From Gemmatimonadota bacterium (lineage in GTDB: Bacteria; Latescibacterota; UBA2968; UBA8231): DNA of 64,000 nt. Of the stretch, positions 1 to 64,000 are shown in pieces. The stretch covers positions 66,249 to 130,248 of the forward strand of contig VXML01000024.1 in NCBI GenBank assembly GCA_009841115.1. The letters run 5' to 3'. Every line of letters starts with the position of its first letter. Positions within the stretch are counted from its first letter, which is position 1. Under the pieces are notes generated by a model. The model had not been told where the DNA came from, did not search any database, and worked only from the letters and a program-made list of their open reading frames with translations. The translations under genes and the position numbers were made by a program.

Positions 1-348
1 TGCGTTTTTCTGCTGCTCATTTTCTTCATGGTCACCACGGTTTTCAAGCAGCCCTACAGTCTGCAGGTGGAGTTGCCCCAGGCCCGTCAGGCTACCATCG
101 TCGAAGAGAAGAAATTGGTGGCCTCGATCGACAAGTCGGGTGCCATGGAACTAAACCGCCAGCTAGTGAGTATGGCAAAACTTCCAGCGCTGCTCGCCCG
201 CGAGAAAGAGACGACCCGCAGTTTGACGTTGATCATTCGCACGGACAAGAAGACCCGGCACGGTCTTGTGCTCGAGGTCATGGAGATTGCCAAGCGGCTC
301 GACGTCGATAAGGTCGTTTTGGCCACCGAAGAGGAGAAGGAACTCTGA
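1..348 (+). CDS. ExbD/TolR-type biopolymer transport protein, 5'-truncated by window edge
   Basis: Frame open from base 1 (CVFLLLIFFMVTTVFKQPYSLQVELPQA...) with TM segment followed by a periplasmic domain with an ExbD-like IRTDKKTRHGLVLEVMEIAKRL pattern. Confidence 0.75.
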   Translation, partial: CVFLLLIFFMVTTVFKQPYSLQVELPQARQATIVEEKKLVASIDKSGAMELNRQLVSMAKLPALLAREKETTRSLTLIIRTDKKTRHGLVLEVMEIAKRLDVDKVVLATEEEKEL

Positions 349-380
349 GCAACTTCTGAAGCGACCGCTAGGAAACTCCC

Positions 381-1127
381 ATGCGCTATCTCGTCTCTAC
401 TCTCTGTCTAGTCCTGACCGCTTCTTCCGCTCCCGCCGAGGATGCGCTGCCGCACCACACCATCCTCCGCGCCGCCGGGCCTATCGCCGTGGACGGCCAC
501 CTCGACGAGCCTTCCTGGGAGGCCGCCCAAGTCATCGATCAATTCGTCTTTCCTTGGTGGACTGAAGGAGCCAAGGATCGCACCGAAGCCCGCTTGTTGT
601 GGGACGACGTGCATCTGTACGTCGCCTTCACTGCGCACGACCCGCACATTTCGGCCACCTTGACCGAGCGCGACAGTCCAGTGTCGCGCGACGATTGCGT
701 CGAGGTGTTCATCGCTCCAGACACCAGCCAAGTCACCAGCTATTTCAACTTTGAATTCAACGCCTTGGGCACGATTCTGGACCGCTCGCCGCACGCTGAT
801 CGTTCGTCTGCATGGAACGGCGAGGGCGTGCAGGTGGCCATCGACATTCAAGGTACACTCAACCAGGAGACGGATCAGGATACGCTCTGGACTGCTGAGA
901 TCGCCCTTCCCTTTGCCGTTTTCGCTCCATACGCCCCCAACCTGCCCCCGACCGCCGCCGATGTGTGGCGTCTCAACCTGTACCGCACGGGTGGCGCAGT
1001 TAATCTGCAATACATCACTTGGTCCAATACCTTGACGCCCAAGCCGCAATTCCACGCGCCCGAGCGCTTTGGGGTGGTGCATTTCGATAGCCGGCCGGTA
1101 TTGAGTCTGCAAGACGAAGCCGAGTAG
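381..1127 (+). CDS. Secreted CBM9-like carbohydrate-binding protein
   Basis: Signal peptide; IAVDGHLDEPSWEAA ... ARLLWDDVHLYVAFTAHDP ... DDCVEVFIAPD pattern typical of CBM9-like domains. Confidence 0.8.
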   Translation: MRYLVSTLCLVLTASSAPAEDALPHHTILRAAGPIAVDGHLDEPSWEAAQVIDQFVFPWWTEGAKDRTEARLLWDDVHLYVAFTAHDPHISATLTERDSPVSRDDCVEVFIAPDTSQVTSYFNFEFNALGTILDRSPHADRSSAWNGEGVQVAIDIQGTLNQETDQDTLWTAEIALPFAVFAPYAPNLPPTAADVWRLNLYRTGGAVNLQYITWSNTLTPKPQFHAPERFGVVHFDSRPVLSLQDEAE

Positions 1128-1143
1128 GAAGACGCGGCTAGCC

Positions 1144-2916
1144 GTGTCTTCATCAAATCGGGATTTCCGACGAACTACTGCTACAGTTATCTATCGCGTT
1201 CTACTGCTATTTGCGTTGTTCGCGTCCTGCGAATCCACAGATGCGCCGCTCGTCCTCTACGAGAGCCCGCATGGACTGGTGGCGCTAAAGGCGGCGCGGG
1301 TCGATTTCGCGGAAGAGAGTGAAGAGGCGGCTGCGGCGTGGGCGCACTTTGCTGCGGGCGAAGATTATCTCGACGAGGGTCGTTGCGGTGCTGCGGCTGA
1401 GAGCTATTTGCAGGCTGCGGCGCGGCGACCGTCTCCAGCAGTCTGGCTCAATGCGGGGGTTGCGCTGCTGTGCGATGGCGAGTATGAAAAGGCGGGGGAG
1501 GTGCTGGCAAAGGGGCTGGAAATTTCGGCGACACGAGCAGATGTGCAAGCCGCTTTGCTGGGCAATCTGGGCCAAGCTCATCAGCGCCTAGGGCGTCTCG
1601 ACTCGGCATTGGTGTCCTACCAAGACGCGGTAGCGCTGCACCGGCAGAGCGGCTTTGCCGCTGGCGAGGCCCAAGCGCTGGGCGATTTAGGTGCGGCCTA
1701 TTTCATGCAGGGCGATTTAGGGCAGGCGCTCAGCTTCCTAAAACAGGCGCGGGATGGGCATCGGCGGATCGGCGACCATCTTGGGCTGGCGCGAGACCTC
1801 GACCGCATTGGCACGGTTTACTTCGTCCGGGGTGCGGCGGATTCGGCACTGGCGATCTTCACAGAGGCACTCGCTTTCTACCGGGACAAGGGGTATCTGC
1901 GCGGCCAGGCCGGTGGCCTGACGAATATCGGCAACATCCACCTAGACGAAGGTCGGCTCGATTCGGCGCATTTTTACTTTTCCGCAGGACTGGACGTCCT
2001 CGAGCGCCTAGCCGACGACGCGGCCCGCGCAACTCAGCTAGCGCGGATTGGACAAATCTACCAGCAGCAGGACGATATAGAGGCCGCACTGGTCGCCTAT
2101 CGCGAGGCACTTTCTATACATCAGGCACAAGAAAAAGTGGCTAGCCAAGCCGAGACGCTCGACCGCATGGCGCGCATTTTTTTTCAACAGGGCCGTTTGG
2201 ATTCGGCACTGTCTGCGTACCAGTCGGCATTTGCGCTCTACCGGCGCTACGATAGCCATCCGGGCAAGCGGGCGCAGGCACTAGACCACATTGGCGATGT
2301 GCATCTGTACCAGGGTCGTTTGGATTCGGCGCTGTCCGCCTTTGAGGCGGCGCTGGAGATCTACGTTGCCCACGGCCATCCGCGCGGCCGGGCCGTCCAG
2401 TCGAGTAAGATCGGTCAAGTGCTGCAAAAGCAGGGACGGCTAGACGAGGCGATAGAAACCCATCGCGTGGCCTTGGCGCTGTACCGCGAATTCGATCTCT
2501 ATGCCGAGGGGGCGACCCAACTCGACTATATTGGCCATCTCTACTTCCGCCAGGGTAAAATCGACGAGGCGCTTGCCTCCTTTGAGAACGCTCTGCACGT
2601 CTTCACGCAGGCGGGCAACCGCCAAGGCGAGGCCGCGCAACTGAGCAATATCGGCAACATCTATTTTGAGCAGGGCCGCTTGGACGAGGCGCTTAAGGCA
2701 TTTGGCGATGCCCTGCACGTTTTTCAGTTGATCGGGCACCGACAAGGGGAGGCGCAGAGTTTGGGCAATATCGGGTTGGTATACCGCAGGAAGGGCGAGC
2801 AGGCGCAAGCGCTAGAGGCGTTGCAACAGGCGCGCGCTGCGTATGCCGAGATTGGGGTGCGGAGCGAGGGGCGGCGGACGGTGGAAGAGGCGATTGGGGC
2901 CATTGAGGGGCGTTGA
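1144..2916 (+). CDS. TPR-repeat lipoprotein
   Basis: Lipobox-like LFALFASC; many TPR units (GRLDSALSAYQ.., NIGNIYFEQGRLDEAL). Start uncertain (GTG). Confidence 0.8.
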   Translation: MSSSNRDFRRTTATVIYRVLLLFALFASCESTDAPLVLYESPHGLVALKAARVDFAEESEEAAAAWAHFAAGEDYLDEGRCGAAAESYLQAAARRPSPAVWLNAGVALLCDGEYEKAGEVLAKGLEISATRADVQAALLGNLGQAHQRLGRLDSALVSYQDAVALHRQSGFAAGEAQALGDLGAAYFMQGDLGQALSFLKQARDGHRRIGDHLGLARDLDRIGTVYFVRGAADSALAIFTEALAFYRDKGYLRGQAGGLTNIGNIHLDEGRLDSAHFYFSAGLDVLERLADDAARATQLARIGQIYQQQDDIEAALVAYREALSIHQAQEKVASQAETLDRMARIFFQQGRLDSALSAYQSAFALYRRYDSHPGKRAQALDHIGDVHLYQGRLDSALSAFEAALEIYVAHGHPRGRAVQSSKIGQVLQKQGRLDEAIETHRVALALYREFDLYAEGATQLDYIGHLYFRQGKIDEALASFENALHVFTQAGNRQGEAAQLSNIGNIYFEQGRLDEALKAFGDALHVFQLIGHRQGEAQSLGNIGLVYRRKGEQAQALEALQQARAAYAEIGVRSEGRRTVEEAIGAIEGR

Positions 2917-3039
2917 ATTGACATGGGTGATTAATGTAGCCATATTACTTAATTTTTACACCCGCACACTGCTTGCCGTTGCGGAATACACAAACCCTTC
3001 AGGGACGACGTTTGACGGCCTGCCCCGATTTACAGGGGA

Positions 3040-3603
3040 TTGAAACGTCAAAGTTTCAACCGCATCGTCGGCCGCGTGATAAATATGCAAGTATTAATTC
3101 TCTTTCTACTCATGGCCTTGCCTTTGGCTTGTTTTGCGGCTGAAAAGGACGAGGTTAAGGACGACACCGAGGACGTGCTCGTCTTGCATTCCGGCGAGGT
3201 GTATCAAGGGGTTATCTTGGAACGCTCGCCTGGGCGTATCTTATTTAGTACCCGTCAATACGAGGTGCGTGCCATAGACCCGTCTGAGGTTAGATTGCAC
3301 CGCTTGGATAGGTCGGCGGCTAGGGAATATAATAGTAAGTCAACGATAGGGGTCCTCGCGGCGTTGACAGCCTATTTCATGTCACCCCTTTTATTAGAGG
3401 ATAATCCTGAAACCGGCGAGCCCGATCGTAAAACTCGACTGGGCATCAGTTCAGGTGCCTTTTTCCTTGTGCATGCGGCCATCAGGGCGAGCGCGTATAA
3501 GCCTTCGCGCAAGGAGCATAGAGAGCGTTATATGGAGCAGACCCAGATTCAGTTGGGCGCGTCTCCAAGCGGCGCGAATATGAGGATTGTATTCCGCTTC
3601 TAA
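3040..3603 (+). CDS. Hypothetical exported protein
   Basis: Signal-peptide-like N-terminus (VLILFLLMALPLACFA) and short beta-rich domain VLVLHSGEVYQGVILERSPGRILFSTRQYEVRAI. Confidence 0.5.
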   Translation: MKRQSFNRIVGRVINMQVLILFLLMALPLACFAAEKDEVKDDTEDVLVLHSGEVYQGVILERSPGRILFSTRQYEVRAIDPSEVRLHRLDRSAAREYNSKSTIGVLAALTAYFMSPLLLEDNPETGEPDRKTRLGISSGAFFLVHAAIRASAYKPSRKEHRERYMEQTQIQLGASPSGANMRIVFRF

Positions 3604-3900
3604 TGAAGTCGGATCTACATCTACTGGGATAGGCGTGGCTCGCACCCCTGCTTACCCCTGCTACATTCAACAGGCCGAGTCGGGCCGTTTCTGTGCATTA
3701 TCATCCTCGTACTGATGAGCGCCATCAACGCTCGAGCGGGTGCGCCTCAGCACTTTGCGACCATCTACGGGTTGAAAGATCGTACGCGTACCAACAGCGG
3801 AAAAGACGGAAAATGCTTGTTGGCCTCGCAAACGCTAATCCCAACTAGGACTGACTGCTACGCACATAAACGCTGCTAGTAGTAGTGGTGAAAGTGGGTA

Positions 3901-6150
3901 CTAGGGCGAATGAGTGCGGGCAGAGGAGAGGGAGAGGCGGTTGAGGTGGATTGGGATGAGTGCGGCGTCCCCTTCACGGATGTGGACGATCTGGTCCATG
4001 GCGAGGTTGGAGAAGCGCTGCTTTTGGCCCGTTGTCGGCCAGGTAACTTCCACAAAAAGAAGCGTATCGGCGCGGCCTAAACCAATCTCCTGTTGCAGAC
4101 TCGACGCGCCGAAGCTGCCACCTGAGCCGACGGTAGTGTAGATGTCGCGGACGGTGCCCTCTTCGCGGATGCGTACTTGGATGCGGGCACCCAAGGCGTC
4201 TCTGTTGGACTGGACGCCTTCGAGGCGAAGGGTGAGCCAGCGATGGCCGTGGCCGGGATTTTCAAACAGGACATTCTGGTAGAAGTCGCCGTCGTAGGCC
4301 CCGCCTAAGACGATGTAGATGTCTTGGTCGCCGTCGTTGTCGATGTCGGCGAAGGAGACCCCGTGGCCTTTTTGGATGTGGCCGAAGCCGCCGGAGAAGG
4401 TCGCCTCTTCAAAGCGCTGCCCGCCGATGTTGCGCATCATGCGGTTGGGGAGCAATGAGCGCAGGTCGGGGTTGCCGGTGCCGATATAGCAGTCGAGGAA
4501 GCCGTCGTTGTCGAGGTCGCCGTAATTGGCCCCCATAGCTAGGATGATCCCGTCCATCCCGACCTGTACCGTTATATCGGCGAAAGTGCCATCTCCCCGA
4601 TTCTGGTAGAAGCGGGGCCTTGCTGCGGACGAGGGCTGACCTAGATAGACCTCGGCGATGTCATCGGGGTCTTTGCTGTGGTAGCCGGCGGCGAAGAGGT
4701 CGAGGTCGCCGTCGTTGTCGTAGTCCCAAAACCAAGTGGGGAACGATCCCTGCGGCTCGGCGACGCCAGCTTCTGCGGTCGCATCGGCAAAAGGTTTCCG
4801 CGGTCCCTCGTTGCGGTAGAGGACGTTGTCTTGGCCGAGGCGGGAGAGATAGAGGTCGGGATCGCCGTCGTTGTCGTAGTCTCCCCAAGTTACGCCTTTG
4901 ACAAAGCCGATGTTGTCTATGCTCAGTTCGGGAGCGACATCGGCGAAGGTGCCGTCGCCTTGGTTTTGGTAGAGTTGGCAGGGGTGCCGCTCCCAAGCGT
5001 CGGACTCGTTGCCGACGTAGAGGTCGAGGTCGCCGTCGTTGTCGTAGTCGCTCCAAGCAGCCGAGTGGGTGGGGTGAAAGGCGAGGAGGCCGGCCGCTTC
5101 GGTTGCATCGGCGAAGGTGCCGCCGTTGTTGCGCAGCAGGGAGTTGGGGTGGTGGCCCAAGTCGGCGAGCCAAGCCCCGCGCAGCACGAGGATGTCGCGG
5201 TGGCCGTCGTTGTCGTAGTCCGCTTGGCAGATGTTGAGGCCGCCGACTTGGCCGGTGAGGCCAGCTTGCTCGGTGTGCTCGGCAAAGGTGCCGTCGCCTT
5301 GGTTGCGGAAGTAGCGAAGCTGGTCGTCTAGGCCCCAAGAAGAGGCGACGACGTCGAGATAGCCGTCGTTGTCGAAATCATCGACGATGCTGCCGCCGGA
5401 CAGGGCGACTACGTCCAAGCCTAGGCCCGGTGCTCGGTCCGCAAAACGCCCGATGGCACTGGAGTCGGCGAAGCAATCCGGGGAGATGAGCCACTCGGGC
5501 GGGACGGCGTGGGGGTACTGGCCGAGGGTCATGTAGGCGATGTTGAGCAGCCAGCGGGCGCTCAAGTCGTCCGGGTTTTCGTGCAGGGCCGCTGTGTACT
5601 GTTCAATGGCGGCCTGCGAGCCTTCTTGCAGGGTGTGGATCCCCTCGCCTTGGATGGGCAGCAAACAGGAGGCGATGGTGTGGTTGAGCAGGCAGTTTTC
5701 CTGCTCGCCGAGGCGCAGGTAGGCGAGGCCCAGCCGGTCGCGGACGCGCGTGCGGAGGCTGGGAGGCAGATTTTGCGCTTGCAGGATGTGCAGTTCGGCG
5801 ATGGCCTCGCGCGTCTGGCCGGCGCGCAGAAGCTGGATGGCCAATTCGAGGCGCAGTGCTTGTTGGCGATTGTGATTTTGCGCGTTGGCTAGCTGCTCGC
5901 GCAGGTAGGCGGCGCTGGCGGCGTTCATGTTCAGGGTGTTGAGGTTGGTGGGGACTTGGGCGCGGACTTCGCTGGCGAGCTGCCGCAGGCGAGCGGCCAT
6001 GCGCTCGGAAGTGGATAACTGGGCTTGGGAGGGCGCTGGAAAAAGCGCGAGGAGGAGTAAGACGATTGGGATCATAAACGCGCCTTCAAGAATAACACAA
6101 TTGACAACATAAGCGTCATTTGTTATCACTAACAACTTAATGCGCTTCAA
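3901..6150 (-). CDS. CRTAC1 family protein (TPR + FG-GAP/VCBS repeats + ASPIC/UnbV C-terminus)
   Basis: Repeated DYDNDGDLDLYV/ FADIDNDGDQDIYI; C-terminal LGRADTLLFVEVTWPTTGQKQRFSNLAMDQIVHIREG (ASPIC/UnbV). Confidence 0.85.
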   Translation of the reverse strand: MKRIKLLVITNDAYVVNCVILEGAFMIPIVLLLLALFPAPSQAQLSTSERMAARLRQLASEVRAQVPTNLNTLNMNAASAAYLREQLANAQNHNRQQALRLELAIQLLRAGQTREAIAELHILQAQNLPPSLRTRVRDRLGLAYLRLGEQENCLLNHTIASCLLPIQGEGIHTLQEGSQAAIEQYTAALHENPDDLSARWLLNIAYMTLGQYPHAVPPEWLISPDCFADSSAIGRFADRAPGLGLDVVALSGGSIVDDFDNDGYLDVVASSWGLDDQLRYFRNQGDGTFAEHTEQAGLTGQVGGLNICQADYDNDGHRDILVLRGAWLADLGHHPNSLLRNNGGTFADATEAAGLLAFHPTHSAAWSDYDNDGDLDLYVGNESDAWERHPCQLYQNQGDGTFADVAPELSIDNIGFVKGVTWGDYDNDGDPDLYLSRLGQDNVLYRNEGPRKPFADATAEAGVAEPQGSFPTWFWDYDNDGDLDLFAAGYHSKDPDDIAEVYLGQPSSAARPRFYQNRGDGTFADITVQVGMDGIILAMGANYGDLDNDGFLDCYIGTGNPDLRSLLPNRMMRNIGGQRFEEATFSGGFGHIQKGHGVSFADIDNDGDQDIYIVLGGAYDGDFYQNVLFENPGHGHRWLTLRLEGVQSNRDALGARIQVRIREEGTVRDIYTTVGSGGSFGASSLQQEIGLGRADTLLFVEVTWPTTGQKQRFSNLAMDQIVHIREGDAALIPIHLNRLSLSSARTHSP

Positions 6151-6227
6151 AGAGTGTTCTGAAGTGCATTGGCACGAGCATTTTATTTATCGAATCAACC
6201 CCCATTCTAACGAGAGGGAGATAAGTC

Positions 6228-7172
6228 ATGAGGAAACTATTGACGCTTAGTGTGGCCGTATCGCTCTTGGGCCTGAGTTCGCCTTCTTCGGCGCATGTGC
6301 CTGAGGGGCTGATCTTGGGCGTCTGGCAGTGGCCCACGTCGCATCTGCCGGTGATGGATGGCGATATTTCCGAGTGGGACGTAGTGCCCGACAACTTGTG
6401 GCTCACGCCGTTCAGCGAATTCAACGGCGAGCTTCTGCACGTGGTGGTGGCCGGCGAAGTTGGGGCTGAGGTTAATACCGCGGATTTGAATTTCCGCTGG
6501 ACCTCGGGCTGGAACGACGAGCTGGATCGCCTCTACTTCGTCTATGACCGCTTCGACGATCTATGGGATCGCGATGCCGGCGGCATAGGTGGCGCTGGCG
6601 GCGACGACAGCTTTGAGATCAACCTCGATGCTAATCACGGCGGCGATGTCTCGTGGTTCGGAGCCGACGATTTCGACACCGAGGAAGAAGTGCTGCGCAA
6701 TCGGGGCCGCCTCAATCAGATGAGCCACTATCGCTGGCCGCCGATGGAGCCGATTGGCTGGAACTGGCTTTGGGCCTCAAGCGCTACTTGGCACGACGTC
6801 GAGCCTTATTCGTGTTGCCCCAACTCCTTCAATCTCAACGGTGCGCACGCCACTGAGGCGACCTTTCAGGTCGAGTGGTGGACCGTAGGCTGGGATGACT
6901 TCGATCACGCGTCGCCCGAAAACAGCGTCCAGCACGACTTTGGCGAAAACGACATCATCGGTCTGGGCATCTCGATCATCGACAACGATGTAGGCACCGA
7001 CAACGACACCGACCGCCGCTTTGCTGCTTGGCGCATGGGCGGCGCGCGTTGCGGCAATGGCGATGGCAAGTGCATCACCGACTTCATCTTGCTACCGGCG
7101 CAGATGGATCTTTTGCCAACCGCTGTCGAGAACGATAGCTGGGGCCACATCAAGGCTTCATACATGCAGTAG
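6228..7172 (+). CDS. Secreted CBM9/DOMON-like protein, paralog A of the DGDISEWD family
   Basis: Signal peptide ..SSPSSAHVPEG; DGDISEWD; DDSFEINLDANHGGD; C-term SWGHIKASYMQ. Resembles 32364-33257 and 53678-54574. Confidence 0.65.
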   Translation: MRKLLTLSVAVSLLGLSSPSSAHVPEGLILGVWQWPTSHLPVMDGDISEWDVVPDNLWLTPFSEFNGELLHVVVAGEVGAEVNTADLNFRWTSGWNDELDRLYFVYDRFDDLWDRDAGGIGGAGGDDSFEINLDANHGGDVSWFGADDFDTEEEVLRNRGRLNQMSHYRWPPMEPIGWNWLWASSATWHDVEPYSCCPNSFNLNGAHATEATFQVEWWTVGWDDFDHASPENSVQHDFGENDIIGLGISIIDNDVGTDNDTDRRFAAWRMGGARCGNGDGKCITDFILLPAQMDLLPTAVENDSWGHIKASYMQ

Positions 7173-7201
7173 CTGGCCCGGTAGTTTGCGGGTTTGACTT
7201 G

Positions 7202-7240
7202 GGGAGGTGGATCGATTGTGATCTGCCTCCCTCGTTTTTT
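7202..7240 (+). terminator. Hairpin terminator downstream of paralog A
   Basis: gggaggtggatc (7202-7213) / gatctgcctccc (7220-7231), 12-bp stem with two G-T wobbles, followed by gtttttt. Confidence 0.8.
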
Positions 7241-7247
7241 AAGATGC

Positions 7248-7314
7248 CATTTCGACAAACTCAATGGTCGGACACTGAAGCTCGCCCAAGTAGGCCACTG
7301 AGCTTGTCGAAGTG
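7248..7314. repeat. REP-like imperfect inverted repeat (TTCGACAARCTCARTG core)
   Basis: catttcgacaaactcaatggtc (7248-7269) and ggccactgagcttgtcgaagtg (7293-7314); 22-nt arms, 4 differences, all compatible with G-U pairing. Confidence 0.7.
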
Positions 7315-7345
7315 GCCGGTTCAGAATCGGTCTAATTAGGGTATT

Positions 7346-9016
7346 ATGACGCGGAGAAAAGTTCTCGCCCTGTTAGCGTTTTTCGCTGGCATTAGCACTG
7401 TGTATGCCCTCGCCGAGCGGCAGGCGCAGAGGATGCAGGCGACAGAGGCAGAGCTGAGTATCGACTGGGATGCGGTGGTTGACGACCCAGAGGAGCGGCT
7501 CGAGATCTCTTGGATGAGCATCCCGCGCTTTCCCACTGCGCGCGAGGGCACTTGGATCGAAAAGCGGCTCGAAGCGCGGTTCAACGTCGATTTCAAGCCG
7601 CTGTTTACCAGTCATTTTGCCTATATGCGGCGTCGGCCGTTGGTCTTTGCCGGCGGCAATGTGCCCGATTTGTTCTACGCCGGCGATCCAGTCGTGGTGC
7701 AAAAGGACGCCCACCACGGCTATGCGCTGCCCATTCCCTATGAGGTCATCCAAAAACACGCGCCCAACTATGTGCGCTATCTCAACGAGTACGCGCCCTC
7801 GGCGTGGCTCTACGCCTACTGGAAGGGGGCCAATTACGGTATTCCCACTTGGGGCAGTAGCCTCGGCTATCCTGTGCCGGGGATCTGGAGGATGGACTGG
7901 CTGCGCAACGTCGGCATCGACAAGGTGCCGGAAAACCTCGACGAGATGTACACGGCGCTGTGGAAATTTCGCCACGAGGACCCGGATGGAAATGGGATAC
8001 AGGACACCTACGGCATGTGTCCCAATGCGCAGGCTTGGTTCAATGTCTTTGGCGCGGTCTTTGGGGCCTACGGGATCGTGCCGCACGGTTGGATGCTGCG
8101 CGACGGCGAGGTTGTGTGGGGCGGGACTCGGCCCGAGGCCAAAGAGATCTTGGGCCTTTTGCGCAAGTGGTACGCCGACGGGCTGATTGACCCCGACTTT
8201 GCGATCGGCCAAATCAAGAGCAGCCCAATACCCTACCAGAAATTCGTCAGCGGCAAGACGGGATACCTCTTCAGCCACGGCGGCTATAGCAGCTTTGACC
8301 AGTACAACAAGGCGTCGTTGGTATCGGTCATTGCCGAGTTGCAGCCGGGTGCTGAGGTGGTGGTCGGGCCGTTTCCAACCGGCCCAGAAGGCATCCGCGG
8401 GGCGCGGGTGTGGAGCACGGCCGCCCATGTCTTTGTCTTCGGTAAGCAGGTAGCGGCCGCGCCTGAGAAGGTGGTGCGGATGCTCAAAATTTTCGAGGCG
8501 CTAGCGGTTGAGGAAAAGCTCTTTGTGGAGGTGCGGATGGGCCAGCGGGGCGTGCATTGGGAGTTCGACGCTGAGCGCGGCCTGTACTATCTGCCGCCCT
8601 ACGACGACCGCAACGTTGCCAACAAGCATCTTATCGTGTTGAACGTCGATGGCCCGGGTGGATTTTTCGCGCCCTGTGGGGTCCGGCCCGCCATTGCCGA
8701 CAAGTACCTGCCAACGGCCATGCTGCGACACCGCGAGCGCTATCAGCGCACCGAGTGGGCGCAGGCCGGCCTGTTCGGCAAGCCGGACGTGGTGCCTTCG
8801 TCGATCAAGCACTTGCGCGATTTGCGCAATTTGCAGATGACGGTTTACGCCGAGATCGTGCGCGGCGAGCGCGACCTTGACTATTTTGACGATTTTGTGG
8901 CCGAATGGACGGAACGGGGCGGGGCGGAGATGACCCAAGAGGCGCGGGAAATCTACAAGGTGCGCGAGGAGATTTACCGGAAGGTAGGGGTGGTGCAGAG
9001 ATTTACCGGAAGGTAG
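7346..9016 (+). CDS. Extracellular solute-binding protein, LplA-type (carbohydrate ABC transporter)
   Basis: DEMYTALWKFRHEDPDGNGIQDTYGM, typical LplA-like SBP; N-terminal TM/signal. Confidence 0.75.
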   Translation: MTRRKVLALLAFFAGISTVYALAERQAQRMQATEAELSIDWDAVVDDPEERLEISWMSIPRFPTAREGTWIEKRLEARFNVDFKPLFTSHFAYMRRRPLVFAGGNVPDLFYAGDPVVVQKDAHHGYALPIPYEVIQKHAPNYVRYLNEYAPSAWLYAYWKGANYGIPTWGSSLGYPVPGIWRMDWLRNVGIDKVPENLDEMYTALWKFRHEDPDGNGIQDTYGMCPNAQAWFNVFGAVFGAYGIVPHGWMLRDGEVVWGGTRPEAKEILGLLRKWYADGLIDPDFAIGQIKSSPIPYQKFVSGKTGYLFSHGGYSSFDQYNKASLVSVIAELQPGAEVVVGPFPTGPEGIRGARVWSTAAHVFVFGKQVAAAPEKVVRMLKIFEALAVEEKLFVEVRMGQRGVHWEFDAERGLYYLPPYDDRNVANKHLIVLNVDGPGGFFAPCGVRPAIADKYLPTAMLRHRERYQRTEWAQAGLFGKPDVVPSSIKHLRDLRNLQMTVYAEIVRGERDLDYFDDFVAEWTERGGAEMTQEAREIYKVREEIYRKVGVVQRFTGR

Positions 9017-9027
9017 GAGTGGTGCAA
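8970..9027 (+). repeat. 29-bp tandem duplication at the SBP 3' end
   Basis: agatttaccggaaggtaggggtggtgcag immediately followed by agatttaccggaaggtaggagtggtgcaa; offset 29 nt. Confidence 0.85.
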
Positions 9028-9037
9028 TAGGGGCGTC

Positions 9038-10690
9038 CTAGACCATGTGGCCGTGCCGTCCTCGCATATAGAAGGTGCCGTCCGGACTCATGCCGGGGAA
9101 TCTCCACGCGCCGGAGTTGATGGGCCAAGGCAGGACATCGGCGCGGTCGGCCCACTCGCGGTAGCGTTTTTCCATTTCCCTAACCCTATCTTTTTCCCGC
9201 TCCGCTAAATTGTTGAGTTCGGTGCGATCTTCTTCCATGTTGTAAAGTTCCCAGCCGCCTTGGCCGCTGGTTTCGCAAACCAGTTTCCACGGCCCGATGC
9301 GGATGGCGGCATTGCCCTCGTGCTCCCAGTACATAGGTTTTTCGCGCGACCACTCGCGGCCTTCGAGGAGAGCGAGGAAGCTCTCGCCTTCGAGGGGGGT
9401 AATGGTGTGGCCGTCGTATTCGGCGGGATAAGAAGCGCCGGCTGCGTCGATGAGGGTGGCGGTGATGTCGATGATTTGGGCCGGGGCGTGCGCGAGGTCG
9501 GGTTGTTTGATGGTGGCTGGCCAGCGAACGATGCAGGGGGTGGCAATGCCGCCTTCGTGGACCCAGCGCTTGTAGCGGCGGAAGGGAGTGGTGCTGACAT
9601 TGGCCCAAGGCACGTCGTAGCTCATGTAGGTGTCCTCGGCTCCGGGCATCAGACCGGGGATGTTGCCCATTTGCACGGGCCGCCCGTCGTGGGTGGTGAG
9701 GCCCTGTAAAAAGACCCAGTCGATGCGGTTGCCGTCCTCGCACAAGAATTCAGCGCAGCCGCCGTTGTCCGAGAGGAAAACGACTATGGTGTTGTCCTCC
9801 ACGTTGTGTTCGCGGAGTTTGGCGAGGATGCGGCCGATGCCTTGGTCCATGCGATCGACTTGGGCGGCGTACACGGCCATGCGCCGGTCTTCCCAATCTG
9901 GGTCGGCCACTTCATGCCAGGGAGGTGCGTCCTCGTCGCGGGGCGATATGTCCCAGTGGGAGCTGACGACTTCCATATCTTTGAGCGCTTCGTGGCGGGC
10001 GGTGCGCGCTGCGTCCCAGCCGCCTTTGTGGTACTGGCCTTGGTAGCGGGCGATGTCTTCCTCAAAGGCGTGGAGCGGCCAGTGAGGTGCTGTGTACGCG
10101 ACGTACATGAAAAAGGGTTGATCGGTGCTTTCGGAGATGAAGTCAACGGCGTGATCGGAGATGGCGTCGGTGAGGTAAAAGTCGGTGGGATTTGCGGCGA
10201 GAGGTTCGCCATCGAGGGTGCAGGTGCGCCCGCCGAAGTAGCCGCTGTTTCTACCGAGGCCAAAGAGGCGGTCGAAGCCGTGTTGTATCTCGGGAGGGCT
10301 GTCGGCGCTGTCGGGCCTTTTGCCGCAGTGCCACTTGCCCGACATTAGGGTGCGATAGCCGCGCTCCTTGAGCACTTGGGCGATGGTGACGGCCGAGTGG
10401 CGCAGGTAGCCGCCATAACCGGGGGCGTTAGGGATGCCGCCGGCCATGTGGCCGATGCCGGCTTGGTGTGGATAGAGACCGGTCAGCAAGGCCGCGCGCG
10501 AGGGGCAGCAGCGGGCAAAGTTGTACATCTGCGAAAAACGCAATCCCTGGGCGGCGAGGCCATCTAGATTGGGGGTGCGGATTTCGGAGCCGTAGCAGCC
10601 GAGATCGGAATAGCCCATGTCGTCGGCGAGGATGAGGACGATGTTGGGACGTTGGGAAGCGGTGGACATGAAGGGACTCCTGCTTTGCAA
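9038..10690 (-). CDS. Arylsulfatase (sulfatase family S1)
   Basis: RPNIVLILADDMGYSDLGCYG; FARCCPSRAALLTG (CxPSR); GKWHCGKR; HDGRP...; Cys-type. Confidence 0.9.
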   Translation of the reverse strand: MQSRSPFMSTASQRPNIVLILADDMGYSDLGCYGSEIRTPNLDGLAAQGLRFSQMYNFARCCPSRAALLTGLYPHQAGIGHMAGGIPNAPGYGGYLRHSAVTIAQVLKERGYRTLMSGKWHCGKRPDSADSPPEIQHGFDRLFGLGRNSGYFGGRTCTLDGEPLAANPTDFYLTDAISDHAVDFISESTDQPFFMYVAYTAPHWPLHAFEEDIARYQGQYHKGGWDAARTARHEALKDMEVVSSHWDISPRDEDAPPWHEVADPDWEDRRMAVYAAQVDRMDQGIGRILAKLREHNVEDNTIVVFLSDNGGCAEFLCEDGNRIDWVFLQGLTTHDGRPVQMGNIPGLMPGAEDTYMSYDVPWANVSTTPFRRYKRWVHEGGIATPCIVRWPATIKQPDLAHAPAQIIDITATLIDAAGASYPAEYDGHTITPLEGESFLALLEGREWSREKPMYWEHEGNAAIRIGPWKLVCETSGQGGWELYNMEEDRTELNNLAEREKDRVREMEKRYREWADRADVLPWPINSGAWRFPGMSPDGTFYMRGRHGHMV

Positions 10691-10719
10691 ATTAGGAATT
10701 AGGAATTACGAATTAAATT
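10691..10719. repeat. Heptameric tandem repeat attagga-attagga-attacga-atta
   Basis: Direct reading of aattaggaattaggaattacgaatta upstream of the PhyH gene. Confidence 0.7.
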
Positions 10720-10742
10720 AATAATTTTCAAAAGAAAAGGAG

Positions 10743-11696
10743 ATGTTTGTGGCAATAGTTGATACTATAACTCATGGATTGGCTGCAGAAGAGCGCGAAA
10801 AGTATGCAAAAGACGGGTTCTTTATTCGCTCAGATGCCTTCGACACTTATGAGATTGATGCACTGCGCGACAGAATCGAAGATCTCGTAGAACTCATCGA
10901 GACCTCTGACGTGTTGACAGAGAAAGAGAAGCAAGCAATTCTGAAACGCAATGCCGGAACTGATGCGACTTCTGGACCCGCATCGTTAAATGGTATAACG
11001 CGACTTCACAGGTTCAGTGCATTGGTGCGATCCCACATCCGCGACCCAAGGCGACTAGATGTGGTCACAGAGATCGTAGGGTCGGATCTGTTCTGCCCAA
11101 ACGATCTGTATTTTTTCAAGCCCCCGGGCACCGGGCGGCCTATTGCGTGGCATCAGGATTCGTGGTATTTCCGCAATATATATGTCAGCAGCATCGGCGA
11201 CGCCATAGACCAATCGACGATTGGAACTTGGCTGGCACTGGATGATGCGGATGAAGCAAACGGATGCTTGTGGGTGATCCCCGGCAGCCATCGCTTGGGT
11301 GTGATAGATCACAGTCAGGTCGAGAGCGATGATTATTTGTTGCAAAAAAGAGTAACTGTGTCCGACGAGATGGAAGAACGGGCCATGCCAGTAGAAGTGC
11401 CGAAGGGCGCACTGGTGTTTTTCAACAATGCACTATTGCACCGCAGCACACCCAACAGATCGGATCGATTTCGGCGGGCCTATATCGTGCATTATATGAA
11501 GGCGACAATCCAGCATACCGGGAACAGACCAAGGTTTCCCGAAGGCACGGAGCACTGGGGCACTCCTGAGATGTACATCTGTGGACAGCAATTGCCCGGA
11601 TGCGTACAAACGACGCTTGAGAAAGACAGCATGGACTGGGATAGAGCATTGGAACGGACATTGACAGAAGACGATATTCGGATTTCGGAGCCGTAG
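10743..11696 (+). CDS. Phytanoyl-CoA dioxygenase (PhyH) family protein
   Basis: AWHQDSWYF (HxD), WLALDDADEANGCLWVIPGSH, ALVFFNNALLHRSTPNRSDRFRRAYIVHYM. Confidence 0.88.
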   Translation: MFVAIVDTITHGLAAEEREKYAKDGFFIRSDAFDTYEIDALRDRIEDLVELIETSDVLTEKEKQAILKRNAGTDATSGPASLNGITRLHRFSALVRSHIRDPRRLDVVTEIVGSDLFCPNDLYFFKPPGTGRPIAWHQDSWYFRNIYVSSIGDAIDQSTIGTWLALDDADEANGCLWVIPGSHRLGVIDHSQVESDDYLLQKRVTVSDEMEERAMPVEVPKGALVFFNNALLHRSTPNRSDRFRRAYIVHYMKATIQHTGNRPRFPEGTEHWGTPEMYICGQQLPGCVQTTLEKDSMDWDRALERTLTEDDIRISEP

Positions 11697-11743
11697 CAGC
11701 CGAGGTCGGAATAGCCCAATGTCGTCGGCGAGGATGAGGACGA
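11679..11743 (-). pseudogene. 65-bp relic of a sulfatase 5' coding region
   Basis: Matches 10578-10641 (sulfatase codons ..VLILADDMGYSDLGCYGSEIR) with one substitution and one 1-nt insertion (frameshift). Confidence 0.85.
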
Positions 11744-11766
11744 CTAGAGAGCCAACGAGGGATCAA

Positions 11767-13206
11767 ATGAATGTCCTGCACATCCTATCTGATCAGCACC
11801 AAGCGGCCTGTATGGGCTGCGAAGGCCACGCACAGGCGCTGACGCCCAACATGGATCGGCTGGCCAGTGAGGGGATGCGCTTTTCAGCGGCGTACACCCA
11901 GAATCCGATCTGCACTCCCAGCCGCATGAGCATGTATACGGGACAGTACTGCCACAACCACGGTTTTTTCGGTTTGGGCGGGCCGCGTCCGGAGGGAATG
12001 CAGAGTTTCCTGGGCCATTTTAAACAGCACGGGTATAAGACGGCGGTGATCGGCAAGACGCACGTGCCCAACCAGCCGCGCGATTGGCTGTTGGATCACG
12101 TCGATTACTGGATGTCTGGAACCTCGACGCCGGTGCCGGACGCAGGTGGTCTATCGCCGTATCAAACGTTTTTGGCCGGTGCCGGTCTGTTGGAGCAAAA
12201 CGACAATTTCCGCATCACTGGTTACCCAGCTCTCCACCCTGTTGGCCTGCCCCAGAACCAGTTCCGCGCCCGGCCATCGGAGTTGCCGCTAGAATACAAT
12301 GTCGAGAGTTGGTGTGTGGATCGGGCGATTGAATTTATGGAGAGGTGCGAGGGAGATTCCTTCTGTATGCAGGTCTCGTTGCCGCGACCGCACGCGCCCT
12401 ATACGCCGGATCGAAAGTTTTGGGATATGTACGCAGACGACATTGCGTTGCCGGAGACTTATTACCAAGATCCGTCGGGACGCCCGCCGCATTTCCGCGA
12501 CATGCACTCGCGGTTTCAGCGGGCTTGGGAGGGGGAAGAGTGGTCGCCGGAGGAGGGCGCGCGCAATATCTGGCGCGGCTATCTGGGCTGCGTGACGCAG
12601 GTTGACTACTGCATTGGCCGCCTTTTGGACTACCTCGACGAACGCGGCTTGGCTGGAGATACGATCGTCGTCTATAACTCCGACCACGGCGCGTACAGCA
12701 CTGCTTTTGGCATTCAGGAAAAGGCCCCTGGGATATGCTCGGAGGCGGTGTGTCGGGTGCCGATGCTCTGGCGGGTGCCGGGCGTTGCGGGCGCAGGCAG
12801 GGTTTGCGACGCTTTGGTGGAAAATGTCGATTTGGCCCCGACGTTTATGAGCCTCTGCGGGTTGCCGGCGATGGAGGGCATGGACGGGGTGGATATCAGC
12901 GAACTGTTGCGGGGCGGGACTGACCCCGTGCATGAGGTGGCGGTCACTGAGCATCGGCACAGCAAGGCGCTGCGTTGGGGTAAATGGCGCTACGTACACT
13001 ATCAGCCGGAGGATTTTGGGGGCGACTGCGGCGAGCTCTACGACTTGGAGGCCGATCCGCACGAGGCCCGCAATTTGTACGGCGAGCAGGCGTACCAAGA
13101 GATCGTCGAGCAATGCGAAAAACTCCTGTGCCACTGGCTGATCTCGACGCGGCAGTATCGCACGGCGTTTTCGGTGGGGGCGTGGAACGAGACTAATTAC
13201 GTCTGA
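11767..13206 (+). CDS. Sulfatase
   Basis: MNVLHILSDQHQAACMGCEGH; ICTPSRMSMYTGQ (CxPSR); GKTHVP; NSDHGAY. Start chosen at Met of MNVLH; the ORF-track start lies inside the relic. Confidence 0.88.
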   Translation: MNVLHILSDQHQAACMGCEGHAQALTPNMDRLASEGMRFSAAYTQNPICTPSRMSMYTGQYCHNHGFFGLGGPRPEGMQSFLGHFKQHGYKTAVIGKTHVPNQPRDWLLDHVDYWMSGTSTPVPDAGGLSPYQTFLAGAGLLEQNDNFRITGYPALHPVGLPQNQFRARPSELPLEYNVESWCVDRAIEFMERCEGDSFCMQVSLPRPHAPYTPDRKFWDMYADDIALPETYYQDPSGRPPHFRDMHSRFQRAWEGEEWSPEEGARNIWRGYLGCVTQVDYCIGRLLDYLDERGLAGDTIVVYNSDHGAYSTAFGIQEKAPGICSEAVCRVPMLWRVPGVAGAGRVCDALVENVDLAPTFMSLCGLPAMEGMDGVDISELLRGGTDPVHEVAVTEHRHSKALRWGKWRYVHYQPEDFGGDCGELYDLEADPHEARNLYGEQAYQEIVEQCEKLLCHWLISTRQYRTAFSVGAWNETNYV

Positions 13207-13314
13207 GAAGTTCTCGTTCGCTTTAACTCAGGAAGCAACAAATGCAGTTTCAGTCATACACCACATCCCCTTTCACGATACATGCTCAGAAGTTTGTCTA
13301 ATCGAGGAGACGAT

Positions 13315-15132
13315 ATGTACGAACAATTAGAAATACACTACGAAGGGCAGACGGAATTCGTCGCCACAGATCAGCAGGTCAAGCCGTTGCGGCTATTTGT
13401 CACTTGTCCGGCGGGCTTGGAAGCTGGTGCCGACGTGCGGGTTTCGATCAGCACGTTCCATTCCTATTCTCGCAAGTGGACGCTTGCAGATCCTTTTGTC
13501 GAAGGGGGTGAGGGCGTGGTGGTGATCGGGCATGGGTTGGCGCGCGACTGGACCGATATGACGCGGGGTGGCGACGGGCCGGCTGGCGGTGGGTTGGTGG
13601 GGAGGCCGGTCAACGAGCTCTACCTGTGTACCATCCAAGTTACCAAGTCGCTAAGCGCGGGAGCGCGGCTGGTCTTTCCCTTTGGCGTGGTACCGTCGCC
13701 GCACGCGGGTATAAGCGGTGCCCTGCAAGTGCGAGTGCGACGACCTGAAGCCGAGGTTTTTGAGAAGGTGGGAGATCCCATTCCGCTGAGCAATGTCCCT
13801 GGTCCCCTGACGCGGCTGGAAGGACGAGTCTCTGCTACGGCGGATGCGCAGGGGAAGCGCAGGGTCGTAGTTTTCGCGACGGACGATCATCTCAATCCAA
13901 TACCTAGCTACCGGGGGACGGTGAATTTGCAGGCCGATGGCGAGATCGCCGGGTTGCCCTCCGAAGTGGAAATTGGTGCCGACGGGAGGGGTGTGGTTGA
14001 GGGCGTTGAGGTGCAGGCCAACGGTCCGGTCCGCATCACCGCGCGCGATGTCGAGCGCGGTTTAGAAGCTCAGAGCGGTCCGACGCAAGTGGTCGGCGAG
14101 CGCGGCCACTACTTCGGCGGCATCCACTTCCACACGCGGCTTTCGGTAGATGGCGACCGGGAACCGCGCGCGGCGTACGCCTATGCCCGCGACTTTCTCA
14201 ACCTCGACGTGATCGCAATGACTGACCACGCGCCAATTGGTCCCGGGTGGGCCGAGTGCTTGGCGGTCAATGAGGAATTTTACGAGCCGGGCCGCTTTGT
14301 GACGATCCCCGCGTGGGAAAGCTCCAATGCGTACGGGCACGCCAATCTCTATCTGCGCACGCCAGAGGTCGATGGTGGCACTTGGCACTGGAAACCGGAG
14401 CTTTGTCCCTCGGAAGTGGCTTGGGACGAGGACGTGGTCATGGTGCCGCACCATCCCAACTGTGGACAGCCCATCGAGTACGGCAAGCATCGCGAGGTCA
14501 TGGGCAAGACGTTTTACTGGTCGCAATACCACTGGGAGTTTCCCAACAAGCGGGCTAGGTTGGTAGAAATCGTCCAGGGCCGGGGCAATTTTGAAGCCGA
14601 CGCGCTCGATGAGTACTGGGGTATTCGTCTAGGAGAATTGGGTGCTTCGGTACAGGACGCTTTTGCCCAAGGCTGGCGCTTGGGGTTTGTGGCCGGGACC
14701 GATAACCACCAGGGACACCCGACGCAAAATCCGGGCGGCTATGTGGGCATGACCTGTTTCCGGGCGACGGAATTGACCCGCGAGGCCGTGTGGCAGGCAA
14801 TGGACCAGCGCTGGACCTACGCGACTTCGGGCGTGCCGATTGTCTGCGACTATGCAGTCAACGGCGTGAGATCGGGCGCGGAGGGCGCACTGGCGGAAGG
14901 CGAGCAGGTGCATTTTTCCGCCAGCCTGCATGGGACTGCGCCGATTGAGCGGGTGGAGATCATTGCCAACGAGGAATGCGTCTGGCAGGACGCGCCCAAT
15001 GCTTGGGACGTGGAAATCGACGGGGCCGAATTGCCAGCACCGGAAGGCGCGTGGGCCTATTACTATCTACGGCTGCGGCAGAAGGACGGACACCGGGCGT
15101 GGCTGAGTCCAGTGTGGTTGGACCGGGAATGA
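13315..15132 (+). CDS. PHP-domain/CehA-McbA-like metallohydrolase (DUF3604-like)
   Basis: YFGGIHFHTRLSVDGDREPRAAYAYARDFLNLDVIAMTDHAP ... WESSNAYGHANLYLR ... VPHHPNCG ... GTDNHQGHP. Start at MYEQLEIHYEG after aggagacgat. Confidence 0.8.
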   Translation: MYEQLEIHYEGQTEFVATDQQVKPLRLFVTCPAGLEAGADVRVSISTFHSYSRKWTLADPFVEGGEGVVVIGHGLARDWTDMTRGGDGPAGGGLVGRPVNELYLCTIQVTKSLSAGARLVFPFGVVPSPHAGISGALQVRVRRPEAEVFEKVGDPIPLSNVPGPLTRLEGRVSATADAQGKRRVVVFATDDHLNPIPSYRGTVNLQADGEIAGLPSEVEIGADGRGVVEGVEVQANGPVRITARDVERGLEAQSGPTQVVGERGHYFGGIHFHTRLSVDGDREPRAAYAYARDFLNLDVIAMTDHAPIGPGWAECLAVNEEFYEPGRFVTIPAWESSNAYGHANLYLRTPEVDGGTWHWKPELCPSEVAWDEDVVMVPHHPNCGQPIEYGKHREVMGKTFYWSQYHWEFPNKRARLVEIVQGRGNFEADALDEYWGIRLGELGASVQDAFAQGWRLGFVAGTDNHQGHPTQNPGGYVGMTCFRATELTREAVWQAMDQRWTYATSGVPIVCDYAVNGVRSGAEGALAEGEQVHFSASLHGTAPIERVEIIANEECVWQDAPNAWDVEIDGAELPAPEGAWAYYYLRLRQKDGHRAWLSPVWLDRE

Positions 15133-15323
15133 ACGGAACGAGACGGGCCGATATAGAGCCTGGGGTACGCGTTGCCATCGTGCAGAAGCAGGATCAGCGC
15201 ACGGGGCGGCTGACCGAAGGCGTGGTGCGGGACATTCTGACCAAATCGGCGACGCATCCGCACGGGATTAAGGTACGCTTGGAGACCGGCGAAGTCGGCA
15301 GGGTCAAGCAGGTGCACGGTTAG
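15129..15323 (+). CDS. ywbE: YwbE family protein
   Basis: ADIEPGVRVAIVQKQDQRTGRLTEGVVRDILTKSATHPHGIKVRLETGEVGRVKQV; ATGA overlap with preceding stop. Confidence 0.88.
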   Translation: MNGTRRADIEPGVRVAIVQKQDQRTGRLTEGVVRDILTKSATHPHGIKVRLETGEVGRVKQVHG

Positions 15324-17218
15324 AAGTAGTAGAAAGAATAGACCAAAGACGACCCGCCCGCGCCGACGCAGGCTCCCATGATAAAGCCCAAAAAGAGCGG
15401 CCGCACTTTCCTGTATAGAATGACCCCTCCGTAGCTGATCAGGATCGATTTAACAAGCCAGGCGAGGAATATCCCAAACCAATCGCCGCGCACGGTATTG
15501 GTCAGGGCCACGGCCAGCCCCACCGGATGCAGCGGCCAGCCGGCGAGGCGGTGCTGGGCGAAGGAAAGCAGCCCGGCGAGTCCAGCGCCGATGCCGGTGA
15601 ACAGGGTGGTCAGGTGTTGGGGCGGATGCGGATTGTTGACCGTTTTGGCGACCCAGCCCCACTTGCTCAGCGGCGAGGTGATGTAGTACCAGCCGTAGCC
15701 GTGCATCATGCCGTGCTGATAGCCCAGCCATATATAGACCACGACGGTGGTGATTGCGCTGACGACGAGGGCGGAGGCGAGGAAGAACAGCAGCTTGCGG
15801 GCGCTGATCTTTTCCTTGACCTCCTCGCAGACCTTAAAGGCGTGGGCCATGGTGCCCATGAAGAACAGTTGCACGTCCGCGGCCCAAACCATGTTGAGTC
15901 CCATAGCGGTAAGCCCCTTATCGCCGAAATAGGCCGTGCCGAAGATGTTGGTAAAAAGCGGCGGGATGGAATGAGGTGCGCGCAGCCGTCCCAAGCCGGT
16001 TTGTACCAGCAAGCGCGCTGTGCCCAAGAAGACCAGCAGCGCGACCAGCAGAAAGGCCAAGCTCCAGCCGAGGGAAAGGCCGGTGGCGTGGAGGAAGTAC
16101 GCCATATAGACCAAGCCGACGACTCCCATCAGTGCCGAGGTGCGCGGCGAGGGCAGGTGTGTGTTCGGACCTCTTGCGCCGCTGGCGATAGCGCGCCACT
16201 GGTCTTTGAGGAAGTCGCGCGACATCCACAGCGACGAGAGGATCAGGAAGATGAGCGCCCCCATCTGCTGATGCGACATTAGCACTGAGACCTGCTGGTG
16301 AGGCTGGGCAGGGAGATTGACGACAACGCCGAGAAAGCCCAACAGGCCGTGTTCGAGATAGATGAGGATGTGAAAGAGCCAGACGCTCAAGAGCACATTG
16401 AGGTTGAGCAGGTAGCTTAGGCCGATGACGAGGAAGTTGACGTTGATTCCATAGGAGATGCCGATGCGGCGCAAAAAGATGCGCGTGGAGGGGATGCCGA
16501 AATTATTGATGGTCTCAAAGTCGAATACTTGGTCGAGCATGTTGACGGTTGGGATGATCCAAGCGATGAAAAAACCGACCCAGAACAGCGGATTCCTAAA
16601 AAGGCTTTTGGCCGGGTTTTCTACGCTTTCGACCATCGCCGTCGGCACTACGGCCAAGGGATAGACCAAGCGCTCGCCGCTGGCCCACTGGTGGTGCAGC
16701 AGGGCGATGAGCGCGAAGCTGACCAAGAAGAAGGCGACCATGAACAGGCCCCAGAAGATAGAAGGGCCGAGCCAAGCGTCCCACGGTAGCGGCGCACCTT
16801 CTGGGGCACCCTCGAAGAGGTTGCGGATCATCTCGAGGTCGCGCGGGGCGGCCCAGTCGGGGATGTGGTCCCAGAGCAGTTCGCGCCAGTTGTTTTCCGG
16901 GGTGGCGTAGTAGAAGACGCCGGCGAGCAGGGGGATAAAATAGCCGCCAAAGCCCATGGTTGGCATGACTGTGGCCACCATTAGCGCGGCATAGATGAGG
17001 GCAAAAGTCGAAGTTGGCAGCCGCAGGAAAGGACGAATCAGCGCGAGCAGGAGAGCGGTGAGCGCGACCCAGAACAGGGCGAAGATGACGCCAACGGTGT
17101 TGAAGTGGTCGGCGTAGCCCGAGTAGCGGTCGAGCAGGATGTAGCTGCGCACCCCGATGAAGTTGTGGCCGACGCACAGCGCCATGGCCAGCGTCCATTC
17201 GAGGGCGGAGCGCATCAC
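15320..17218 (-). CDS. Multi-TM protein, DUF6785-like (paralog 1)
   Basis: Many hydrophobic segments; GGYFIPLLAGVFYYATPENNWRELLWDHIPDW motif shared with 23870-25837. Confidence 0.7.
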   Translation of the reverse strand: MMRSALEWTLAMALCVGHNFIGVRSYILLDRYSGYADHFNTVGVIFALFWVALTALLLALIRPFLRLPTSTFALIYAALMVATVMPTMGFGGYFIPLLAGVFYYATPENNWRELLWDHIPDWAAPRDLEMIRNLFEGAPEGAPLPWDAWLGPSIFWGLFMVAFFLVSFALIALLHHQWASGERLVYPLAVVPTAMVESVENPAKSLFRNPLFWVGFFIAWIIPTVNMLDQVFDFETINNFGIPSTRIFLRRIGISYGINVNFLVIGLSYLLNLNVLLSVWLFHILIYLEHGLLGFLGVVVNLPAQPHQQVSVLMSHQQMGALIFLILSSLWMSRDFLKDQWRAIASGARGPNTHLPSPRTSALMGVVGLVYMAYFLHATGLSLGWSLAFLLVALLVFLGTARLLVQTGLGRLRAPHSIPPLFTNIFGTAYFGDKGLTAMGLNMVWAADVQLFFMGTMAHAFKVCEEVKEKISARKLLFFLASALVVSAITTVVVYIWLGYQHGMMHGYGWYYITSPLSKWGWVAKTVNNPHPPQHLTTLFTGIGAGLAGLLSFAQHRLAGWPLHPVGLAVALTNTVRGDWFGIFLAWLVKSILISYGGVILYRKVRPLFLGFIMGACVGAGGSSLVYSFYYF

Positions 17219-18516
17219 TTGCTTCCCTTGCGCCCGGCCTCCCAGTCGTCGTCGAGCATTTTGAGTAGCGCGTCAATGTCGCGGTTGCCGGCCTGAACTT
17301 CCTGCATGACGCGGGATAGGGTGAGGAGGAAGCCAGTGGGGGGATAGTCCTCAATCGAGATGAAGTAGCCGGGCGTCCAGCCCCAGTGGTCGAGGTTGGT
17401 GCTCATGCGCTCGAAGAGGCGCTGGGTTGGTCCCCAGGTGCTTTTGGGGCCATCGACGCCTTCGATTTGGGTAGCGTTGAGCAACATGCCCTCGGCGTTG
17501 AGATACGCCTGATAGACTTCTGGGTGGTAGTAGGCTTCGAGCACGGCGAGGGCTTTGTCGTAGTAGGGACCTTGGGCGCTGGAGGTCATGGACCAGCCGC
17601 GCTGCTGGTTGGAGGTGTTGACGAAGAGGGGCTGGTGGCCGGTCATGGAGGGAATGGGCCAGTACTCGATTTCAAAGTCGACTTGTAGGGGCTCGACGTC
17701 GCCGCTCATCCAGCAGCCCATCATCCAAGTGGCGGCGTGCTCGTTGAAAAAGTCGCGCTGCTCCTCGTTGTACCCGTCGCTCAGCGAGCCTTTCTCGACG
17801 AAGTTGTCGAGCAGCGCGATCATGTTTGCCATGATGGGGCGCATTAGCGGGTCGGTGGCGAAGGTGATTTCGCCGCGGTCGCGGCGCACCGTCCAGGAAG
17901 GCTCGTCGGCTGGGCGGGTTGGGTCGTAGAGGTTGGTTTGGATCGCGTAGGAGAGAGGCACCCCAGCCGACCACTCGCGACCTCCATAGACGAGGGGTTT
18001 GTACCCAGCGGCTTTTATCTTGTGCAAGGCAGCGATAAAGGCGTCCCAAGTCGGCGGTGGCTCGGTAATGCCGGCCTCGACCCAGATGCGCTTGTTGACG
18101 GCGATGCCGGTGATCTGGCGACCGACTTGGGCTGTGTAGTACTGGCCGTTGTGCAACGGCGGCAAGTTTTGCCCTACCCGGTCGTAGAGTTCGCGGGGAA
18201 TGGGGAGCAGGTGGTCGCCATTGGCTAGGAATTTGGTGTAGTCGAGGGTCATTACCACGTGGGGCAGGTCGCCGGTGGCAATGGCGCGGCGGTAGTACGC
18301 GCCAGCGTCCTCATTGCCCAAGTCGATCAGTTCCAGTGTCCAGCCGGGGTTCTGGCGCTCAAAGGTGGCCTTCCAGATGTCCCAATGGACCTGGAAGCCG
18401 GGTCGGCCGCCGATATTGCGGGTGACGCGCACGACGCGGGCGTCTTCCTCGCTGGAGCAAGCCCCGAAGGCGAGGAGGGCGGCGAGGGCAAAGGTTGCGA
18501 ATTTAGCAAGGGGCAT
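17215..18516 (-). CDS. Extracellular solute-binding lipoprotein, sugar ABC transporter (CUT1)
   Basis: Lipobox LAFGAC; SBP features (KAAGYKPLVYGGREWS.., WMMGCWMSGDVEP..). Confidence 0.8.
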   Translation of the reverse strand: MPLAKFATFALAALLAFGACSSEEDARVVRVTRNIGGRPGFQVHWDIWKATFERQNPGWTLELIDLGNEDAGAYYRRAIATGDLPHVVMTLDYTKFLANGDHLLPIPRELYDRVGQNLPPLHNGQYYTAQVGRQITGIAVNKRIWVEAGITEPPPTWDAFIAALHKIKAAGYKPLVYGGREWSAGVPLSYAIQTNLYDPTRPADEPSWTVRRDRGEITFATDPLMRPIMANMIALLDNFVEKGSLSDGYNEEQRDFFNEHAATWMMGCWMSGDVEPLQVDFEIEYWPIPSMTGHQPLFVNTSNQQRGWSMTSSAQGPYYDKALAVLEAYYHPEVYQAYLNAEGMLLNATQIEGVDGPKSTWGPTQRLFERMSTNLDHWGWTPGYFISIEDYPPTGFLLTLSRVMQEVQAGNRDIDALLKMLDDDWEAGRKGSK

Positions 18517-18528
18517 GGGGTGAAATCC

Positions 18529-19347
18529 TCAGCGAATGGAACCAGCGGTCAGTCCTTTGACGAAGCGGCGCTGCATGGCAAGATAGAGTATAGTAACGGG
18601 CAGCGACAAGACCACGACGCCGGCGAAGATGTAGTTCCAGTTCTTGACGTACTTGTCTGAGAGAAAGCGCCAGAGCTGCACGAAGGCCAGTTCGCCCTTG
18701 TTGGTGCCCATGAGGATGAATGCGTGGGGAAAGTCGTTCCAGGTAAAAAGGCCCCAAAAGATGATGATCGTCACCGTGCAAGGAGTCAGCAGCGGGAAGA
18801 TCACGCGCCAGAAGGTACCAAAGGGCGTGCAGCCGTCGATCAGCGCTGCTTCTTCGAGGTCGCGGGGGATGGAGCGCATGAAGCCGCTGTAGATGAACAG
18901 GCATAATGGGAGGCCGTAGGACACGTAGTGCAGCCAAAGGGCAAAGTACGTGTAGCCGATGCCGAGGTAGTTGAATTGGCGCAAGAGCGGCAACATGAGG
19001 ATCTGGAACGGCACGGTGATCCCGGCGAGGAAGAAGATGCTCCAGAAATGGCCCGTGCGCATACGGCGGCGCGTGAGGGAGTACGCAGCCATGGAGGCGA
19101 CGACGATGAGGGTGGTGATGACGGCAACGCACATCAGCAAGCTGTTGAACATTGGCGCGGCTAGCTTGATGCCGGTGAAGATGTAGTGGTAGTTTTCGAG
19201 GGTCGGTGCCTCGGGGAGTGCTACGGGTGAGCGGACGATTTCCGGCAGGGTCTTGAACGAGTTGAGCAGCGCTAGAACACAGGGCGACACGTAGAGCAGC
19301 CCTAAGAGTAGCATCCCGATCTCGAAGAGGGGCAGGCGGCGTCTCAT
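18529..19347 (-). CDS. Carbohydrate ABC transporter permease, MalG-like
   Basis: EEAALIDGCTPFGTFWRVIFPLLTP (EAA motif), six TM pattern. Confidence 0.88.
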   Translation of the reverse strand: MRRRLPLFEIGMLLLGLLYVSPCVLALLNSFKTLPEIVRSPVALPEAPTLENYHYIFTGIKLAAPMFNSLLMCVAVITTLIVVASMAAYSLTRRRMRTGHFWSIFFLAGITVPFQILMLPLLRQFNYLGIGYTYFALWLHYVSYGLPLCLFIYSGFMRSIPRDLEEAALIDGCTPFGTFWRVIFPLLTPCTVTIIIFWGLFTWNDFPHAFILMGTNKGELAFVQLWRFLSDKYVKNWNYIFAGVVVLSLPVTILYLAMQRRFVKGLTAGSIR

Positions 19348-20252
19348 AGGTCGGTCTCGCGGCGCTGGAAAAAGGCGACTTGCAGGGCGGCGACTAAGAC
19401 CAAGAAGGCGAAGACGACAAAGGCAATGGCCGAAGCATAGCCCTGGCGGTCGTTTTCCGTGCCGAGCCAGTAGATGTAGTAGCCAGCGGTAAAGGTGCGA
19501 TAGCCGGGGCCGCCTTGGGTGGTGACCAAGATCTGCGGGAATAGGTTGATGCCGGTGATCAGGGCGATGACCGAGTTGGTCTTAATCATCGGCATCAGCA
19601 CTGGGACTTGGACGCGATAGAAGGTGGCTAAAGGACCGGCTCCGTCGATTTGTGCCGCCTCGTAGAGTTCGTTGGGGATGGTTTGTAGCCCGGCGAGAAA
19701 GATGGTGGTGTAGAAGCCAAGGCCGTGCCAGAGGACTAAGGCGAGGATGAAGTAGGGCACCAGCGCTGGATCGCCCATCCAGTCTTGGGCCAGCGCGTCG
19801 AAACCAAAGGCGCGCAGCAGGGTGTTTATGGCGCCGGTGCGGTAGTTGGCCAGATATTGGAAGAGTAGGGCGCTGACGAGGATGCTGAGGATAAATGGGT
19901 AGAAAAACAGGCCGCGCACTAGGCCGCGCATGACTTTCATGCGGTCTAGGAGCACGGCCAAGACCAGAGACAGCGAGGTGTAGCCGACGACGATCATGGC
20001 CGTCTCAAAGAGGGTGAAGCGCAAAGCGGCGAAGAAGCGGTCGTCGTCGAGTAACTCGCGGAAGTTGTCCAAGCCGATAAAACGGGGGTCTTTGGTCCAG
20101 CCAGACCAGTCGGTCAGGCCGTAGGCAAACCCGAGCAGAGTCGGTAGGGCGAAAAAGGCTAGGTAGAGGAGTATGGCTGGGCCGCAGAGCAGGGCCGAGG
20201 CAGTGGATTTTTCGACGGAAGCGCGCTGCATTGCGCAGGGTGTAGTAAACAA
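19344..20252 (-). CDS. Sugar ABC transporter permease, MalF/UgpA-like
   Basis: LYEAAQIDGAGPLATFYRVQVPVLMPMI (EAA motif); TM pattern. Real start may be 20231. Confidence 0.88.
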   Translation of the reverse strand: MFTTPCAMQRASVEKSTASALLCGPAILLYLAFFALPTLLGFAYGLTDWSGWTKDPRFIGLDNFRELLDDDRFFAALRFTLFETAMIVVGYTSLSLVLAVLLDRMKVMRGLVRGLFFYPFILSILVSALLFQYLANYRTGAINTLLRAFGFDALAQDWMGDPALVPYFILALVLWHGLGFYTTIFLAGLQTIPNELYEAAQIDGAGPLATFYRVQVPVLMPMIKTNSVIALITGINLFPQILVTTQGGPGYRTFTAGYYIYWLGTENDRQGYASAIAFVVFAFLVLVAALQVAFFQRRETDL

Positions 20253-20295
20253 AGGGGCCTAGGATGTCAAGCGCTGCTTGGTCAATGAGGATACT

Positions 20296-21201
20296 ATGAG
20301 CGAAGTACTGACGCAGTACCGCAGGCACAAGGGGCTGTTGCTGCTGGTGGCACCAGGGCTGGCCTTTTTCCTCGTCTTCAATTATCTGCCCATGTTCGGG
20401 CTGGTGCTCGCCTTTAAGGAGTTTCGCCTGAGCGCCGGGATCTTGGGCAGCGAGTGGAGCGGGTTGGAGAATTTCTCTCGCCTCTTCGGTGGGGCCGACT
20501 TTCCCAATGCCCTGCGCAACACGGTCACCATCAGCTTATTGCGCTTGCTGTTCGGCTTTTTTGCGCCGATCGCGCTGGCGCTGATGCTCAACGAGATTCG
20601 CGTTTCCTGGTACAAGCGCACCGTGCAGACGGTGACCTATATCCCTTACTTTCTCTCGTGGGTGATCTTGGGCGGCATCTTTCTGATGATTTTCTCGCAG
20701 AGCGGACCGGCCAACCAGATCACCCAACTCTTCGGCGTCTCCCCGATTGAGTTCCTCACCAACGACTTCTGGTTTATCGTCGTGGTCATTGCCACGGGGA
20801 TCTGGCAGGCGGCTGGCTATGGGGCGGTGATCTACTTGGCAGCACTGGCTGGAATTTCTCCCGACCTGTACGAGGCGGCCGTTGTAGATGGGGCCGGGCG
20901 CTGGAAGCAGACCTTGCACATCACTATCCCGGGGCTGGTGCCGACGATTATCACGCTTTTCATCCTCAATCTCGGCCATGTGCTCAACGCGGGTTTCGAC
21001 CAGATTTACAACATGTACAATCCCATGGTGTACGACGCGGCCGACATCATCGACACCTACGTTCTGCGGCGGATCGTGCTGATGGATTTTGGACTGGCTA
21101 CAGGGGCCGGGCTTTTTAAATCAGTGGTCGGCTTGTTGATGGTGGTGCTGGCTAACTCGCTGGCCCGGCGGCTCAGCGGAGGGGAGCAGGGCATATGGTA
21201 A
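20296..21201 (+). CDS. ABC transporter permease, LplB-like
   Basis: GLLLLVAPGLAFFLVFNYLPMFGLVLAFKEF; LYEAAVVDGAGRWKQTLHITIPGLVPTI. Confidence 0.88.
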   Translation: MSEVLTQYRRHKGLLLLVAPGLAFFLVFNYLPMFGLVLAFKEFRLSAGILGSEWSGLENFSRLFGGADFPNALRNTVTISLLRLLFGFFAPIALALMLNEIRVSWYKRTVQTVTYIPYFLSWVILGGIFLMIFSQSGPANQITQLFGVSPIEFLTNDFWFIVVVIATGIWQAAGYGAVIYLAALAGISPDLYEAAVVDGAGRWKQTLHITIPGLVPTIITLFILNLGHVLNAGFDQIYNMYNPMVYDAADIIDTYVLRRIVLMDFGLATGAGLFKSVVGLLMVVLANSLARRLSGGEQGIW

Positions 21202-22073
21202 GCCGCACGCGAGGCGAGAAGATCTTTAACGTCTTTAACTTGACGGTGTTGGGATTGGTCGGGTTGATGGCGCTCTATCCGTTCGTGTACACTATTTCGA
21301 TGTCGTTGAGCAGCGCCGCTGAAGCTATGCGCGCCAGCCTGCACCTCTACCCAAGGGACATTTCGCTGACCTCGTACCGCATGGTGCTGTCTAATCCTGA
21401 GATCGTTACGGGGTTCACCAATTCGATTTTGCGCACGGTGTTGGGCACGGCGCTGACGCTCTTTTTTACTTGCCTGACGGCCTACCCGCTGGCCCGACGC
21501 GAAATGCCCCACCGCAGTCCGCTGCTGTTCTTGGTGCTTTTCACCATGCTCTTCAGCGGCGGCATTGTGCCCAACTACTTATTGGTCAAGAACCTGGGGC
21601 TGATCGACTCAATATGGGCGCTGGTGCTGCCGCAGATGCTGACGGCCTTCAACATCATCGTGGTCAAGAATTTCTTTCAGGCCATTCCCGAAAGCTTGGC
21701 CGAGTCGGCCAAAATCGACGGAGCCAGTGAGTTTAATATTCTCTTTAGGATATACGTGCCTCTCTCCAAGCCGGTGCTGGCGACGATTGGGTTGTGGACG
21801 GCGGTGGCGCACTGGAACCACTGGTTCGATGCCATGCTCTATATCGCGTCGGACGAGAATCAGGTCTTGCAGACCTTTTTGCAGCGGATTGTCATCGAGA
21901 ACAGCATCGAGTTGATCGAACAGGGGTTGGTCGATCCGAACATCACCGAATTCACGCCCGAGACGATCAAGGCGGCGACCGTGGTCGTTACCATCCTGCC
22001 GATGCTGTTGGTCTATCCATTCGTGCAGAAGTACTTCGTGCGCGGGATTATGTTGGGGAGCGTCAAGGAGTAA
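21195..22073 (+). CDS. Carbohydrate ABC transporter permease, LplC/YtcP-like
   Basis: MLFSGGIVPNYLLVKNLGLIDSIWALVLP; ESLAESAKIDGASEFNILFRIYVPLSKPVLATI. Confidence 0.88.
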   Translation: MVSRTRGEKIFNVFNLTVLGLVGLMALYPFVYTISMSLSSAAEAMRASLHLYPRDISLTSYRMVLSNPEIVTGFTNSILRTVLGTALTLFFTCLTAYPLARREMPHRSPLLFLVLFTMLFSGGIVPNYLLVKNLGLIDSIWALVLPQMLTAFNIIVVKNFFQAIPESLAESAKIDGASEFNILFRIYVPLSKPVLATIGLWTAVAHWNHWFDAMLYIASDENQVLQTFLQRIVIENSIELIEQGLVDPNITEFTPETIKAATVVVTILPMLLVYPFVQKYFVRGIMLGSVKE

Positions 22074-22120
22074 ATACAGTGGTCAGTGGTCGATGATCGG
22101 TGGTCGGTGATCGGTGATCG

Positions 22121-22148
22121 GTAGGGGCGACCGGCCGGTCGCCCCTAC
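22121..22148. repeat. 28-bp perfect palindrome in convergent intergenic region
   Basis: gtaggggcgaccggccggtcgcccctac equals its reverse complement; preceded by ggtcggtgatcggtgatcggt tandem repeats. Confidence 0.9.
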
Positions 22149-22187
22149 GTGGGTGTACAGGATGCCATCAGACCCTAACCACCATCC

Positions 22188-23015
22188 TCACATCTGGAAG
22201 CCGCCGGCCACTAACATCGATACGCCGGTGAGGTACTCGGCTTCTTCTGAAGCGAGAAAGGCCACGGTGCGGGCTACGTCCTCGGGCGTGCCGATGCGGC
22301 CCAAGGGAGTTTGCGCTTCGAGGTCGTGGACTAGGGCGGCTGTGGTGTCGGCGTCTGGTTCGTCGCGCTGGGCGAGGCCCGCGGCGATGTAGTGGGTGCG
22401 CTCGGTGAGGGTGTTGCCCGGGCAGACGGCGTTGACGTTGATCCGGTGGGGGGCAAGCTCGCCAGCGAGGGATTGGGTAAAGCCGATGATGGCGAATTTG
22501 GACGTGCAGTACGCAGCGTAGCGCGGGATCCCTTGGCGTCCGGCCGTAGAGGCCATGTTGATGATTTTGCCGCCGTCGCCGCGATCGATTAAGTGCCGGG
22601 CCACAGCGCGCGAGCAAAGAAACGTACCCTTGACGTTGACGGTTTGCACTTGGTCCCAAGCGGCTTCGCTTAGATCGACGACTGGAACGCGGTCTGGCCC
22701 GGGGCGCGAGCCAGCGTTATTGACTAGTAGGTCGATGCGACCAAAGCGGTCGAGCGCGTTTTGCACCATGCCTTCGACTTGGTCGGCGTCGGATACGTCG
22801 GCTTCCACTGCAAGGGCCTGCTGGCCGACGGCTTCGACTTCGGCGACGAGGGCGGGCAGACCGCCCCAGCCAGACTCGCTGTAGGGCTGGGCGTGTAAGT
22901 CATTGACTACGAGGTCGCAGCCTTCGCGCGCTAGGCGCTGGCAGATGGCGCGGCCAATGCCGTGTTCGCCGCCCGCGCCAGTGACGAGGGCGACTTTGCC
23001 GTTGAGATTGTACAT
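22188..23015 (-). CDS. SDR family oxidoreductase
   Basis: KVALVTGAGGEHGIGRAICQRLA, NNAGSRPG, YAAYCTSKFAIIGFTQSLA, INVNAVCPGN. Confidence 0.9.
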   Translation of the reverse strand: MYNLNGKVALVTGAGGEHGIGRAICQRLAREGCDLVVNDLHAQPYSESGWGGLPALVAEVEAVGQQALAVEADVSDADQVEGMVQNALDRFGRIDLLVNNAGSRPGPDRVPVVDLSEAAWDQVQTVNVKGTFLCSRAVARHLIDRGDGGKIINMASTAGRQGIPRYAAYCTSKFAIIGFTQSLAGELAPHRINVNAVCPGNTLTERTHYIAAGLAQRDEPDADTTAALVHDLEAQTPLGRIGTPEDVARTVAFLASEEAEYLTGVSMLVAGGFQM

Positions 23016-23110
23016 GAGGTTCTCCGCATGATTAAGGAGTTGAGTGGCAGCATTGTGACGACGGTGTGTAGATCTCACATTCTTGTTGCTATAGAAGTTA
23101 GAAATGTCGG

Positions 23111-23509
23111 TTACGTTACCTGCTCGAACAGCGCAAATTTAGATGCTTTTTTATCAAAAGTGAGAACGCCATCACAATTTGAAAATTTTGCTGAATGTGC
23201 AATTAACAAATCTGCAAGATCTATTTTGTTTGCCTGAGCAGACGAGAGAGTTCTTTGCAGAGCAGATTGAGCCTCAAATATCAAAATGGGCATAAGGAGA
23301 AGTTTCTGCAGAGACGCGCGGATTTCCTCTCGTGGGATTTCATATACAGATTCGAGTACCCAGATGGTTTCAAGCACGACGAGCAAAGGAACGAAAAAGG
23401 GTTCGTTTTTACCTTCTGCTCTTTTAAAAAGTCTGTACACAATTTCTGCTTGTTTTTTATCATCCCGTACAAGAAAGCGAACGAGCACATTTGTGTCTAA
23501 TGCTTTCAC
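23111..23509 (-). CDS. PIN-domain toxin, VapC-like
   Basis: MKALDTNVLVRFLVRDD ... ETIWVLES ... DLADLLIAHSAKFSNCDGVLTFDKKASK. Confidence 0.88.
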   Translation of the reverse strand: MKALDTNVLVRFLVRDDKKQAEIVYRLFKRAEGKNEPFFVPLLVVLETIWVLESVYEIPREEIRASLQKLLLMPILIFEAQSALQRTLSSAQANKIDLADLLIAHSAKFSNCDGVLTFDKKASKFALFEQVT

Positions 23510-23760
23510 TTAAAACGCACCTTCATTCTTTGTCTAATTCCAGACTTCATTTGGTGAACCGAAACAGGCTTTCTGTCAGATTTATACAGCTCCCCGAAAA
23601 TTTCATCTACTTTTACTGTTTTGGTCATAGGCTTTAGAAGTGCTTCACCATTTTCTGTAAGCATAAAATCGACTTTATCGCCTTCACGGAGTTGAAGAGC
23701 ATCGCGGACGGTTTTGGGAATTGTGACTTGCCCCTTGCTTGTTAGCGTCGCTATTGCCAT
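23506..23760 (-). CDS. AbrB/MazE/SpoVT-family antitoxin
   Basis: TLTSKGQVTIPKTVRDALQLREGDKVDFML; 4-bp overlap with PIN gene. Confidence 0.9.
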   Translation of the reverse strand: MAIATLTSKGQVTIPKTVRDALQLREGDKVDFMLTENGEALLKPMTKTVKVDEIFGELYKSDRKPVSVHQMKSGIRQRMKVRFK

Positions 23761-23869
23761 ACTGAGCTCCTCTTATTAAATGTCTGTTTTGAGGGTTTAT
23801 TTCTTACTTAAAAGTAAGGAAAATAACACCTGAACGCAAATATTTCTGACGCGCCATAGCGGACGACGA

Positions 23870-25837
23870 TCAGGAGACGGTGAAGCTATTGCCGGTCATG
23901 ACGGTGAAGCTATTGCCGGTCATGCCGGTGAAGTAGTCGACGATAAGCCAGAACCCGGCCGAGCCGAAGCCGCCTAGGGCCATACCGAGGAAGAAGGGGC
24001 GTAACTGGGTATAAACCCGAGCACCGCCGTACTTGAGGATGGCGGCCTTTAGTAGCCAAGCGATGAAGACCGAAAACCAGAGATGGTACATAGGTGCTGT
24101 CATGCCCAAGGTCATCCCGATGGGGTGGATGGGGAAGCCGGCGAAGCGATTCTTGACGTAGGACATGATGCCCATGAGGCCCGCGCCTAGGATCGTGAAG
24201 GCCATGTGCCAGGACTGAGTCGATTGGGGGTTGTTGAGGTTGTGGGTGATCCAGTTGCCAGTGAATGCGGGCAGACCACTGAACTGCCAGCCTACTAGGT
24301 TGATACCTCCGTACTGATAGGACAGTTCGACGATGGCCCAGGCAGAGCCGGCTAGGGTGACGAGGATGGCTCCAGCCACGGCCCAGAACAGCCGCCGTCC
24401 TTCTAGAGCCGTCTCTTGGGCCAGTTTCACGCCGGTCGCTGCCGAGGCCATCACAAAGGTGCGCACGTCCGCCGCCCAAGCGAAATTCAGCCCTAGAATG
24501 GTCAGCCCTGGCGCTCCCACTAGGGAACTGCCTAGCGCATTGACCGTGAAGACGGGGGCCGCTACCGTGGCCCGGTATGAAGCTAGGCCTGTCTGGGCGA
24601 TGATCCGCGTCAGCCCGATGAAGATGACCATGGACATGGTGAGAAAGACCGCTGCCGTGAGTAGGTTCAGCCCCGCGGCCAACAGCCAGCCTAGTGCCAG
24701 CAGGCTGCCTAGCAGAGTGCCGAAGACAGCCGTCCGGTAGGAAAGCAATTCGCCACGGTCGTCGATATCCGGGTCGCCGACGAAGGCTTTGCGCAGCACG
24801 TCCCGCAAGTGACGCCGGCCGTGCCAGAAGCCGGCGAACACTAGGAACAACAGAGCACCTTGGGCCATATGGGCGACGCTGGGTGAAGCTGGATCGGAGA
24901 AGGGCTGCACAGGGCCAATGCTCCAGCCGAGCATGCGCTCCAGTCCCGTCTGCAGCAGGGCGAGGAAGGCGAAAAACCAGACCCCGAATCCCACGTCTAG
25001 GCTCAGTAGATAGGAGAGGCCGATGACCTCGAAACGGGGCGAGCAGCGCAGGTGGATCGAATTTTGCAGAATCGGAATGGAAGCATCCAAGCTGATCGAT
25101 GGGATGAAGTGATAATACTTGTGCAGCGCTTCTAGGCCGTTGATCAGGAAGGGAATCAGAAAGCCAATCCACATCAAGTAGTTGCGGAAGAAGGGTGGCA
25201 GCTTCCGATCCGGCTCTTCGGCGCTCATCTCTAGGGGAAGCACCGCCATGGGAAAGAGCAGCTTCTCGCGCTCGATCCACTGTTTGCGCAGGATGACCAG
25301 CAGGCAGAGCGTGATGAAATAGATGGTGATCGCGAATAGACTCCAGATCAGCAGCGGCGGTCCCCAGGCTCCCCAGGAGACCGGCTCGCCTCGGGTGCCG
25401 CCTTCAAAGAGCTTCCACACCGCGTCCCGACCGTCGGGCACCAGCCACGGCGGGATATGTGGCTGGATTAGCTGCGCCCATTCGTTTTCAGGCGTGGCGT
25501 AGTAGAAGAAGCCGCCTAGTAGGGGAATCAGGTTGAGGGTGAAACCCCAAGAGGGGATGGCCGCGGCGACGATCATCATGATATAGATGGTGACTAGCTC
25601 GCCACGTCTCAGGGCCGGTCCGCCGAGCAGGCGGACCAGCGGGTTAAGCATCAAAGTAAGCGGCAGGAAAAGGAAGATCGCCGCACCGGTCGAGAAGTCG
25701 GCACCCATGGGTGAGCCGCGTAGTACTAGCACGCCGAAGGGTTCGCCGGCGGCGATGATGAAACTGCCGAGCAGTCCTAGGAGTACCGCTCGTCTTGATA
25801 CGCCGTGACTGGACTTTACAGGGGCTTGTGCCATCAC
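23870..25837 (-). CDS. Multi-TM protein, DUF6785-like (paralog 2)
   Basis: LIPLLGGFFYYATPENEWAQLIQPHIPPW motif shared with 15320-17218; many TM segments. Confidence 0.7.
   Translation of the reverse strand: MMAQAPVKSSHGVSRRAVLLGLLGSFIIAAGEPFGVLVLRGSPMGADFSTGAAIFLFLPLTLMLNPLVRLLGGPALRRGELVTIYIMMIVAAAIPSWGFTLNLIPLLGGFFYYATPENEWAQLIQPHIPPWLVPDGRDAVWKLFEGGTRGEPVSWGAWGPPLLIWSLFAITIYFITLCLLVILRKQWIEREKLLFPMAVLPLEMSAEEPDRKLPPFFRNYLMWIGFLIPFLINGLEALHKYYHFIPSISLDASIPILQNSIHLRCSPRFEVIGLSYLLSLDVGFGVWFFAFLALLQTGLERMLGWSIGPVQPFSDPASPSVAHMAQGALLFLVFAGFWHGRRHLRDVLRKAFVGDPDIDDRGELLSYRTAVFGTLLGSLLALGWLLAAGLNLLTAAVFLTMSMVIFIGLTRIIAQTGLASYRATVAAPVFTVNALGSSLVGAPGLTILGLNFAWAADVRTFVMASAATGVKLAQETALEGRRLFWAVAGAILVTLAGSAWAIVELSYQYGGINLVGWQFSGLPAFTGNWITHNLNNPQSTQSWHMAFTILGAGLMGIMSYVKNRFAGFPIHPIGMTLGMTAPMYHLWFSVFIAWLLKAAILKYGGARVYTQLRPFFLGMALGGFGSAGFWLIVDYFTGMTGNSFTVMTGNSFTVS
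23876..23923. repeat. 24-bp perfect tandem duplication at 3' end of the DUF6785-like gene
   Basis: gacggtgaagctattgccggtcat x2; encodes MTGNSFTV twice. Confidence 0.92.
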
Positions 25838-25840
25838 TCC

Positions 25841-27352
25841 TTATCTTCCAGCCACAATCCCCGGCCCGTAATCCGCCATCGCGGTCACGATGTACTCGTT
25901 GAGCAAGTGTTCCTCGTGTGCAAGGCCGAACGTCCAGATTCGGCGATACATCTCCTCGACGACTGACTGGTATTGCGGATCAGGTGCGAGGTTATGCATC
26001 TGTCCGGGATCGCTCTCCAAGTCGTATAGTTCGTCGTAGTCAAATCCATTGTAAACGAATCGCCACTTGTCAGTGACGGCGGAACGTTGGATGCCATAGG
26101 TCTCGTTCCCATTCGTCTGGAAGAAGAGCGCATCGCGCCAGGCGGCAGGTGTTTCGCCTTTGAGTAACGGCATCAGGCTGGTACCGGCAAACTCCACAGT
26201 GCTCTCCACTGCGCCCATCTCGAGCAATGTCGGCGCGAAGTCACAGAGCGACACGAACTCGTCGCTCACTACGCCCTGCTGCCCGCCCGGCATCTTCGCG
26301 ATCAACGGCACGTGGTAGCAGCTTAGAAACGACGGCAGGCCTTTACACCACAGGCCGTGATCGCCCAAGTAGTCGCCGTGGTCGGAGAGATAGAGAATGA
26401 TCGCGTCTTCGTACTCGCCGCGCTCTTTGAGCTTGTCGATTAGCCGCCCGAAGAGCCAGTCCTCATAGGTACAGAACGCCAAGTAGTGCTTGATCGCGTC
26501 CTGATGTTCCTCTCGCGTCAACTGAGCAAAGCGGTCGCGGGTGCGGCGGTAGAGGGCTGGTTTGTCGTCCATCGAATCGTCGAAGGTGTCCGGTAGTGGG
26601 AATTCCACGCCTTCATACAGATCGAGGAAACGCTTGGGTGCGACATACGGATCGTGCGGACCGAGGGTGCCAACATACAGGCACCACGGCTCGTTCCCGT
26701 CTAATGCCTCCATTTTTGCTAGCGCGGTATCGACCACTGTGCGGTCGCCGAATGGGTTGTCTTCTTTCCCGTCGCGAAAATACTGCGCTAGGAAGGGATG
26801 GCTGTTGTCGCCATAGTGGATGTACGGACGCATCCCCGCTCGCCTGATCTCGCCGGGGGCACGCTCGTTGCCGCCGTGGTCTCCGGCATATCGTTGCAAA
26901 TTGCGTAGTTCGCGTTCACGGGCTGCAGCGTCCTGCTCGTCGCGATTCAATCGTCTGCTGGGGTGCGTGCTTCCCGGCGAGACGTACTCCCAACCATAGT
27001 CGTGCGGCTGTTGATAGTTGCTGACATGCCACTTGCCCGAAAAGAGCATGCGATAACCCGCCTCCTGCATGTCCACGCTCCAGGGGCGGATGTGGTCTTT
27101 CAAGCCACGGGTGATGGCATTGGCGACGTTTACGTTGTGCCAGACGCCGTGCTGGGTTGGCATCAGGCCGGTCATGAATGACGCACGCGACGGGCAGCAG
27201 TGCGGTGACGGGCAGAAGGCGCGACTGAAGGTGATGCTCTCCTCGCGGAACTCGTCGAGTACGGGTGTCTTGGCCTTGTACGCGTCGTTAGGTAACACGG
27301 AGCACGCCCGTTGCTGGTCGGTCATGAAGATCAGTATGTTCGGCTTGGTCAT
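25841..27352 (-). CDS. Sulfatase
   Basis: KPNILIFMTDQQRACSVLP; SPHCCPSRASFMTGL (CxPSR); GKWHVSN; YLSDHGDYLGDHGLW. Confidence 0.9.
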   Translation of the reverse strand: MTKPNILIFMTDQQRACSVLPNDAYKAKTPVLDEFREESITFSRAFCPSPHCCPSRASFMTGLMPTQHGVWHNVNVANAITRGLKDHIRPWSVDMQEAGYRMLFSGKWHVSNYQQPHDYGWEYVSPGSTHPSRRLNRDEQDAAARERELRNLQRYAGDHGGNERAPGEIRRAGMRPYIHYGDNSHPFLAQYFRDGKEDNPFGDRTVVDTALAKMEALDGNEPWCLYVGTLGPHDPYVAPKRFLDLYEGVEFPLPDTFDDSMDDKPALYRRTRDRFAQLTREEHQDAIKHYLAFCTYEDWLFGRLIDKLKERGEYEDAIILYLSDHGDYLGDHGLWCKGLPSFLSCYHVPLIAKMPGGQQGVVSDEFVSLCDFAPTLLEMGAVESTVEFAGTSLMPLLKGETPAAWRDALFFQTNGNETYGIQRSAVTDKWRFVYNGFDYDELYDLESDPGQMHNLAPDPQYQSVVEEMYRRIWTFGLAHEEHLLNEYIVTAMADYGPGIVAGR

Positions 27353-27413
27353 TTTTTTTGTGAGTTAGGAGGGCACAGGGTTCGATTCGGAAGGGACAGA
27401 TTTTATAAAAAAG

Positions 27414-28772
27414 CTATTTGAGACGCCGATTCTCTTCTGTAATTGGAAACCACAGGAGTTGCAGGGCACCCTGTCGCACCTCGACGGAGACATCGTCCAA
27501 CGATTCTGCGTCCTTAATTGGGTAGGATCGGTGCAGAACCTTGGCTGGAGTCAATGAGGTAGTGTCTCGAACGGTCACTTCACCATCCACTGACACTTCG
27601 ATGGCCACATTGGGCAGCTCGAGAGCGGGCGAAAGGGCGATGTCCAGCGACCCATCATTTAGGCTACCGCGAATCGCGCCGACCTGCGATGCCGCACTCA
27701 TCCCCTTCGTTCCCCAGTAGCTATACATCCACTCCGTCCACTCGAGCGAGTGTCCGGGTGGGAGTGGCCGCGTCTCGTCAGGGAAAAGCACCGACGTGCC
27801 ACCCCACATCTCGACGTAGCCTTTGTTGGGCTGGCCGGAGCCCATGGGAATCCCCGTGGGATGGAAACCGTAGGTCCATACATCGACACCGGGGTTGAGG
27901 ACGGGATCGAAGACTCGGACCACGCCCTCCTCAGCGTCGTGGGAGTAGGCGCTGTAATAGCCGGCCGTCAATCCGTCGGCCATGATGTCCCCAGCCTTCC
28001 ACCCTTGGATGTAGCGCAACGGGCTCTTGCTCCAGCCCTGTGGACTCGGTCCTAGATTTTTCTGCCAGCGATCGGCGATCAGAATGCTCTTTGTGGGGAT
28101 GATGAACTCGGTGTTGTCGGTCAGTTCGTTCTCGCCTCCAGGGACCCACATGGGATTGACCCAGTGGGCGAACTGAACGGTGTCGGCTCCTGGATTGTGA
28201 ATGCGAATCTGGGTCTCTAGGGCCGCTGAGCCTCGATGGACCGTCAACTTGACTCTGTGGATCAGGCCAGTCAGCGGCTCGGTCGTTGCCATCGACATAG
28301 ATACCTGTTCTGGACGATTTTCTAGGATTTTCCACGTCCAAGGTATCGCGAAGGTCGTGCCGTGTTCGTAGCCCGGAAGTGTGTACTCGATACCGCCGAT
28401 CCAGAGCCACCAGCCAGTGGGGTTGTTCGCACCGCCGGGGCGCACGATGTCGTTTTTCCACAGCGGGTCGTGACCGGTTCGTTTGTCGATGAGGGAATAC
28501 ACCCGTCCCATCTCCGGCAGCACCTCCACGCGCACATAGTCGGATTCGAGCACCACGCGTCTGTGCCGCTTGGCGACGATGCGCTTCCAGTCGATGCGCT
28601 CGAAATTCAGATAGGGAAGTGGGTCGCCTTCGTCGTAGTAGATCGCTGGTTCGTAATCGACCTGAGGAATGTCGATGTGATCGACGACAAGTGATGTGTC
28701 TGCGTCTGAGGAACTCGCCGACAGTGCCAGAATCAGGGGGGTTATGAGCGGAAGGACTCGGTGTCGGGGCAT
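27414..28772 (-). CDS. Secreted DUF5107-like protein
   Basis: VLESDYVRVEVLPEMGRVYSLIDKRTGHDPLWKND ... WWLWIGGIEYTLPGYEHGT; signal peptide. Confidence 0.65.
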   Translation of the reverse strand: MPRHRVLPLITPLILALSASSSDADTSLVVDHIDIPQVDYEPAIYYDEGDPLPYLNFERIDWKRIVAKRHRRVVLESDYVRVEVLPEMGRVYSLIDKRTGHDPLWKNDIVRPGGANNPTGWWLWIGGIEYTLPGYEHGTTFAIPWTWKILENRPEQVSMSMATTEPLTGLIHRVKLTVHRGSAALETQIRIHNPGADTVQFAHWVNPMWVPGGENELTDNTEFIIPTKSILIADRWQKNLGPSPQGWSKSPLRYIQGWKAGDIMADGLTAGYYSAYSHDAEEGVVRVFDPVLNPGVDVWTYGFHPTGIPMGSGQPNKGYVEMWGGTSVLFPDETRPLPPGHSLEWTEWMYSYWGTKGMSAASQVGAIRGSLNDGSLDIALSPALELPNVAIEVSVDGEVTVRDTTSLTPAKVLHRSYPIKDAESLDDVSVEVRQGALQLLWFPITEENRRLK

Positions 28773-28781
28773 TATTTGATC

Positions 28782-30341
28782 CTATGGGCCATTCATCGCT
28801 GGTGTAGAGGGTGGAAATGCCTTGTTCCTGAATTTTGTGATGGCTTGGGCTGCCGCTGCCGAATCGCCTGCTTGCCGGTACGCGAGCACGAGACCTCGCT
28901 GCGCCGATGGCAGATTGGGATCTTGGGCTAGCGCCTGTTCGTATCGCTCGGCTGCAGTATGGGCATCGCCTTGTTGTAACTCGAGGTTTCCTAGCGCGAT
29001 AAAAACATCCACCGGATTCTCGGACAATTCCAAAGCCCGTTCGTACGCCTCGCGACTTAGGTCGATGTAGCCGCCGGTGGCGTAGGCCGTACCCAAGTTG
29101 TACCACGCCAAGCCATAGTCCGGCTTGAGGTTCAAGGCTTGGCGGTACGCCGAGATTGCCTCGCTGGGACGACCCAAGCGGATGTGGGCATTGCCGAGGT
29201 TTTGCCAAGCTCGGGCGTTGTCCGGCTGGAGGGACAAACCAGCGCGCAGGTGTCTTACGGCTCCCGCGTCGTGACCGAGGCGGGAGTAGAGGCGAGCGAG
29301 ATTGAAGTGTGCATTGGGATTGCGGCCTGGCTGGGCGAGTGTACGCAGATGCTCAATCTCAGCTACGTGTGGCTCGATTCGCCGATGGGCGACGTGCTGC
29401 TCCTCGGCGTCCTGACTACGACCTAGATGGTGGTACACAGAAGTCAACTGAAGACGGACATCGGGATGTACCGGGTCGAGTTCGAGCGCCTTCTCAAGAG
29501 CAGTAGCCGATTCGACATACTTTTCCAGCTTGGCTCGGGATATTCCCAGACCGATGTGCGCCTCCACTGAGGAGGGGTCGAGATTGACTGCTGTCGAGAA
29601 TGCCTGTAGAGCCTCGCGGGTCCGTCCTACCTGTAGTAGGGCGCGGCCTACTGCTACTTCGTATCTGACAGTGTCTGGTGCTAAGGCGGCGGCTCGCTGG
29701 AGGAGATCCAAACTTTCCGCACAGCGACCTAGACGTTCGCACTGGAGAGAACCCAATGCGAAGCTCGCTTCGTGAGACGTGGGATCCAATTCCACCGCTC
29801 GCTCCAGCGAGGTCTGCGCTGCCGCTACATCACCTCGAGCCGCCTGTACTGCACCCATCAGCTTGTGCAGCGTCGGGCGGGCCGGATCAAGCGCGATGGC
29901 TTCGGCGAGTGTGGAGCGGGCGTTGTCGAGTTGTCCGATTCCGAGCCACGCCACCGACAGGCTCTCCAACGTCTCTGCATCGCGCTTGACCGCGACGGCT
30001 CGCTGCGCTAGGGAGAGCGCTGTGGTGTGATCGCGGACCTGAGCCAAAACTTTGCTGAGACCCATCAGCGCCCCCACGTGCAGACTATCCGACCGAAGGA
30101 CCATTTGGAATTGATCCATCGACTGATCCATGTGACCCAAGTCGAACAGCACGCGGGCAAGCGACATCCGGGTCTCGAGATCTGCGGGGCGTTCGCGCAG
30201 TTGTTTTTCATACGTCAGCCGCAACCGCCCCAATTCGTCGGCTGTGGGCGGCGCGTCCGCAGCAGGGCGTTGGCTTTCGCACCCGACGAGAGCCGCGACC
30301 AGGGCAAGGAACCATGCACGTGCCCTCACAGTGGCGTCCAT
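28782..30341 (-). CDS. TPR-repeat lipoprotein
   Basis: ALVAALVGC lipobox; multiple TPR units (AWQNLGNAHIRLGRPSEAISAYRQALNLKPDYGLAWYNLGTAY). Confidence 0.88.
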   Translation of the reverse strand: MDATVRARAWFLALVAALVGCESQRPAADAPPTADELGRLRLTYEKQLRERPADLETRMSLARVLFDLGHMDQSMDQFQMVLRSDSLHVGALMGLSKVLAQVRDHTTALSLAQRAVAVKRDAETLESLSVAWLGIGQLDNARSTLAEAIALDPARPTLHKLMGAVQAARGDVAAAQTSLERAVELDPTSHEASFALGSLQCERLGRCAESLDLLQRAAALAPDTVRYEVAVGRALLQVGRTREALQAFSTAVNLDPSSVEAHIGLGISRAKLEKYVESATALEKALELDPVHPDVRLQLTSVYHHLGRSQDAEEQHVAHRRIEPHVAEIEHLRTLAQPGRNPNAHFNLARLYSRLGHDAGAVRHLRAGLSLQPDNARAWQNLGNAHIRLGRPSEAISAYRQALNLKPDYGLAWYNLGTAYATGGYIDLSREAYERALELSENPVDVFIALGNLELQQGDAHTAAERYEQALAQDPNLPSAQRGLVLAYRQAGDSAAAAQAITKFRNKAFPPSTPAMNGP

Positions 30342-32065
30342 GACTCGCCTTCTACGATTCGCACAAAGCGCCTTGCCGGTACGGGGCCCACGGTTTGCGA
30401 TTCACCTGAAGGCCAACGAATTAGGATGCGGTCCACCTCTGTCCTGCGGCCGAGGCCGAAGTGCAGTCGCAGATCGTTGTGAGACAGGTAGCTGCTGCCA
30501 CCTCGCACCTCAGCTACTTGCCGCAGATCAGCGGAGAATACAGTGACGCGCGTCCCGATCCCACTGCGATTGCTCCGCGTGCCTTCCACCTCGACAGAAA
30601 TCCAATTGGCGCGGTTGCCGCCGTCGTTTCTGAGCAGGTGCGGGCGCTGGTTATTGTTCGATACGAACAGATCGACATCTCCGTCGTTGTCGTAGTCGGC
30701 CGCGGCTGAGCCTCGTCCTACGCCGGCTGTGAACGCCGTTAGACCGCTCGCCGCGGTCGCGTCGGTGAATGTGCCGTCGCGATTGTTCAGGAAGAGTTGG
30801 TCGTGCTGTGCATAGCGGGGGCCGGCGCTGTCGAGAATCTCGATGTTGGGCTCGACATGGCCGTTGGCGAGGAACAGATCGGGGTATCCGTCATTGTTGA
30901 CGTCGATGAAATCCGTTCCGAAGGTGAGGGTTTGATAGGTCGGCCCTCCCAGTCCGCTCTGCGCGGTGTGGTCTGCGAATTGACCCGCTCCGGCATTGTG
31001 CAGCAGTCGGCAAGGCTCCCACTGGAAGTTGCACACGCCTAGGTCGAGGCGACCGTCGCGATCGTAGTCGGACCAATCGGTGCCCATGCCCGCCTCTGGG
31101 GCACCATCGGGGCTCGTTGCGACGCCGGAGGAGACACCGACCTCGGCGAATCGGTACCCGTCGTTGCGGAACAAGAAATTTGGCTCGTGGTCATTGGCGA
31201 TATAGAGATCGGGGTCGCCGTCATCATCGTAGTCGGCGAATCCCACGCCTAGCTGCCGACCCTCTTCGGTCCAGACTCCTATCGAGTCGGTGATGTCCGT
31301 GAAACGGAAGTCGCCGTCGTTGCGGAACAGAGAACCGGAATCGCCGGGGTAGGCACCAGGGCCACAGTAGATCTGAATCAGTCCACGGTAGCACTCTGGG
31401 AGATCATCTCCGACAATCCGTACGTCGTTGGCGACATACAGATCCAAATCACTGTCGAGATCGATGTCGGCGAAGGCCGTGCTCGTCGATACCCGTGGAT
31501 CACCGGTCCCCGACTGTTCGGTCACGTCTGCAAAGTGGCCGTTGCCTAAGTTTCGGTAGAGTCGGTTGGCACCCCAGTTCGTGACGTAGAGATCCGCGTG
31601 GCCGTCGTTGTCTATATCCCCAACGCCGACCCCCATGCCAAAGCTGGTGTCGGCGACCCCTGCTTCTGCTGCTCTATCGATGAAGGTCCCGTCGGTCTGA
31701 TTCACGAACAGAGCATTGGTGGGTAGATGAGCGGTGAGGACGCCGTGGCTAGCAGCGCTGTTCACGACGTAGAGGTCGGGAAAGCTGTCGCCATTGAAAT
31801 CGGCAAATGCGGCACCCGAGCCATGGGTTTCGGGGTAGTGGTAGGCCCCAGCAGCGCCATTGAAGTGGCGGAATTCGATCCCGGACTCGGCCGCGACCTC
31901 GCTGAATCGAGGGAGGGTAAGAGCCGGTTCCTCATCATCGCTGCAGCCCAACAGAAGGGGCGTTGCTACCAAAGAAATTCGCAGCAGCCGACGGAGTAGA
32001 GAGGCACTATTCGACTCGTTTTTGTCTGCGCAGTTGGATATCTGCTGTGCATTGTAATAGTTCAT
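30326..32065 (-). CDS. CRTAC1 family protein (FG-GAP/VCBS + ASPIC/UnbV)
   Basis: DYDRDGRLDLGVCNFQWEPC, DYDNDGDVDLFVSNNNQRPHLLRNDGGNRANWISVEVEGTRSNRSGIGTRV, GLGRRTEVDRILIRWPSGESQTV. Confidence 0.9.
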   Translation of the reverse strand: MNYYNAQQISNCADKNESNSASLLRRLLRISLVATPLLLGCSDDEEPALTLPRFSEVAAESGIEFRHFNGAAGAYHYPETHGSGAAFADFNGDSFPDLYVVNSAASHGVLTAHLPTNALFVNQTDGTFIDRAAEAGVADTSFGMGVGVGDIDNDGHADLYVTNWGANRLYRNLGNGHFADVTEQSGTGDPRVSTSTAFADIDLDSDLDLYVANDVRIVGDDLPECYRGLIQIYCGPGAYPGDSGSLFRNDGDFRFTDITDSIGVWTEEGRQLGVGFADYDDDGDPDLYIANDHEPNFLFRNDGYRFAEVGVSSGVATSPDGAPEAGMGTDWSDYDRDGRLDLGVCNFQWEPCRLLHNAGAGQFADHTAQSGLGGPTYQTLTFGTDFIDVNNDGYPDLFLANGHVEPNIEILDSAGPRYAQHDQLFLNNRDGTFTDATAASGLTAFTAGVGRGSAAADYDNDGDVDLFVSNNNQRPHLLRNDGGNRANWISVEVEGTRSNRSGIGTRVTVFSADLRQVAEVRGGSSYLSHNDLRLHFGLGRRTEVDRILIRWPSGESQTVGPVPARRFVRIVEGESWTPL

Positions 32066-32363
32066 AAGTTAATCCGCGGAGCGTCGATACTCCGAATCCA
32101 CGGCGATTCAAGTTACTCACCCTGCAAAGATGCAGTCAAGCGCGGCAAGGGAGTCATGGCAGCCGAATTGGTCGTGTCCTGTCCCACTGGCTCACCAGTC
32201 AGAAAAGTCTTGAAATTTTTGTTCCTGCGTCATAGATTACTCGCTTCGCTAACCTGTACAATATAGGTTGATCCACAAGGCGTGGATGCCTACTTTTCCG
32301 CGCCAATCCTACCGTCTTCCTTCGCCAAAGGATGAAGCGAAGACACGAACGAGAGGAGATCTC

Positions 32364-33257
32364 ATGCGCAAGAAAGCAGTTATAGGGACAATAGTCTTCG
32401 GCGCTGTGCTGCTTGCAGGTTTCGCAACACCGGCAGCGGCATACGAAAACTGCAACGGCGTTGGCTATTTTGCCCTGCAGGTGCCCAATCCAGGATCCAT
32501 GAACCCCGACGGCGACGGCAGCGACTGGGGTTGGTTCGATTCGGATTTCATCATTGGTAATGACCAGTTGTGCGACGTGATCGGCGATAGTGAGTTTCCA
32601 GCCCGTAGCGACCTCGACATCGCTCACCACGTCGGCTGGACACCGGAGCCGGACAATCGGCTCTACGTATTCACGCGCGTCGTCGATGACACGCTAAACG
32701 CCGACGTCACCGAGCTGAACGACGGTTGGCACGACGATGACCTCGAGCTGATTTTGGATCCCGACCACGGTGTGTGGAACGAGGCACCTGATGCTCTCCG
32801 CACCGGACATCAGCAGTGGACCTTCCACTACGCTCGTCCCGGTGGTTACCCCCTCGTGTCCTTTTTGCGTTGGAACCAGCCGGCGGAGATGCAGTGGGGT
32901 CCCGAGACGGGTGCTGTTGAGGGGGCCGTTGTGGTCTCTCCAGCGGGTGCCGGGCACTTGGCCACGGACGTGACGGTGAACTACGAAGTTCGCATGGAGG
33001 CCTACGATCCTTACATGCCGGATGGTCGCGATGCGAGCGTCCGCTGGGTCTTTGAAGCCGGCCAGACGATCGGTATGTCCCTGAGTCTCAACGAGGCGGA
33101 TGGCGGAGGCCGATCGCACCAGATCACGACGCACATCCAGAACGGCGGGGCGCATAGCTCGGAATTCTCCTCCGAATTCACCTTGCTAAGCACCGATGAA
33201 TACGCTACTGCCGTTGAGGAAAGTAGCTGGGGCTCAGTAAAGGCGCTGATGCGGTAA
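32364..33257 (+). CDS. Secreted CBM9/DOMON-like protein, paralog B
   Basis: Start after gagaggagatctc; signal peptide ..GFATPAAAYE; DGDGSDWGWFDSDF, DDDLELILDPDHG, C-term SSWGSVKALMR. Confidence 0.65.
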   Translation: MRKKAVIGTIVFGAVLLAGFATPAAAYENCNGVGYFALQVPNPGSMNPDGDGSDWGWFDSDFIIGNDQLCDVIGDSEFPARSDLDIAHHVGWTPEPDNRLYVFTRVVDDTLNADVTELNDGWHDDDLELILDPDHGVWNEAPDALRTGHQQWTFHYARPGGYPLVSFLRWNQPAEMQWGPETGAVEGAVVVSPAGAGHLATDVTVNYEVRMEAYDPYMPDGRDASVRWVFEAGQTIGMSLSLNEADGGGRSHQITTHIQNGGAHSSEFSSEFTLLSTDEYATAVEESSWGSVKALMR

Positions 33258-33284
33258 GCAGAAAAGACGCCCCTATCTTTCGTC

Positions 33285-33319
33285 TAAGGAGGGAGGATTG
33301 TCCTCCCTCCTTAACTTTT
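33285..33319 (+). terminator. Hairpin terminator downstream of paralog B
   Basis: taaggagggagga (33285-33297) ttg tcctccctcctta (33301-33313): perfect 13-bp stem, 3-nt loop, then acttttc. Confidence 0.85.
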
Positions 33320-33354
33320 CTAACACATATCCGAGCCTGCGCGGAGAGGTTGTT

Positions 33355-34077
33355 TTGAGAGCGCTTTGTAGTTGCCTATTAATTTTGGTTGCGTTCGGAT
33401 GTGGGCGCTATTTCCCAGGGCCTCTCCAGCCCAAGCCTGGGTCCGAGCAGGGCGAACACATGGTGGTCCACGACGACGGATCAGTGGCCTATGTCTTCGA
33501 GAGGCTCGATATCGCGATTCGACCGATGACGGACGCGGAGCTCAACCGCAGTTTCGCCACAAGGTCGGCCGACGGACCACTGTCTACTAATCCCTTCACA
33601 TTCGGCGATTGGACTCCCCCAGGCGAGTCATTTACGCCTCAGCGATTTACCGTATTCCTCCTTCGGGTCAAGAACTATGCGTATCCGAAGGTCAAGATCG
33701 ATCCGTCTAGGATCGAGTTGCGATCCGCCAGCAAGCGTTCCTACAAGCCCCTGACATTTCTCGAAATCAGTGAGTACTACCGAGCGTATGCGTTGGCTTG
33801 GGCCGGAAACTACTATGCGCGCATGCGCGAGCGCGAGGATCTGTTGCGTCTCCACATGTATGCCGACAAGATGATCTTCAGTGGCCAGGAGCACGAAGGT
33901 TTTATTGTATTCCCACCCATGCCTCCAGATGTGACCGAGTTGACCGTCCATGTCAACGACGTTGCCGTTCGTTTCAACTACGCCGATGAGCCCGTGGAGA
34001 CCGTAAATCTGACCTACGGATTCCAACGCGAGGTCTTCAGGGGATACCAGCCACCCGCCACCGTCTCGGCACGCTGA
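33355..34077 (+). CDS. Hypothetical lipoprotein
   Basis: TTG start after gcggagagg; LLILVAFGC lipobox; coding confirmed by operon spacing. Track start at 33298 lies in the terminator loop. Confidence 0.6.
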   Translation: MRALCSCLLILVAFGCGRYFPGPLQPKPGSEQGEHMVVHDDGSVAYVFERLDIAIRPMTDAELNRSFATRSADGPLSTNPFTFGDWTPPGESFTPQRFTVFLLRVKNYAYPKVKIDPSRIELRSASKRSYKPLTFLEISEYYRAYALAWAGNYYARMREREDLLRLHMYADKMIFSGQEHEGFIVFPPMPPDVTELTVHVNDVAVRFNYADEPVETVNLTYGFQREVFRGYQPPATVSAR

Positions 34078-34078
34078 C

Positions 34079-35965
34079 GTGCCCTTCACAGCCAAACGCG
34101 CGGGTGTAGCCGTCCCGCTTGTCCTGACGTTCCTCCTGAGCATTGATGCGGGCGGCCAGATCGAGACCGTGCGCATTGGACAGGGCGGCGACACTTGGCA
34201 GAGCGTGGAGCTAGTGGCTGCAGGAGCGCAGGTCACGGCCGACTCGCTGCTACCGGCAGGCTTCAAGGCCAACGAGAATATCGTCATCGCCGTTCGCTGG
34301 ACGGATGTAGGAACGGGCCCGGACGAGTTTATACCCGAGGGCGGAGCGCGGGTGTGGGCGCGCGTTGCCGACGGTCAGCCAAATGACGTTCTCGTCGACG
34401 GCAGGTCAAGCACATCCACTGGGGAGCGATTTCAGATTCCTGGTCAGTCTCAGGACGGCCGAATCTTCGTCTTCGATTTAGGTGCCTCGTTTCCCGTCGA
34501 GCGGATTGCCTTCTTTCCCAACCCAGCAGATAGCACCGCCTTCCTGCGGGCTTACGAGATCAAAGTCAGCGACGGGCGCTCTTTTGGCACGGACGAGCGC
34601 CCGATTTACGAGACCCTGGCACGCGTCGAGATTTCCAACGAAGTTCGGACGGAGGCTGAGTTTCCACGGCAGTTGGTCCGATATATCCGCTTGGAAACGC
34701 TGGAACCGAATCCCTTCGACATTGCCGAGATAGAGGTGTTCGGTAGGGGATTTGTCCCCCGTGCTCAGTACGTCTCCAATTTTATTGACTTTGGCGGAGG
34801 AGGTGTGCGCAACTTTGGTCGCCTAACAGTTCACGCGACTCGCGTGTCTACTGAGCCCGATGTGGTTTCGGACGATCCAGTGCAGGCGGTGTTCCAAGTT
34901 CGGGCGGGCAGCGACACTTCGCCTGAGTCCTATTTCCAAATCGATCTCGAAACCGGCAGTGAGACGGAGATCTCAGAGGAGGCGTACCAGAACCTCATCG
35001 ACCGCGAGCGCACGGCGAGATACGATGCAGAAAACTGGAGTGCGTGGTCGAATCCGGTGGCGATCGATTCGACGGGTTCCTACGAACTCAGTCTCGATTT
35101 TTTGCCGATGCCGAGGCCCTTCTTCCAGTTCAGATTCTTCTTTGAGGGCACTGCGACCGACGTGATCCGGATTGATGCGCTGGAGTTCACCCACTCGCCA
35201 CCCCTCGCCCAAGGGACGCGAGCCGAGATCGCCCTCGTCGGCGATCCTTTTCCGCCGGCAGGCGTGGCTACCGTCGCTACGGGACAGCCGGCGACCTTGG
35301 AGTACGCCTTGACTGCGGAGTTGGTCGGCGACGAGGGATTCGATGGGTTGCGCATCGCAACGCCGGGCGCTGCTCAGTTGGAATCAGTGTTGATCGGCGA
35401 CGACCGAGAGCAAGTGGTCGTCGACAGCGTCGTTGTTGACGACAGCGGCATGTCTCTTTTCTTCCCGAGCCGCCGGATCACGGCAGAGAGCAACGCCACG
35501 CTCTTCGTGAGGTTCACAGCAACGCCCTTGCGATACACGACCCTGTTTCAGGGTTGGCTCTTAGATTCAGTTGGCGCGGTTCCGCAGCGGGTTGCTCCCG
35601 GTGATGCCACCAACCTGCTCGGCACGAATTCCGTCCTCGTCTTCGGTTCCCTTGGGGACCCTCTTGGCCGATTTGATTTGGGTGCTGGAGTCGTAACGCC
35701 TAATGGGGACGGGCGAAACGACGACTTGGCGCTGCAGTACGACCTCGTATTCCTCATCGAACCCGCGCAAGTAGACATTACAGTACACGATCTCTCGGGT
35801 CGGCTCGTTCACACCCTCCAGCAAGAGGAGCAAGCGGCAGGCAGCTACTTAGCTACATGGACCGAGGCCCACGAACTGCCTCCGGGGCACTATATCGTCC
35901 GACTGCGCGTCGAAACGCAGACCAAGACGTTTGAGCGTCTCCGGATCGTGGCGGTTTCCTACTGA
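34079..35965 (+). CDS. Secreted discoidin-like protein with TPNGDGRNDD (FlgD-like/CHU_C-like) C-terminal domain
   Basis: Signal peptide; F5/8-like FVFDLGASFPVERIAFFPNP.. RYIRLETLEPNPFDIAEIEVFG; C-term VVTPNGDGRNDDLALQYDLVF...VDITVHDLSGRLVHTL. Confidence 0.65.
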   Translation: MPFTAKRAGVAVPLVLTFLLSIDAGGQIETVRIGQGGDTWQSVELVAAGAQVTADSLLPAGFKANENIVIAVRWTDVGTGPDEFIPEGGARVWARVADGQPNDVLVDGRSSTSTGERFQIPGQSQDGRIFVFDLGASFPVERIAFFPNPADSTAFLRAYEIKVSDGRSFGTDERPIYETLARVEISNEVRTEAEFPRQLVRYIRLETLEPNPFDIAEIEVFGRGFVPRAQYVSNFIDFGGGGVRNFGRLTVHATRVSTEPDVVSDDPVQAVFQVRAGSDTSPESYFQIDLETGSETEISEEAYQNLIDRERTARYDAENWSAWSNPVAIDSTGSYELSLDFLPMPRPFFQFRFFFEGTATDVIRIDALEFTHSPPLAQGTRAEIALVGDPFPPAGVATVATGQPATLEYALTAELVGDEGFDGLRIATPGAAQLESVLIGDDREQVVVDSVVVDDSGMSLFFPSRRITAESNATLFVRFTATPLRYTTLFQGWLLDSVGAVPQRVAPGDATNLLGTNSVLVFGSLGDPLGRFDLGAGVVTPNGDGRNDDLALQYDLVFLIEPAQVDITVHDLSGRLVHTLQQEEQAAGSYLATWTEAHELPPGHYIVRLRVETQTKTFERLRIVAVSY

Positions 35966-35989
35966 GGAAAGTAGGCAAGAGGAGGATTT

Positions 35990-38059
35990 ATGCGCACGCG
36001 AACGATACTTACCACAACGATCCTGCTAGTCGCGACAGTGGTTGCAGGCTACGGTCAGCGCCGCGTCGTGCAGATCGGCGGGACAGCGGGGGATTTCTCG
36101 TGGTCACAGGTGCGTCAGAAGGCCGTCGCCCTCGATGATACGACCGCTCCGGGTGCCTTGCAGCCCAGAGAGCTGCGGCCATGGGAAAACATCATGGTCG
36201 GTCCCGGGGCCTTCGCCAATATATTCGGTCTATCTTGGGCGGAGGGACAGACAACAGGCAAGGCCTTCGGTTTCCAGGCCGGCGTTGACCCGCGCTTCTG
36301 GCACGGTGGCTACAGCCGCGAGGAGGCCGTGGTCATCGATGGCGATCCCGAGACAGCAATCTCGCTGCGGCAGCTAATCGGCGAGGGGCCGGTACAAGTC
36401 TTCAACCAGATTCTGCGCCTGCAGGAAGAAGTTTGGACCTTTGATCTGGTTTTGGAGACGCCGATCAACCGGATCCTGTTTTTTCCTCGGCAATCGGGCG
36501 TTGATAAGCGCGGCATTCCCAACAAGCAGGGATCGCCGCGGGCGTATCGTCTCTCGATACAGAACGAGGCGGAAGAATTCCTACTCGAAGGCTCCGAGCC
36601 GATCCCGAAGCGGACGCTTGCCACCCTCATCGAGGAAACCAAGTCCAACACGAAGAGCCGAGTCGATGTCAGCTTTCCGCTGCAGCCGGCCAGATTCATC
36701 CGACTCGATCTGAGTTTGGCGGACCAGTTCTACAGCATGGCCGAATTCCAGGTCTATGGCGAGGGCGTCCCGACCAATGTAAACTACGTTTCTACCGCCA
36801 TTCCATTCGACGAGCCCGTCAACTTCGGCGAGATCACCTACTCCTTCCGCGCGCTGCGACGAGACCGGGAAGCGGACGTGCTCGTCGAAGACCCCGAAGG
36901 CGATGCCCGACTACTCATAGAAACGCGTTCCGGCACTGACGACACACCGCTGGCTTACTACGTCGTAGATGACTTCGGGCGCGACAAGGAGGCGACCGAG
37001 TCGGAATGGCAGCGCGCCTCGCTACCCCGACGGGAGAGTCTCTCCGTCCGCTATCCCAATCAGCGCAGTGTCGTCCTCGACGACGAGACCAACTGGTCAC
37101 CGTGGTCTTCGCCCTATCGCTCATCTGGTCAGTTGAACCGATCCCCGGACGGTCGTCAGTATTTGCAGTTCCGGGCGACGTTCTTGACGGACGATGTGCT
37201 GTCCATCGGTCGTCTAGATTCACTACAGTTTGAGATTTCTCCACTGCTCGCCTCGTCGCTCATGGGTGAGGTTTCCCTAGCAGGTGCTGCTTCGATGGGC
37301 CTGACGACTGAGGCGCAGCCAGCGGAATTCCCCGTTGGGGAGCGACGTCAGCTACACTTTGACATCGCGGCGGACTTCTCTAGCGATGCACAGGGATTTG
37401 ATGCCGTGCGGCTGACGGTCCCCTTTGGCACTCGCTTTGAGGGGCTGAGGATGGGCGATGCAGACCTCGGCACGGTGGTTCCCGACAGCGTGTGGCCTGG
37501 GGACGGGGTCGCCATCGACGGCGAGCTTTTCATCTCCTTCGCCTCCAATCGGGTGTCACGAGACAATGATATTCCCGTCCGTATCGATCTCGAGTCCTCC
37601 CTTTTTACCTCTTCCACGATCTTCGCAGGGGAGGTCATCGATTCTGCCAGTGCCAACCTGCCCCAGTCGGTGGACGGGGGGAATGCCCGGGACGATGTCC
37701 CCACCAACAGTCTGCAGGTCTTCTCGCGCGATGCGAGGACGACCGTTCTCGATGGGGTCCGCCTCATGCAGCCGGCTCTGACACCGAATGGGGACCAGGT
37801 GAACGACGAAATCTACGTCGAGTTTAGCGTCCTCTTTGTCGATGAAGCAGATGTGACCGTAAAGGTGTACGATGTCGCTGGACGCTACATTGCGATTCTA
37901 GACGCTGAGAATCGGGGCCGAACGGCCCAGCAGGTGTCTTGGGACGGTTTCGATGATGATCGCAACCTAGTCCCGCCCGGCCTATATCTGCTTGTGGTCG
38001 AAGTAAATACCCAAAGGGAAATCGCACGGCAGCTACTGACAGTGCCCGTCGTCTACTAG
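35990..38059 (+). CDS. Secreted discoidin-like protein with TPNGDQVND C-terminal domain
   Basis: Same architecture: RFIRLDLSLADQFYSMAEFQVYG; LTPNGDQVNDEIYVEFSVLFVDEADVTVKVYDVAGRYIAIL. Confidence 0.65.
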   Translation: MRTRTILTTTILLVATVVAGYGQRRVVQIGGTAGDFSWSQVRQKAVALDDTTAPGALQPRELRPWENIMVGPGAFANIFGLSWAEGQTTGKAFGFQAGVDPRFWHGGYSREEAVVIDGDPETAISLRQLIGEGPVQVFNQILRLQEEVWTFDLVLETPINRILFFPRQSGVDKRGIPNKQGSPRAYRLSIQNEAEEFLLEGSEPIPKRTLATLIEETKSNTKSRVDVSFPLQPARFIRLDLSLADQFYSMAEFQVYGEGVPTNVNYVSTAIPFDEPVNFGEITYSFRALRRDREADVLVEDPEGDARLLIETRSGTDDTPLAYYVVDDFGRDKEATESEWQRASLPRRESLSVRYPNQRSVVLDDETNWSPWSSPYRSSGQLNRSPDGRQYLQFRATFLTDDVLSIGRLDSLQFEISPLLASSLMGEVSLAGAASMGLTTEAQPAEFPVGERRQLHFDIAADFSSDAQGFDAVRLTVPFGTRFEGLRMGDADLGTVVPDSVWPGDGVAIDGELFISFASNRVSRDNDIPVRIDLESSLFTSSTIFAGEVIDSASANLPQSVDGGNARDDVPTNSLQVFSRDARTTVLDGVRLMQPALTPNGDQVNDEIYVEFSVLFVDEADVTVKVYDVAGRYIAILDAENRGRTAQQVSWDGFDDDRNLVPPGLYLLVVEVNTQREIARQLLTVPVVY

Positions 38060-38070
38060 GGGTTAAGACT

Positions 38071-40416
38071 ATGGCAAAAACAAGCTTGTGCATCATCGCC
38101 ATGACCGCATGGCTGTTGTCCAGTCGCGCTGCGGCCGATGAAATTCGCTTTGAGAGTCTGAGAGACTGGCAGCAGTGGACGAGCCCGATTGGGGCCATTC
38201 AGTTGCGGCAAGACGGGCAAGTCGAGTTGGGGTGGTACGGGACGGACACCGATCCGATGGATAACATGTCCCTGTTCTCACATCCCACCCGGAAAAGTGG
38301 CGAGGTCTTCGGTGGCCTGACGGCACACTCGAACAACCGCAACGCTCGGTTTGTCTTCGATAATGACCACGACACTTGGTGGCAGCCCGATGCCGGTGCC
38401 GATCCCGACAATGCGTGGATACACATCGATTTGGGCCGCCTCGTCCTGCTGAAGGAGATCCGCTTGGTCTTTCCCGACACCCTCGACGTCCGTCCCTTCC
38501 GGGATTTCTCGGTTTTTGTCAGCGAAGGTTCGACGGTGTCTCCGTCCGAGGATGTCTGGCGTTTCCAGCGCGTCTTCACGACCACCGAGCCCAACAAGTT
38601 GGGTGAAATCATCATTCCCTTGTCGATTGAGGATTTTGGGGACGCTGCGACCGGCGAGAACATGGTGCTGGGCAAGACGCTGGACTTCAAGCCCGTGCAC
38701 TACATCCGCTTCCTGCCCCACGAGGTTGGGGAAGGCGCGGCGCTGGCGGAGATTGAGGTGACCGCGATCGGCGATAATATAGCATTGACGACCTTTGATC
38801 GGGGGGGGACGATCCGATCGGGACGCCCAAAAGTGGAAGAGCTGCGCGATGGGACCGTGGATAATGCATGGCCCTTGATTGCCAATAACCTCAATCGCTT
38901 CTGGCAGGATGGCGGGATGTGGTTTGAGTGGGATCTGGGTGCCCTCTTCCACGTCAGCCGGATCGTGCTCTACCAGTGGCCTCCCAATCATCTAGGTCGA
39001 ACGACATTCGGAATCGGCGGTACCAACAACGGTTACAATCTGGAGATGACGGATGGGACGCCGATCGCCCGAGACGATGCATTCCGCAGTCCCTTTGACT
39101 ACACGCGCGTTTCGCTCGTCGACAACAGCCGGGCACCGGTGCGCTACGTCTTCGACCATCATCTAGAAGATCGAGTTGGCCGCTATCTGTTTTGGAACCA
39201 CTTCGATGTCCAAGACAGAAGGGTTGGCTATATCATGCTGGAAGTATTCATCTATTCCGCTGGCTACCCGGCACAAGCGGCATTGACATCTGACTTCATC
39301 GACCTCGGGGGGGCCAAGAGCATTACGGGGATTTCGTGGGATGCCGACACCCCGCCGGGGACCCGAATCACTGTGCAGACTCGAACGGGCAATGAACTCG
39401 ACGCGGAGCAATTTTTCTTCAAGAAGAACGGTGAGCCGGTCACGGAGGCGCAGTACAACAAGCTGCCCAAAGTGGTCCGAGGTGAGATCGTCGAAGTGCC
39501 CAAGGAGGGTGCGGACTGGAGTGGTTGGAGTGAGCCGCACCTTTCGTCGGGCCAGTCCTTTCGGTCGCCCACCCCTAGACGGCTATTGCGAATGCGGGTG
39601 AGTCTGGAGACCGAAGATCCTAAAATCACTCCGGTCCTCAACGCAGTGACTCTTCACTTCGACGAAGCACTGGTGCAAAAAGGCGTTGAGGCTGCGATCT
39701 ATCCACGGGAAGCGATCGCTGGCGAGTGGCAGGATTTTCGCTACGTGCTGCAACCGGTCTTCACAGTCAGAGATCAGGGCTTTGACCGCGTAATTCTGCC
39801 CGTGCCAGGACAAGTGCGGAACGTGTCGCTGCGCATCAATGGTGAAGAGGTCGAAGGGGCTGTCGAGTCCACAGTGGACACGCTCATCATCGCCATGCCT
39901 CGCCGCTCGCTGCGAGACTCGGTGGAGGTGATGTTCACGGCGCGACCGCTGAACAATCCCACCCGCTTCCTCGCATCCGTGGCGAACTCGGCACAACCGG
40001 ATAATCGGCAAGAGGTGAGGCCGCTAGAAGTCGACGACGACGGCGATGGCGAGTTCGATCGCACGGACCGAGAGGCCCTCTTCGTCTTCTTGCCGAACAC
40101 AACTTCAGGAGGTACTATCCGCAACCTCGTTGCATCGAGCCGCGTCATCACGCCCAACGGCGACGCTATCAACGACGATTTGCGCATTACCTTCGATCTA
40201 TTTCGCACCAAAGTCGCTGCTGAGCTACGGCTCTACAGCTTGTCAGGGCACCTGCTCCAGGTCGTCGCCGGCCAGCGAGGGGAGACACAGCAGCTAGTGT
40301 GGGATGGGATGGTGGATGATCGGCCGGCGCCACCCGGGATCTATGTCTGCCGCATAGAGGTGCCGACAGAAGCAGGGCAGGAGGCCAAAACCCTGCTGGT
40401 AAGTGTAGCCTACTAG
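38071..40416 (+). CDS. Secreted discoidin-like protein with TPNGDAIND C-terminal domain
   Basis: WIHIDLGRLVLLKEIRLVFPDTLDVRPFRDFSVFVS; VITPNGDAINDDLRITFDLFRTKVAAELRLYSLSGHLLQVV. Confidence 0.65.
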   Translation: MAKTSLCIIAMTAWLLSSRAAADEIRFESLRDWQQWTSPIGAIQLRQDGQVELGWYGTDTDPMDNMSLFSHPTRKSGEVFGGLTAHSNNRNARFVFDNDHDTWWQPDAGADPDNAWIHIDLGRLVLLKEIRLVFPDTLDVRPFRDFSVFVSEGSTVSPSEDVWRFQRVFTTTEPNKLGEIIIPLSIEDFGDAATGENMVLGKTLDFKPVHYIRFLPHEVGEGAALAEIEVTAIGDNIALTTFDRGGTIRSGRPKVEELRDGTVDNAWPLIANNLNRFWQDGGMWFEWDLGALFHVSRIVLYQWPPNHLGRTTFGIGGTNNGYNLEMTDGTPIARDDAFRSPFDYTRVSLVDNSRAPVRYVFDHHLEDRVGRYLFWNHFDVQDRRVGYIMLEVFIYSAGYPAQAALTSDFIDLGGAKSITGISWDADTPPGTRITVQTRTGNELDAEQFFFKKNGEPVTEAQYNKLPKVVRGEIVEVPKEGADWSGWSEPHLSSGQSFRSPTPRRLLRMRVSLETEDPKITPVLNAVTLHFDEALVQKGVEAAIYPREAIAGEWQDFRYVLQPVFTVRDQGFDRVILPVPGQVRNVSLRINGEEVEGAVESTVDTLIIAMPRRSLRDSVEVMFTARPLNNPTRFLASVANSAQPDNRQEVRPLEVDDDGDGEFDRTDREALFVFLPNTTSGGTIRNLVASSRVITPNGDAINDDLRITFDLFRTKVAAELRLYSLSGHLLQVVAGQRGETQQLVWDGMVDDRPAPPGIYVCRIEVPTEAGQEAKTLLVSVAY

Positions 40417-40474
40417 TTAGAAAGGTTGATCTGATGACGATACGCGGCGGGAAACTAATACGGGAGAGCTGGAC

Positions 40475-43114
40475 ATGAAGTGCAAATGGGTCGGCTCCAT
40501 CCTAGCCGTCTTGCTACTGCAAGGGACGCCAGGTGGAGCAGTCGAAATTGGTCTGTTCAATCCCTACATCACGGACGGAGCCCGAATCAGTCCTGAGACA
40601 CTGGTTCCAACTTTGCGGAAGTGGTATTTGCCCCAAGCGCTCTACTCACTATACGGCTGGCAGGGAAGTGGTTACACCAACTATGCTCGGGACCAGTACC
40701 GGCGATATGTGAGAACCGAGCTCGAAGGCGACCGCTACTACGACCTGTACGGCAATTACTTCACCAAGGGCTGGAATATCTACAACTTCACGAATGAGTA
40801 TCCGCGAGATTTTGGGAGCGGAATTTGGAAGGATCCGAACTTCAGCCAGTGGTTCAATCGTCTCATCGTGGTCTCTGGGGCCAAGGGGCAGTTCCACACC
40901 TCTCTAACCATCGGCGAGGGCATTCGCACCACGATGACCCCGCTCACCTTCTCCAAACCGCTGTTCGACGGTCTGCAGTGGGACTTCCAGACCGATAAAT
41001 ACGGAGTAAGCATCTTGGCGGCGCGGGCAGATTCGCCCGGGCGCGTGGCCGTCGCTGTTGACCAAGGAGCAGCGCGGCAAACGACCTTCACTCAGTTGCT
41101 CGGCATGAACGGAAGCGTCGGCGTCGGCGATTTCGCGACATTGGGTGGAACGTATCTGACGAGCTTTCACCAAAACTCGGCACTCTCCCTCGACGAAAAT
41201 TCGCTGCGTGGCGTCCTCGGCGGTCGCCTGAATGCGGGAAATGTCCAGCGGCTGATCGTGCGTCTGTCAGACGACTCACCAGAGGATGGCGTCGGCGGCG
41301 CACTGCTGCTCCGCGAGCGCATCTTCATCAACGGCGTTGAGCATCCCGAGATCGACCCGATCATTGAAGGGGGTGTGGCGCGCGAAGGCCTGCTAGAGGC
41401 CAGTGGTTCCAATACGGTCACCCTGACGTATAACATTGAGACTGATTTCCGGCCGGGCCCCGGTGAGGAGATCACTGATTTCCGGGAGATCGAGCGCATC
41501 GAAGTAGGGCTGGTCGTGGCCAACGACTACCTCGTAGAAGTCGCATCGAACTTGCAGACCAACGCGACGCTGGAGCCCGCCTTCCTGCCCGTCGCCCAAG
41601 CAGAAGGCAACGTCACTGATGCCTCCAACCAGCGATTTATCCGCTTTCAGTACGGGATCCCGTCGAGCAACGAACTGCGAGGAGTGAATCTGGCGATTAG
41701 CGACGTGGGGGGCTTCAACCTCCGATCTGAGTACGTGAGCAATCGGCGCAACCGACGGTTTCCCAACCAAACCATCCGCAGCAACCAAGCCCTCGCTCAC
41801 GACGCGTCTGAGGCTTATTACGCCACGGCATCGCAGATCACGTACCCCTTTTTCGGCTACGGAGAGTTCTTCAGCGTCGAGCCTGGGTACTCGACGTCTA
41901 TGTTCATTCCCGACTCGCAAGGCTTCATCGATTACGAAGACGAAAAGAATTATCTCTACGAGCTTATCGACGATAACGACGACCAAGATCGCTTCCCAGA
42001 CTGGCAGCGCCGCGCTGTGAATCTGAGTGCCTTGTTTCCAAATCAGAATCAGTTCCCCGACCGGGAGGTGTTTCCGGGTCTCGACGAGAACCAGGACTTC
42101 ATCTCCGACTTCAATCAGAACCAGAACAACCAGCCTGATTACAGCGAGCCGTTCTTCCGCTACCACGTCGATCCACCCGAATTCCTTTTCGGTACGGACA
42201 TGAACAACAATACCATCATCGACCGTTTTGAGAACGACACGGAAGCGGATTATCCGTACAAGCGAGACAGCAAGGGATACAACCTCTACGCTGGTGTCGA
42301 ACTGATGCCGAACAGTCGCCTCATGGTTGGACGCTCGCGGGTGGAACAGCACTCCAGCGACCGCCGGGCAGCCTCCACATACGGTCTGCTGACGCTGAAG
42401 AAGGAATATCCGCAGCGCAGTCTGTCGATCCAGTTGATGGAGTTCGTCCGCATCGTCAAGGACGATATCCCCGACAATCTCATCCAGTGGGTGCAGCCAG
42501 CCTTCTCTCCCGGTACGATGCAGGACTTCAGCGATCCGTTGATCGCACAGGATACCTTTATCAACACCCTCTACCTGCAGGTAGATTGGAATCCGTTTGT
42601 TTCGACGCAGACGAAGCTCAAGTACGACGCCTACAATCAGCAGGGAGATGCGGCGGAGGGAACGCAAAATGAGCGATTCTTGGGCCTAATCAACAAGGCC
42701 GATCGTCAATTCTGGGCAACGCAGACTGTGCTTTTGTGGCCGCAGTGGAAGCAGCGGTTTTCTTCCCGTACGCCGACCAATCCACGTGAGCGCAGCACGC
42801 GCGATCTGGCCGAACTATTCTTTTTTCTAGTCAGCTATAGCATCTCCCCGCAGATGACTCTCGGCCTTGGCAGCGAGTACGAGCTTTTCAATAACCTGAA
42901 GAGCCGCCCCGAGGGTGGTGCCGTTGACTACCAAGACGACTTTAGTCGATTGACTTTGGCGTCGCAGTTTTCCAATCAGGCGGCGTATCTGGGCTACGAG
43001 TTGACCGCGAACATCGGCATACGGTGGACGCGACGCAGCGTTCACGGAGAAGATGCCGACACGAACACGATGATTTTCGTAGATGTGTTTGCGGGTCTCG
43101 GAACCGATCGATGA
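40475..43114 (+). CDS. Large predicted outer-membrane beta-barrel protein
   Basis: Signal peptide; no internal TM helices; C-terminal half with alternating amphipathic strands (YLQVDWNPFVSTQTKLKYDAYNQQ.., LTLASQFSNQAAYLGYELTANIGIRWTRR); acidic NDNDDQDRFPD/ DMNNNTIIDRFENDTEADY loops. Confidence 0.5.
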   Translation: MKCKWVGSILAVLLLQGTPGGAVEIGLFNPYITDGARISPETLVPTLRKWYLPQALYSLYGWQGSGYTNYARDQYRRYVRTELEGDRYYDLYGNYFTKGWNIYNFTNEYPRDFGSGIWKDPNFSQWFNRLIVVSGAKGQFHTSLTIGEGIRTTMTPLTFSKPLFDGLQWDFQTDKYGVSILAARADSPGRVAVAVDQGAARQTTFTQLLGMNGSVGVGDFATLGGTYLTSFHQNSALSLDENSLRGVLGGRLNAGNVQRLIVRLSDDSPEDGVGGALLLRERIFINGVEHPEIDPIIEGGVAREGLLEASGSNTVTLTYNIETDFRPGPGEEITDFREIERIEVGLVVANDYLVEVASNLQTNATLEPAFLPVAQAEGNVTDASNQRFIRFQYGIPSSNELRGVNLAISDVGGFNLRSEYVSNRRNRRFPNQTIRSNQALAHDASEAYYATASQITYPFFGYGEFFSVEPGYSTSMFIPDSQGFIDYEDEKNYLYELIDDNDDQDRFPDWQRRAVNLSALFPNQNQFPDREVFPGLDENQDFISDFNQNQNNQPDYSEPFFRYHVDPPEFLFGTDMNNNTIIDRFENDTEADYPYKRDSKGYNLYAGVELMPNSRLMVGRSRVEQHSSDRRAASTYGLLTLKKEYPQRSLSIQLMEFVRIVKDDIPDNLIQWVQPAFSPGTMQDFSDPLIAQDTFINTLYLQVDWNPFVSTQTKLKYDAYNQQGDAAEGTQNERFLGLINKADRQFWATQTVLLWPQWKQRFSSRTPTNPRERSTRDLAELFFFLVSYSISPQMTLGLGSEYELFNNLKSRPEGGAVDYQDDFSRLTLASQFSNQAAYLGYELTANIGIRWTRRSVHGEDADTNTMIFVDVFAGLGTDR

Positions 43115-44718
43115 TGAGGATATCGTCGCGCGCTGTTATTTTGCTAACAGCGGGATTGCTGGCCTGCGAACGGACCGAACAATACGATCCAAAGCCTGTA
43201 GTCGTCGCCGTCATCGACCGGGATACGATTGATGTCGAGGCATACGACGAGATGGCGACGACACTTCTCGCCTCTTCTCATCGCGGCCAAGATCCCACCA
43301 GTCTCGACACGAGACGCCAACTGCTGGATGCGATGATAGATAGACAGTTGCTGGCGCTGGAGGGACAACGCAGGAAGCTGGACGCAGCGCCTAAAATCGC
43401 AACTGCCCTTGAGCAGCGTCAGAGCAAACTCCTCTGGCGCGCTCTGTTCAACGCGGTCGCGGTCGACGCGGGGCTCGATACGTCAGGCATCCAGACCTTC
43501 GCCATTGAAGAGGGGTTTACCGAAGAGGTGCTGCTCCAGCACGTGATGCTGGCGAATGAGGCCGATGCGTGGAGTGTTCTCGAGGCTCTCGATGCGGGAG
43601 AGCCGATGGATGTGCTCGCGGTCGAACGTTCGACACACCACGAGACAGGGGGCTTGGGGGGGTACTTTAGCTACATGTCTGTATCCCAAGTGCTCCCGGA
43701 GATCAGAGAGCAGATTCTGTCGCTGGAGTCTGGTCAAACCTACCCGGAACCTCTGACTTCCCGCTACGGGATTCACGTGTTTCGCCTGATTGACCGTCGC
43801 CCCGCCGACATGGTGAGATGGTGGGATGCTGTGCTCAAGGAGTTCCGCGTACGCGAGAGGAGCCGCGTCTTCGAGTCCTTTGCCGACAGCTTGGCGGATG
43901 CGCATGGCTTAGTCTGTGAGTCTTTGGTCGACGATCGCCCAGCGTCGGATCCTCTCTGTACTTGGACGGATGGCCAGCTCTTGTCATCCGACGTCAACTT
44001 GGCCGCCGCCGGGGAGGATCTGCAGAGCTGGTTGCGCACGAAGGCCCGGGATCGGCTGGTCGTCGAGGAGGCCAAGCGTCGTGGCATGGACCGCGAACTC
44101 GTGGTGCGCGATCAGGTCGAAGCGCTGAGGGAAGAAATGATGATCGACAGCCTCCAGCGGGTTGTCGTCGGTCGCATTGAGATAGCGGATGCCGAAAAAC
44201 GGGCGTACTACGAGAAACACCCTGAGTTGTATGGTCCGCGTCCGACGGTTCGCGTCGATGAGGTCCTCGTCGCTGACCGCACTCTGGCGCAACGACTCCG
44301 TGGCCAAGCAGAGGTGGGGGTTCCCATCGACTCCTTGGCACGGGTACACAGCATTCGCGAGGTGACTAAGAAAAGAGGCGGGTCGATGTGGCTCGTCACG
44401 AGAGACAATCCGCTCCTAGGGGCTCTCGCGCCCCTCGCTCTCGACTCGGAAGTGGGTGCTCTCCTAGGGCCTCTCGAAGTACCTGGCGGGTATTCCGTTT
44501 TGCGCATCGCCGAAAAGAGTGAGACACCGACGCGCCCCTATGAGGCAGTGGAACGGAATATTGAAGTGATTCTCCGTCTGCGCGCTGAGCATCAGAAGAT
44601 GGACTCGTTGCTGGTCCAACTTCGCGTGGACTTCGCCGACGAGGTCGTGGTCCATGCAGATGCGCTGGGATCTGTACTAACCGATTGGGGGGATCGCGAA
44701 GATGATGCCCAAAATTGA
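43111..44718 (+). CDS. Parvulin-type peptidyl-prolyl isomerase lipoprotein (SurA/PrsA-like)
   Basis: Lipobox LLTAGLLAC; GGLGGYFSYMSVSQVLPEIREQILSLESGQTYPEPLTSRYGIHVFRLIDRR (PPIC); second partial PPIC-like region. Start overlaps previous stop. Confidence 0.75.
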   Translation: MMRISSRAVILLTAGLLACERTEQYDPKPVVVAVIDRDTIDVEAYDEMATTLLASSHRGQDPTSLDTRRQLLDAMIDRQLLALEGQRRKLDAAPKIATALEQRQSKLLWRALFNAVAVDAGLDTSGIQTFAIEEGFTEEVLLQHVMLANEADAWSVLEALDAGEPMDVLAVERSTHHETGGLGGYFSYMSVSQVLPEIREQILSLESGQTYPEPLTSRYGIHVFRLIDRRPADMVRWWDAVLKEFRVRERSRVFESFADSLADAHGLVCESLVDDRPASDPLCTWTDGQLLSSDVNLAAAGEDLQSWLRTKARDRLVVEEAKRRGMDRELVVRDQVEALREEMMIDSLQRVVVGRIEIADAEKRAYYEKHPELYGPRPTVRVDEVLVADRTLAQRLRGQAEVGVPIDSLARVHSIREVTKKRGGSMWLVTRDNPLLGALAPLALDSEVGALLGPLEVPGGYSVLRIAEKSETPTRPYEAVERNIEVILRLRAEHQKMDSLLVQLRVDFADEVVVHADALGSVLTDWGDREDDAQN

Positions 44719-44742
44719 AGAGTACTTGGATCTGCAAGTGTC

Positions 44743-45963
44743 ATGCCCGCCGTTTTCATCTTCTTCCTACTGAGCGCCTGCGAGGGGCCTGTGCCCGAGC
44801 AACAGGCGGTTCGACAGCAGGAAGCCGCGCGAGCCCTCCTCGACAGCGCACTTGAGCACTCAGCTCGTGGTGAATCTGCCGAAGCTATTCTACTGCTGCA
44901 ACGCGCGGTGCAGCTAGATCCACAGGATCCGGTCATCCACTACGATCTCGGCAACAATCTGGCGCGGCAGGGCCGTCTCGACCAAGCCGCGGCGTCGTAC
45001 CAACAAGCGATATCCCTCAAGCCCGAGTACGCGGCAGCCCATTACAACCTAGCCTCCGTGCGCTCCGCAGCGGGACGGCACGAGGAGGCGGAAGAACTGA
45101 TGGCGCGAGCGATTGAGGCCGATAGCGGCTATCAGCCCGCCCACAAGGCTTTGGCGCAACTGCGGGAACGGCGAGGCGACTACGACGGGGCTATCGAAGC
45201 CCTGGAGATTGCGGTGGGGATTCGTCCCGACGACGTGGAGGCGCGCAACCTGCTGGGCTACCTGCTGGGGAAGCAGGGGCGACGGGACGCGGCCGAAGTG
45301 GTTCTGCAGAGAACGCTGCAGATTGACTCGACCCACGCGGACACTTGGGCGCACTTAGGTGCGCTACAACTCGCCGCCAAGGATTTCGCGAGTGCGCGTC
45401 GGCATCTCGAGAGGGCCATTCAGTTCAATGCGCACCACACGAAGGCGCACTTCGATCTGGCTAACTGTCTGATGCGGCTGGGGCAGAAGGAGAGTGGGCG
45501 AAAGGTGATGCGTCGGTTCGAGATGCTGAGATCGATCGACACGGATATTGTCAAGTACCGCGAGGCGATCCGCCACGACCCCACCGATCCGGCTCTCTAT
45601 CGAGAATTGGCTCGCCTGTATTCGAGACGGGGTGAGACGGACAAAGCGATTCAGCTCTATCGACAAGCTATCTCACGAGATGTCGGATTGGCCGCTGCCC
45701 ACAACAACTTGGGAAACCTCCTGCTGCAACAGAATCGACCCGAAGAGGCTGCCCGGGCCTATCGAGCCGCGTTGCGCGCTGACTCTACCTACGCCTTCGC
45801 TCACAATGGGATCGGCAATGTCAGGCTACTCGCGGGGAATAGGATAGGGGCCATGGAGGCCTTCGAGCGCGCAGTCGAACTAGACTCCTCGAACCAAACG
45901 TTCGTCGATAACCTCAAATCCGTACAAATACTACAGCACGCGGAGGAATCGCATGATCGCTGA
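44743..45963 (+). CDS. TPR-repeat lipoprotein
   Basis: FLLSAC lipobox; IHYDLGNNLARQGRLDQAAASYQQAISLKPEYAAAHYNLAS etc. Confidence 0.88.
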   Translation: MPAVFIFFLLSACEGPVPEQQAVRQQEAARALLDSALEHSARGESAEAILLLQRAVQLDPQDPVIHYDLGNNLARQGRLDQAAASYQQAISLKPEYAAAHYNLASVRSAAGRHEEAEELMARAIEADSGYQPAHKALAQLRERRGDYDGAIEALEIAVGIRPDDVEARNLLGYLLGKQGRRDAAEVVLQRTLQIDSTHADTWAHLGALQLAAKDFASARRHLERAIQFNAHHTKAHFDLANCLMRLGQKESGRKVMRRFEMLRSIDTDIVKYREAIRHDPTDPALYRELARLYSRRGETDKAIQLYRQAISRDVGLAAAHNNLGNLLLQQNRPEEAARAYRAALRADSTYAFAHNGIGNVRLLAGNRIGAMEAFERAVELDSSNQTFVDNLKSVQILQHAEESHDR

Positions 45964-46041
45964 ACGACCATCATCACACCCCACGGATGCCGATGGGCCA
46001 TTGGCGATGTCGGCTAACCGTGTGAACGGAGGAATTCCCAC

Positions 46042-47064
46042 ATGAAGATCAGACCTATCGCCTTAGTCACCGTGATCTTGGCGCTGGTCGCGAGCAACGG
46101 ATGTGGGCCGCAGACTGCTGAATCTCCCGAAACCAGCCCAGCGCCGCTGGCCGAGGAGGAGGTCCGGTTGGGGTTTCTGGTGAAAATGCCGGAGGAACTG
46201 TGGTTTCAGAACGAATGGAAATTCGCCCAGCAGTGCGCCGATCAGTACGGGTTTGAACTGATCAAAATCGGCGTTCCAGACGGGGAGAAACTCCTCGCGG
46301 CTATTGATGTCCTCGCGGCCAAGGGAGCACAGGGCTTTGTCGTTTGCACACCCGACGTACGGCTGGGTCCAGCCGTGCTGGCCAAAGCCGGCAGCCACAA
46401 CATGAAAGTGTTCACAGTAGATGATCAGTTCGTCGGTGCGGACGGCGAGTTCATGGACGTTCCTTACATGGGCATTTCAGCCGTGGAAATCGGTCGCCAA
46501 GTGGGACGAGAACTCCACAAGGAGTTCACCAACCGCGGCTGGCCGTTGGAGGAAACGGGTGCGCTCGGAATTACGTTCGACGAACTCGACACTGCGCGCG
46601 ACCGCACCGATGGGACGATCGAAACGCTGATCGAGGCTGGCTTCCCACGGGAGCGCATCTACTTGGGGGCGGAGAAAACCACCGACATTCCAGGAGCGTT
46701 CGATGCGGCTAACATCGTTCTGACCAAGTACCCAGCGATCAAACGCTGGCTGGTGTTCTCGCTTAATGACGAAGGGGTTCTCGGCGCGGTGCGCGCCTTG
46801 GAAGGGCGTGGGTTTGGTGCAGCGGAGACCATTGGTATTGGCATTGGTGCTGGTACAGGGCTGACCGAGTTTGAGAAGGAGGAACCGACGGGGTATTTCG
46901 CAACCTGCATGATCAGCCCCCGCCGTCATGGGTACGAGACGACGGAACTGCTCTACAAATGGGTTAAAGAGGGCGTCGCTCCGCCTGCTGACACGCGCAC
47001 GGCAGGCGTTATGGCCTACCGCGATGACTACAAAGAAGTCCAGATAAAGCTGGGTCTCGATTAG
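46042..47064 (+). CDS. araF: Sugar ABC transporter substrate-binding lipoprotein, AraF-like
   Basis: RLGFLVKMPEELWFQNEWKFAQQCADQYGFELIKIGVPDGEKLLAAIDVLAAKGAQGFVVCTPDVRLG resembles arabinose-binding protein. Confidence 0.75.
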   Translation: MKIRPIALVTVILALVASNGCGPQTAESPETSPAPLAEEEVRLGFLVKMPEELWFQNEWKFAQQCADQYGFELIKIGVPDGEKLLAAIDVLAAKGAQGFVVCTPDVRLGPAVLAKAGSHNMKVFTVDDQFVGADGEFMDVPYMGISAVEIGRQVGRELHKEFTNRGWPLEETGALGITFDELDTARDRTDGTIETLIEAGFPRERIYLGAEKTTDIPGAFDAANIVLTKYPAIKRWLVFSLNDEGVLGAVRALEGRGFGAAETIGIGIGAGTGLTEFEKEEPTGYFATCMISPRRHGYETTELLYKWVKEGVAPPADTRTAGVMAYRDDYKEVQIKLGLD

Positions 47065-47073
47065 GTCTCGGTC

Positions 47074-48582
47074 TTGGAATCCTCGTCTCCCCCGGTAGTT
47101 GAGTTCCACGGCGTCTCAAAGACGTTTCCAGGAGTCCGCGCTTTAGAGGATGTCTCGTTTGCGGTCCGCCGAGGTGAAGTCCGCGCCCTGATCGGCGAGA
47201 ACGGGGCGGGAAAGTCCACGCTGCTGAAGATTTTGAGTGGCGTCCACCTGCCCGATGCTGGAAGCGTGGTTTTGGATGGGCGCGAACGAGTTTTTTATTC
47301 GACTGCGGAAGCCTTGGACGCCGGCGTCGCCGTCATCCATCAGGAACTCCAACTCGTCCCTGAAATGTCTGTGGCCGAAAACCTCTATCTCGGCCATCTC
47401 CCCTCAAGGCTAGGAGTCGTGGATCGCCAGCGTCTGCACGAAGCCGCGCATCGCGACTTGGAACGTTTGGGTGAAGCCATTGATCCCGCCGTCAAAGTCG
47501 GTCGCCTGCCCATCGCGCAACGGCAGATGGTCGAAATCGCCAAAGCCCTGACTCGCGGCGCACAGGTGTTGGCCTTAGACGAACCCACGAGCAGTCTTTC
47601 TGCCCGAGAAGTAGAACGCCTTTTTGCAACCGTGGCGGAACTCAAGCGCAACGGCTGTGCCGTGCTCTACGTCAGCCATCGCATGGACGAACTGTTTAGC
47701 GTGTGTGACTCTGCGACAGTCCTCCGGGATGGCCACCATGTTGAGACGTTTCTCGCCTTGGAAGGAGTCTCCCACGACCTGCTGGTCAACCGCATGGTCG
47801 GCCGCGATATCGAAGATGTTTTCGATTATCACTCCAGCACGCAGAAAGAGACTGCTTTAGAAGTTGTCGAGGTGGAGGGTGCGGGACTCTCAAGACCGGT
47901 CTCTTTCTCCGTCGCGAAAGGAGAGGTCGTCGGCCTATTTGGATTGATCGGCGCGGGCCGCAGCGAGTTGTTGCGCTTGGTGTTTGGCGCGGAACCCATG
48001 CAGGCTGGCGTGGTAAAAGTTTGCGATCGGCAAGTCCCGATCTCTTCCCCAAGCGATTCGATCCGCTCCGGCGTGGCCTTTTGCCCAGAAGACCGCAAAA
48101 AGGACGGCATTGTACCTACGGCGTCCGTGCTTGAGAACCTGAACTTGGTCGCCCGTGGTCGCATCGCCCGGCTGGGGCTTGTCGTCAACGATGCTTGGGA
48201 GAAACGCAACGCCCACGATCAGATTGAACGACTTGGGATTCGCACGCCGTCGGTGGCGCAGAAGATCGTCAACTTGTCTGGCGGAAATCAGCAAAAAACC
48301 ATTCTCGCACGGTGGCTGTCTGAGGACGTCAATGTGCTGCTGTTGGACGAGCCTACGCGCGGCGTAGATGTTGGTGCGAAGAGCGAGATCTACGCCATCA
48401 TCCGCGATCTGGCCGACCGTGGGGTGGGGGTGGTGTTGGCATCCAGCGATCTCCCGGAAGCCCTTGGCGTGGCGGATCGCCTGCTGGTGATGCGCGAAGG
48501 TGCTATCGTAGCTTCTATCGCCCGTGGCGAAGCCGATGAGGAAGAGGTCCTGCGATTGGCGCTACCGGCGTCTCCTGCTTGA
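47074..48582 (+). CDS. araG: Sugar ABC transporter ATP-binding protein (AraG/RbsA type, two NBDs)
   Basis: GENGAGKSTLLKILSGVHLPDAGSV; LSGGNQQKTILARWLSEDVNVLLLDEPTRGVDVGAK. Confidence 0.85.
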   Translation: MESSSPPVVEFHGVSKTFPGVRALEDVSFAVRRGEVRALIGENGAGKSTLLKILSGVHLPDAGSVVLDGRERVFYSTAEALDAGVAVIHQELQLVPEMSVAENLYLGHLPSRLGVVDRQRLHEAAHRDLERLGEAIDPAVKVGRLPIAQRQMVEIAKALTRGAQVLALDEPTSSLSAREVERLFATVAELKRNGCAVLYVSHRMDELFSVCDSATVLRDGHHVETFLALEGVSHDLLVNRMVGRDIEDVFDYHSSTQKETALEVVEVEGAGLSRPVSFSVAKGEVVGLFGLIGAGRSELLRLVFGAEPMQAGVVKVCDRQVPISSPSDSIRSGVAFCPEDRKKDGIVPTASVLENLNLVARGRIARLGLVVNDAWEKRNAHDQIERLGIRTPSVAQKIVNLSGGNQQKTILARWLSEDVNVLLLDEPTRGVDVGAKSEIYAIIRDLADRGVGVVLASSDLPEALGVADRLLVMREGAIVASIARGEADEEEVLRLALPASPA

Positions 48583-48606
48583 ACCTTGCTGACGGAGAAA
48601 AGAACG

Positions 48607-49575
48607 ATGACGAAATCCGCAAACTCGCCAACAGCTTCCCTCGGCGCGATGGCACTTCTCTGGGAGAAAGCTGGCATGCTGGTGGTTTTCGCTGTGCTGT
48701 TCGCGGCGTGCTCGCTGTTTGTCGAGGACTTTTTCTCGTGGGTAAACGTGAAGGGCTTGGCGTTAGCGGTGTCGCAGATCGGCATGGTTGGATGCACGAT
48801 GCTGTTCTGCTTGGCGTCGGGGGATTTCGATTTGTCAGTCGGATCGGTCGTGGCTTGCGCGGGCGTCGTAGCGGCGGTCGTGACTAATGCAATGGGCAGC
48901 GTCCTGTTGGGCATGTTGGCTGGCGTGTTGATCGGCGGTGCGGTCGGACTCTGCAACGGTGTCGTGATCTCGCGATTTCGCATTAATGCGCTGATTGCGA
49001 CGCTGGCGACAATGCAGATCGTACGCGGGTTGGGCTTCATCATCTCAGGTGGCCGGGCCGTCGGCGTCACCGATTCGGGATTCTTCGCCTTGGGGACGTC
49101 GTCGTTTTTGGGCGTTCCGACGCCGGTCTGGATTGCGCTGGTCTGCTTCGTGGTATTCGGACTTTTGCTCCAACGGACTACCTTTGGTCGCAATACCTTG
49201 GCCATTGGCGGCAACAAAGAGGCCGCCCGGCTCTCCGGTATCCCCGTCGCGCGGCTCAAGACGATCATCTTCAGCATCCAGGGTCTGATGGCTGGGTTTG
49301 CGGGGGTGGTCCTCGCCTCGCGCATGACTAGCGGACAGCCGAAGCCTCCTGAGATGTTCGAACTCCAAGTCATCTCGGCCTGCGTCTTGGGTGGTGTGTC
49401 TTTGACTGGTGGCGTGGGATCAATCGGCTGTGTCATAGCGGGTGTTCTCATCATGGGCGTAGTTGAGAACGCCTTAAACCTGCTCAATGTCCCGACGTTC
49501 TATCAAAACGTGGTTCGAGGCTTCATCCTATTGGTCGCCGTCATGCTCGATCAACTCAAAAACCGCGCACGGTAG
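48607..49575 (+). CDS. araH: Sugar ABC transporter permease (AraH/RbsC type)
   Basis: GDFDLSVGSVVACAGVVAAVV; IATLATMQIVRGLGFIISGGRAVGV; GGVSLTGGVGSIGCVIAGVLIMGVVENALNLL. Confidence 0.82.
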   Translation: MTKSANSPTASLGAMALLWEKAGMLVVFAVLFAACSLFVEDFFSWVNVKGLALAVSQIGMVGCTMLFCLASGDFDLSVGSVVACAGVVAAVVTNAMGSVLLGMLAGVLIGGAVGLCNGVVISRFRINALIATLATMQIVRGLGFIISGGRAVGVTDSGFFALGTSSFLGVPTPVWIALVCFVVFGLLLQRTTFGRNTLAIGGNKEAARLSGIPVARLKTIIFSIQGLMAGFAGVVLASRMTSGQPKPPEMFELQVISACVLGGVSLTGGVGSIGCVIAGVLIMGVVENALNLLNVPTFYQNVVRGFILLVAVMLDQLKNRAR

Positions 49576-49729
49576 CTCTCCCGGCTGCCGCCGATGAGTT
49601 TGACCACTCGGCAGATTCGGAGGTATATTGCGGCCCATATTCCCGTTGGCATGTCCGGCGACTCACTTCCTTTTTTGAGTCCCCAAAGCTAAATCTGTAT
49701 CATCGCTAGATAACGACAAGGAGCGCTAA

Positions 49730-50881
49730 ATGGATAAAGTGCGAATCGGTATTATTGGCTTCGGCGGCATGGGTAGCAGCCACGCTACCTATCTTTCCCA
49801 AGGTCAAATTGCCGGTGCAGAACTCGCGGCTGTAGCTGACGTCGATCCGGCCCGGCTCGCGGGCGTGCAGGAAAAATATGGAGAGGGCGTGCAAGCGTTT
49901 GCTGGGGCCGACGCTCTGTTTGCGGCCCAATGCGTGGACGCTGTGATCGTCGCCACCCCCCACTACTTCCACCCCCCGCTGGTGATCCAGGCGCTCGAAA
50001 ACGGCCTGCACGCGATGAGCGAGAAGCCAGCCGGGGTTTATACGCGCCAAGTCCGCGAGATGAACGAGGCCGCAGCCAAAAGTGACCGGGTCTTTGGCAT
50101 GATGTTCAACCAGCGCGCGCGTGGCGAGCACCAGAAGCTGAAGTCCCTCGTCGAGTCTGGCGAACTGGGACCGATTCGGCGCACGATTTACATCATCAAC
50201 AACTGGTTCCGCGCCCAGAGCTACTACGATTCGGGCGGCTGGCGGGCGACTTGGTCCGGCGAAGGCGGCGGCGTGTTGGCCAATCAATGCCCGCACAACC
50301 TCGACCTATGGCAGTGGATCTGCGGAATGCCGCAGCGGGTGCGGGCCTTTTGCCGCTTTGGGCAATACCACGACATTGAGGTCGAAGATGACGTAACGGC
50401 CTATGTCGAATACGAGAACGGTGCTACGGGTGTTTTTATCACCTCTACGGGCGAGGCCCCAGGGACCAATCGGCTGGAGATTTCAGCGGACCGCGGCAAG
50501 GTGGTGTTGGAAGGTGGCAAAATCACCTTTTGGCGCACGACGGAGTCGGCGAGCAAGTTCCTCGTGGAGTGGCCGCATGGGTTTGGCAGCCCAGAGGTCT
50601 GGAAGTGCGAGATCCCGGGCGGCGGTGGCGAGGAGCACAAGGGGATTACCCAAAACTGGGTGCAGGCCATCCGCACGGGGTCACCGCTGTTGGCTGCGGG
50701 GACCGAGGGGATCAACGGCGTGGAGTTGTCCAACGCGATGTTGCTTTCGACGTGGACGGACGATTGGGTGCCTATTCCGGTGGATGAGGATTTGTACTAC
50801 GAGGAGTTGCAAAAGCGGGTGGCTACCTCCAAGGTAAAGGAGGAAAGCGGAAAGGTGATGGACGTGCAGGGGACGTTTTAA
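49730..50881 (+). CDS. Gfo/Idh/MocA family oxidoreductase
   Basis: VRIGIIGFGGMGSSHATYL; MSEKPAGVYTRQVREMNEAA; GVLANQCPHNLDLWQWICG. Confidence 0.9.
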   Translation: MDKVRIGIIGFGGMGSSHATYLSQGQIAGAELAAVADVDPARLAGVQEKYGEGVQAFAGADALFAAQCVDAVIVATPHYFHPPLVIQALENGLHAMSEKPAGVYTRQVREMNEAAAKSDRVFGMMFNQRARGEHQKLKSLVESGELGPIRRTIYIINNWFRAQSYYDSGGWRATWSGEGGGVLANQCPHNLDLWQWICGMPQRVRAFCRFGQYHDIEVEDDVTAYVEYENGATGVFITSTGEAPGTNRLEISADRGKVVLEGGKITFWRTTESASKFLVEWPHGFGSPEVWKCEIPGGGGEEHKGITQNWVQAIRTGSPLLAAGTEGINGVELSNAMLLSTWTDDWVPIPVDEDLYYEELQKRVATSKVKEESGKVMDVQGTF

Positions 50882-50942
50882 TACCAAGAGAGCGGCAGGG
50901 AGTTGTGCTCGCCGCTGGCTCGAATTTTGGAAGGAGGGAACC

Positions 50943-51728
50943 GTGAAACTTGCGTTGATGTCAGGAAATCTGCTGTCGTCGGCAGAGATGCGGTCCGAGG
51001 GATTCGAGGCGGTGCAGATGTTTTTCGGCGGGGGAGCGGACGGGGATGCGCGGGATCCGTCTGCGGAGGATATCGACAAAGCGCTACAGGCGGCCGACAT
51101 TGCGCTGGCGGCGATGACCTTGCACGTCGACCTAGTCGGGCCAAAGGGGATGGTCCGGGAGGATGTCACAAGGTTGATGCGCTGCGTGCAGAAGACCGCA
51201 GCACTCGAAGAGCGTTTCGGCGACAACCCGCGACCAGTGCTGGTGTGGCATCCGTCGGGATATCCAGAAGAGGACGTTGATGACCGGGCGGTGTTCGAGG
51301 GGCTATGCAACGGGCTGATGACGGCCTGCGCGACTGCGGAGCGGCTTGGCATTGTCATCGCGGTGGAAATGACGCGGGCGGGGAGTGTTGACGGAGCGGA
51401 GCGCTTTTGGCGATTGCAGGATCGGGTGGGATCCAAGGCGCTCAAGGTCTGCATGGACGCGGCGAACTTCGTGCCCGACCGCACTCCGCTGGTACGCGCA
51501 GTGCGGATGCTCGGCCCCGATATTGCAATCGCCCACGGCAAGGACGCGCGCTTTGCCGAAAACGGCGAGGTCGTTGACTACGGGCCGACGGGGTCGGGGT
51601 GCTTGGATTATCCAGTCTATATCGACGCGTTACAGGAGTGGGCGCAGGCGTCCTATTTCGTCTTAGAGTACTACAGAAATCGCGATGATCTGTTGAAGGC
51701 GCGCGATACTGTGCGGGCCTGTTTGTAG
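50943..51728 (+). CDS. Sugar phosphate isomerase/epimerase (xylose isomerase-like TIM barrel)
   Basis: GIVIAVEMTRAGSVDGAERFWRLQDRVGSKALKVCMDAANFVP; IAIAHGKDARF. Confidence 0.75.
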   Translation: MKLALMSGNLLSSAEMRSEGFEAVQMFFGGGADGDARDPSAEDIDKALQAADIALAAMTLHVDLVGPKGMVREDVTRLMRCVQKTAALEERFGDNPRPVLVWHPSGYPEEDVDDRAVFEGLCNGLMTACATAERLGIVIAVEMTRAGSVDGAERFWRLQDRVGSKALKVCMDAANFVPDRTPLVRAVRMLGPDIAIAHGKDARFAENGEVVDYGPTGSGCLDYPVYIDALQEWAQASYFVLEYYRNRDDLLKARDTVRACL

Positions 51729-51763
51729 ATTTCAGCCTCTCTTAAAATTGCCGGACATATACT

Positions 51764-52834
51764 GTGAAAGAAATCGCTGTTACAAACTTCTATTCTTGGT
51801 CCATCTTCAGCCAAGAGCGTCAGATTGACTTCAACGGTCATCTGTGGGTGCGGGAAGAGGGCAATGTCCTGATTGATCCAGTGCCCATGACAGCGGCTGA
51901 CTTGGAGCAGTTCGACCAATTGGGCGGGGCCGCTTGGATCGTGCTGACCAATCGCGATCATGAGCGCGAAGCCGCTTTTTTCCAAGACCGCACTGGTGCT
52001 CGCATTGCCGCTCACCGCGCCGACGCCGACTCGTTTGATCAGCCACCGGACCGCCGGTTGGACGATGGCGAGGAGATCGTCCCTGGACTCCAGGTGGTGC
52101 ATTTGGCGCACGGCAAGAGTCCGGGGGAAATCGCCTTGTACTGGCCGGGTCTTAAGCTAGTCTTAGCGGGCGATCTGGTAGTCGGTGCGCCACTGGGCCG
52201 CATTACTTTGCTGCCGGACGCCAAGCTCGCCGATCCGCCACAAGCGGCCTTGGGCTTGCGCAAATTGTTGCAGCTCGATTTTGACGCTCTGTTGATGGGC
52301 GATGGGCACTCCGTTCTACACGACGCCCGCCGACTGTTGCTCGAATGTCTGGAGGAACGGACCGACATTTACATCAATAAGATCAATGTAGAGGATATTC
52401 CTTGGACGTCGGGGGGTGGACCTGCGGGCTACCGCTGGGAAATCAAGGATATCGACCCGCTCATCGGTGGCCAGCATCTGGGCTACTGCCTCTTCCGCCT
52501 GTCCGCTGGCCAGTCGATCTGTCCGCAGCACTTTCATCACTTTGAAGAGGAAATGTTCTACATCCTCGAAGGGGCCTGTACGCTGATCAGTCCCCAAGGT
52601 CCAGTGGCGGTAGAACAGGGTGACTTTATCGCCTTCCCACCCGGTCCCCGCAGCGCTCACAAGTTCACCAATCAAGGCCAGCAACCCTGTGTGCTCTTGG
52701 CCTTGAGCAATGTCCTGCCGCACGATTTGGCCCAATATCCCGATTCCGACAAAGTTAACATCCGTTCCTTAGACCGACAGCGCATTTTCCGCCGCGCCGA
52801 CGCGGTGGATTACTGGTCGGGTGAAACGGATTGA
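51764..52834 (+). CDS. Fusion: metallo-beta-lactamase-fold N-terminus + cupin C-terminus
   Basis: N-term GHLWVREEGNVLIDPVPM..VLTNRDHEREAAFF..GLKLVLAGDLV..LLMGDGHSVLHDA; C-term ICPQHFHHFEEEMFYILEGACTLISPQGPVAVEQGDFIAFPPG cupin. GTG start. Confidence 0.75.
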   Translation: MKEIAVTNFYSWSIFSQERQIDFNGHLWVREEGNVLIDPVPMTAADLEQFDQLGGAAWIVLTNRDHEREAAFFQDRTGARIAAHRADADSFDQPPDRRLDDGEEIVPGLQVVHLAHGKSPGEIALYWPGLKLVLAGDLVVGAPLGRITLLPDAKLADPPQAALGLRKLLQLDFDALLMGDGHSVLHDARRLLLECLEERTDIYINKINVEDIPWTSGGGPAGYRWEIKDIDPLIGGQHLGYCLFRLSAGQSICPQHFHHFEEEMFYILEGACTLISPQGPVAVEQGDFIAFPPGPRSAHKFTNQGQQPCVLLALSNVLPHDLAQYPDSDKVNIRSLDRQRIFRRADAVDYWSGETD

Positions 52835-52843
52835 GAGGGTAAT

Positions 52844-53587
52844 ATGAGCAACGTTTTGCGACTGAATCTGCGTTCCCAGTGCCTTGCACAAGACGATGGT
52901 GGCCACGCTATCTGGCAGGTGCAGACTAGTACTCAAGAATGGGCGGCGGATCAGACCGCGCTCTTGCTGTGCGACGTGTGGAACGGCCATTGGTGTCGCG
53001 GTGCGGTCGAGCGCCTCGACGCTATGATAGAGCGGATGGACGCAGTGGTCCGGGTGGTGCGTGCGGCTGGTGGCCTGATTGTCCACGCGCCTTCGGATAC
53101 CATGGATTTTTACGCCGATGCGCCAGCGCGTCAGCGCGCGATTGCGGCCTCTCAGGTTGCGCCGCCGCCCGACGCCGAGCGTCCAGATCCGCCCTTGCCG
53201 GTGGATGCCTCAGATCACGGGTCGGATACGGGCGAGACCGAGACCTACAAGGCTTGGGATCGGCAGCATTCGGGGATTGGGATCGACCAAGAGCGGGATA
53301 TTATTTCGGATAAGGGGACGGAGGTGTATAGCTATTTGCAGCACCAAGGGATTGCCCATCTACTGATTATGGGCGTCCATACCAATATGTGCGTTTTGCA
53401 TCGGACTTTTGCCATTAAGCAAATGGTGCGCTGGGGAGTGGATGTGGCATTGATCCGCGACTTGACTGACGCGATGTACAATCCGGCTATGCCGCCGTAT
53501 GTCAGCCACGACGCAGGTACGGGCTTGGTGGTCGAGTTTATCGAAAAATTTTGGTGTCCGAGCGTGGAGAGCAAAGATATTATATAA
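52844..53587 (+). CDS. Isochorismatase/nicotinamidase-like cysteine hydrolase
   Basis: TALLLCDVWNGHWC; GIAHLLIMGVHTNMCVLHRTFAIKQMVRWGVDVALIRDLTDAMYNP. Confidence 0.85.
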   Translation: MSNVLRLNLRSQCLAQDDGGHAIWQVQTSTQEWAADQTALLLCDVWNGHWCRGAVERLDAMIERMDAVVRVVRAAGGLIVHAPSDTMDFYADAPARQRAIAASQVAPPPDAERPDPPLPVDASDHGSDTGETETYKAWDRQHSGIGIDQERDIISDKGTEVYSYLQHQGIAHLLIMGVHTNMCVLHRTFAIKQMVRWGVDVALIRDLTDAMYNPAMPPYVSHDAGTGLVVEFIEKFWCPSVESKDII

Positions 53588-53677
53588 TAATATCAGGGGT
53601 ACATCGCGCCCCATTAACCAAGGTCGCCTATGCACAGGCGATTCGCACCCAAAAGCAAACCCAAAGGAGGTGCTTTT

Positions 53678-54574
53678 ATGCGACTCATCAGTACGTTTTG
53701 CCTCATGCTGGCCCTTGTACTGGCCGGTACTGCCCATGCCCACATCGGCGAAAAGGTCTTTCTGATCTTCGAGATTCCGGACGCCGATTTGGGAGATATC
53801 GACCTCTTCGATGGGGATATCTCCGACTGGGAGGACGTGGTCGGCGATGCTTCGCTCACGCCTGAGGATTTTTTCGCTGATCCAACCGTCGGCGATGGTG
53901 CCCAGTACGATCCGGCCGATATGGACTATCGGGTTTGGCTGGGCTGGAACAACACCAACAATCGGCTCTACCTCGCAGCCGAGCGCACCGACAATGTGTA
54001 CATCAACGAGTACGCCGGCGGCGCGCCCGCCTCGGTGTGGCAGCACGATTCGGTCGAGTTCATGGTGGATGGCGACCATTCCGGTGGCCAGTACAATTTC
54101 GGCAACAGCGAAACCATGACCGACGAGGAAAAGGCGCTCAACCAGAACCGCCAGGCCCAGAAGTGGAACGCGATTTTCGATTCGCCTGACGGGCGATTTT
54201 TGGGCTATCCCGGCCGGGCCGATTGGCTCAACTCGCCGCCCTTGAGCGATGGCGGCGGCGCGTCGGTCGGCGAAGGGCCGACCACGTCGGTCCTCGAAAT
54301 CTACGTCACTCCCTATGACGATATCGTCTTCAGCGATCAGGCTGCCAGCGTGGCCACGGATCTAGAGGCCGGTAACATCATCGGCTTCCAGATCGCCATG
54401 CCCGACTTCGACGAAGCCCCCCAACAGTACCGGGGCTATCACACCCTCTCAGGCCAAGCGGCAACCTTCCGCTTTGCCGAGCGCTTCGTCGATGGCCAGC
54501 TAGTCGGTGCCGGCGACGCTACTGCGGTGGCCGACCGGTCGTGGGCGCGGATCAAGGCGAGTTTTAGCGAGTAG
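53678..54574 (+). CDS. Secreted CBM9/DOMON-like protein, paralog C
   Basis: Start after aaaggaggtgctttt; signal peptide ..LAGTAHAHIG; DGDISDWEDVV, HDSVEFMVDGDHSGGQ, C-term SWARIKASFSE. Confidence 0.65.
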   Translation: MRLISTFCLMLALVLAGTAHAHIGEKVFLIFEIPDADLGDIDLFDGDISDWEDVVGDASLTPEDFFADPTVGDGAQYDPADMDYRVWLGWNNTNNRLYLAAERTDNVYINEYAGGAPASVWQHDSVEFMVDGDHSGGQYNFGNSETMTDEEKALNQNRQAQKWNAIFDSPDGRFLGYPGRADWLNSPPLSDGGGASVGEGPTTSVLEIYVTPYDDIVFSDQAASVATDLEAGNIIGFQIAMPDFDEAPQQYRGYHTLSGQAATFRFAERFVDGQLVGAGDATAVADRSWARIKASFSE

Positions 54575-54595
54575 GTTTTCTACTTCTTTTTACCG

Positions 54596-54645
54596 CCCTA
54601 TGCGAGAGAGGCAGCACTTCTCTCGCATAGGGTAATTTTATCTTT
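54596..54645 (+). terminator. Hairpin terminator downstream of paralog C
   Basis: ccctatgcgagaga (54596-54609) / tctctcgcataggg (54619-54632): perfect 14-bp stem, 9-nt loop, then taattttatcttt. Confidence 0.85.
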
Positions 54646-54709
54646 GAAGCCAAGCCGTCTGGAAATTCTTGGTGTGCCTCAAGTGCGAGTGGACGGTTTC
54701 TAAGGGCCG

Positions 54710-57022
54710 ATGTTATCGACTTTTTTGAAAGTAACAACACCTAACAAAACTATCGGCTGGACGGCCATTGTGCTAGGGCTGCTTTGCGGCCCGGTGTCAG
54801 CGCAAGCGACGACTCGCGTTGAAGTGCCCATTTTTGAGGGCGGCGCGGGACTAGACTTTTTCTTTTTTGCAGCACGCGAATACGAAAAGGTCCGTCCCGA
54901 TGTGCAAATCGATCTCTACGGCGATCCGCGCATCGCCGACAAGGTGCGGGTGCGGATTCTCGAAGGGACGTTCCCGGAAGTTAGCAACGCGGGACTCAAT
55001 TACTGGGCGCTGATCCGCAACGGCGAAATTTTGCCCCTCGACGACTTTCTGGACGGGCCGAGTTGGGACGGGGACCAGACTTGGCGCGAATCCTTCCTGC
55101 CCGGTAGCCTCGACCGCTATGAGTACGAGGGCAAGATCTACGGCATTCCCTTCCTCTACTCGGTTTACGCCGTCTGGTACAACAAGAACATGTTCGAAGA
55201 GCACGGCTGGGTACCGCCGCGCACTTGGGATGAGTTTTTCGCCCTCTGTGAGCAAATCCGCGCCGCAGGGGTCTGGCCGCTGGCCTTTCAGGGGCGCTAT
55301 CCAGGCTATATCGGCGGCGTGACCGACAACGCCTATTATCACCTCGCTGGCCGCGAGCGGTTCTACGAGCAGAAGGATCTAGTGCCGGGCAGTTTTGCCA
55401 ATCCCGAATTCGTGACGGCGCTCGAGCTTATTCAGCGCACGGCGCGGGAGTACTTCCAGCCCGGTGCGCTCGGCATGAGCCACACCGAGGCGCAGCTCGA
55501 GTTTTTCTTGGGCCATACGGCGATGGTCTTTTGCGGCTCTTGGCTCAAGAGCGAGATGATGGGCAAAATCCCCGATGGCTTTCGCTTGGGGGCATTTAAT
55601 TTGCCCGTAGTCGAAGGCGGGGTTGGCGAACCCGGTGCCATATATACTGGTGCCGGGTATTACTTTGTCTTCAAAAACAGCGCCCACCCCGAGTTAGGCG
55701 CGGATTTCTTGCGCTTTATGACCTCGCAGGAGATGGCCGGTACCTTTGCCGAGATGCGCGATGTTTTGGTGGCCGTCGATGGGGCGATGGAGGGGCGGAC
55801 CAGCGAAGATTTGCAGGACTTAGTGGCGCTGGCACAGCAGGCGACGACGACCTATGGCACGGCCCCGGGCGAGGGTTTCCCGGAGATGGACCAGTTCCTC
55901 AACGATGTGCGCTTCAAGATCGTCAATGGGCAGATGACGCCCGAGGCAGGGGCTAAAGAGTTGGAGTCGGCGGCTGAAGCGGTGCGCAACCGCAGCCAGC
56001 AACCGGATCAGATCATCATCCGCCACCTGTGGAAGCCCGCGCTGCTGTTGGGCCTGTTGGCGCTGGCGATGGGCTATTGGTTGTACACGACGGCGCGGCA
56101 GTGGCGCGAAAGACAGACGGGCCAAGCTCCTCGACCTACTAGCACTGTGCGTCTGCCTTGGAAGGGGGTGGTGTTCTTCGTCGGTCCGGCCGCGGCGTTC
56201 TACACGCTCTTCGTGGTGGTGCCTAGCATCAAGTCCTTTGTCTGGAGCGCGATGCGCTGGGATGGACTGACCGAGATGGCCTTCGTCGGGTTGTTGCACT
56301 TCCAGCGGCTGCTGTTCGAGAGCGACGAGTTCTGGATTGCGCTGTCGAACAATCTCTTCATCATGTTCGTCATCCCACTCTGCGTGTTGCCGCTGGCGCT
56401 TTTTTTGGCGGTGTGCATCAGTCGCGAGGTCATTGGAGCCAAGCTCTTCCGCATCGTCTTCTTCTTTCCCAACATTCTCGGCGGGGTCGCGGCGACGCTG
56501 CTGTGGATGCACTTGTACAATCCACAGGGCGGGCCGATCAATACGGTGTTAGTCGCGTTGGGATTGGAGGGGTTTGAGGGGTTTGCGTGGCTGGCGCAGG
56601 ACAACCTTTACTGGGCGCTGATTCCCATGTCGATTTGGGGTGCGGCTGGGTTCAATATGGTGCTGTTTTTGGCGGCCATGGAGAGCATTCCGCAGAGCAT
56701 GTACGAGGCGGCTGACATCGACGGGGCCTCGGCTTGGCGGCAGTTTTGGTCGATTACGGTGCCGCTGATTTGGGAGGTTTTGTCGATAGCGATTGTGTTT
56801 ATGATCATCGGCGGGATGAAGGCGTTTGAGGTGATTTGGCTGCTGACCAATCAGCGGCCGACGACCGACAACCACGTGATTGGCACGCGGATGGTGCAGG
56901 CCATGTTTACTGAGTTCAAGGTGGGGGAGGCTACGGCGATTGCCGTGCTGCTCTTTTTGATCGTCTTCTTTGGCACTACCGCGACCTTGCGCGCAATGAA
57001 GCGCGAAGCTGTGGAGTTTTGA
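54710..57022 (+). CDS. Fusion: CUT1 extracellular solute-binding domain + MalF-type ABC permease
   Basis: SBP half (VEVPIFEGGAGLDFFFFAAREYEKVRPDVQIDLY...YVFKNSAHPELGADFLRFMTSQEMAG) continuous with permease half (VVFFVGPAAAFYTLFVVVPSIKSFVWS...SMYEAADIDGASAWRQFWSITVPLI). Confidence 0.88.
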   Translation: MLSTFLKVTTPNKTIGWTAIVLGLLCGPVSAQATTRVEVPIFEGGAGLDFFFFAAREYEKVRPDVQIDLYGDPRIADKVRVRILEGTFPEVSNAGLNYWALIRNGEILPLDDFLDGPSWDGDQTWRESFLPGSLDRYEYEGKIYGIPFLYSVYAVWYNKNMFEEHGWVPPRTWDEFFALCEQIRAAGVWPLAFQGRYPGYIGGVTDNAYYHLAGRERFYEQKDLVPGSFANPEFVTALELIQRTAREYFQPGALGMSHTEAQLEFFLGHTAMVFCGSWLKSEMMGKIPDGFRLGAFNLPVVEGGVGEPGAIYTGAGYYFVFKNSAHPELGADFLRFMTSQEMAGTFAEMRDVLVAVDGAMEGRTSEDLQDLVALAQQATTTYGTAPGEGFPEMDQFLNDVRFKIVNGQMTPEAGAKELESAAEAVRNRSQQPDQIIIRHLWKPALLLGLLALAMGYWLYTTARQWRERQTGQAPRPTSTVRLPWKGVVFFVGPAAAFYTLFVVVPSIKSFVWSAMRWDGLTEMAFVGLLHFQRLLFESDEFWIALSNNLFIMFVIPLCVLPLALFLAVCISREVIGAKLFRIVFFFPNILGGVAATLLWMHLYNPQGGPINTVLVALGLEGFEGFAWLAQDNLYWALIPMSIWGAAGFNMVLFLAAMESIPQSMYEAADIDGASAWRQFWSITVPLIWEVLSIAIVFMIIGGMKAFEVIWLLTNQRPTTDNHVIGTRMVQAMFTEFKVGEATAIAVLLFLIVFFGTTATLRAMKREAVEF

Positions 57023-57024
57023 GC

Positions 57025-57882
57025 ATGGCGGAACAAGAAAAATTTTCTTTTGCCAAACCTTTTGTCTATTTGGTGCTATGCGGCTATCTGACGGTTGTGG
57101 TCTATCCGATGCTGTGGCTGTTGTACACTTCGCTGAAGACGGACCGCGAGATTTTTCTCAATCCTTTCAGCCTGCCCGAGTTCGACGCCTTGCAGTGGAT
57201 CAACTTTGCCAACGCTTGGACTAAGGGGCACTTCGGCGATTACTTCTTCAACAGCGTCTTTTTGACCATTTCGACGGTGGCGGTTTCCATGTTGCTGGCG
57301 GCAATGGCGGCCTATGCGCTGGCGCGCTTTCGCTTCTTTGGGGTGAGGCCGATGTTTTTCTACTTCTTGGCCGGGTTGATGATCCCGTTGCAATTGTCTA
57401 TTGTGCCGCTCTTTTTTCAAATGAAGGACTTTGGATTGCTCAATTCGCGGTTGGGTATCCTGATAGTCTATGTGGCCTTTGGGATGCCGTTTGCCATCTT
57501 TATTCTCACGGGGTTTTTCAAGTCTTTGCCTTCTGGGTTACACGAGTCGGCGCTGATCGATGGGGCGGGGGAGTTTCGGGCGTTTTGGTCGATTATGTTG
57601 CCGTTGGCGCGGCCGGGGCTTATTACGGTGGGCATCTTCGCCTTTTTGGGGACTTGGAACGAGTTTTTCATGGCCTTTATGTTCCTGTCTGGGGAGGGGT
57701 CGCAGGCGTTGCGCACTCTGCCGTTGGGGCTGGCTAATATCACTATTGTCAGTCAGTATCGCAGCGATTGGGGGATGGCTTTTGCGGGGTTGGTGCTGAT
57801 TATGGCTCCGACGATGTTGGTGTATGCGTTTTTGCAGCAATATCTGACGAAGGGGATTACTGTGGGGGCGCTTAAGGGGTAG
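57025..57882 (+). CDS. Carbohydrate ABC transporter permease, MalG-like
   Basis: GLHESALIDGAGEFRAFWSIMLPLARPGLITVGIFAFLGTWNEFFMAF; start ATG just after preceding TGA. Confidence 0.9.
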   Translation: MAEQEKFSFAKPFVYLVLCGYLTVVVYPMLWLLYTSLKTDREIFLNPFSLPEFDALQWINFANAWTKGHFGDYFFNSVFLTISTVAVSMLLAAMAAYALARFRFFGVRPMFFYFLAGLMIPLQLSIVPLFFQMKDFGLLNSRLGILIVYVAFGMPFAIFILTGFFKSLPSGLHESALIDGAGEFRAFWSIMLPLARPGLITVGIFAFLGTWNEFFMAFMFLSGEGSQALRTLPLGLANITIVSQYRSDWGMAFAGLVLIMAPTMLVYAFLQQYLTKGITVGALKG

Positions 57883-57924
57883 GGAGGGGCCGTGACGATT
57901 GGTAAGCAAAAGTGAGGAAGTAAT

Positions 57925-59025
57925 ATGCCAAGATTGAAGAATATCAAGATCAGGGGATTTCGGTCTATCAAAGAAATGACGCTGGAACTCCAGCCGCTCA
58001 ATGTTTTGATCGGTGCCAATGGGGCTGGTAAGAGCAATCTCATTGCCTTCTTCAAGTTAGTAAATGAATTAATGGGCGGACGGCTTCAGCAACATATTGG
58101 AGCGACCGGGAGGGCCACAGCCAATTTGCATTTTGGCCCGAGGATAACTCCTCAGTTGGAAGCGGAGATGGCGTTCGAGGTAGAGAATGGAACAGACACC
58201 TATAGCATGCGACTGTTCCACGCTGCCGGTGATTCGCTGATTTTCGCCGAAGAGACGCTGTCGTTTCATCAAACAGGCTTTCCGAGACCAAAGATCGTAC
58301 CGCTGGGAAGGGGCCATCAGGAAACGCGGATTGGAGATGAGGCAGAAAAGGATGACCCGGTGGCAAAAATGCTCCGGTATCTGCTGAATCGCTGTCGCGT
58401 CTATCACTTCCACGACACATCGCCGACTTCGAGAGTCCGGCAGTATTGCTACATCGGCGACAACCGCTGGCTCATGCCTGATGCAGCGAATCTGGCGGCG
58501 TTACTGTATGCACTCAAGTCCTCCAAAGAAACGGCTTATCGCCGAATTGTGGGGACCATTCGGCAGGTGGCACCGTTCTTTGAAGATTTTGATCTGGAGC
58601 CGACCGATTCTAAAGACATCACTCTCAACTGGCGGCATCGCAAGTCAGATCTCGTGTTTGGCCCCCACCAACTCTCGGACGGTACGCTGCGGGCCATCTG
58701 TCTGATTTCGCTGTTGTTGCAGCCCAAAGAAGACCTCCCAATACTCATAGTGGTGGACGAACCGGAAATCGGCTTGCACCCTTACGCGCTCAATGTGATT
58801 GCCTCGCTACTTCGCGCCGCAAGTCACCATACGCAGGTTCTCGTCAGCACCCAGTCCAGCGCGTTTCTCGACAGCTTTGAGTCTGAGGATATCGTAGTTG
58901 TCGAGCGGAATGGTGAAGCCACGGAGTTCTCCAGACCAGATGCCGAAGAGCTCGAAACATGGCTGGAGGAGTACTCGCTTGGGGAAATCTGGGAGAAGAA
59001 CGTCATCGGCGGAGGGCCGCACTGA
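57925..59025 (+). CDS. AAA family ATPase (OLD/RecF-like, AAA_21-type)
   Basis: IKIRGFRSIKEMTLELQPLNVLIGANGAGKSNLIAFF (Walker A); LPILIVVDEPEIGLHPYALNVIASLLRAASHHTQVLVSTQSSAFLDSF. Confidence 0.85.
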   Translation: MPRLKNIKIRGFRSIKEMTLELQPLNVLIGANGAGKSNLIAFFKLVNELMGGRLQQHIGATGRATANLHFGPRITPQLEAEMAFEVENGTDTYSMRLFHAAGDSLIFAEETLSFHQTGFPRPKIVPLGRGHQETRIGDEAEKDDPVAKMLRYLLNRCRVYHFHDTSPTSRVRQYCYIGDNRWLMPDAANLAALLYALKSSKETAYRRIVGTIRQVAPFFEDFDLEPTDSKDITLNWRHRKSDLVFGPHQLSDGTLRAICLISLLLQPKEDLPILIVVDEPEIGLHPYALNVIASLLRAASHHTQVLVSTQSSAFLDSFESEDIVVVERNGEATEFSRPDAEELETWLEEYSLGEIWEKNVIGGGPH

Positions 59026-59714
59026 TGGTGCGACTCCATCTCTTCGCCGAAGGTGACACAGAGCAGACATTTGCCGATACGGTCTTGAAGCCTCATCTAG
59101 CGAATCTTGGCGTCTATATGCAGAAACCGACCTTGATTGCCCACGCCCGGAAGAAGGGCATAGTCCATCGAGGAGGAGGTAGAAACTTCAGGGCGATGCA
59201 GAATGACATTGATCGCCGCCGCAAACAGGAATCGGGGAATGACGTGTTTTTTACCACGATGATTGACCTTTATGCCTTGCCTACGAAATTTCCCGGCGTT
59301 GAAGAAGCTGAGAAATTGCGTCTTGACCCATATAAGCGGGTGGAGGCTCTCGAAAAATCGTGGTTCGATGAGACCAATGATCATCGCTTCATCCCGTTCA
59401 TTCAGTTGCATGAATTTGAAGCGTATTTGTTTTCTGATGTATCTCAGTTCGCTTTCTTCTTTGACAATGCAGATTCCCCAATCTCCGCTTTGCAGAGCAT
59501 TGTCGATGATGTCCAGTCCCCAGAACTTGTTGACGACGGACAACACACGGCTCCATCGAAGCGGATCATCGCCGAATTTCCCGAATACTCAAAAACAACA
59601 GTAGGATCACAGATGGCCGAACGGATTGGCTTGGAGAACATCCTCTCCAAATGTCCTCACTTTAAGGCGTGGGTTGAGCGACTTGAGCAACTCGGAGCCA
59701 CCGAAAAGCCGTAA
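59025..59714 (+). CDS. DUF4276 family protein
   Basis: VRLHLFAEGDTEQTFADTVLKPHLANLGVY ... TTMIDLYALPTKFPGVEEAEKL ... FIPFIQLHEFEAYLFSD; TGATG overlap with ATPase stop. Confidence 0.8.
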   Translation: MVRLHLFAEGDTEQTFADTVLKPHLANLGVYMQKPTLIAHARKKGIVHRGGGRNFRAMQNDIDRRRKQESGNDVFFTTMIDLYALPTKFPGVEEAEKLRLDPYKRVEALEKSWFDETNDHRFIPFIQLHEFEAYLFSDVSQFAFFFDNADSPISALQSIVDDVQSPELVDDGQHTAPSKRIIAEFPEYSKTTVGSQMAERIGLENILSKCPHFKAWVERLEQLGATEKP

Positions 59715-59720
59715 TTCATA

Positions 59721-59850
59721 ATGACCAAAACGGCGACCCGGCTGACGACAGCGGTTGAAGCCTACTTCGCCGACCTGCAACGAGTCTAGGGTCCGGCGGC
59801 GTGACTGGCGAGCCATGGGCCACTGGCCAACCCAACTATTCTTGGCTCGA
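59721..59850 (+). pseudogene. Decayed N-terminus of a type ISP-like restriction/methylase gene
   Basis: atg..: MTKTATRLTTAVEAYFADLQRV* then, after a 1-nt shift, SGGVTGEP and later LANPTILG; matches the remembered N-terminus ATRLxTAVEAYFxDLRRVRASGGATGERSYYPxLANLLN. Confidence 0.5.
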
Positions 59851-59923
59851 CGACCAGCGTAATATAACGCTTGGTTTATGGTCGTTTCGCGTCGGACAGT
59901 CTGAATTCTAGGAGAGTGTAATC

Positions 59924-60838
59924 ATGTCTGATGGAATACGGAAAAAGATCGAAGTGCATCAAAAGTGGGGTTTTGGTATGGCTCCGCCAAAGGAACATAC
60001 TGTGGTCTTGCGTCAGAACGCGGTACGACTGGTCCTGAAAGCATTGAGTGGAGAGAAGGCAACAGACTCAGACTCACTCGCTGAGGCGATCAGTGAAGTC
60101 AAAGGCCTATTCAATCGATCAAAAAGAATGGACCAGTGGGATTGGTTCGTTGTCTGGGAACAACTTGGCTTACCGGAGCATAAGCGTCTGCACCGGATTG
60201 TAAGAGATTTAGTTGTCCTCAGAAAAGCAGTCGTGAATAATGATCCAATAGACTTTGAAAATGCTCGAAAACAATTACAGAATTGGGGGGCACTTACCTC
60301 ACTCAAATACTTCTTAGGACTAGAGAAACCGCCGATAGAGAAAGATACAGGCATCCTCTATATGTTAGGTGTCCGCGAAATGAAGGGACTACTCAAGATT
60401 GGCATCACTAAGCGTGACGTTAGATATAGGGTTAATGAGATAAACAGCGCGACAGGTATAATAATCCCTTTTGGTGTCAGATATGTTTGGCGGGTGCGAA
60501 ATCCTAATAGGGTAGAGCGAGAAGTCCACAAATTACTCGCAGACTATAGGGTTCGATCTGATCGGGAGTTTTTCAATATGGAATATAATGAAGCGGTTCG
60601 GATGATCACTAAGTTCCTTGGGGAAACACAAGGTTTGTCAAGGGAGCGCGGTATCGTCAAGCGTGTGTTGATCGAGAAGGGATACGGATTTTTATCATCC
60701 GATGGTAAGGATTTCTTTTTTCATGCAAAGGAAGTTAAAGGTACCTTTTCTGAGTTCAAAGAAGGCGATACTGTTGAGTTTAAGCGATTACACACTTCGC
60801 GTGGATATGCAGCATCAGATATTCGGCGGATAATGTAA
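59924..60838 (+). CDS. Fusion: helical N-terminus + T5orf172/MUG113 (GIY-YIG) domain + C-terminal cold-shock domain
   Basis: GILYMLGVREMKGLLKIGITKRDVRYRVNEINSATG...NRVEREVHKLLADYRVRSDREFFNMEYNEAVRMI; then GIVKRVLIEKGYGFLSSDGKDFFFHAKEVKGTFSEFKEGDTVEFKRLHTSRGYAASDIRRI. Confidence 0.8.
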   Translation: MSDGIRKKIEVHQKWGFGMAPPKEHTVVLRQNAVRLVLKALSGEKATDSDSLAEAISEVKGLFNRSKRMDQWDWFVVWEQLGLPEHKRLHRIVRDLVVLRKAVVNNDPIDFENARKQLQNWGALTSLKYFLGLEKPPIEKDTGILYMLGVREMKGLLKIGITKRDVRYRVNEINSATGIIIPFGVRYVWRVRNPNRVEREVHKLLADYRVRSDREFFNMEYNEAVRMITKFLGETQGLSRERGIVKRVLIEKGYGFLSSDGKDFFFHAKEVKGTFSEFKEGDTVEFKRLHTSRGYAASDIRRIM

Positions 60839-60857
60839 CTAAGCGACCTAATATGAT

Positions 60858-61033
60858 TGATGTGGCGGAAGATGTGGATGAGTCGGTCGCGCGTCGCTTG
60901 CGTCAGCGGCGGGCGGGCGAAAGACGCGAGGTTGGCGTCGAGGTGGTCGGCGTTGCCCGTGCCGGAGAGGACGACGTGGACGCCAGACTCGTCGCGGCAA
61001 AAGCGATAGGCGGCATCGGGTAGCGATGGAGCC
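60858..61033 (-). pseudogene. Relic of aldo/keto reductase 3' end (left copy of direct repeat)
   Basis: 176 bp aligned without indels to 63627-63802 with 14 mismatches counted by eye; translates SLPDAAYRFCRDESGVHVVLSGTGNADHLDANLASFARPPLTQATRDRLIHIFRHIN. Confidence 0.9.
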
Positions 61034-61065
61034 AGCGGAACCTGAATCATTGAAAGGAGTGAGCT

Positions 61066-62025
61066 ATGACAAGTTATAAAGGTTATGAGGAAGATGTGCG
61101 CCAGACGCTGTGGTCTTGGGCTGACCGACACTATCGGGGCAAACTCGATGACGGCAAGCGAGAAGGGCGTCCGCCGGTTCTCGCGAGAGAGTTCGCATCG
61201 GAGAATGTCTTGGTTCCTCCGAAAAACGAATCGAAGGCGCGTGACATTCGCGACGCCCTTTCCCGAGGTCGGCATCGGTGGTTTCACAGCCTGAAGAGTT
61301 CCCAGTCCTTGGCGCAAAGCGTGTTCGGTGCGCTCCGCGCCTTCAACCGCCTTGATCTGCTCCAAGATGTGTACGCCGAGTGTGGGCAATCGGCCTTCTT
61401 CGCAGACCGAAATGGCTGGAAGCTCTGCTTAGAGCATGAGATGAACAACCTAAGAGAGCCGAGACCGACCAGCGTCGACGTGCTGCTGAGCGAATCGGAA
61501 AAGCGAGTCGCTATCGAATGCAAGTTCACCGAGCAAGAGTTTGGTACCTGCTCGCGCCCACGCCTGCGTCCTAGCGATGCCAATTATGCCGAACAGCATT
61601 GCAATGGGAAGTATCAGATCCAACGGTCACGCCACGAGCGTTGCGCTCTGACGGAGATCGGTATTCGTTACTGGGAACATTTGCCCCACCTGTTCGATCG
61701 GCCGTCCGACCAAGATCACGAGCCGTGTCCGTTTGGAGAAGTCTATCAACTGGCGCGCAATGCGCTGGCCTCCGCACTCACGCCACATGGAGAGCTTGAC
61801 CTGACTGGAGGACACGCACTTGTCGTTTACGATGCTCGCAACCCCAAGTTCCAGGATGGGGGCAAGGCCACAGAGCAATGGACCGAAGCGGTCTCTGTGT
61901 GTCGCATGCCGGGCCTTTTGCGCCGCCTGAGTTGGCAGCGCCTGATGGCCGCCATCTCCCGTGCGCCAGAACTGGAGTATCTCGTCAATGGCGTTAGGGA
62001 GAAATATGGTATAGAGTCGGATTGA
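61066..62025 (+). CDS. Putative PD-(D/E)XK restriction-endonuclease-like protein (PGN_0703-like)
   Basis: TSVDVLLSESEKRVAIECKFTEQEFGTCSRPRLRPSDANYAEQHCNG (D..ECK core) and GGHALVVYDARNPKF. Confidence 0.65.
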   Translation: MTSYKGYEEDVRQTLWSWADRHYRGKLDDGKREGRPPVLAREFASENVLVPPKNESKARDIRDALSRGRHRWFHSLKSSQSLAQSVFGALRAFNRLDLLQDVYAECGQSAFFADRNGWKLCLEHEMNNLREPRPTSVDVLLSESEKRVAIECKFTEQEFGTCSRPRLRPSDANYAEQHCNGKYQIQRSRHERCALTEIGIRYWEHLPHLFDRPSDQDHEPCPFGEVYQLARNALASALTPHGELDLTGGHALVVYDARNPKFQDGGKATEQWTEAVSVCRMPGLLRRLSWQRLMAAISRAPELEYLVNGVREKYGIESD

Positions 62026-62063
62026 CTACCGGAAAAGATCGACCAAAGAGGACGAGTGTACCG

Positions 62064-62450
62064 ATGAACGAACAGGATGTACAGATCATTGAGAAGGACG
62101 GCGAGCCGGAATACGCTGTCGTCCCAATTGAGGAATACCGTCGCATGGTCGCCGCGCTTGAGGACGCGGCCGATTCTGCGGCTATCGAACGGGCATGGGC
62201 CGAGGACGCAGCAGGCGAGACGGTTCCGGGCGAAGTCGTAAAGGCCATTCTCGCTGGCGAATCGCCCTTGCGCGTGTGGCGGAAATACCGCGAATTCACG
62301 CTGGATGCACTGGCCGAGCAGGTAGGTGTCTCAAAAGGGTATTTGTCGCAGATTGAGAATGGACAGAAGTCCGGGACACTCGGCCTATTCCGCCGACTCG
62401 CGGGCGTGCTCAATGTGGCACTGGACGAGTTAGCACACCCAACGAGCTAA
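62064..62450 (+). CDS. XRE-family HTH regulator with Phd-like N-terminus (antitoxin-like)
   Basis: GEPEYAVVPIEEYRRMVAAL + YREFTLDALAEQVGVSKGYLSQIENGQKSGTLGLFRRLAGVLNVALDEL. Confidence 0.85.
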   Translation: MNEQDVQIIEKDGEPEYAVVPIEEYRRMVAALEDAADSAAIERAWAEDAAGETVPGEVVKAILAGESPLRVWRKYREFTLDALAEQVGVSKGYLSQIENGQKSGTLGLFRRLAGVLNVALDELAHPTS

Positions 62451-62465
62451 TGGAATCAACCATTT

Positions 62466-63587
62466 TTACTCAACGAGTGCCTCTCGGTGTGTCTTGTGAG
62501 ATTCCTCGTATAAGGCCATCACATCCAAATCTGGAATTTCTTCTGGTGCAAAGTACCACTTTGCAATGAGTGCCTCACCATCCACAGCCTGTACTTTAAG
62601 GTCAAAAATCACTTCTTGGGTTGGGTATGTGAGCGCAAGTTTATCACGCACTTGCTTCAGATCTACCGGGAAAGCAGCACCTTGCCTGGGCGCAGTGAGT
62701 TTGACATGCACGAAAAGCGGCATTTGTTGATTGAAAGTATTCAATCCGTGTACCGGCCCGAGAACATCGAGATAGTAGCGAAGCAACATTTCCTTATTGC
62801 GATCAATAACAATATCTCCTACTAGAGCACGGACGAGTGCATGCACGAAACGCACTAGATAGTCAACCTGTTTGCTGCTCAAGGTTAGGCTAGTGCCTTG
62901 CTCGGAACTTGAGAGAGTAAATGCGTCTTTGGAGACAGAGAAGCTATTTTTATGAACAACCTCATGGCGATATGGCAACAGTTGACAAAATAGTGCCTTG
63001 GCATAGGTGTAAAGGTACGGTTGACTATCGAAGAGAGTTGGTAGTTGGAGATTGGATTCTTTCTTCAGCAGCTCCACTTTCTTCTTAAAAGGTTGGGGAA
63101 CAGTTGTAAAATTCTCTTCAATGATCCACTCAAAGATCATATCTAGAGCCTTGAAGGAAGCCATAAAAGTAAAAGGCATCATGGTGTTTATGATTGTTGC
63201 GTTATAAAGAGAGGAGAGGTAGTCTTCAGAGACCATTTCTACATTACAAAACTCATCGCCGCTCGTGAGCTCGATTACCGGTGGATCGTCCTTACCCTGC
63301 ACCCTATCATAATTCTTTTCCAAAAAACTGAGAAACCAGATCTCATAATCCAACTTAGTCCGAAGTGCTGTGTTATGGACAGTAGCCAATTCCTTATCTT
63401 CTAGTTTTGATCTGATCTCTTCAAAAAGTTTTACGACCTCGGGCGTATAAAGGCGTTCGCCACAACGAAAACAAACTGCAGCTTGAACTTTTACGATCTC
63501 CGTGTGATTGCCAACTCGTAGAACTTTCTCGACTTCCTTTTCAATAATCTCGCCACTACACACTGGACATTTTGCCAACGGAGTCAT
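62466..63587 (-). CDS. YgiT/MqsA-N-type zinc finger fused to large HEPN-like domain
   Basis: CPVCSGEIIEKEVEKVLRVGNHTEIVKVQAAVCFRCGERLYTPEVVKLFEEI; later ALFCQLLPYRHEVVHKNSF with R-x4-H motif. Confidence 0.6.
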   Translation of the reverse strand: MTPLAKCPVCSGEIIEKEVEKVLRVGNHTEIVKVQAAVCFRCGERLYTPEVVKLFEEIRSKLEDKELATVHNTALRTKLDYEIWFLSFLEKNYDRVQGKDDPPVIELTSGDEFCNVEMVSEDYLSSLYNATIINTMMPFTFMASFKALDMIFEWIIEENFTTVPQPFKKKVELLKKESNLQLPTLFDSQPYLYTYAKALFCQLLPYRHEVVHKNSFSVSKDAFTLSSSEQGTSLTLSSKQVDYLVRFVHALVRALVGDIVIDRNKEMLLRYYLDVLGPVHGLNTFNQQMPLFVHVKLTAPRQGAAFPVDLKQVRDKLALTYPTQEVIFDLKVQAVDGEALIAKWYFAPEEIPDLDVMALYEESHKTHREALVE

Positions 63588-63600
63588 TACTATATCCTCT

Positions 63601-64000
63601 CTACACCTCTTGTCCCGTGGTAGAATTGACGCGGCGGAAGATGTGGATGAGTCGGTCGCGCGTCTCTTGCGTCAGCGGCGGGCGAGTGAAAGATGCGAGG
63701 TTGGCGTCGAGGTGAGCGGCGTTGCCCGTGCCGGAGAGGACGACGTGGACGCCTGGCTCGTCGCGGCAGAAGCGGTAGGCGGCATCGGGTAGGGATGGGG
63801 CCTCGGCCAATAGGAAGTCGGGGAAGGCATCGAGGCTTCGACCTGAGCTCAGCCGAAGGTCGGCGAGGTCGATTTGCCCCTTTTCGACGAGCGCGTCGGT
63901 GAATGCGCGCAGGTTGTCGGGGTGGCTAAGTGCCTTGCGGACGGCGAACATGATTTGGATGCCGACGTTTTGCGCGATGGCTTGTGCGAAGACGTTGGCG
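63601..64000 (-). CDS. Aldo/keto reductase C-terminal part, truncated by window edge
   Basis: ANVFAQAIAQNVGIQIMFAVRKALSHPDNLRAFTDALVEKGQIDL...LPDAAYRFCRDEPGVHVVLSGTGNAAHLDANL; frame open to window end. Confidence 0.8.
   Translation of the reverse strand, partial: ANVFAQAIAQNVGIQIMFAVRKALSHPDNLRAFTDALVEKGQIDLADLRLSSGRSLDAFPDFLLAEAPSLPDAAYRFCRDEPGVHVVLSGTGNAAHLDANLASFTRPPLTQETRDRLIHIFRRVNSTTGQEV

Follow-up and report, generated by a model that had tools for sequence, protein, structure and literature searches.

We analysed a stretch of DNA of 64,000 nucleotides (here called the window), in which positions 33355-45963 hold seven co-directional open reading frames (ORFs) on the + strand. A sequence-only reading of the window had proposed seven tightly spaced genes with a 4-bp overlap; all ORFs were found to be present, with gaps ranging from -4 to 58 bp. 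The run opens with a gene for a conserved lipoprotein, lip (33355-34077, TTG start), whose lipobox cysteine (Cys16) is invariant across 15 homologs. It is followed after 1 bp by three paralogous genes for discoidin proteins with a T9SS-type C-terminal domain (CTD), designated dA (34079-35965), dB (35990-38059) and dC (38071-40416) and separated from each other by 24 and 11 bp. After a further 58 bp lies the gene for a predicted outer-membrane barrel of about 24 strands (40475-43114). Its end overlaps the next gene by 4 bp (ATGA at 43111-43114), the start codon at 43111 being located within the barrel stop. This gene encodes a double-parvulin (SurA/PrsA-like) lipoprotein (43111-44718), in which two matches (Rotamase_2, 1.8e-17; Rotamase, 5e-10) bore out the suggested SurA-like chaperone. 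The run closes, 24 bp further on, with the expected TPR lipoprotein gene (44743-45963; TPR_2, 1.1e-49). A sugar ABC importer of the AraFGH type (46042-49575, + strand) begins 78 bp downstream of the TPR gene and comprises an AraF-like binding protein (Peripla_BP_1, 1.5e-39), an ABC ATPase and an AraH permease (AraH equivalog, 491 bits; cut-off, 378).

The proposed unit proved to be real, but it is larger than seven genes and has been co-duplicated many-fold across the genome. Upstream on the same strand, it includes a gene for a CBM9/DOMON-like secreted protein (32364-33257), with a Pfam CBM9_1 match of 4.5e-4 that falls under the cut-off; the ORF opens at 32268, and the ATG at 32364 is the likely start. 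The interval between this gene and the seven-gene run contains a 13-bp terminator-like hairpin (33285-33313, + strand), which is a pattern match only, and the count of such sites is no higher than in shuffled sequence. Divergently oriented on the - strand are a gene for a CRTAC1-type FG-GAP propeller lipoprotein with a UnbV_ASPIC domain (30326-32065; FG-GAP_3, 2.5e-48; UnbV_ASPIC, 9e-22) and, adjoining and paired with it, a second TPR gene (28782-30341), which scores 520 bits against the module TPR profile.

Discoidin proteins and their putative export

The three paralogs had been read as F5/8-like proteins sharing a C-terminal TPNGD segment. This holds by paralogy, but not for every single profile match. 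dA exceeds the NCBIfam cut-off for type A T9SS sorting domains (TIGR04183, 29.1 bits; cut-off, 23), and its F5_F8 match (6e-5) remains under the cut-off. dB exceeds the Pfam cut-offs for CHU_C (29.1) and FlgD_ig (27.3; cut-off of 27 each) and has no F5/8 match of its own in the Pfam scan, while dC exceeds that for F5_F8_type_C_2 (29.5; cut-off, 27.8) with a CTD that falls under the curated cut-offs. Where single matches miss the cut-offs, the predicted common architecture rests on clear paralogy. In the consensus of 97 paralogs (genes of suitable length that matched the profile, taken from the retrieved loci, orthologs of relatives included), an N-terminal leader precedes a discoidin-like region, followed by a WSxWS-containing domain and, at the C terminus, a TPNGDGxND...IYDLxGR...WDGRD domain. 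Among 64 paralogs that were scanned, 58 matched CHU_C (E≤1e-3) and 58 matched FlgD_ig.

The C-terminal domains had been taken for sorting signals, and they do match T9SS sorting domains. SprA_N was detected above the cut-off in 13 of 13 genomes, nearly always in one frame of about 2100 amino acids, and SprA is present once in genomes that carry many barrels. Judged by sequence, the discoidin proteins are thus putative T9SS cargo, with a type A/B sorting domain and SprA encoded in the same genome, and the presence of SprA makes their export by the T9SS plausible. They resemble established T9SS cargo in their CHU_C/FlgD-like/Por_Secre_tail CTDs but differ from it in that a barrel and a lipoprotein of their own are encoded alongside them, in operons whose genes duplicate together. 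No T9SS cargo family is known to us that has a comparable partner set.

A predicted barrel without sequence relatives in Pfam, NCBIfam or the PDB

No sequence relative of the barrel was found in Pfam, NCBIfam or the PDB, the last of which was searched with the barrel profile without a significant hit. The barrel and 37 homologs likewise lacked a consistent Pfam match, including any to Plug, TonB receptor, usher or Omp85 families. An AlphaFold2 model built from 84 sequences reached a pLDDT of 82 and a pTM of 0.82 (an earlier model from 38 sequences had a pLDDT of 72). It shows 24 long strands in which turns of 2 to 8 residues alternate with mostly longer loops, and both termini are periplasmic. 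Between paralogs, the extracellular loops vary in length, whereas the turns barely do. Two inserts are placed on the outer side by the modelled topology: a beta-sandwich at amino acids 235-394, following strand 7, and a D/N-rich segment at amino acids 469-598. The latter is better conserved than any other part of the protein, with 35 of its 130 columns at least 90% identical among 84 homologs, and its DxNxNxxxDxxE-like loops suggest calcium binding. Foldseek searches with both models returned outer-membrane barrels as all top matches, which identifies the general fold class only; no TMq above 0.27 was seen among the matches listed. The even number of strands, short periplasmic turns and long outer loops likewise identify the protein, at the level of a predicted fold class, as an outer-membrane beta-barrel, and the earlier suggestion of a candidate barrel gains support from both models.

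The best Foldseek match was MtrB, the porin of MtrCAB (6r2q_B; E, 1.4e-9), which is also a large outer-membrane barrel. This match raised the idea that the module might carry electrons across the membrane as MtrAB does. However, TMq was 0.27 and no CXXCH haem motif was found in about 640 module proteins. A relationship to MtrB was rejected on account of the missing haem proteins, and we regard such a conduit as highly improbable.

The sequence-only reading had proposed a dedicated secretion apparatus, in which the barrel would work with the parvulin and TPR lipoproteins to export or assemble the discoidin proteins encoded in the same module. The 4-bp overlap of the parvulin and barrel genes and the way the parvulin family tracks the barrel speak in its favor. 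So do the FimD/PapC ushers among the Foldseek matches, which are also 24-stranded and carry a beta-sandwich insert. However, the module lacks an usher Pfam match, a PapD-type chaperone and a pilin, the TMq of the ushers is about 0.2, and the module insert differs from that of ushers in following strand 7 on the predicted outer side. SprA/Sov, the T9SS translocon, is likewise a large outer-membrane barrel of FCB bacteria, but hhalign detected no homology between it and the module barrel (probability of 1.2% over 21 columns), nor between the barrel and the TonB-dependent receptors of the genomes (0.2%), with SprA and receptor profiles built from just four sequences each, some of them partial. 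The absence of an Omp85 match and the TM scores, which do not exceed 0.27 when normalized to the query length, also argue against a secretion pore. Because the T9SS encoded in the genome, to whose signals the CTDs correspond, can account for export of the CTD proteins, a dedicated secretion role of the barrel is left without support, and we consider it distinctly unlikely. In the tests that were run, the module could be equated with neither SprA nor an usher nor an Mtr conduit.

A recurring and co-duplicating gene module

The window's genome contains 51 barrels, and two single-contig congeneric relatives contain 41 and 47. These counts were taken from a profile of the short D/N segment, which could be fully scored, because a full-length search scored just 14 to 15 candidates per genome. 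The locus in the window is one of approximately 27 to 30 paralogous loci in its genome, and at least one discoidin gene was present in 30 of 30 loci examined there. The genomes used are mostly metagenome-assembled, and three of them (G000, G003 and G006) are congeneric and therefore not independent. The main statistics come from G006, a single contig on which 41 barrels are grouped in 27 loci.

A discoidin-CTD gene was located within 10 kb of 40 of the 41 barrels in G006. Conversely, 77 of its 106 discoidin-CTD genes lay within 10 kb of a barrel, compared to a mean of 10.8 under circular shifting, and none of 5000 shifts reached 77. To assess the other partners, 28 barrel loci were compared with 40 control regions chosen from the same genome at a distance from barrels. 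Enrichment was strong for the parvulin (19/28 versus 1/40; p, 3e-9), the CBM9-like family (16/28 versus 0/40; p, 2e-8) and lip (8/28 versus 0/40; p, 4e-4). The TPR profile matched in 16 barrel loci versus 6 control regions, and CRTAC1 in 7 versus 1. Locus genes were called with a simple ORF caller, and counts at the edges of the 20-kb loci are lower bounds. The p values are given without correction for multiple testing; the main effects lie far below any such threshold, which the transporter effect described below does not.

Gene order and strand differ among loci, and the gene set is largely retained. The order CBM9-lip-discoidin-discoidin-barrel was kept in small genomes of three other families (f5, f8 and f9; e.g., loci L122, L123 and L125 to L128). 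The distances between barrels correlate with those between their partners, with Mantel r values of 0.94 for lip, 0.71 for CBM9, 0.59 for the parvulin (0.82 to 0.85 within subfamily 1) and 0.47 for CRTAC1, which indicates that modules duplicate as units. One might still suspect a chance neighborhood of common surface genes without a functional link, as discoidin-CTD genes are common enough to occur in 10 of the 40 control regions. The circular-shift test, the control regions, the distance correlations and the conserved order all contradict this explanation, to which we give next to no weight. These results demonstrate a dedicated, co-duplicating gene module with a predicted outer-membrane barrel. 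Its recurring set comprises the barrel, lip, two to three discoidin-CTD proteins, the CBM9-like protein and the double parvulin, together with TPR and CRTAC1 proteins. Anatomy and co-duplication strongly support the view that the products function as a unit at the outer membrane.

The barrel was found in 40 of 65 Latescibacterota genomes, and lip was found in the same 40. Every one of the 26 genomes in the window's family has both, and the barrel also occurs in families f5 (except for one incomplete genome), f6 (in diverged form), f8, f9 and f10. Three other families of the same class, with 22 genomes, lack barrel and lip, as does family f7. The co-occurrence of homologs in other genomes agrees with the conserved unit that had been proposed. 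Contigs with barrels 95% and 93% identical carry the labels Latescibacterota/Latescibacteria. A collection-wide scan for exact 8-residue patterns, which is an insensitive probe of the distribution beyond the phylum, returned three loci, of which two are named Latescibacteria(ota) and the third is labelled Gemmatimonadetes.

Surface capture and uptake as a candidate function

The module shares several traits with SusCD/RagAB of Bacteroidota: a large outer-membrane barrel, proteins that bind ligands at the surface (putatively so in the module), a large number of paralogous loci in each genome and, at some loci, adjoining genes for sugar transport and regulation. It differs in having about 24 strands (22 in SusCD), no TonB plug, discoidin partners with T9SS-type CTDs, a dedicated double parvulin and no sulfatase enrichment. 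A Pfam scan of the module genes found no SusD/RagB partner. The module thus has neither of the two defining marks of SusCD, the plug and SusD. SusD is also nearly absent from the genomes (G000 has a single weak, partial match, and G003 and G006 have none); together with the paralog-variable outer loops, this was counted in favor of uptake. As the barrel lacks a TonB plug, no energizing mechanism is apparent, which speaks against uptake.

Transporter genes near the modules point weakly in the same direction. In addition to the AraFGH-type importer in the window, the barrel gene at two loci (L052 and L053) runs straight into an SBP_bac_1-type gene and permeases. Permeases occurred in 4 of 28 barrel loci versus 0 of 40 controls in G006 (p, 0.025). 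Four of the 14 SBP_bac_1 proteins of this genome lie within 10 kb of a barrel compared to 1.5 expected (p, ~0.05), a proximity that was tested on two closely related and thus not independent genomes. Scattered module neighbors include enolase-superfamily enzymes, Gfo/Idh, an FGGY kinase, a sugar-binding regulator and a Y_Y_Y/sigma-54 regulator. Many loci of the window's genome show no transporter gene. None of the 35 sulfatases of G006 is found within 10 kb of a barrel, compared to 3.6 expected. Judged by sulfatases, the degradative enzymes covered by the systematic search, the modules therefore do not look like classic glycan degradation loci; a classic sulfated-glycan utilization locus was rejected on the same grounds. 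One sulfatase does occur in the window itself, lying upstream of the barrel gene at a distance of about 13 kb.

Discoidin and CBM9 domains are found in adhesins and enzymes too, which counts against uptake. The barrel might instead transport nothing and anchor T9SS-secreted discoidin adhesins or a surface coat that serves attachment to particles or a host or surface variation. The discoidin domains and large paralog numbers are compatible with such a role, as are the avoidance of module loci by sulfatases and the many loci with no transporter in view. However, a 24-strand barrel with a full partner set is elaborate for a mere anchor, ABC importers directly follow some modules, and the partner sets are intact across distant families. 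We therefore view a pure coat or adhesion function as rather unlikely.

The best reading, with a probability that we put at roughly 0.48, is a T9SS-fed surface capture and uptake complex that is analogous, not homologous, to SusCD. In this model, the T9SS would export the discoidin proteins, which together with the lipoprotein would be held at the cell surface where the barrel exposes its two conserved inserts to the outside. There they would capture a ligand, probably a sugar-like one, which would cross the barrel and be handed over to an importer in the inner membrane, for instance AraFGH, while the parvulin and TPR lipoproteins may help in assembly. Each paralogous module would serve one ligand, different from those of the others, as with SusCD pairs in Bacteroidota. 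Both the surface complex and the uptake are inferred. A bolder proposal is that the module represents a new class of machine, in which a plug-free barrel of about 24 strands with no solved relative carries T9SS-exported discoidin proteins on calcium-loop-like inserts and, at 40 to 50 copies per genome, forms the main outer-membrane interface across much of the Latescibacterota; we consider this conceivable though on balance doubtful.

Latescibacterota are widespread uncultured degraders. A description of the module was not found in the open-access literature (preprints were outside the scope), in line with the earlier suspicion that it may be undescribed. A 2015 paper on Latescibacteria ascribed the passage of sugars through the outer membrane to "non-specific" porins (PMC4454575). 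The gene set found here, for a large outer-membrane pore and surface-binding proteins, looks like the lineage's own answer to SusCD. The module would then solve the SusCD problem a second time, independently, and add a new type of client to the T9SS. A barrel family of 51 copies with dedicated partners would make up a major component of the Latescibacterota cell surface that lacks annotation, for which the module supplies concrete genes for transcriptome, proteome and structure work.

Diverged barrels and tandem arrangements

A strongly diverged subfamily of the outer-membrane barrel (about 25% identical) was found at loci L109, L110, L148-L150 and L111-L116, where tandem pairs or triplets of barrel genes are frequent and are accompanied by diverged lipoprotein and discoidin genes. 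This subfamily was the sole form seen in f6, another family of the same phylum. A second subfamily (loci L091-L101) frequently displayed two barrel genes side by side; since these neighbors differ in type, the arrangement suggests that their products form heteromeric pairs.

Genes surrounding the modules

Upstream of the module, the left end of the window (1144-7172) carries a further TPR/CRTAC1/CBM9-like group, which lacks a barrel. An SGSH_C-type sulfatase and a DUF5107 protein (25841-28772) adjoin the divergent TPR/CRTAC1 pair. Mutually related proteins of 1406 to 1582 aa are encoded downstream of a module at two other barrel loci (L041:13415-17632 and L049:13279-18027), and the L041 protein combines M28 peptidase and FtsX permease domains. 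Two dynamin-like GTPase genes lie 3′ of a barrel-pair module (L133:14609-18407). Another module is adjoined by a sigma-54 activator fused with Reg_prop/Y_Y_Y sensor domains (L051:12827-15037), a fusion that recalls the hybrid sensors of Bacteroidota glycan loci.

Transport-related proteins

A single 770-aa open reading frame (54710-57022) comprises an SBP_bac_1 solute-binding domain (residues 52-342) and a BPD_transp_1 permease domain (561-753); SBP_bac_1 was also detected within comparably long frames (774 and 807 aa) of two congeneric genomes, G003 and the single-contig genome G006. The window additionally encodes two DUF6785/DUF6784 proteins (15320-17218 and 23870-25837). Because members of this family are also found inside two barrel modules (L038 and L047), it may constitute an inner-membrane transporter that serves those modules.

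Follow-up and report, generated by a model that had tools for sequence, protein, structure and literature searches.

A predicted single-gene nuclease with four-helix, GIY-YIG and cold-shock domains in a bacterial defence hotspot

The gene at positions 59924-60838 of the 64,000-nucleotide window (the whole stretch of DNA analysed here) probably encodes an unreported type of phage-defence nuclease. Its nuclease and cold-shock domains are known parts, each with precedent in defence, while their combination with a third, helical domain appears undescribed; in the literature searched, T5orf172 and 'cold shock domain' occurred together in no paper. The reading we prefer, and hold about as probable as its opposite, is that of an anti-phage nuclease that was acquired horizontally and acts on its own; in it, the helices would dock or restrain the enzyme, the GIY-YIG domain would cut and the cold-shock domain would add affinity for single strands. 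The open reading frame starts with ATG, is preceded by an AGGAG sequence and encodes 304 amino acids in a single frame that contains neither internal stops nor frameshifts. Its parts are as follows.

59924..60838, plus strand: whole reading frame, four-helix domain, GIY-YIG (T5orf172/MUG113) nuclease and cold-shock domain
59951..60328, plus strand: N-terminal domain, residues 10-135, a predicted four-helix bundle without a Pfam family
60350..60613, plus strand: GIY-YIG nuclease domain, residues 143-230 (Y146, K158-I-G160, R169, E198, H202, E215-F-F)
60647..60829, plus strand: cold-shock domain, residues 242-302 (RNP1 KGYGFL; RNP2 DFFFHA)

Residues 143-230 matched Pfam T5orf172 (E 2.3e-15, 57.3 bits against a cut-off of 20) and residues 157-228, overlapping them, matched MUG113 (E 7.7e-14, 52.5 bits against 22.3). 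The cold-shock family CSD (PF00313) was found at residues 242-302 (E 2.6e-10, 40.5 bits against 27). These three scores are far beyond chance, and the first two place the protein, on sequence grounds, in the T5orf172/MUG113 nuclease subfamily. The initial annotation, which had described a nuclease and a cold-shock domain joined in one uninterrupted frame, was thus confirmed to the exact coordinates, with both Pfam domains above their cut-offs. Its two-domain architecture was incomplete, however, as the helical residues 10-135 had been missed and the domains number three. Three sequences went into a structure model of the complete protein (mean pLDDT 61), which matched viral T5orf172 proteins (best E 8e-8); the cold-shock part of this model is unreliable, being covered by no other row of the alignment. 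Foldseek comparison of the model with the PDB gave no match at E<0.001. Searching the PDB by sequence returned matches to the cold-shock domain only, and searching it by profile returned none. A transmembrane stretch was not found in the protein, whose highest 19-residue Kyte-Doolittle mean is 0.95.

Alignment of 37 GIY domains revealed strong conservation of the presumed catalytic residues: G160 was present in all 37, Y146, R169 and E198 in 36 each and H202 in 35, and K158 was likewise conserved, in 35-37 of the 37. The presumed catalytic residues, whose absence the initial annotation had named within a refuting outcome, are intact. The glutamate equivalent to E198 is required in SNIPE, where it is E414 (PMC13190303), and the equivalent glutamate is required in a T5orf172 nuclease (PMC8263062, PMC10448857). 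Because the presumed catalytic residues are kept and the glutamate is needed in these two enzymes, the protein is expected to be active as a nuclease. The nuclease domain also matched the PADLOC defence candidate PDC-S57 (E 3.2e-25). Membership in PDC-S57 was rejected since just profile positions 3-95 of 212 align, which correspond to the nuclease domain only.

Two distant full-length relatives were identified.

L002:7974-8693: Nocardiopsis algeriensis relative, 239 aa
L003:7992-8726: Sphingobium sp. AP50 relative, 244 aa

Both are 41-43% identical to the protein over residues 10-234 and share with it the HQKWGFGM motif, the four-helix domain and the T5orf172 domain, but they end after the nuclease domain and lack the cold-shock domain present here. 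The Nocardiopsis gene, the nearest relative, follows HmaA (E 0, 1260 bits), and the Sphingobium gene lies near plasmid-maintenance-type genes with no clear defence neighbour. A relative on a Rhizobium plasmid (L025:5926-6759) has kept the helices, whereas its GIY-YIG domain is degenerate and has lost the catalytic arginine and glutamate; it is the sole protein among the 37 aligned GIY domains without both R169 and E198. Presence of the family is patchy. Full-length relatives were found in 3 of about 1,990 genomes from four phyla, two of the three having been known beforehand; the figure counts 1,994 genome slots that overlap partly across repeated draws, so that distinct genomes are fewer, and one of the searches used the nuclease family only. 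The family with full-length architecture is clearly rare. No full-length match was present in ten genomes of the same genus, no relative was detected in viral contigs by three scans, one of them with the nuclease plus cold-shock combination, and phage records contained no full-protein relative.

As the two distant relatives share helices and nuclease without a cold-shock domain, the latter is an add-on to helices and nuclease. For the same reason, nucleic-acid recognition through the cold-shock domain cannot be central to what the family does. The modules have separate evolutionary histories. Only one of 79 distinct GIY domains gathered, a sample and not an exhaustive survey, has a cold-shock domain in the same reading frame, namely the protein described here; further T5orf172-CSD fusions were found neither among these 79 nor in plasmid or phage records. 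The GC contents of the helical, nuclease and cold-shock domains are 46, 43 and 43%. Being similarly low in all three, they suggest that the fusion predates the arrival of the gene at its present locus. The coexistence of natural relatives with and without the cold-shock domain makes its role directly testable.

Binding of cold-shock domains to single strands, typically ssRNA or ssDNA, is of low specificity. Modelled from the single sequence, residues 236-304 form a five-stranded barrel (pLDDT 84.8 at best, below 50 in the four other models). This barrel matched cold-shock proteins of the PDB (E 1.1e-5 to CspB; TM about 0.8 to CspB/CspA). RNP1 (KGYGFL) is kept and RNP2 is altered to DFFFHA. In the alignment with CspB, arginine and alanine stand at two aromatic binding positions, Trp8 and Phe30 in CspB numbering. 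The domain is likely to bind single strands, perhaps more weakly than, or differently from, a standard Csp. It further gave a match to the retron Se72 effector family (NF038236) of 36.6 bits, below the cut-off of 82, and membership in that family was rejected on this score.

These properties bear on the alternative that the protein is an abortive-infection or toxin-like effector, the cold-shock domain of which would sense or bind RNA, perhaps phage-induced transcripts, and the GIY-YIG domain of which would cut nucleic acid from both host and phage, so that the cell is stopped instead of spared. We regard this as unlikely, but it has several points in its favour: cold-shock domains usually bind RNA, cold-shock-like OB folds recur in predicted RNA-targeting systems (CoCoNuTs, PMC11090510), the sub-threshold retron match concerns an effector, and a gene without a separate immunity gene in its cassette would need a trigger for its activity. 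It is opposed by the fact that the GIY-YIG enzymes known in defence (SNIPE, CMoRE) cut DNA, and by the failure to find a sensor partner in the cassette.

The genomic context was analyzed by aligning the locus against the same locus in five congeners (G047-G051). It is bounded by conserved flanks, an ABC permease gene that ends at 57882 and an aldo/keto reductase gene that starts at 63601 and ends past the window. Between them the window carries a HEC-01 pair, the nuclease gene, a REase-ARP gene, an HTH protein gene and a gene for a YgiT-type protein, including the following.

57925..59025, plus strand: HEC-01A-like AAA ATPase, a defence candidate (PADLOC HEC-01A, E 8.5e-142)
58959..59714, plus strand: HEC-01B-like DUF4276 protein (PADLOC HEC-01B, E 7.8e-77; PF14103, E 2.7e-55)
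61066..62025, plus strand: REase-ARP restriction-endonuclease-like protein (PF22558, E 6.2e-28)

The slot of G047 contains the same HEC-01 segment as the window, followed by two proteins, one PDC-S50/AlbA and one PIN. A type ISP/IIG restriction-modification gene, a pAgo and a TIR protein occupy the slot of G048, and the remaining three hold an AlbA protein (G049), a NACHT protein of 1634 aa (G050) and a Cas3-HD protein (G051). Schlafen is also among the defence cargo of this hotspot. The nuclease gene is missing from the slots of all five congeners. Since direct comparison shows different defence cargo between conserved flanks, the permease-reductase slot is a defence-cargo hotspot. Defence genes in the neighbourhood, for which the initial annotation had advised looking, are thus present both as the adjacent HEC-01 pair and as cargo of the congeners' slots. 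Neither of the outcomes named there as speaking against a defence role was seen, that is, a close homologue with known housekeeping function, or absent catalytic residues together with no enrichment of defence genes. Among the other cargo, the YgiT-type gene (62466-63587; GC 43.8%) encodes 373 aa that begin with a zinc finger of the YgiT/MqsA type and continue in a long C-terminal region, and the 1634-aa NACHT protein (L085:5054-9958) matches no PADLOC family. On the same contig, right of the window, about ten units of 66 nt are arrayed in tandem (L069:16596-17553) inside a large reading frame (L070:7765-10560, minus strand); their spacing is typical of leucine-rich repeats.

The boundaries of the inserted segment could be approximated.

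59722..59787, plus strand: surviving initial codons of a type ISP/IIG restriction-modification gene (MTKTATRLTTAVEAYFADLQRV, stop after 22 codons)
59832..60855, no strand assigned: approximate single-gene cassette, from where the G047 alignment stops to where a duplicated reductase tail begins
60856..61032, minus strand: extra copy of the aldo/keto reductase 3' end (about 178 bp), at 92% to the resident gene

Homology to G047 extends as far as 59831, and the extra reductase tail, the boundary to the next cassette, begins at 60856, so that the nuclease gene seems to form a cassette by itself, about 1 kb long. At the place of the restriction-modification remnant, congener G048 has an intact type ISP/IIG gene (L084:2224-5568). 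A duplicated flank piece was also observed in G047 (L083:6503-6662), where it is the 3' end of the ABC permease. Because such short pieces sit between cassettes in the window and in G047, they suggest that cassettes stack in the hotspot through recombination of incoming flanks. The nuclease gene has a GC content of 44.0% (GC3 43%) against 58.8% for positions 1-57000 of the window. Rfam gave no match within 57800-64000, and scans for promoters and terminators stayed at chance level. No separate immunity gene or obvious partner is visible in the cassette, on account of which the activity is probably restrained by target recognition.

A selfish homing-type endonuclease that lives in the hotspot and helps to rearrange it would also fit the position of the gene, at a boundary that is rearranged and carries duplicated flank sequence; T5orf172 enzymes are, moreover, common phage homing endonucleases with swappable DNA-binding parts (PMC10448857). 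We consider this explanation quite unlikely. CapR/DUF723/DUF4397-type DNA-binding domains, almost always present in the T5orf172 homing genes examined in one study (PMC10448857), are absent, Pfam finding the nuclease and cold-shock domains only; no full-protein relative occurs in phage records or viral contigs; and flank duplications also accompany cassettes that lack the nuclease gene, for example in G047. The gene was not assigned to the T5orf172 homing endonucleases, as neither a phage, intron or intein location nor a CapR/DUF723-type domain was found.

The helical domain (residues 10-135) is what the relatives of the protein have in common. It starts with the motif HQKWGFGM(A/S)PxK, followed by SEVKGLFxRxxxxDQWDWF, and is predicted by AlphaFold as a helix bundle with most helices at high confidence and the conserved loop 69-83 at low confidence. 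It has no Pfam family, and comparison with PDB folds yielded no confident match. It is common to the Nocardiopsis, Sphingobium and Rhizobium proteins, to HelR-like helicases and to a 377-aa Chloroflexota protein encoded near a contig start (L110:169-1299). The relatives' profile detected it in nine large actinomycete reading frames, one of which, tested in full, is a UvrD-type helicase with sub-threshold resemblance to the HelR/HelD motors that recycle RNA polymerase. In this helicase a small, predicted beta-rich, OB-like stretch precedes the four-helix domain, which is followed by a tail with a D...E-V motif. The Chloroflexota protein has all three of these pieces, and its D...EVK looks complete; the lysine of the tail is present there and lost in the aligned actinomycete helicases. 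The arrangement was further found in Streptomyces.

L027:3325-6882, L147:4688-8119 and L148:4619-8170: OB-like stretch, four-helix domain and D...E(V)K nuclease-like tail

Motif and pattern alone lead us to call the tail PD-(D/E)XK-like and the stretch ahead of the helices OB-like; Pfam gave no match. On two Streptomyces plasmids the helicase comes after an ATPase with matches to the Lamassu protein LmuB. These loci (L148:1632-8170, L027:340-6882), consisting of an LmuB-like SMC ATPase, one or more small genes and the HelR-like helicase, look like a conflict operon.

That the four-helix domain is also found in HelR/HelD-like helicases, a group with named relatives that recycle RNA polymerase, could point to a host accessory factor of repair or RNA metabolism that resides by chance in a variable region. 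This is very unlikely: full-length relatives are extremely sparse, so that the distribution disfavours such a role, and the low GC content, the single-gene cassette and the surrounding defence cargo likewise speak against it. In two unrelated architectures, then, the helical domain stands by a nuclease-like domain and a small predicted barrel, in different order, a parallel that is suggestive but does not prove a shared mechanism. One might speculate, while thinking it improbable, that the four-helix domain is a docking module of several conflict proteins which joins varied nucleases (GIY-YIG here, PD-(D/E)XK-like on the helicases) and a single-strand-binding barrel at a common target, for example an RNA polymerase engaged in transcription or an R-loop formed on phage DNA. 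Should this be true, the protein would be a compact phage nuclease coupled to transcription or replication. The undescribed domain itself links nucleases and helicases of mobile defence contexts and is usable as a search handle.

In the preferred reading of an acquired anti-phage nuclease, the GIY-YIG domain would be the cutter, and the N-terminal four-helix domain would serve docking or regulation by positioning the cutter or holding it back, comparable to DUF4041 and the N-terminal region in SNIPE. The cold-shock domain would add affinity for single-stranded nucleic acid, such as phage ssDNA intermediates, R-loops or transcripts, and thereby concentrate cutting on actively replicating or transcribed foreign DNA. 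Protection against phages is inferred, as are cutting, docking and the targeting of single strands, while the three domains, the kept residues, the hotspot context, the patchy presence and the low GC are observed. Several points weigh against this reading: passengers and toxin-antitoxin genes also occur in cargo slots, the Sphingobium relative lies near plasmid-maintenance-type genes, the cold-shock domain is absent from the relatives and lacks two binding aromatics, and the four-helix domain has no fold match. If the protein is protective, SNIPE and CMoRE would be joined by a further kind of GIY-YIG phage defence encoded by a single gene, and self could possibly be distinguished from non-self through single-stranded nucleic acid instead of membrane location or base modification.

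Among known systems, SNIPE is a membrane nuclease composed of DUF4041 and GIY-YIG (PMC13190303). It resembles the protein in being a single-gene defence with the GIY-YIG domain at the end of a docking region and in its essential glutamate, conserved here, and differs in that a C-terminal cold-shock domain is found here instead. Membership was rejected, as DUF4041 was not found (Pfam, E up to 1) and a hydrophobic segment is absent, whereas the majority of SNIPE homologues have a membrane anchor (PMC13190303). The type IV GIY-YIG restriction enzyme CMoRE/PD-T4-3 (PMC12923530) is likewise a single component with a C-terminal recognition domain. Its nuclease is N-terminal with a GIYxY-YIG motif, in contrast to the mid-protein nuclease with GILY...KIG and the cold-shock, rather than modification-sensing, domain of our protein, which was therefore not assigned to CMoRE either. 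Odn and the phage T5orf172 homing endonucleases (PMC8263062, PMC10448857) belong to the same nuclease subfamily and have exchangeable binding domains, but these are RepA_N and CapR, reside in phage genomes and do not include a cold-shock domain. CoCoNuTs (PMC11090510), the TALON/TOTE TPR-CSD proteins (PMC12458937) and the retron Se72 effector share a cold-shock domain in a putative defence protein; they are multi-gene systems for which GIY-YIG is not reported, unlike the single gene with GIY-YIG described here. HelR/HelD-like actinomycete helicases with a C-terminal extension (e.g. WP_272591552.1) carry the same four-helix domain on a large SF1 helicase, and their tail resembles PD-(D/E)XK and not GIY-YIG. 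As judged from its domains, the protein follows the outline of SNIPE or CMoRE, a single gene with GIY-YIG and a recognition region, but is a member of neither.

Follow-up and report, generated by a model that had tools for sequence, protein, structure and literature searches.

A duplicated aldo/keto reductase gene end in a defence-gene hotspot of Candidatus Latescibacterota as a possible scar of additive gene acquisition

It is not settled how genomes acquire defence genes when neither a transposase nor an integrase takes part. The term insertion with long target duplication goes back to two H. pylori strains (Nobusato et al. 2000), and the pattern is tied to restriction-modification genes (PMC1643837, PMC3031569, PMC3154945, PMC4978471); our literature search found no settled mechanism for this type of insertion, described in 2000. 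In one-sided illegitimate recombination, one homologous anchor is combined with one illegitimate joint that has little or no homology (PMC2884548 Fig. 7a; PMC3240628). Oliveira et al. (2017; PMC5635113) described integrase-free hotspots whose content is exchanged through flanking core genes, by double-crossover replacement. Defence systems in sponge-associated Latescibacterota have been listed (PMC12993501), and we found no paper on a gene-end scar pattern in this phylum.

The pattern at the aldo/keto reductase (AKR) locus described here, and at several loci of a related complete chromosome (G003), matches insertion with long target duplication as known from Helicobacter. Accessory, often restriction-related genes are enclosed by a long direct repeat of resident sequence that varies in length (178 bp at 92% identity at the AKR locus, 57-150 bp at G003 loci A-F), the repeat is single-copy in related genomes, and no recombinase is known. 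By contrast, the hosts here are uncultured Latescibacterota, toxin-antitoxin, SIR2, DUF262 and other genes are also involved, the copies at the AKR locus resemble alleles from separate lineages, and there are stacked double stubs. With homology-facilitated illegitimate recombination, the mechanism that we propose would share one homologous anchor and one joint of little or no homology, but here it is read from scars, and gene ends are duplicated whereas replacement or deletion is usual. Overall, these Latescibacterota seem to take up defence-type genes bit by bit, and the spots examined have no recognisable gene for a transposase or integrase.

The repeat and the genes around it

The stretch of DNA analysed (the window) comprises 64,000 nt of a draft genome in 112 contigs, with an estimated contamination of 7.6%. 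A repeat search of the window returned a direct repeat at 60856-61033 and 63625-63802, 178 nt long and ungapped, with identity at 164/178 positions (92%) and 14 mismatches (BLAST E = 2.7e-69; two copies in total in the host genome). This pair is the longest repeat family of the window and the sole family above 65 nt. The sequence-only reading had reported 176 bp in the same orientation, with 14 mismatches and no gaps, and the alignment agrees, giving 178 bp. The features of the locus, in window coordinates, are:

57019-57882, plus strand: sugar ABC transporter permease, left core gene of the hotspot (adjoins the variable region in G001, G003, G006, G007, G009 and G010)
57925-59714, plus strand: HEC-01A/B-type defence pair, AAA_21 ATPase and DUF4276 (PADLOC HEC-01A E 8.5e-142, HEC-01B E 7.8e-77)
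59720-59831, plus strand: 5' stub of a Type ISP methyltransferase gene (59726-59813 is 82% identical to L018 732-820)
59924-60838, plus strand: GIY-YIG (T5orf172) and cold-shock domain protein (Pfam)
60856-61033, minus strand: AKR 3'-end stub, the left repeat copy (repeat search, BLAST, alignment)
61066-62025, plus strand: PD-(D/E)XK nuclease, REase-ARP family (PF22558 E 6e-28)
62064-62450, plus strand: Phd-XRE fusion regulator (domain search; module 62062-62463)
62466-63587, minus strand: YgiT-type Zn-finger protein with an R-x4-H (HEPN-like) motif (domain search, alignment; module 62463-63592)
63601-64000, minus strand: intact AKR gene, the 3' part in the window, with the gene continuing to 64554 beyond it (L003:5850-6803, Aldo_ket_red E 1.7e-35)
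63625-63802, minus strand: right repeat copy, within the AKR gene (repeat search, alignment)

The right copy had been taken for the real AKR end and the left for a relic, and this is borne out: the AKR gene on the right is intact and encodes 317 aa (minus strand, 63601-64554, extending beyond the window end), and the left copy corresponds to AKR codons about 251-309 (~59 codons), without the rest of the gene and without the last 8 codons. The stub starts ~15 bp past the stop codon of the GIY-YIG/cold-shock gene and ends 32 bp upstream of the nuclease start. Because the stub abuts the GIY-YIG gene without the AKR terminus, this gene probably joined after the stub was dead. A recurring short motif, GTAGAATTGACG, found at both ends of AKR was considered as a recombination site and rejected; it belongs to the AKR terminus and is not general. 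In G006 (L019, oriented position 9651), a truncated Phd-XRE gene runs directly into 14 bp that are the same as in the AKR terminus; this may be a very short scar.

Domain searches confirmed the nuclease, Phd-XRE and Zn-finger genes that the earlier reading had placed between the repeat copies, and its HEPN call survives as a motif call. R207 and H212 of the Zn-finger protein are conserved without exception across 6 homologues, and the putative HEPN label is one at motif level; its AlphaFold model has a mean pLDDT of 63 (low confidence), and a structural search with the model returned no match. Homologues of this protein with 49-60% identity are located elsewhere (G006:C1:3599783-3600673, G001:C61:2752-3642, G010:C46:73242-74336 and G006:C1:5087757-5088848); two of them lie between alcohol dehydrogenase-like and short-chain dehydrogenase genes and seem to be without the Zn finger. 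Among 65 genomes of the phylum, this one alone yielded the nuclease, and a search for its native upstream context in the phylum, the genome contig collection and phages gave no relative. The homologues recovered are distant ones on Rhizobiaceae plasmids, with at most 41% identity among the matches listed. For the GIY-YIG/cold-shock protein, the search of the genus gave single-domain partial matches only, and a full-length counterpart in no other genome.

The permease-AKR interval in related genomes

The congeners compared are Candidatus Latescibacterota and include G003 (OX638377) and G006 (OY282352), both single-contig chromosomes, as well as G007 (JAJEIO01) and G010 (JAJEFJ01). Several are known sponge-associated or marine metagenome bins; a sponge source of the bacterium is our reading of bin names together with the sponge literature (PMC12993501). 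The permease and AKR genes bound an interval of differing content in G001, G003, G006, G007, and G010. It holds a Type ISP methyltransferase, a TIR-APAZ/short-Argonaute pair, toxin-antitoxin genes and a HEPN/nucleotidyltransferase pair in G007, a 1634-aa NACHT protein in G003, Schlafen/AlbA proteins in G001 and G010, and a Cas3 HD piece with a repeat array in G006; in G009, a contig end breaks the locus and the Zn-finger gene directly follows the permease.

No integrase, transposase or recombinase domain was found among the hotspot proteins scanned in this genome and its relatives. Content that varies between conserved core genes in several genomes, with no mobile-element gene among the proteins scanned, makes the interval an integrase-free hotspot in which defence and toxin-antitoxin genes accumulate. 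As in the hotspots of Oliveira et al. (2017), the variable content between two conserved genes is rich in defence genes, no mobile element is recognised, and recombination would act through the flanks. The difference is that content is replaced there, whereas here alleles are added together and gene-end stubs are left. In the G007 interval (L018, G007:C46, 4059-7267), the short prokaryotic Argonaute adjoins a TIR-APAZ protein with an N-terminal XRE-type HTH, a fusion that may be unusual for SPARTA-like pairs. In G006 (L019, oriented 8420-9460), the Cas3 HD gene runs into the array, and the translated repeats suggest CRISPR repeats.

The three genes between the repeat copies are not one unit, because the Zn-finger gene in G009 and the Phd-XRE gene in G003 occur alone. 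The Zn-finger module (62463-63592) is 94.7% identical to its counterpart in G009, where the other two genes are not beside it and a DUF4258 gene, missing in the window, lies upstream. The Phd-XRE module (62062-62463) is 92.8% identical to G003, where it stands by itself, and fragments of it are left in G006 and G010. In the window, the two modules abut at 62463 to the base. A single mobile three-gene cassette is therefore rejected. On the left side of the hotspot, between-genome homology stops 0-2 bp from the permease stop codon in four genomes. The HEC-01 pair is missing from G007, where homology runs up to 57911 and is back at 59726, and the methyltransferase gene, a 5' stub in the window, is full-length there (L018:724-4068).

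Where this could be checked, nine close genomes have one AKR end each, and a tenth match lies at a contig edge; a second full AKR gene decaying in place was sought in the congeners and not found. The comparison with empty sites that had been proposed yields relatives with one AKR end only, and no genome searched has the exact allele that would have preceded the insertion, with AKR next to the GIY-YIG gene or the permease next to the nuclease. Of the earlier idea of an accessory unit at the AKR 3' end, one part holds: accessory genes enter and are exchanged beside the AKR end, and relatives have a single AKR end. The other part, a single unit moving via the repeat, fails, as the genes occur separately, no recombinase was found in the loci scanned, the stub is trimmed on its AKR-terminal side, and the other flanking gene also gives relics, with variable breakpoints.

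These relics, which are stubs of a second type, are copies of the permease 3' end. The copy in G010 is 160 bp long and lies behind the HEC-01 pair and the methyltransferase 5' stub; the one in G002 measures 140 bp and lies behind a truncated HEC-01B gene. The breakpoints are not the same, with the G010 joint on ~6-8 bp common to both parents and almost none at the G002 joint; therefore, they are evidence against a fixed attachment site. The left flank of G002 was left out of this comparison, as the first ~650 bp of the contig (L021, G002:C231, 1-650) resemble animal DNA by eye; this animal-, possibly sponge-like start is joined to bacterial DNA, and the contig is probably chimeric.

Gene-end duplications at other loci

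A survey based on mechanical ORFs looked for partial copies of gene ends, either behind a 3' end or ahead of a 5' end. It gave 11 candidates over 1.2 Mb of the complete chromosome G003, 1 over 0.4 Mb of G006, and 3 over 0.4 Mb of G031, a member of another family of the class. Some of the candidates are not clean, and H and I are one larger rearrangement. The same script applied to pieces of at most 21 kb gave 8 candidates in G003 and 0 in 1.13 Mb of mixed other bacteria, controls that are unmatched in phylogeny and genome quality.

At G003 loci A-F, gene ends of 57-150 bp are duplicated around accessory genes, and the duplicated length is variable. The inserts are mostly one or two genes, as read from the translations, including VapBC, SIR2, a DNA methyltransferase, DUF262, a HipA-like gene, an oxidoreductase and others. 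For loci B, E, and F, sister genomes carry an empty site, with a single copy of the duplicated segment and continuous flanks, and locus D is likewise empty in G006; at the AKR locus, the congeners have the single AKR end, and the GIY-YIG flank is unique to this genome. The duplicate copies at E and F are 98-99% alike, with one mismatch each.

Locus A/G5 can be followed across genomes. Gene1 and gene2 are adjacent in G000, G001, G006, G007, and G009, and G010 has the VapBC allele only. In G003, the order is gene1, VapBC, gene2' and then gene1', DUF262, gene2, with a 7-bp overlap at the seam between gene2' and gene1'. The G003 locus is a head-to-tail arrangement of two alleles of one site, and its outer genes are both intact. 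The gene2' stub matches G010 at 89/100 positions, G002 at 88/100 and its own gene at 87/100.

The joints lie within 3 bp of a stop codon in 7/12 cases. Insertion exactly at stop codons was considered as a striking feature and set aside, since the excess is modest (p 0.006, a test chosen after inspection) and intergenic gaps are short (median 20 bp). In G006 (G006:C1:4630660-4644827; L205 2161-2237 and 16080-17752), the gene end of G003 locus C is duplicated ~14 kb apart, with a larger island behind that gene.

Origin of the scar

The AKR stub matches the intact AKR gene of its own genome at 164/178 positions and the six nearest congeners at 157-164, and the intact gene matches G003 at 170/178. 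Among the 11 stub states that depart from the congener majority, 8 are found in other congeners and 3 are unique; such sharing would be expected for the allele of another lineage, unlike random decay of a resident copy. A tree that forces the stub and its own AKR to be sisters is 5.5 lnL units worse (AU p 0.050), and the 178-bp tree itself does not resolve. There is moderate support for the view that the stub may be an allele from another lineage. At six G003 loci with 24 sites, the departures from the relatives in the gene copies lie nearer to the insertion joint than those in the stubs (one-sided p 0.014-0.02, chosen after inspection). These joint-proximal departures and the affinity of the A/G5 gene2' stub favour donor-borne gene ends, while E and F, with their one mismatch each, fit both a donor-borne and a resident origin, and several G003 copy pairs are too similar or too short to show foreign origin.

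We consider the repeat to be the scar of additive gene acquisition at a hotspot without a recognised integrase, with a probability of roughly one half, slightly better than even. The donor would be a related strain or species, and its DNA, in which accessory genes lie next to an AKR 3' end, would recombine with the resident locus. One end would be guided by homology in the flanking gene, and the other would be an illegitimate joint, in many cases at a microhomology of a few bases. The resident allele would be kept and the newcomer stacked onto it, with a truncated gene end left to mark the seam. Behind the AKR stop codon, the nuclease, Phd-XRE and Zn-finger genes would probably be separate arrivals, and the GIY-YIG/cold-shock gene would have joined later, trimming the already dead stub. 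The illegitimate joints have a 7-bp overlap in G003 and ~6-8 bp in G010, and the site of the homologous crossover cannot be located. Order and mechanism at the AKR locus, including the one-sided homology and a route by natural transformation, are what we infer, because the exact pre-insertion allele was not found and there is no pair of parents against which to read the joint.

The usual outcome of one-sided illegitimate recombination is a deletion in the recipient DNA. Duplication is seen here, perhaps because selection removes deletions that reach into the gene. ComEC is present in 9/11 genomes, and Ku was sought in the genus and is absent; these gene contents would be compatible with uptake of free DNA and are not proof of competence. 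Ku-type end joining is rejected for a genus without Ku.

The strongest competitor, plausible though clearly the less probable of the two, is insertion within the lineage with a long target duplication, in which a staggered break or template switching copies 50-200 bp of a resident gene end (T) to both sides of the insert. It fits the order Left-T-insert-T-Right with one uninterrupted T in sister genomes, as observed at G003 loci; T is variable in length, its copies are 98-99% alike at E and F, and the pattern is known for restriction-modification genes (PMC1643837, PMC3031569). Against it, the AKR stub is no closer to its own AKR than to those of other species, while that AKR is itself close to G003, and at A/G5 the gene2' stub has its better matches in G010 and G002, ahead of its own gene.

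An assembly artefact, with contigs of two co-occurring strains misjoined at 61034 in a metagenome-derived genome, is improbable. The 112 contigs, the estimated contamination and the evidently chimeric contig start in G002 make such an error conceivable, but like structures occur at several loci of the single-contig chromosome OX638377, and the joint shows no long identical overlap that an assembler could have used. Less probable still is a site-specific element whose integrase inserts cargo at the AKR 3' end with a replacement end, leaving an att-like duplication. A direct repeat at a gene 3' end around cargo has this classic look, and the AKR stop codon is a hotspot edge in many genomes, but the proteins scanned include no integrase or transposase, the stub is without the AKR terminus, breakpoints vary and no fixed core site is seen, cargo genes occur independently on either side of the hotspot, and the other flanking gene is treated alike. 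Least of all do we expect a tandem AKR duplicate that decayed in place with genes landing later between the copies, since the stub, although a same-strand AKR piece beside the intact gene, has no second-copy counterpart in any congener, carries only its 3 unique changes, is cut on both sides, and has parallels at unrelated G003 genes.

A tentative extension, which we hold to be possible rather than probable, is that Latescibacterota have a frequent integrase-independent route, perhaps transformation-coupled and one-sided, which would add single defence or toxin-antitoxin genes behind stop codons, stack hotspot alleles, leave a 50-200 bp scar per event, and so build the defence islands of the phylum gene by gene. 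The mechanism is testable by comparative genomics, because the scars are common, empty sites are known, and one parental form of the stacked alleles has been sampled.

A larger structure was also observed in G003 (G003:C1:1214053-1226291; L145, L146), where a gene cluster is partially duplicated, with one stretch of 640 bp (93% identity) and one of 120 bp (99% identity); this is possibly a case of two merged alleles of one operon.
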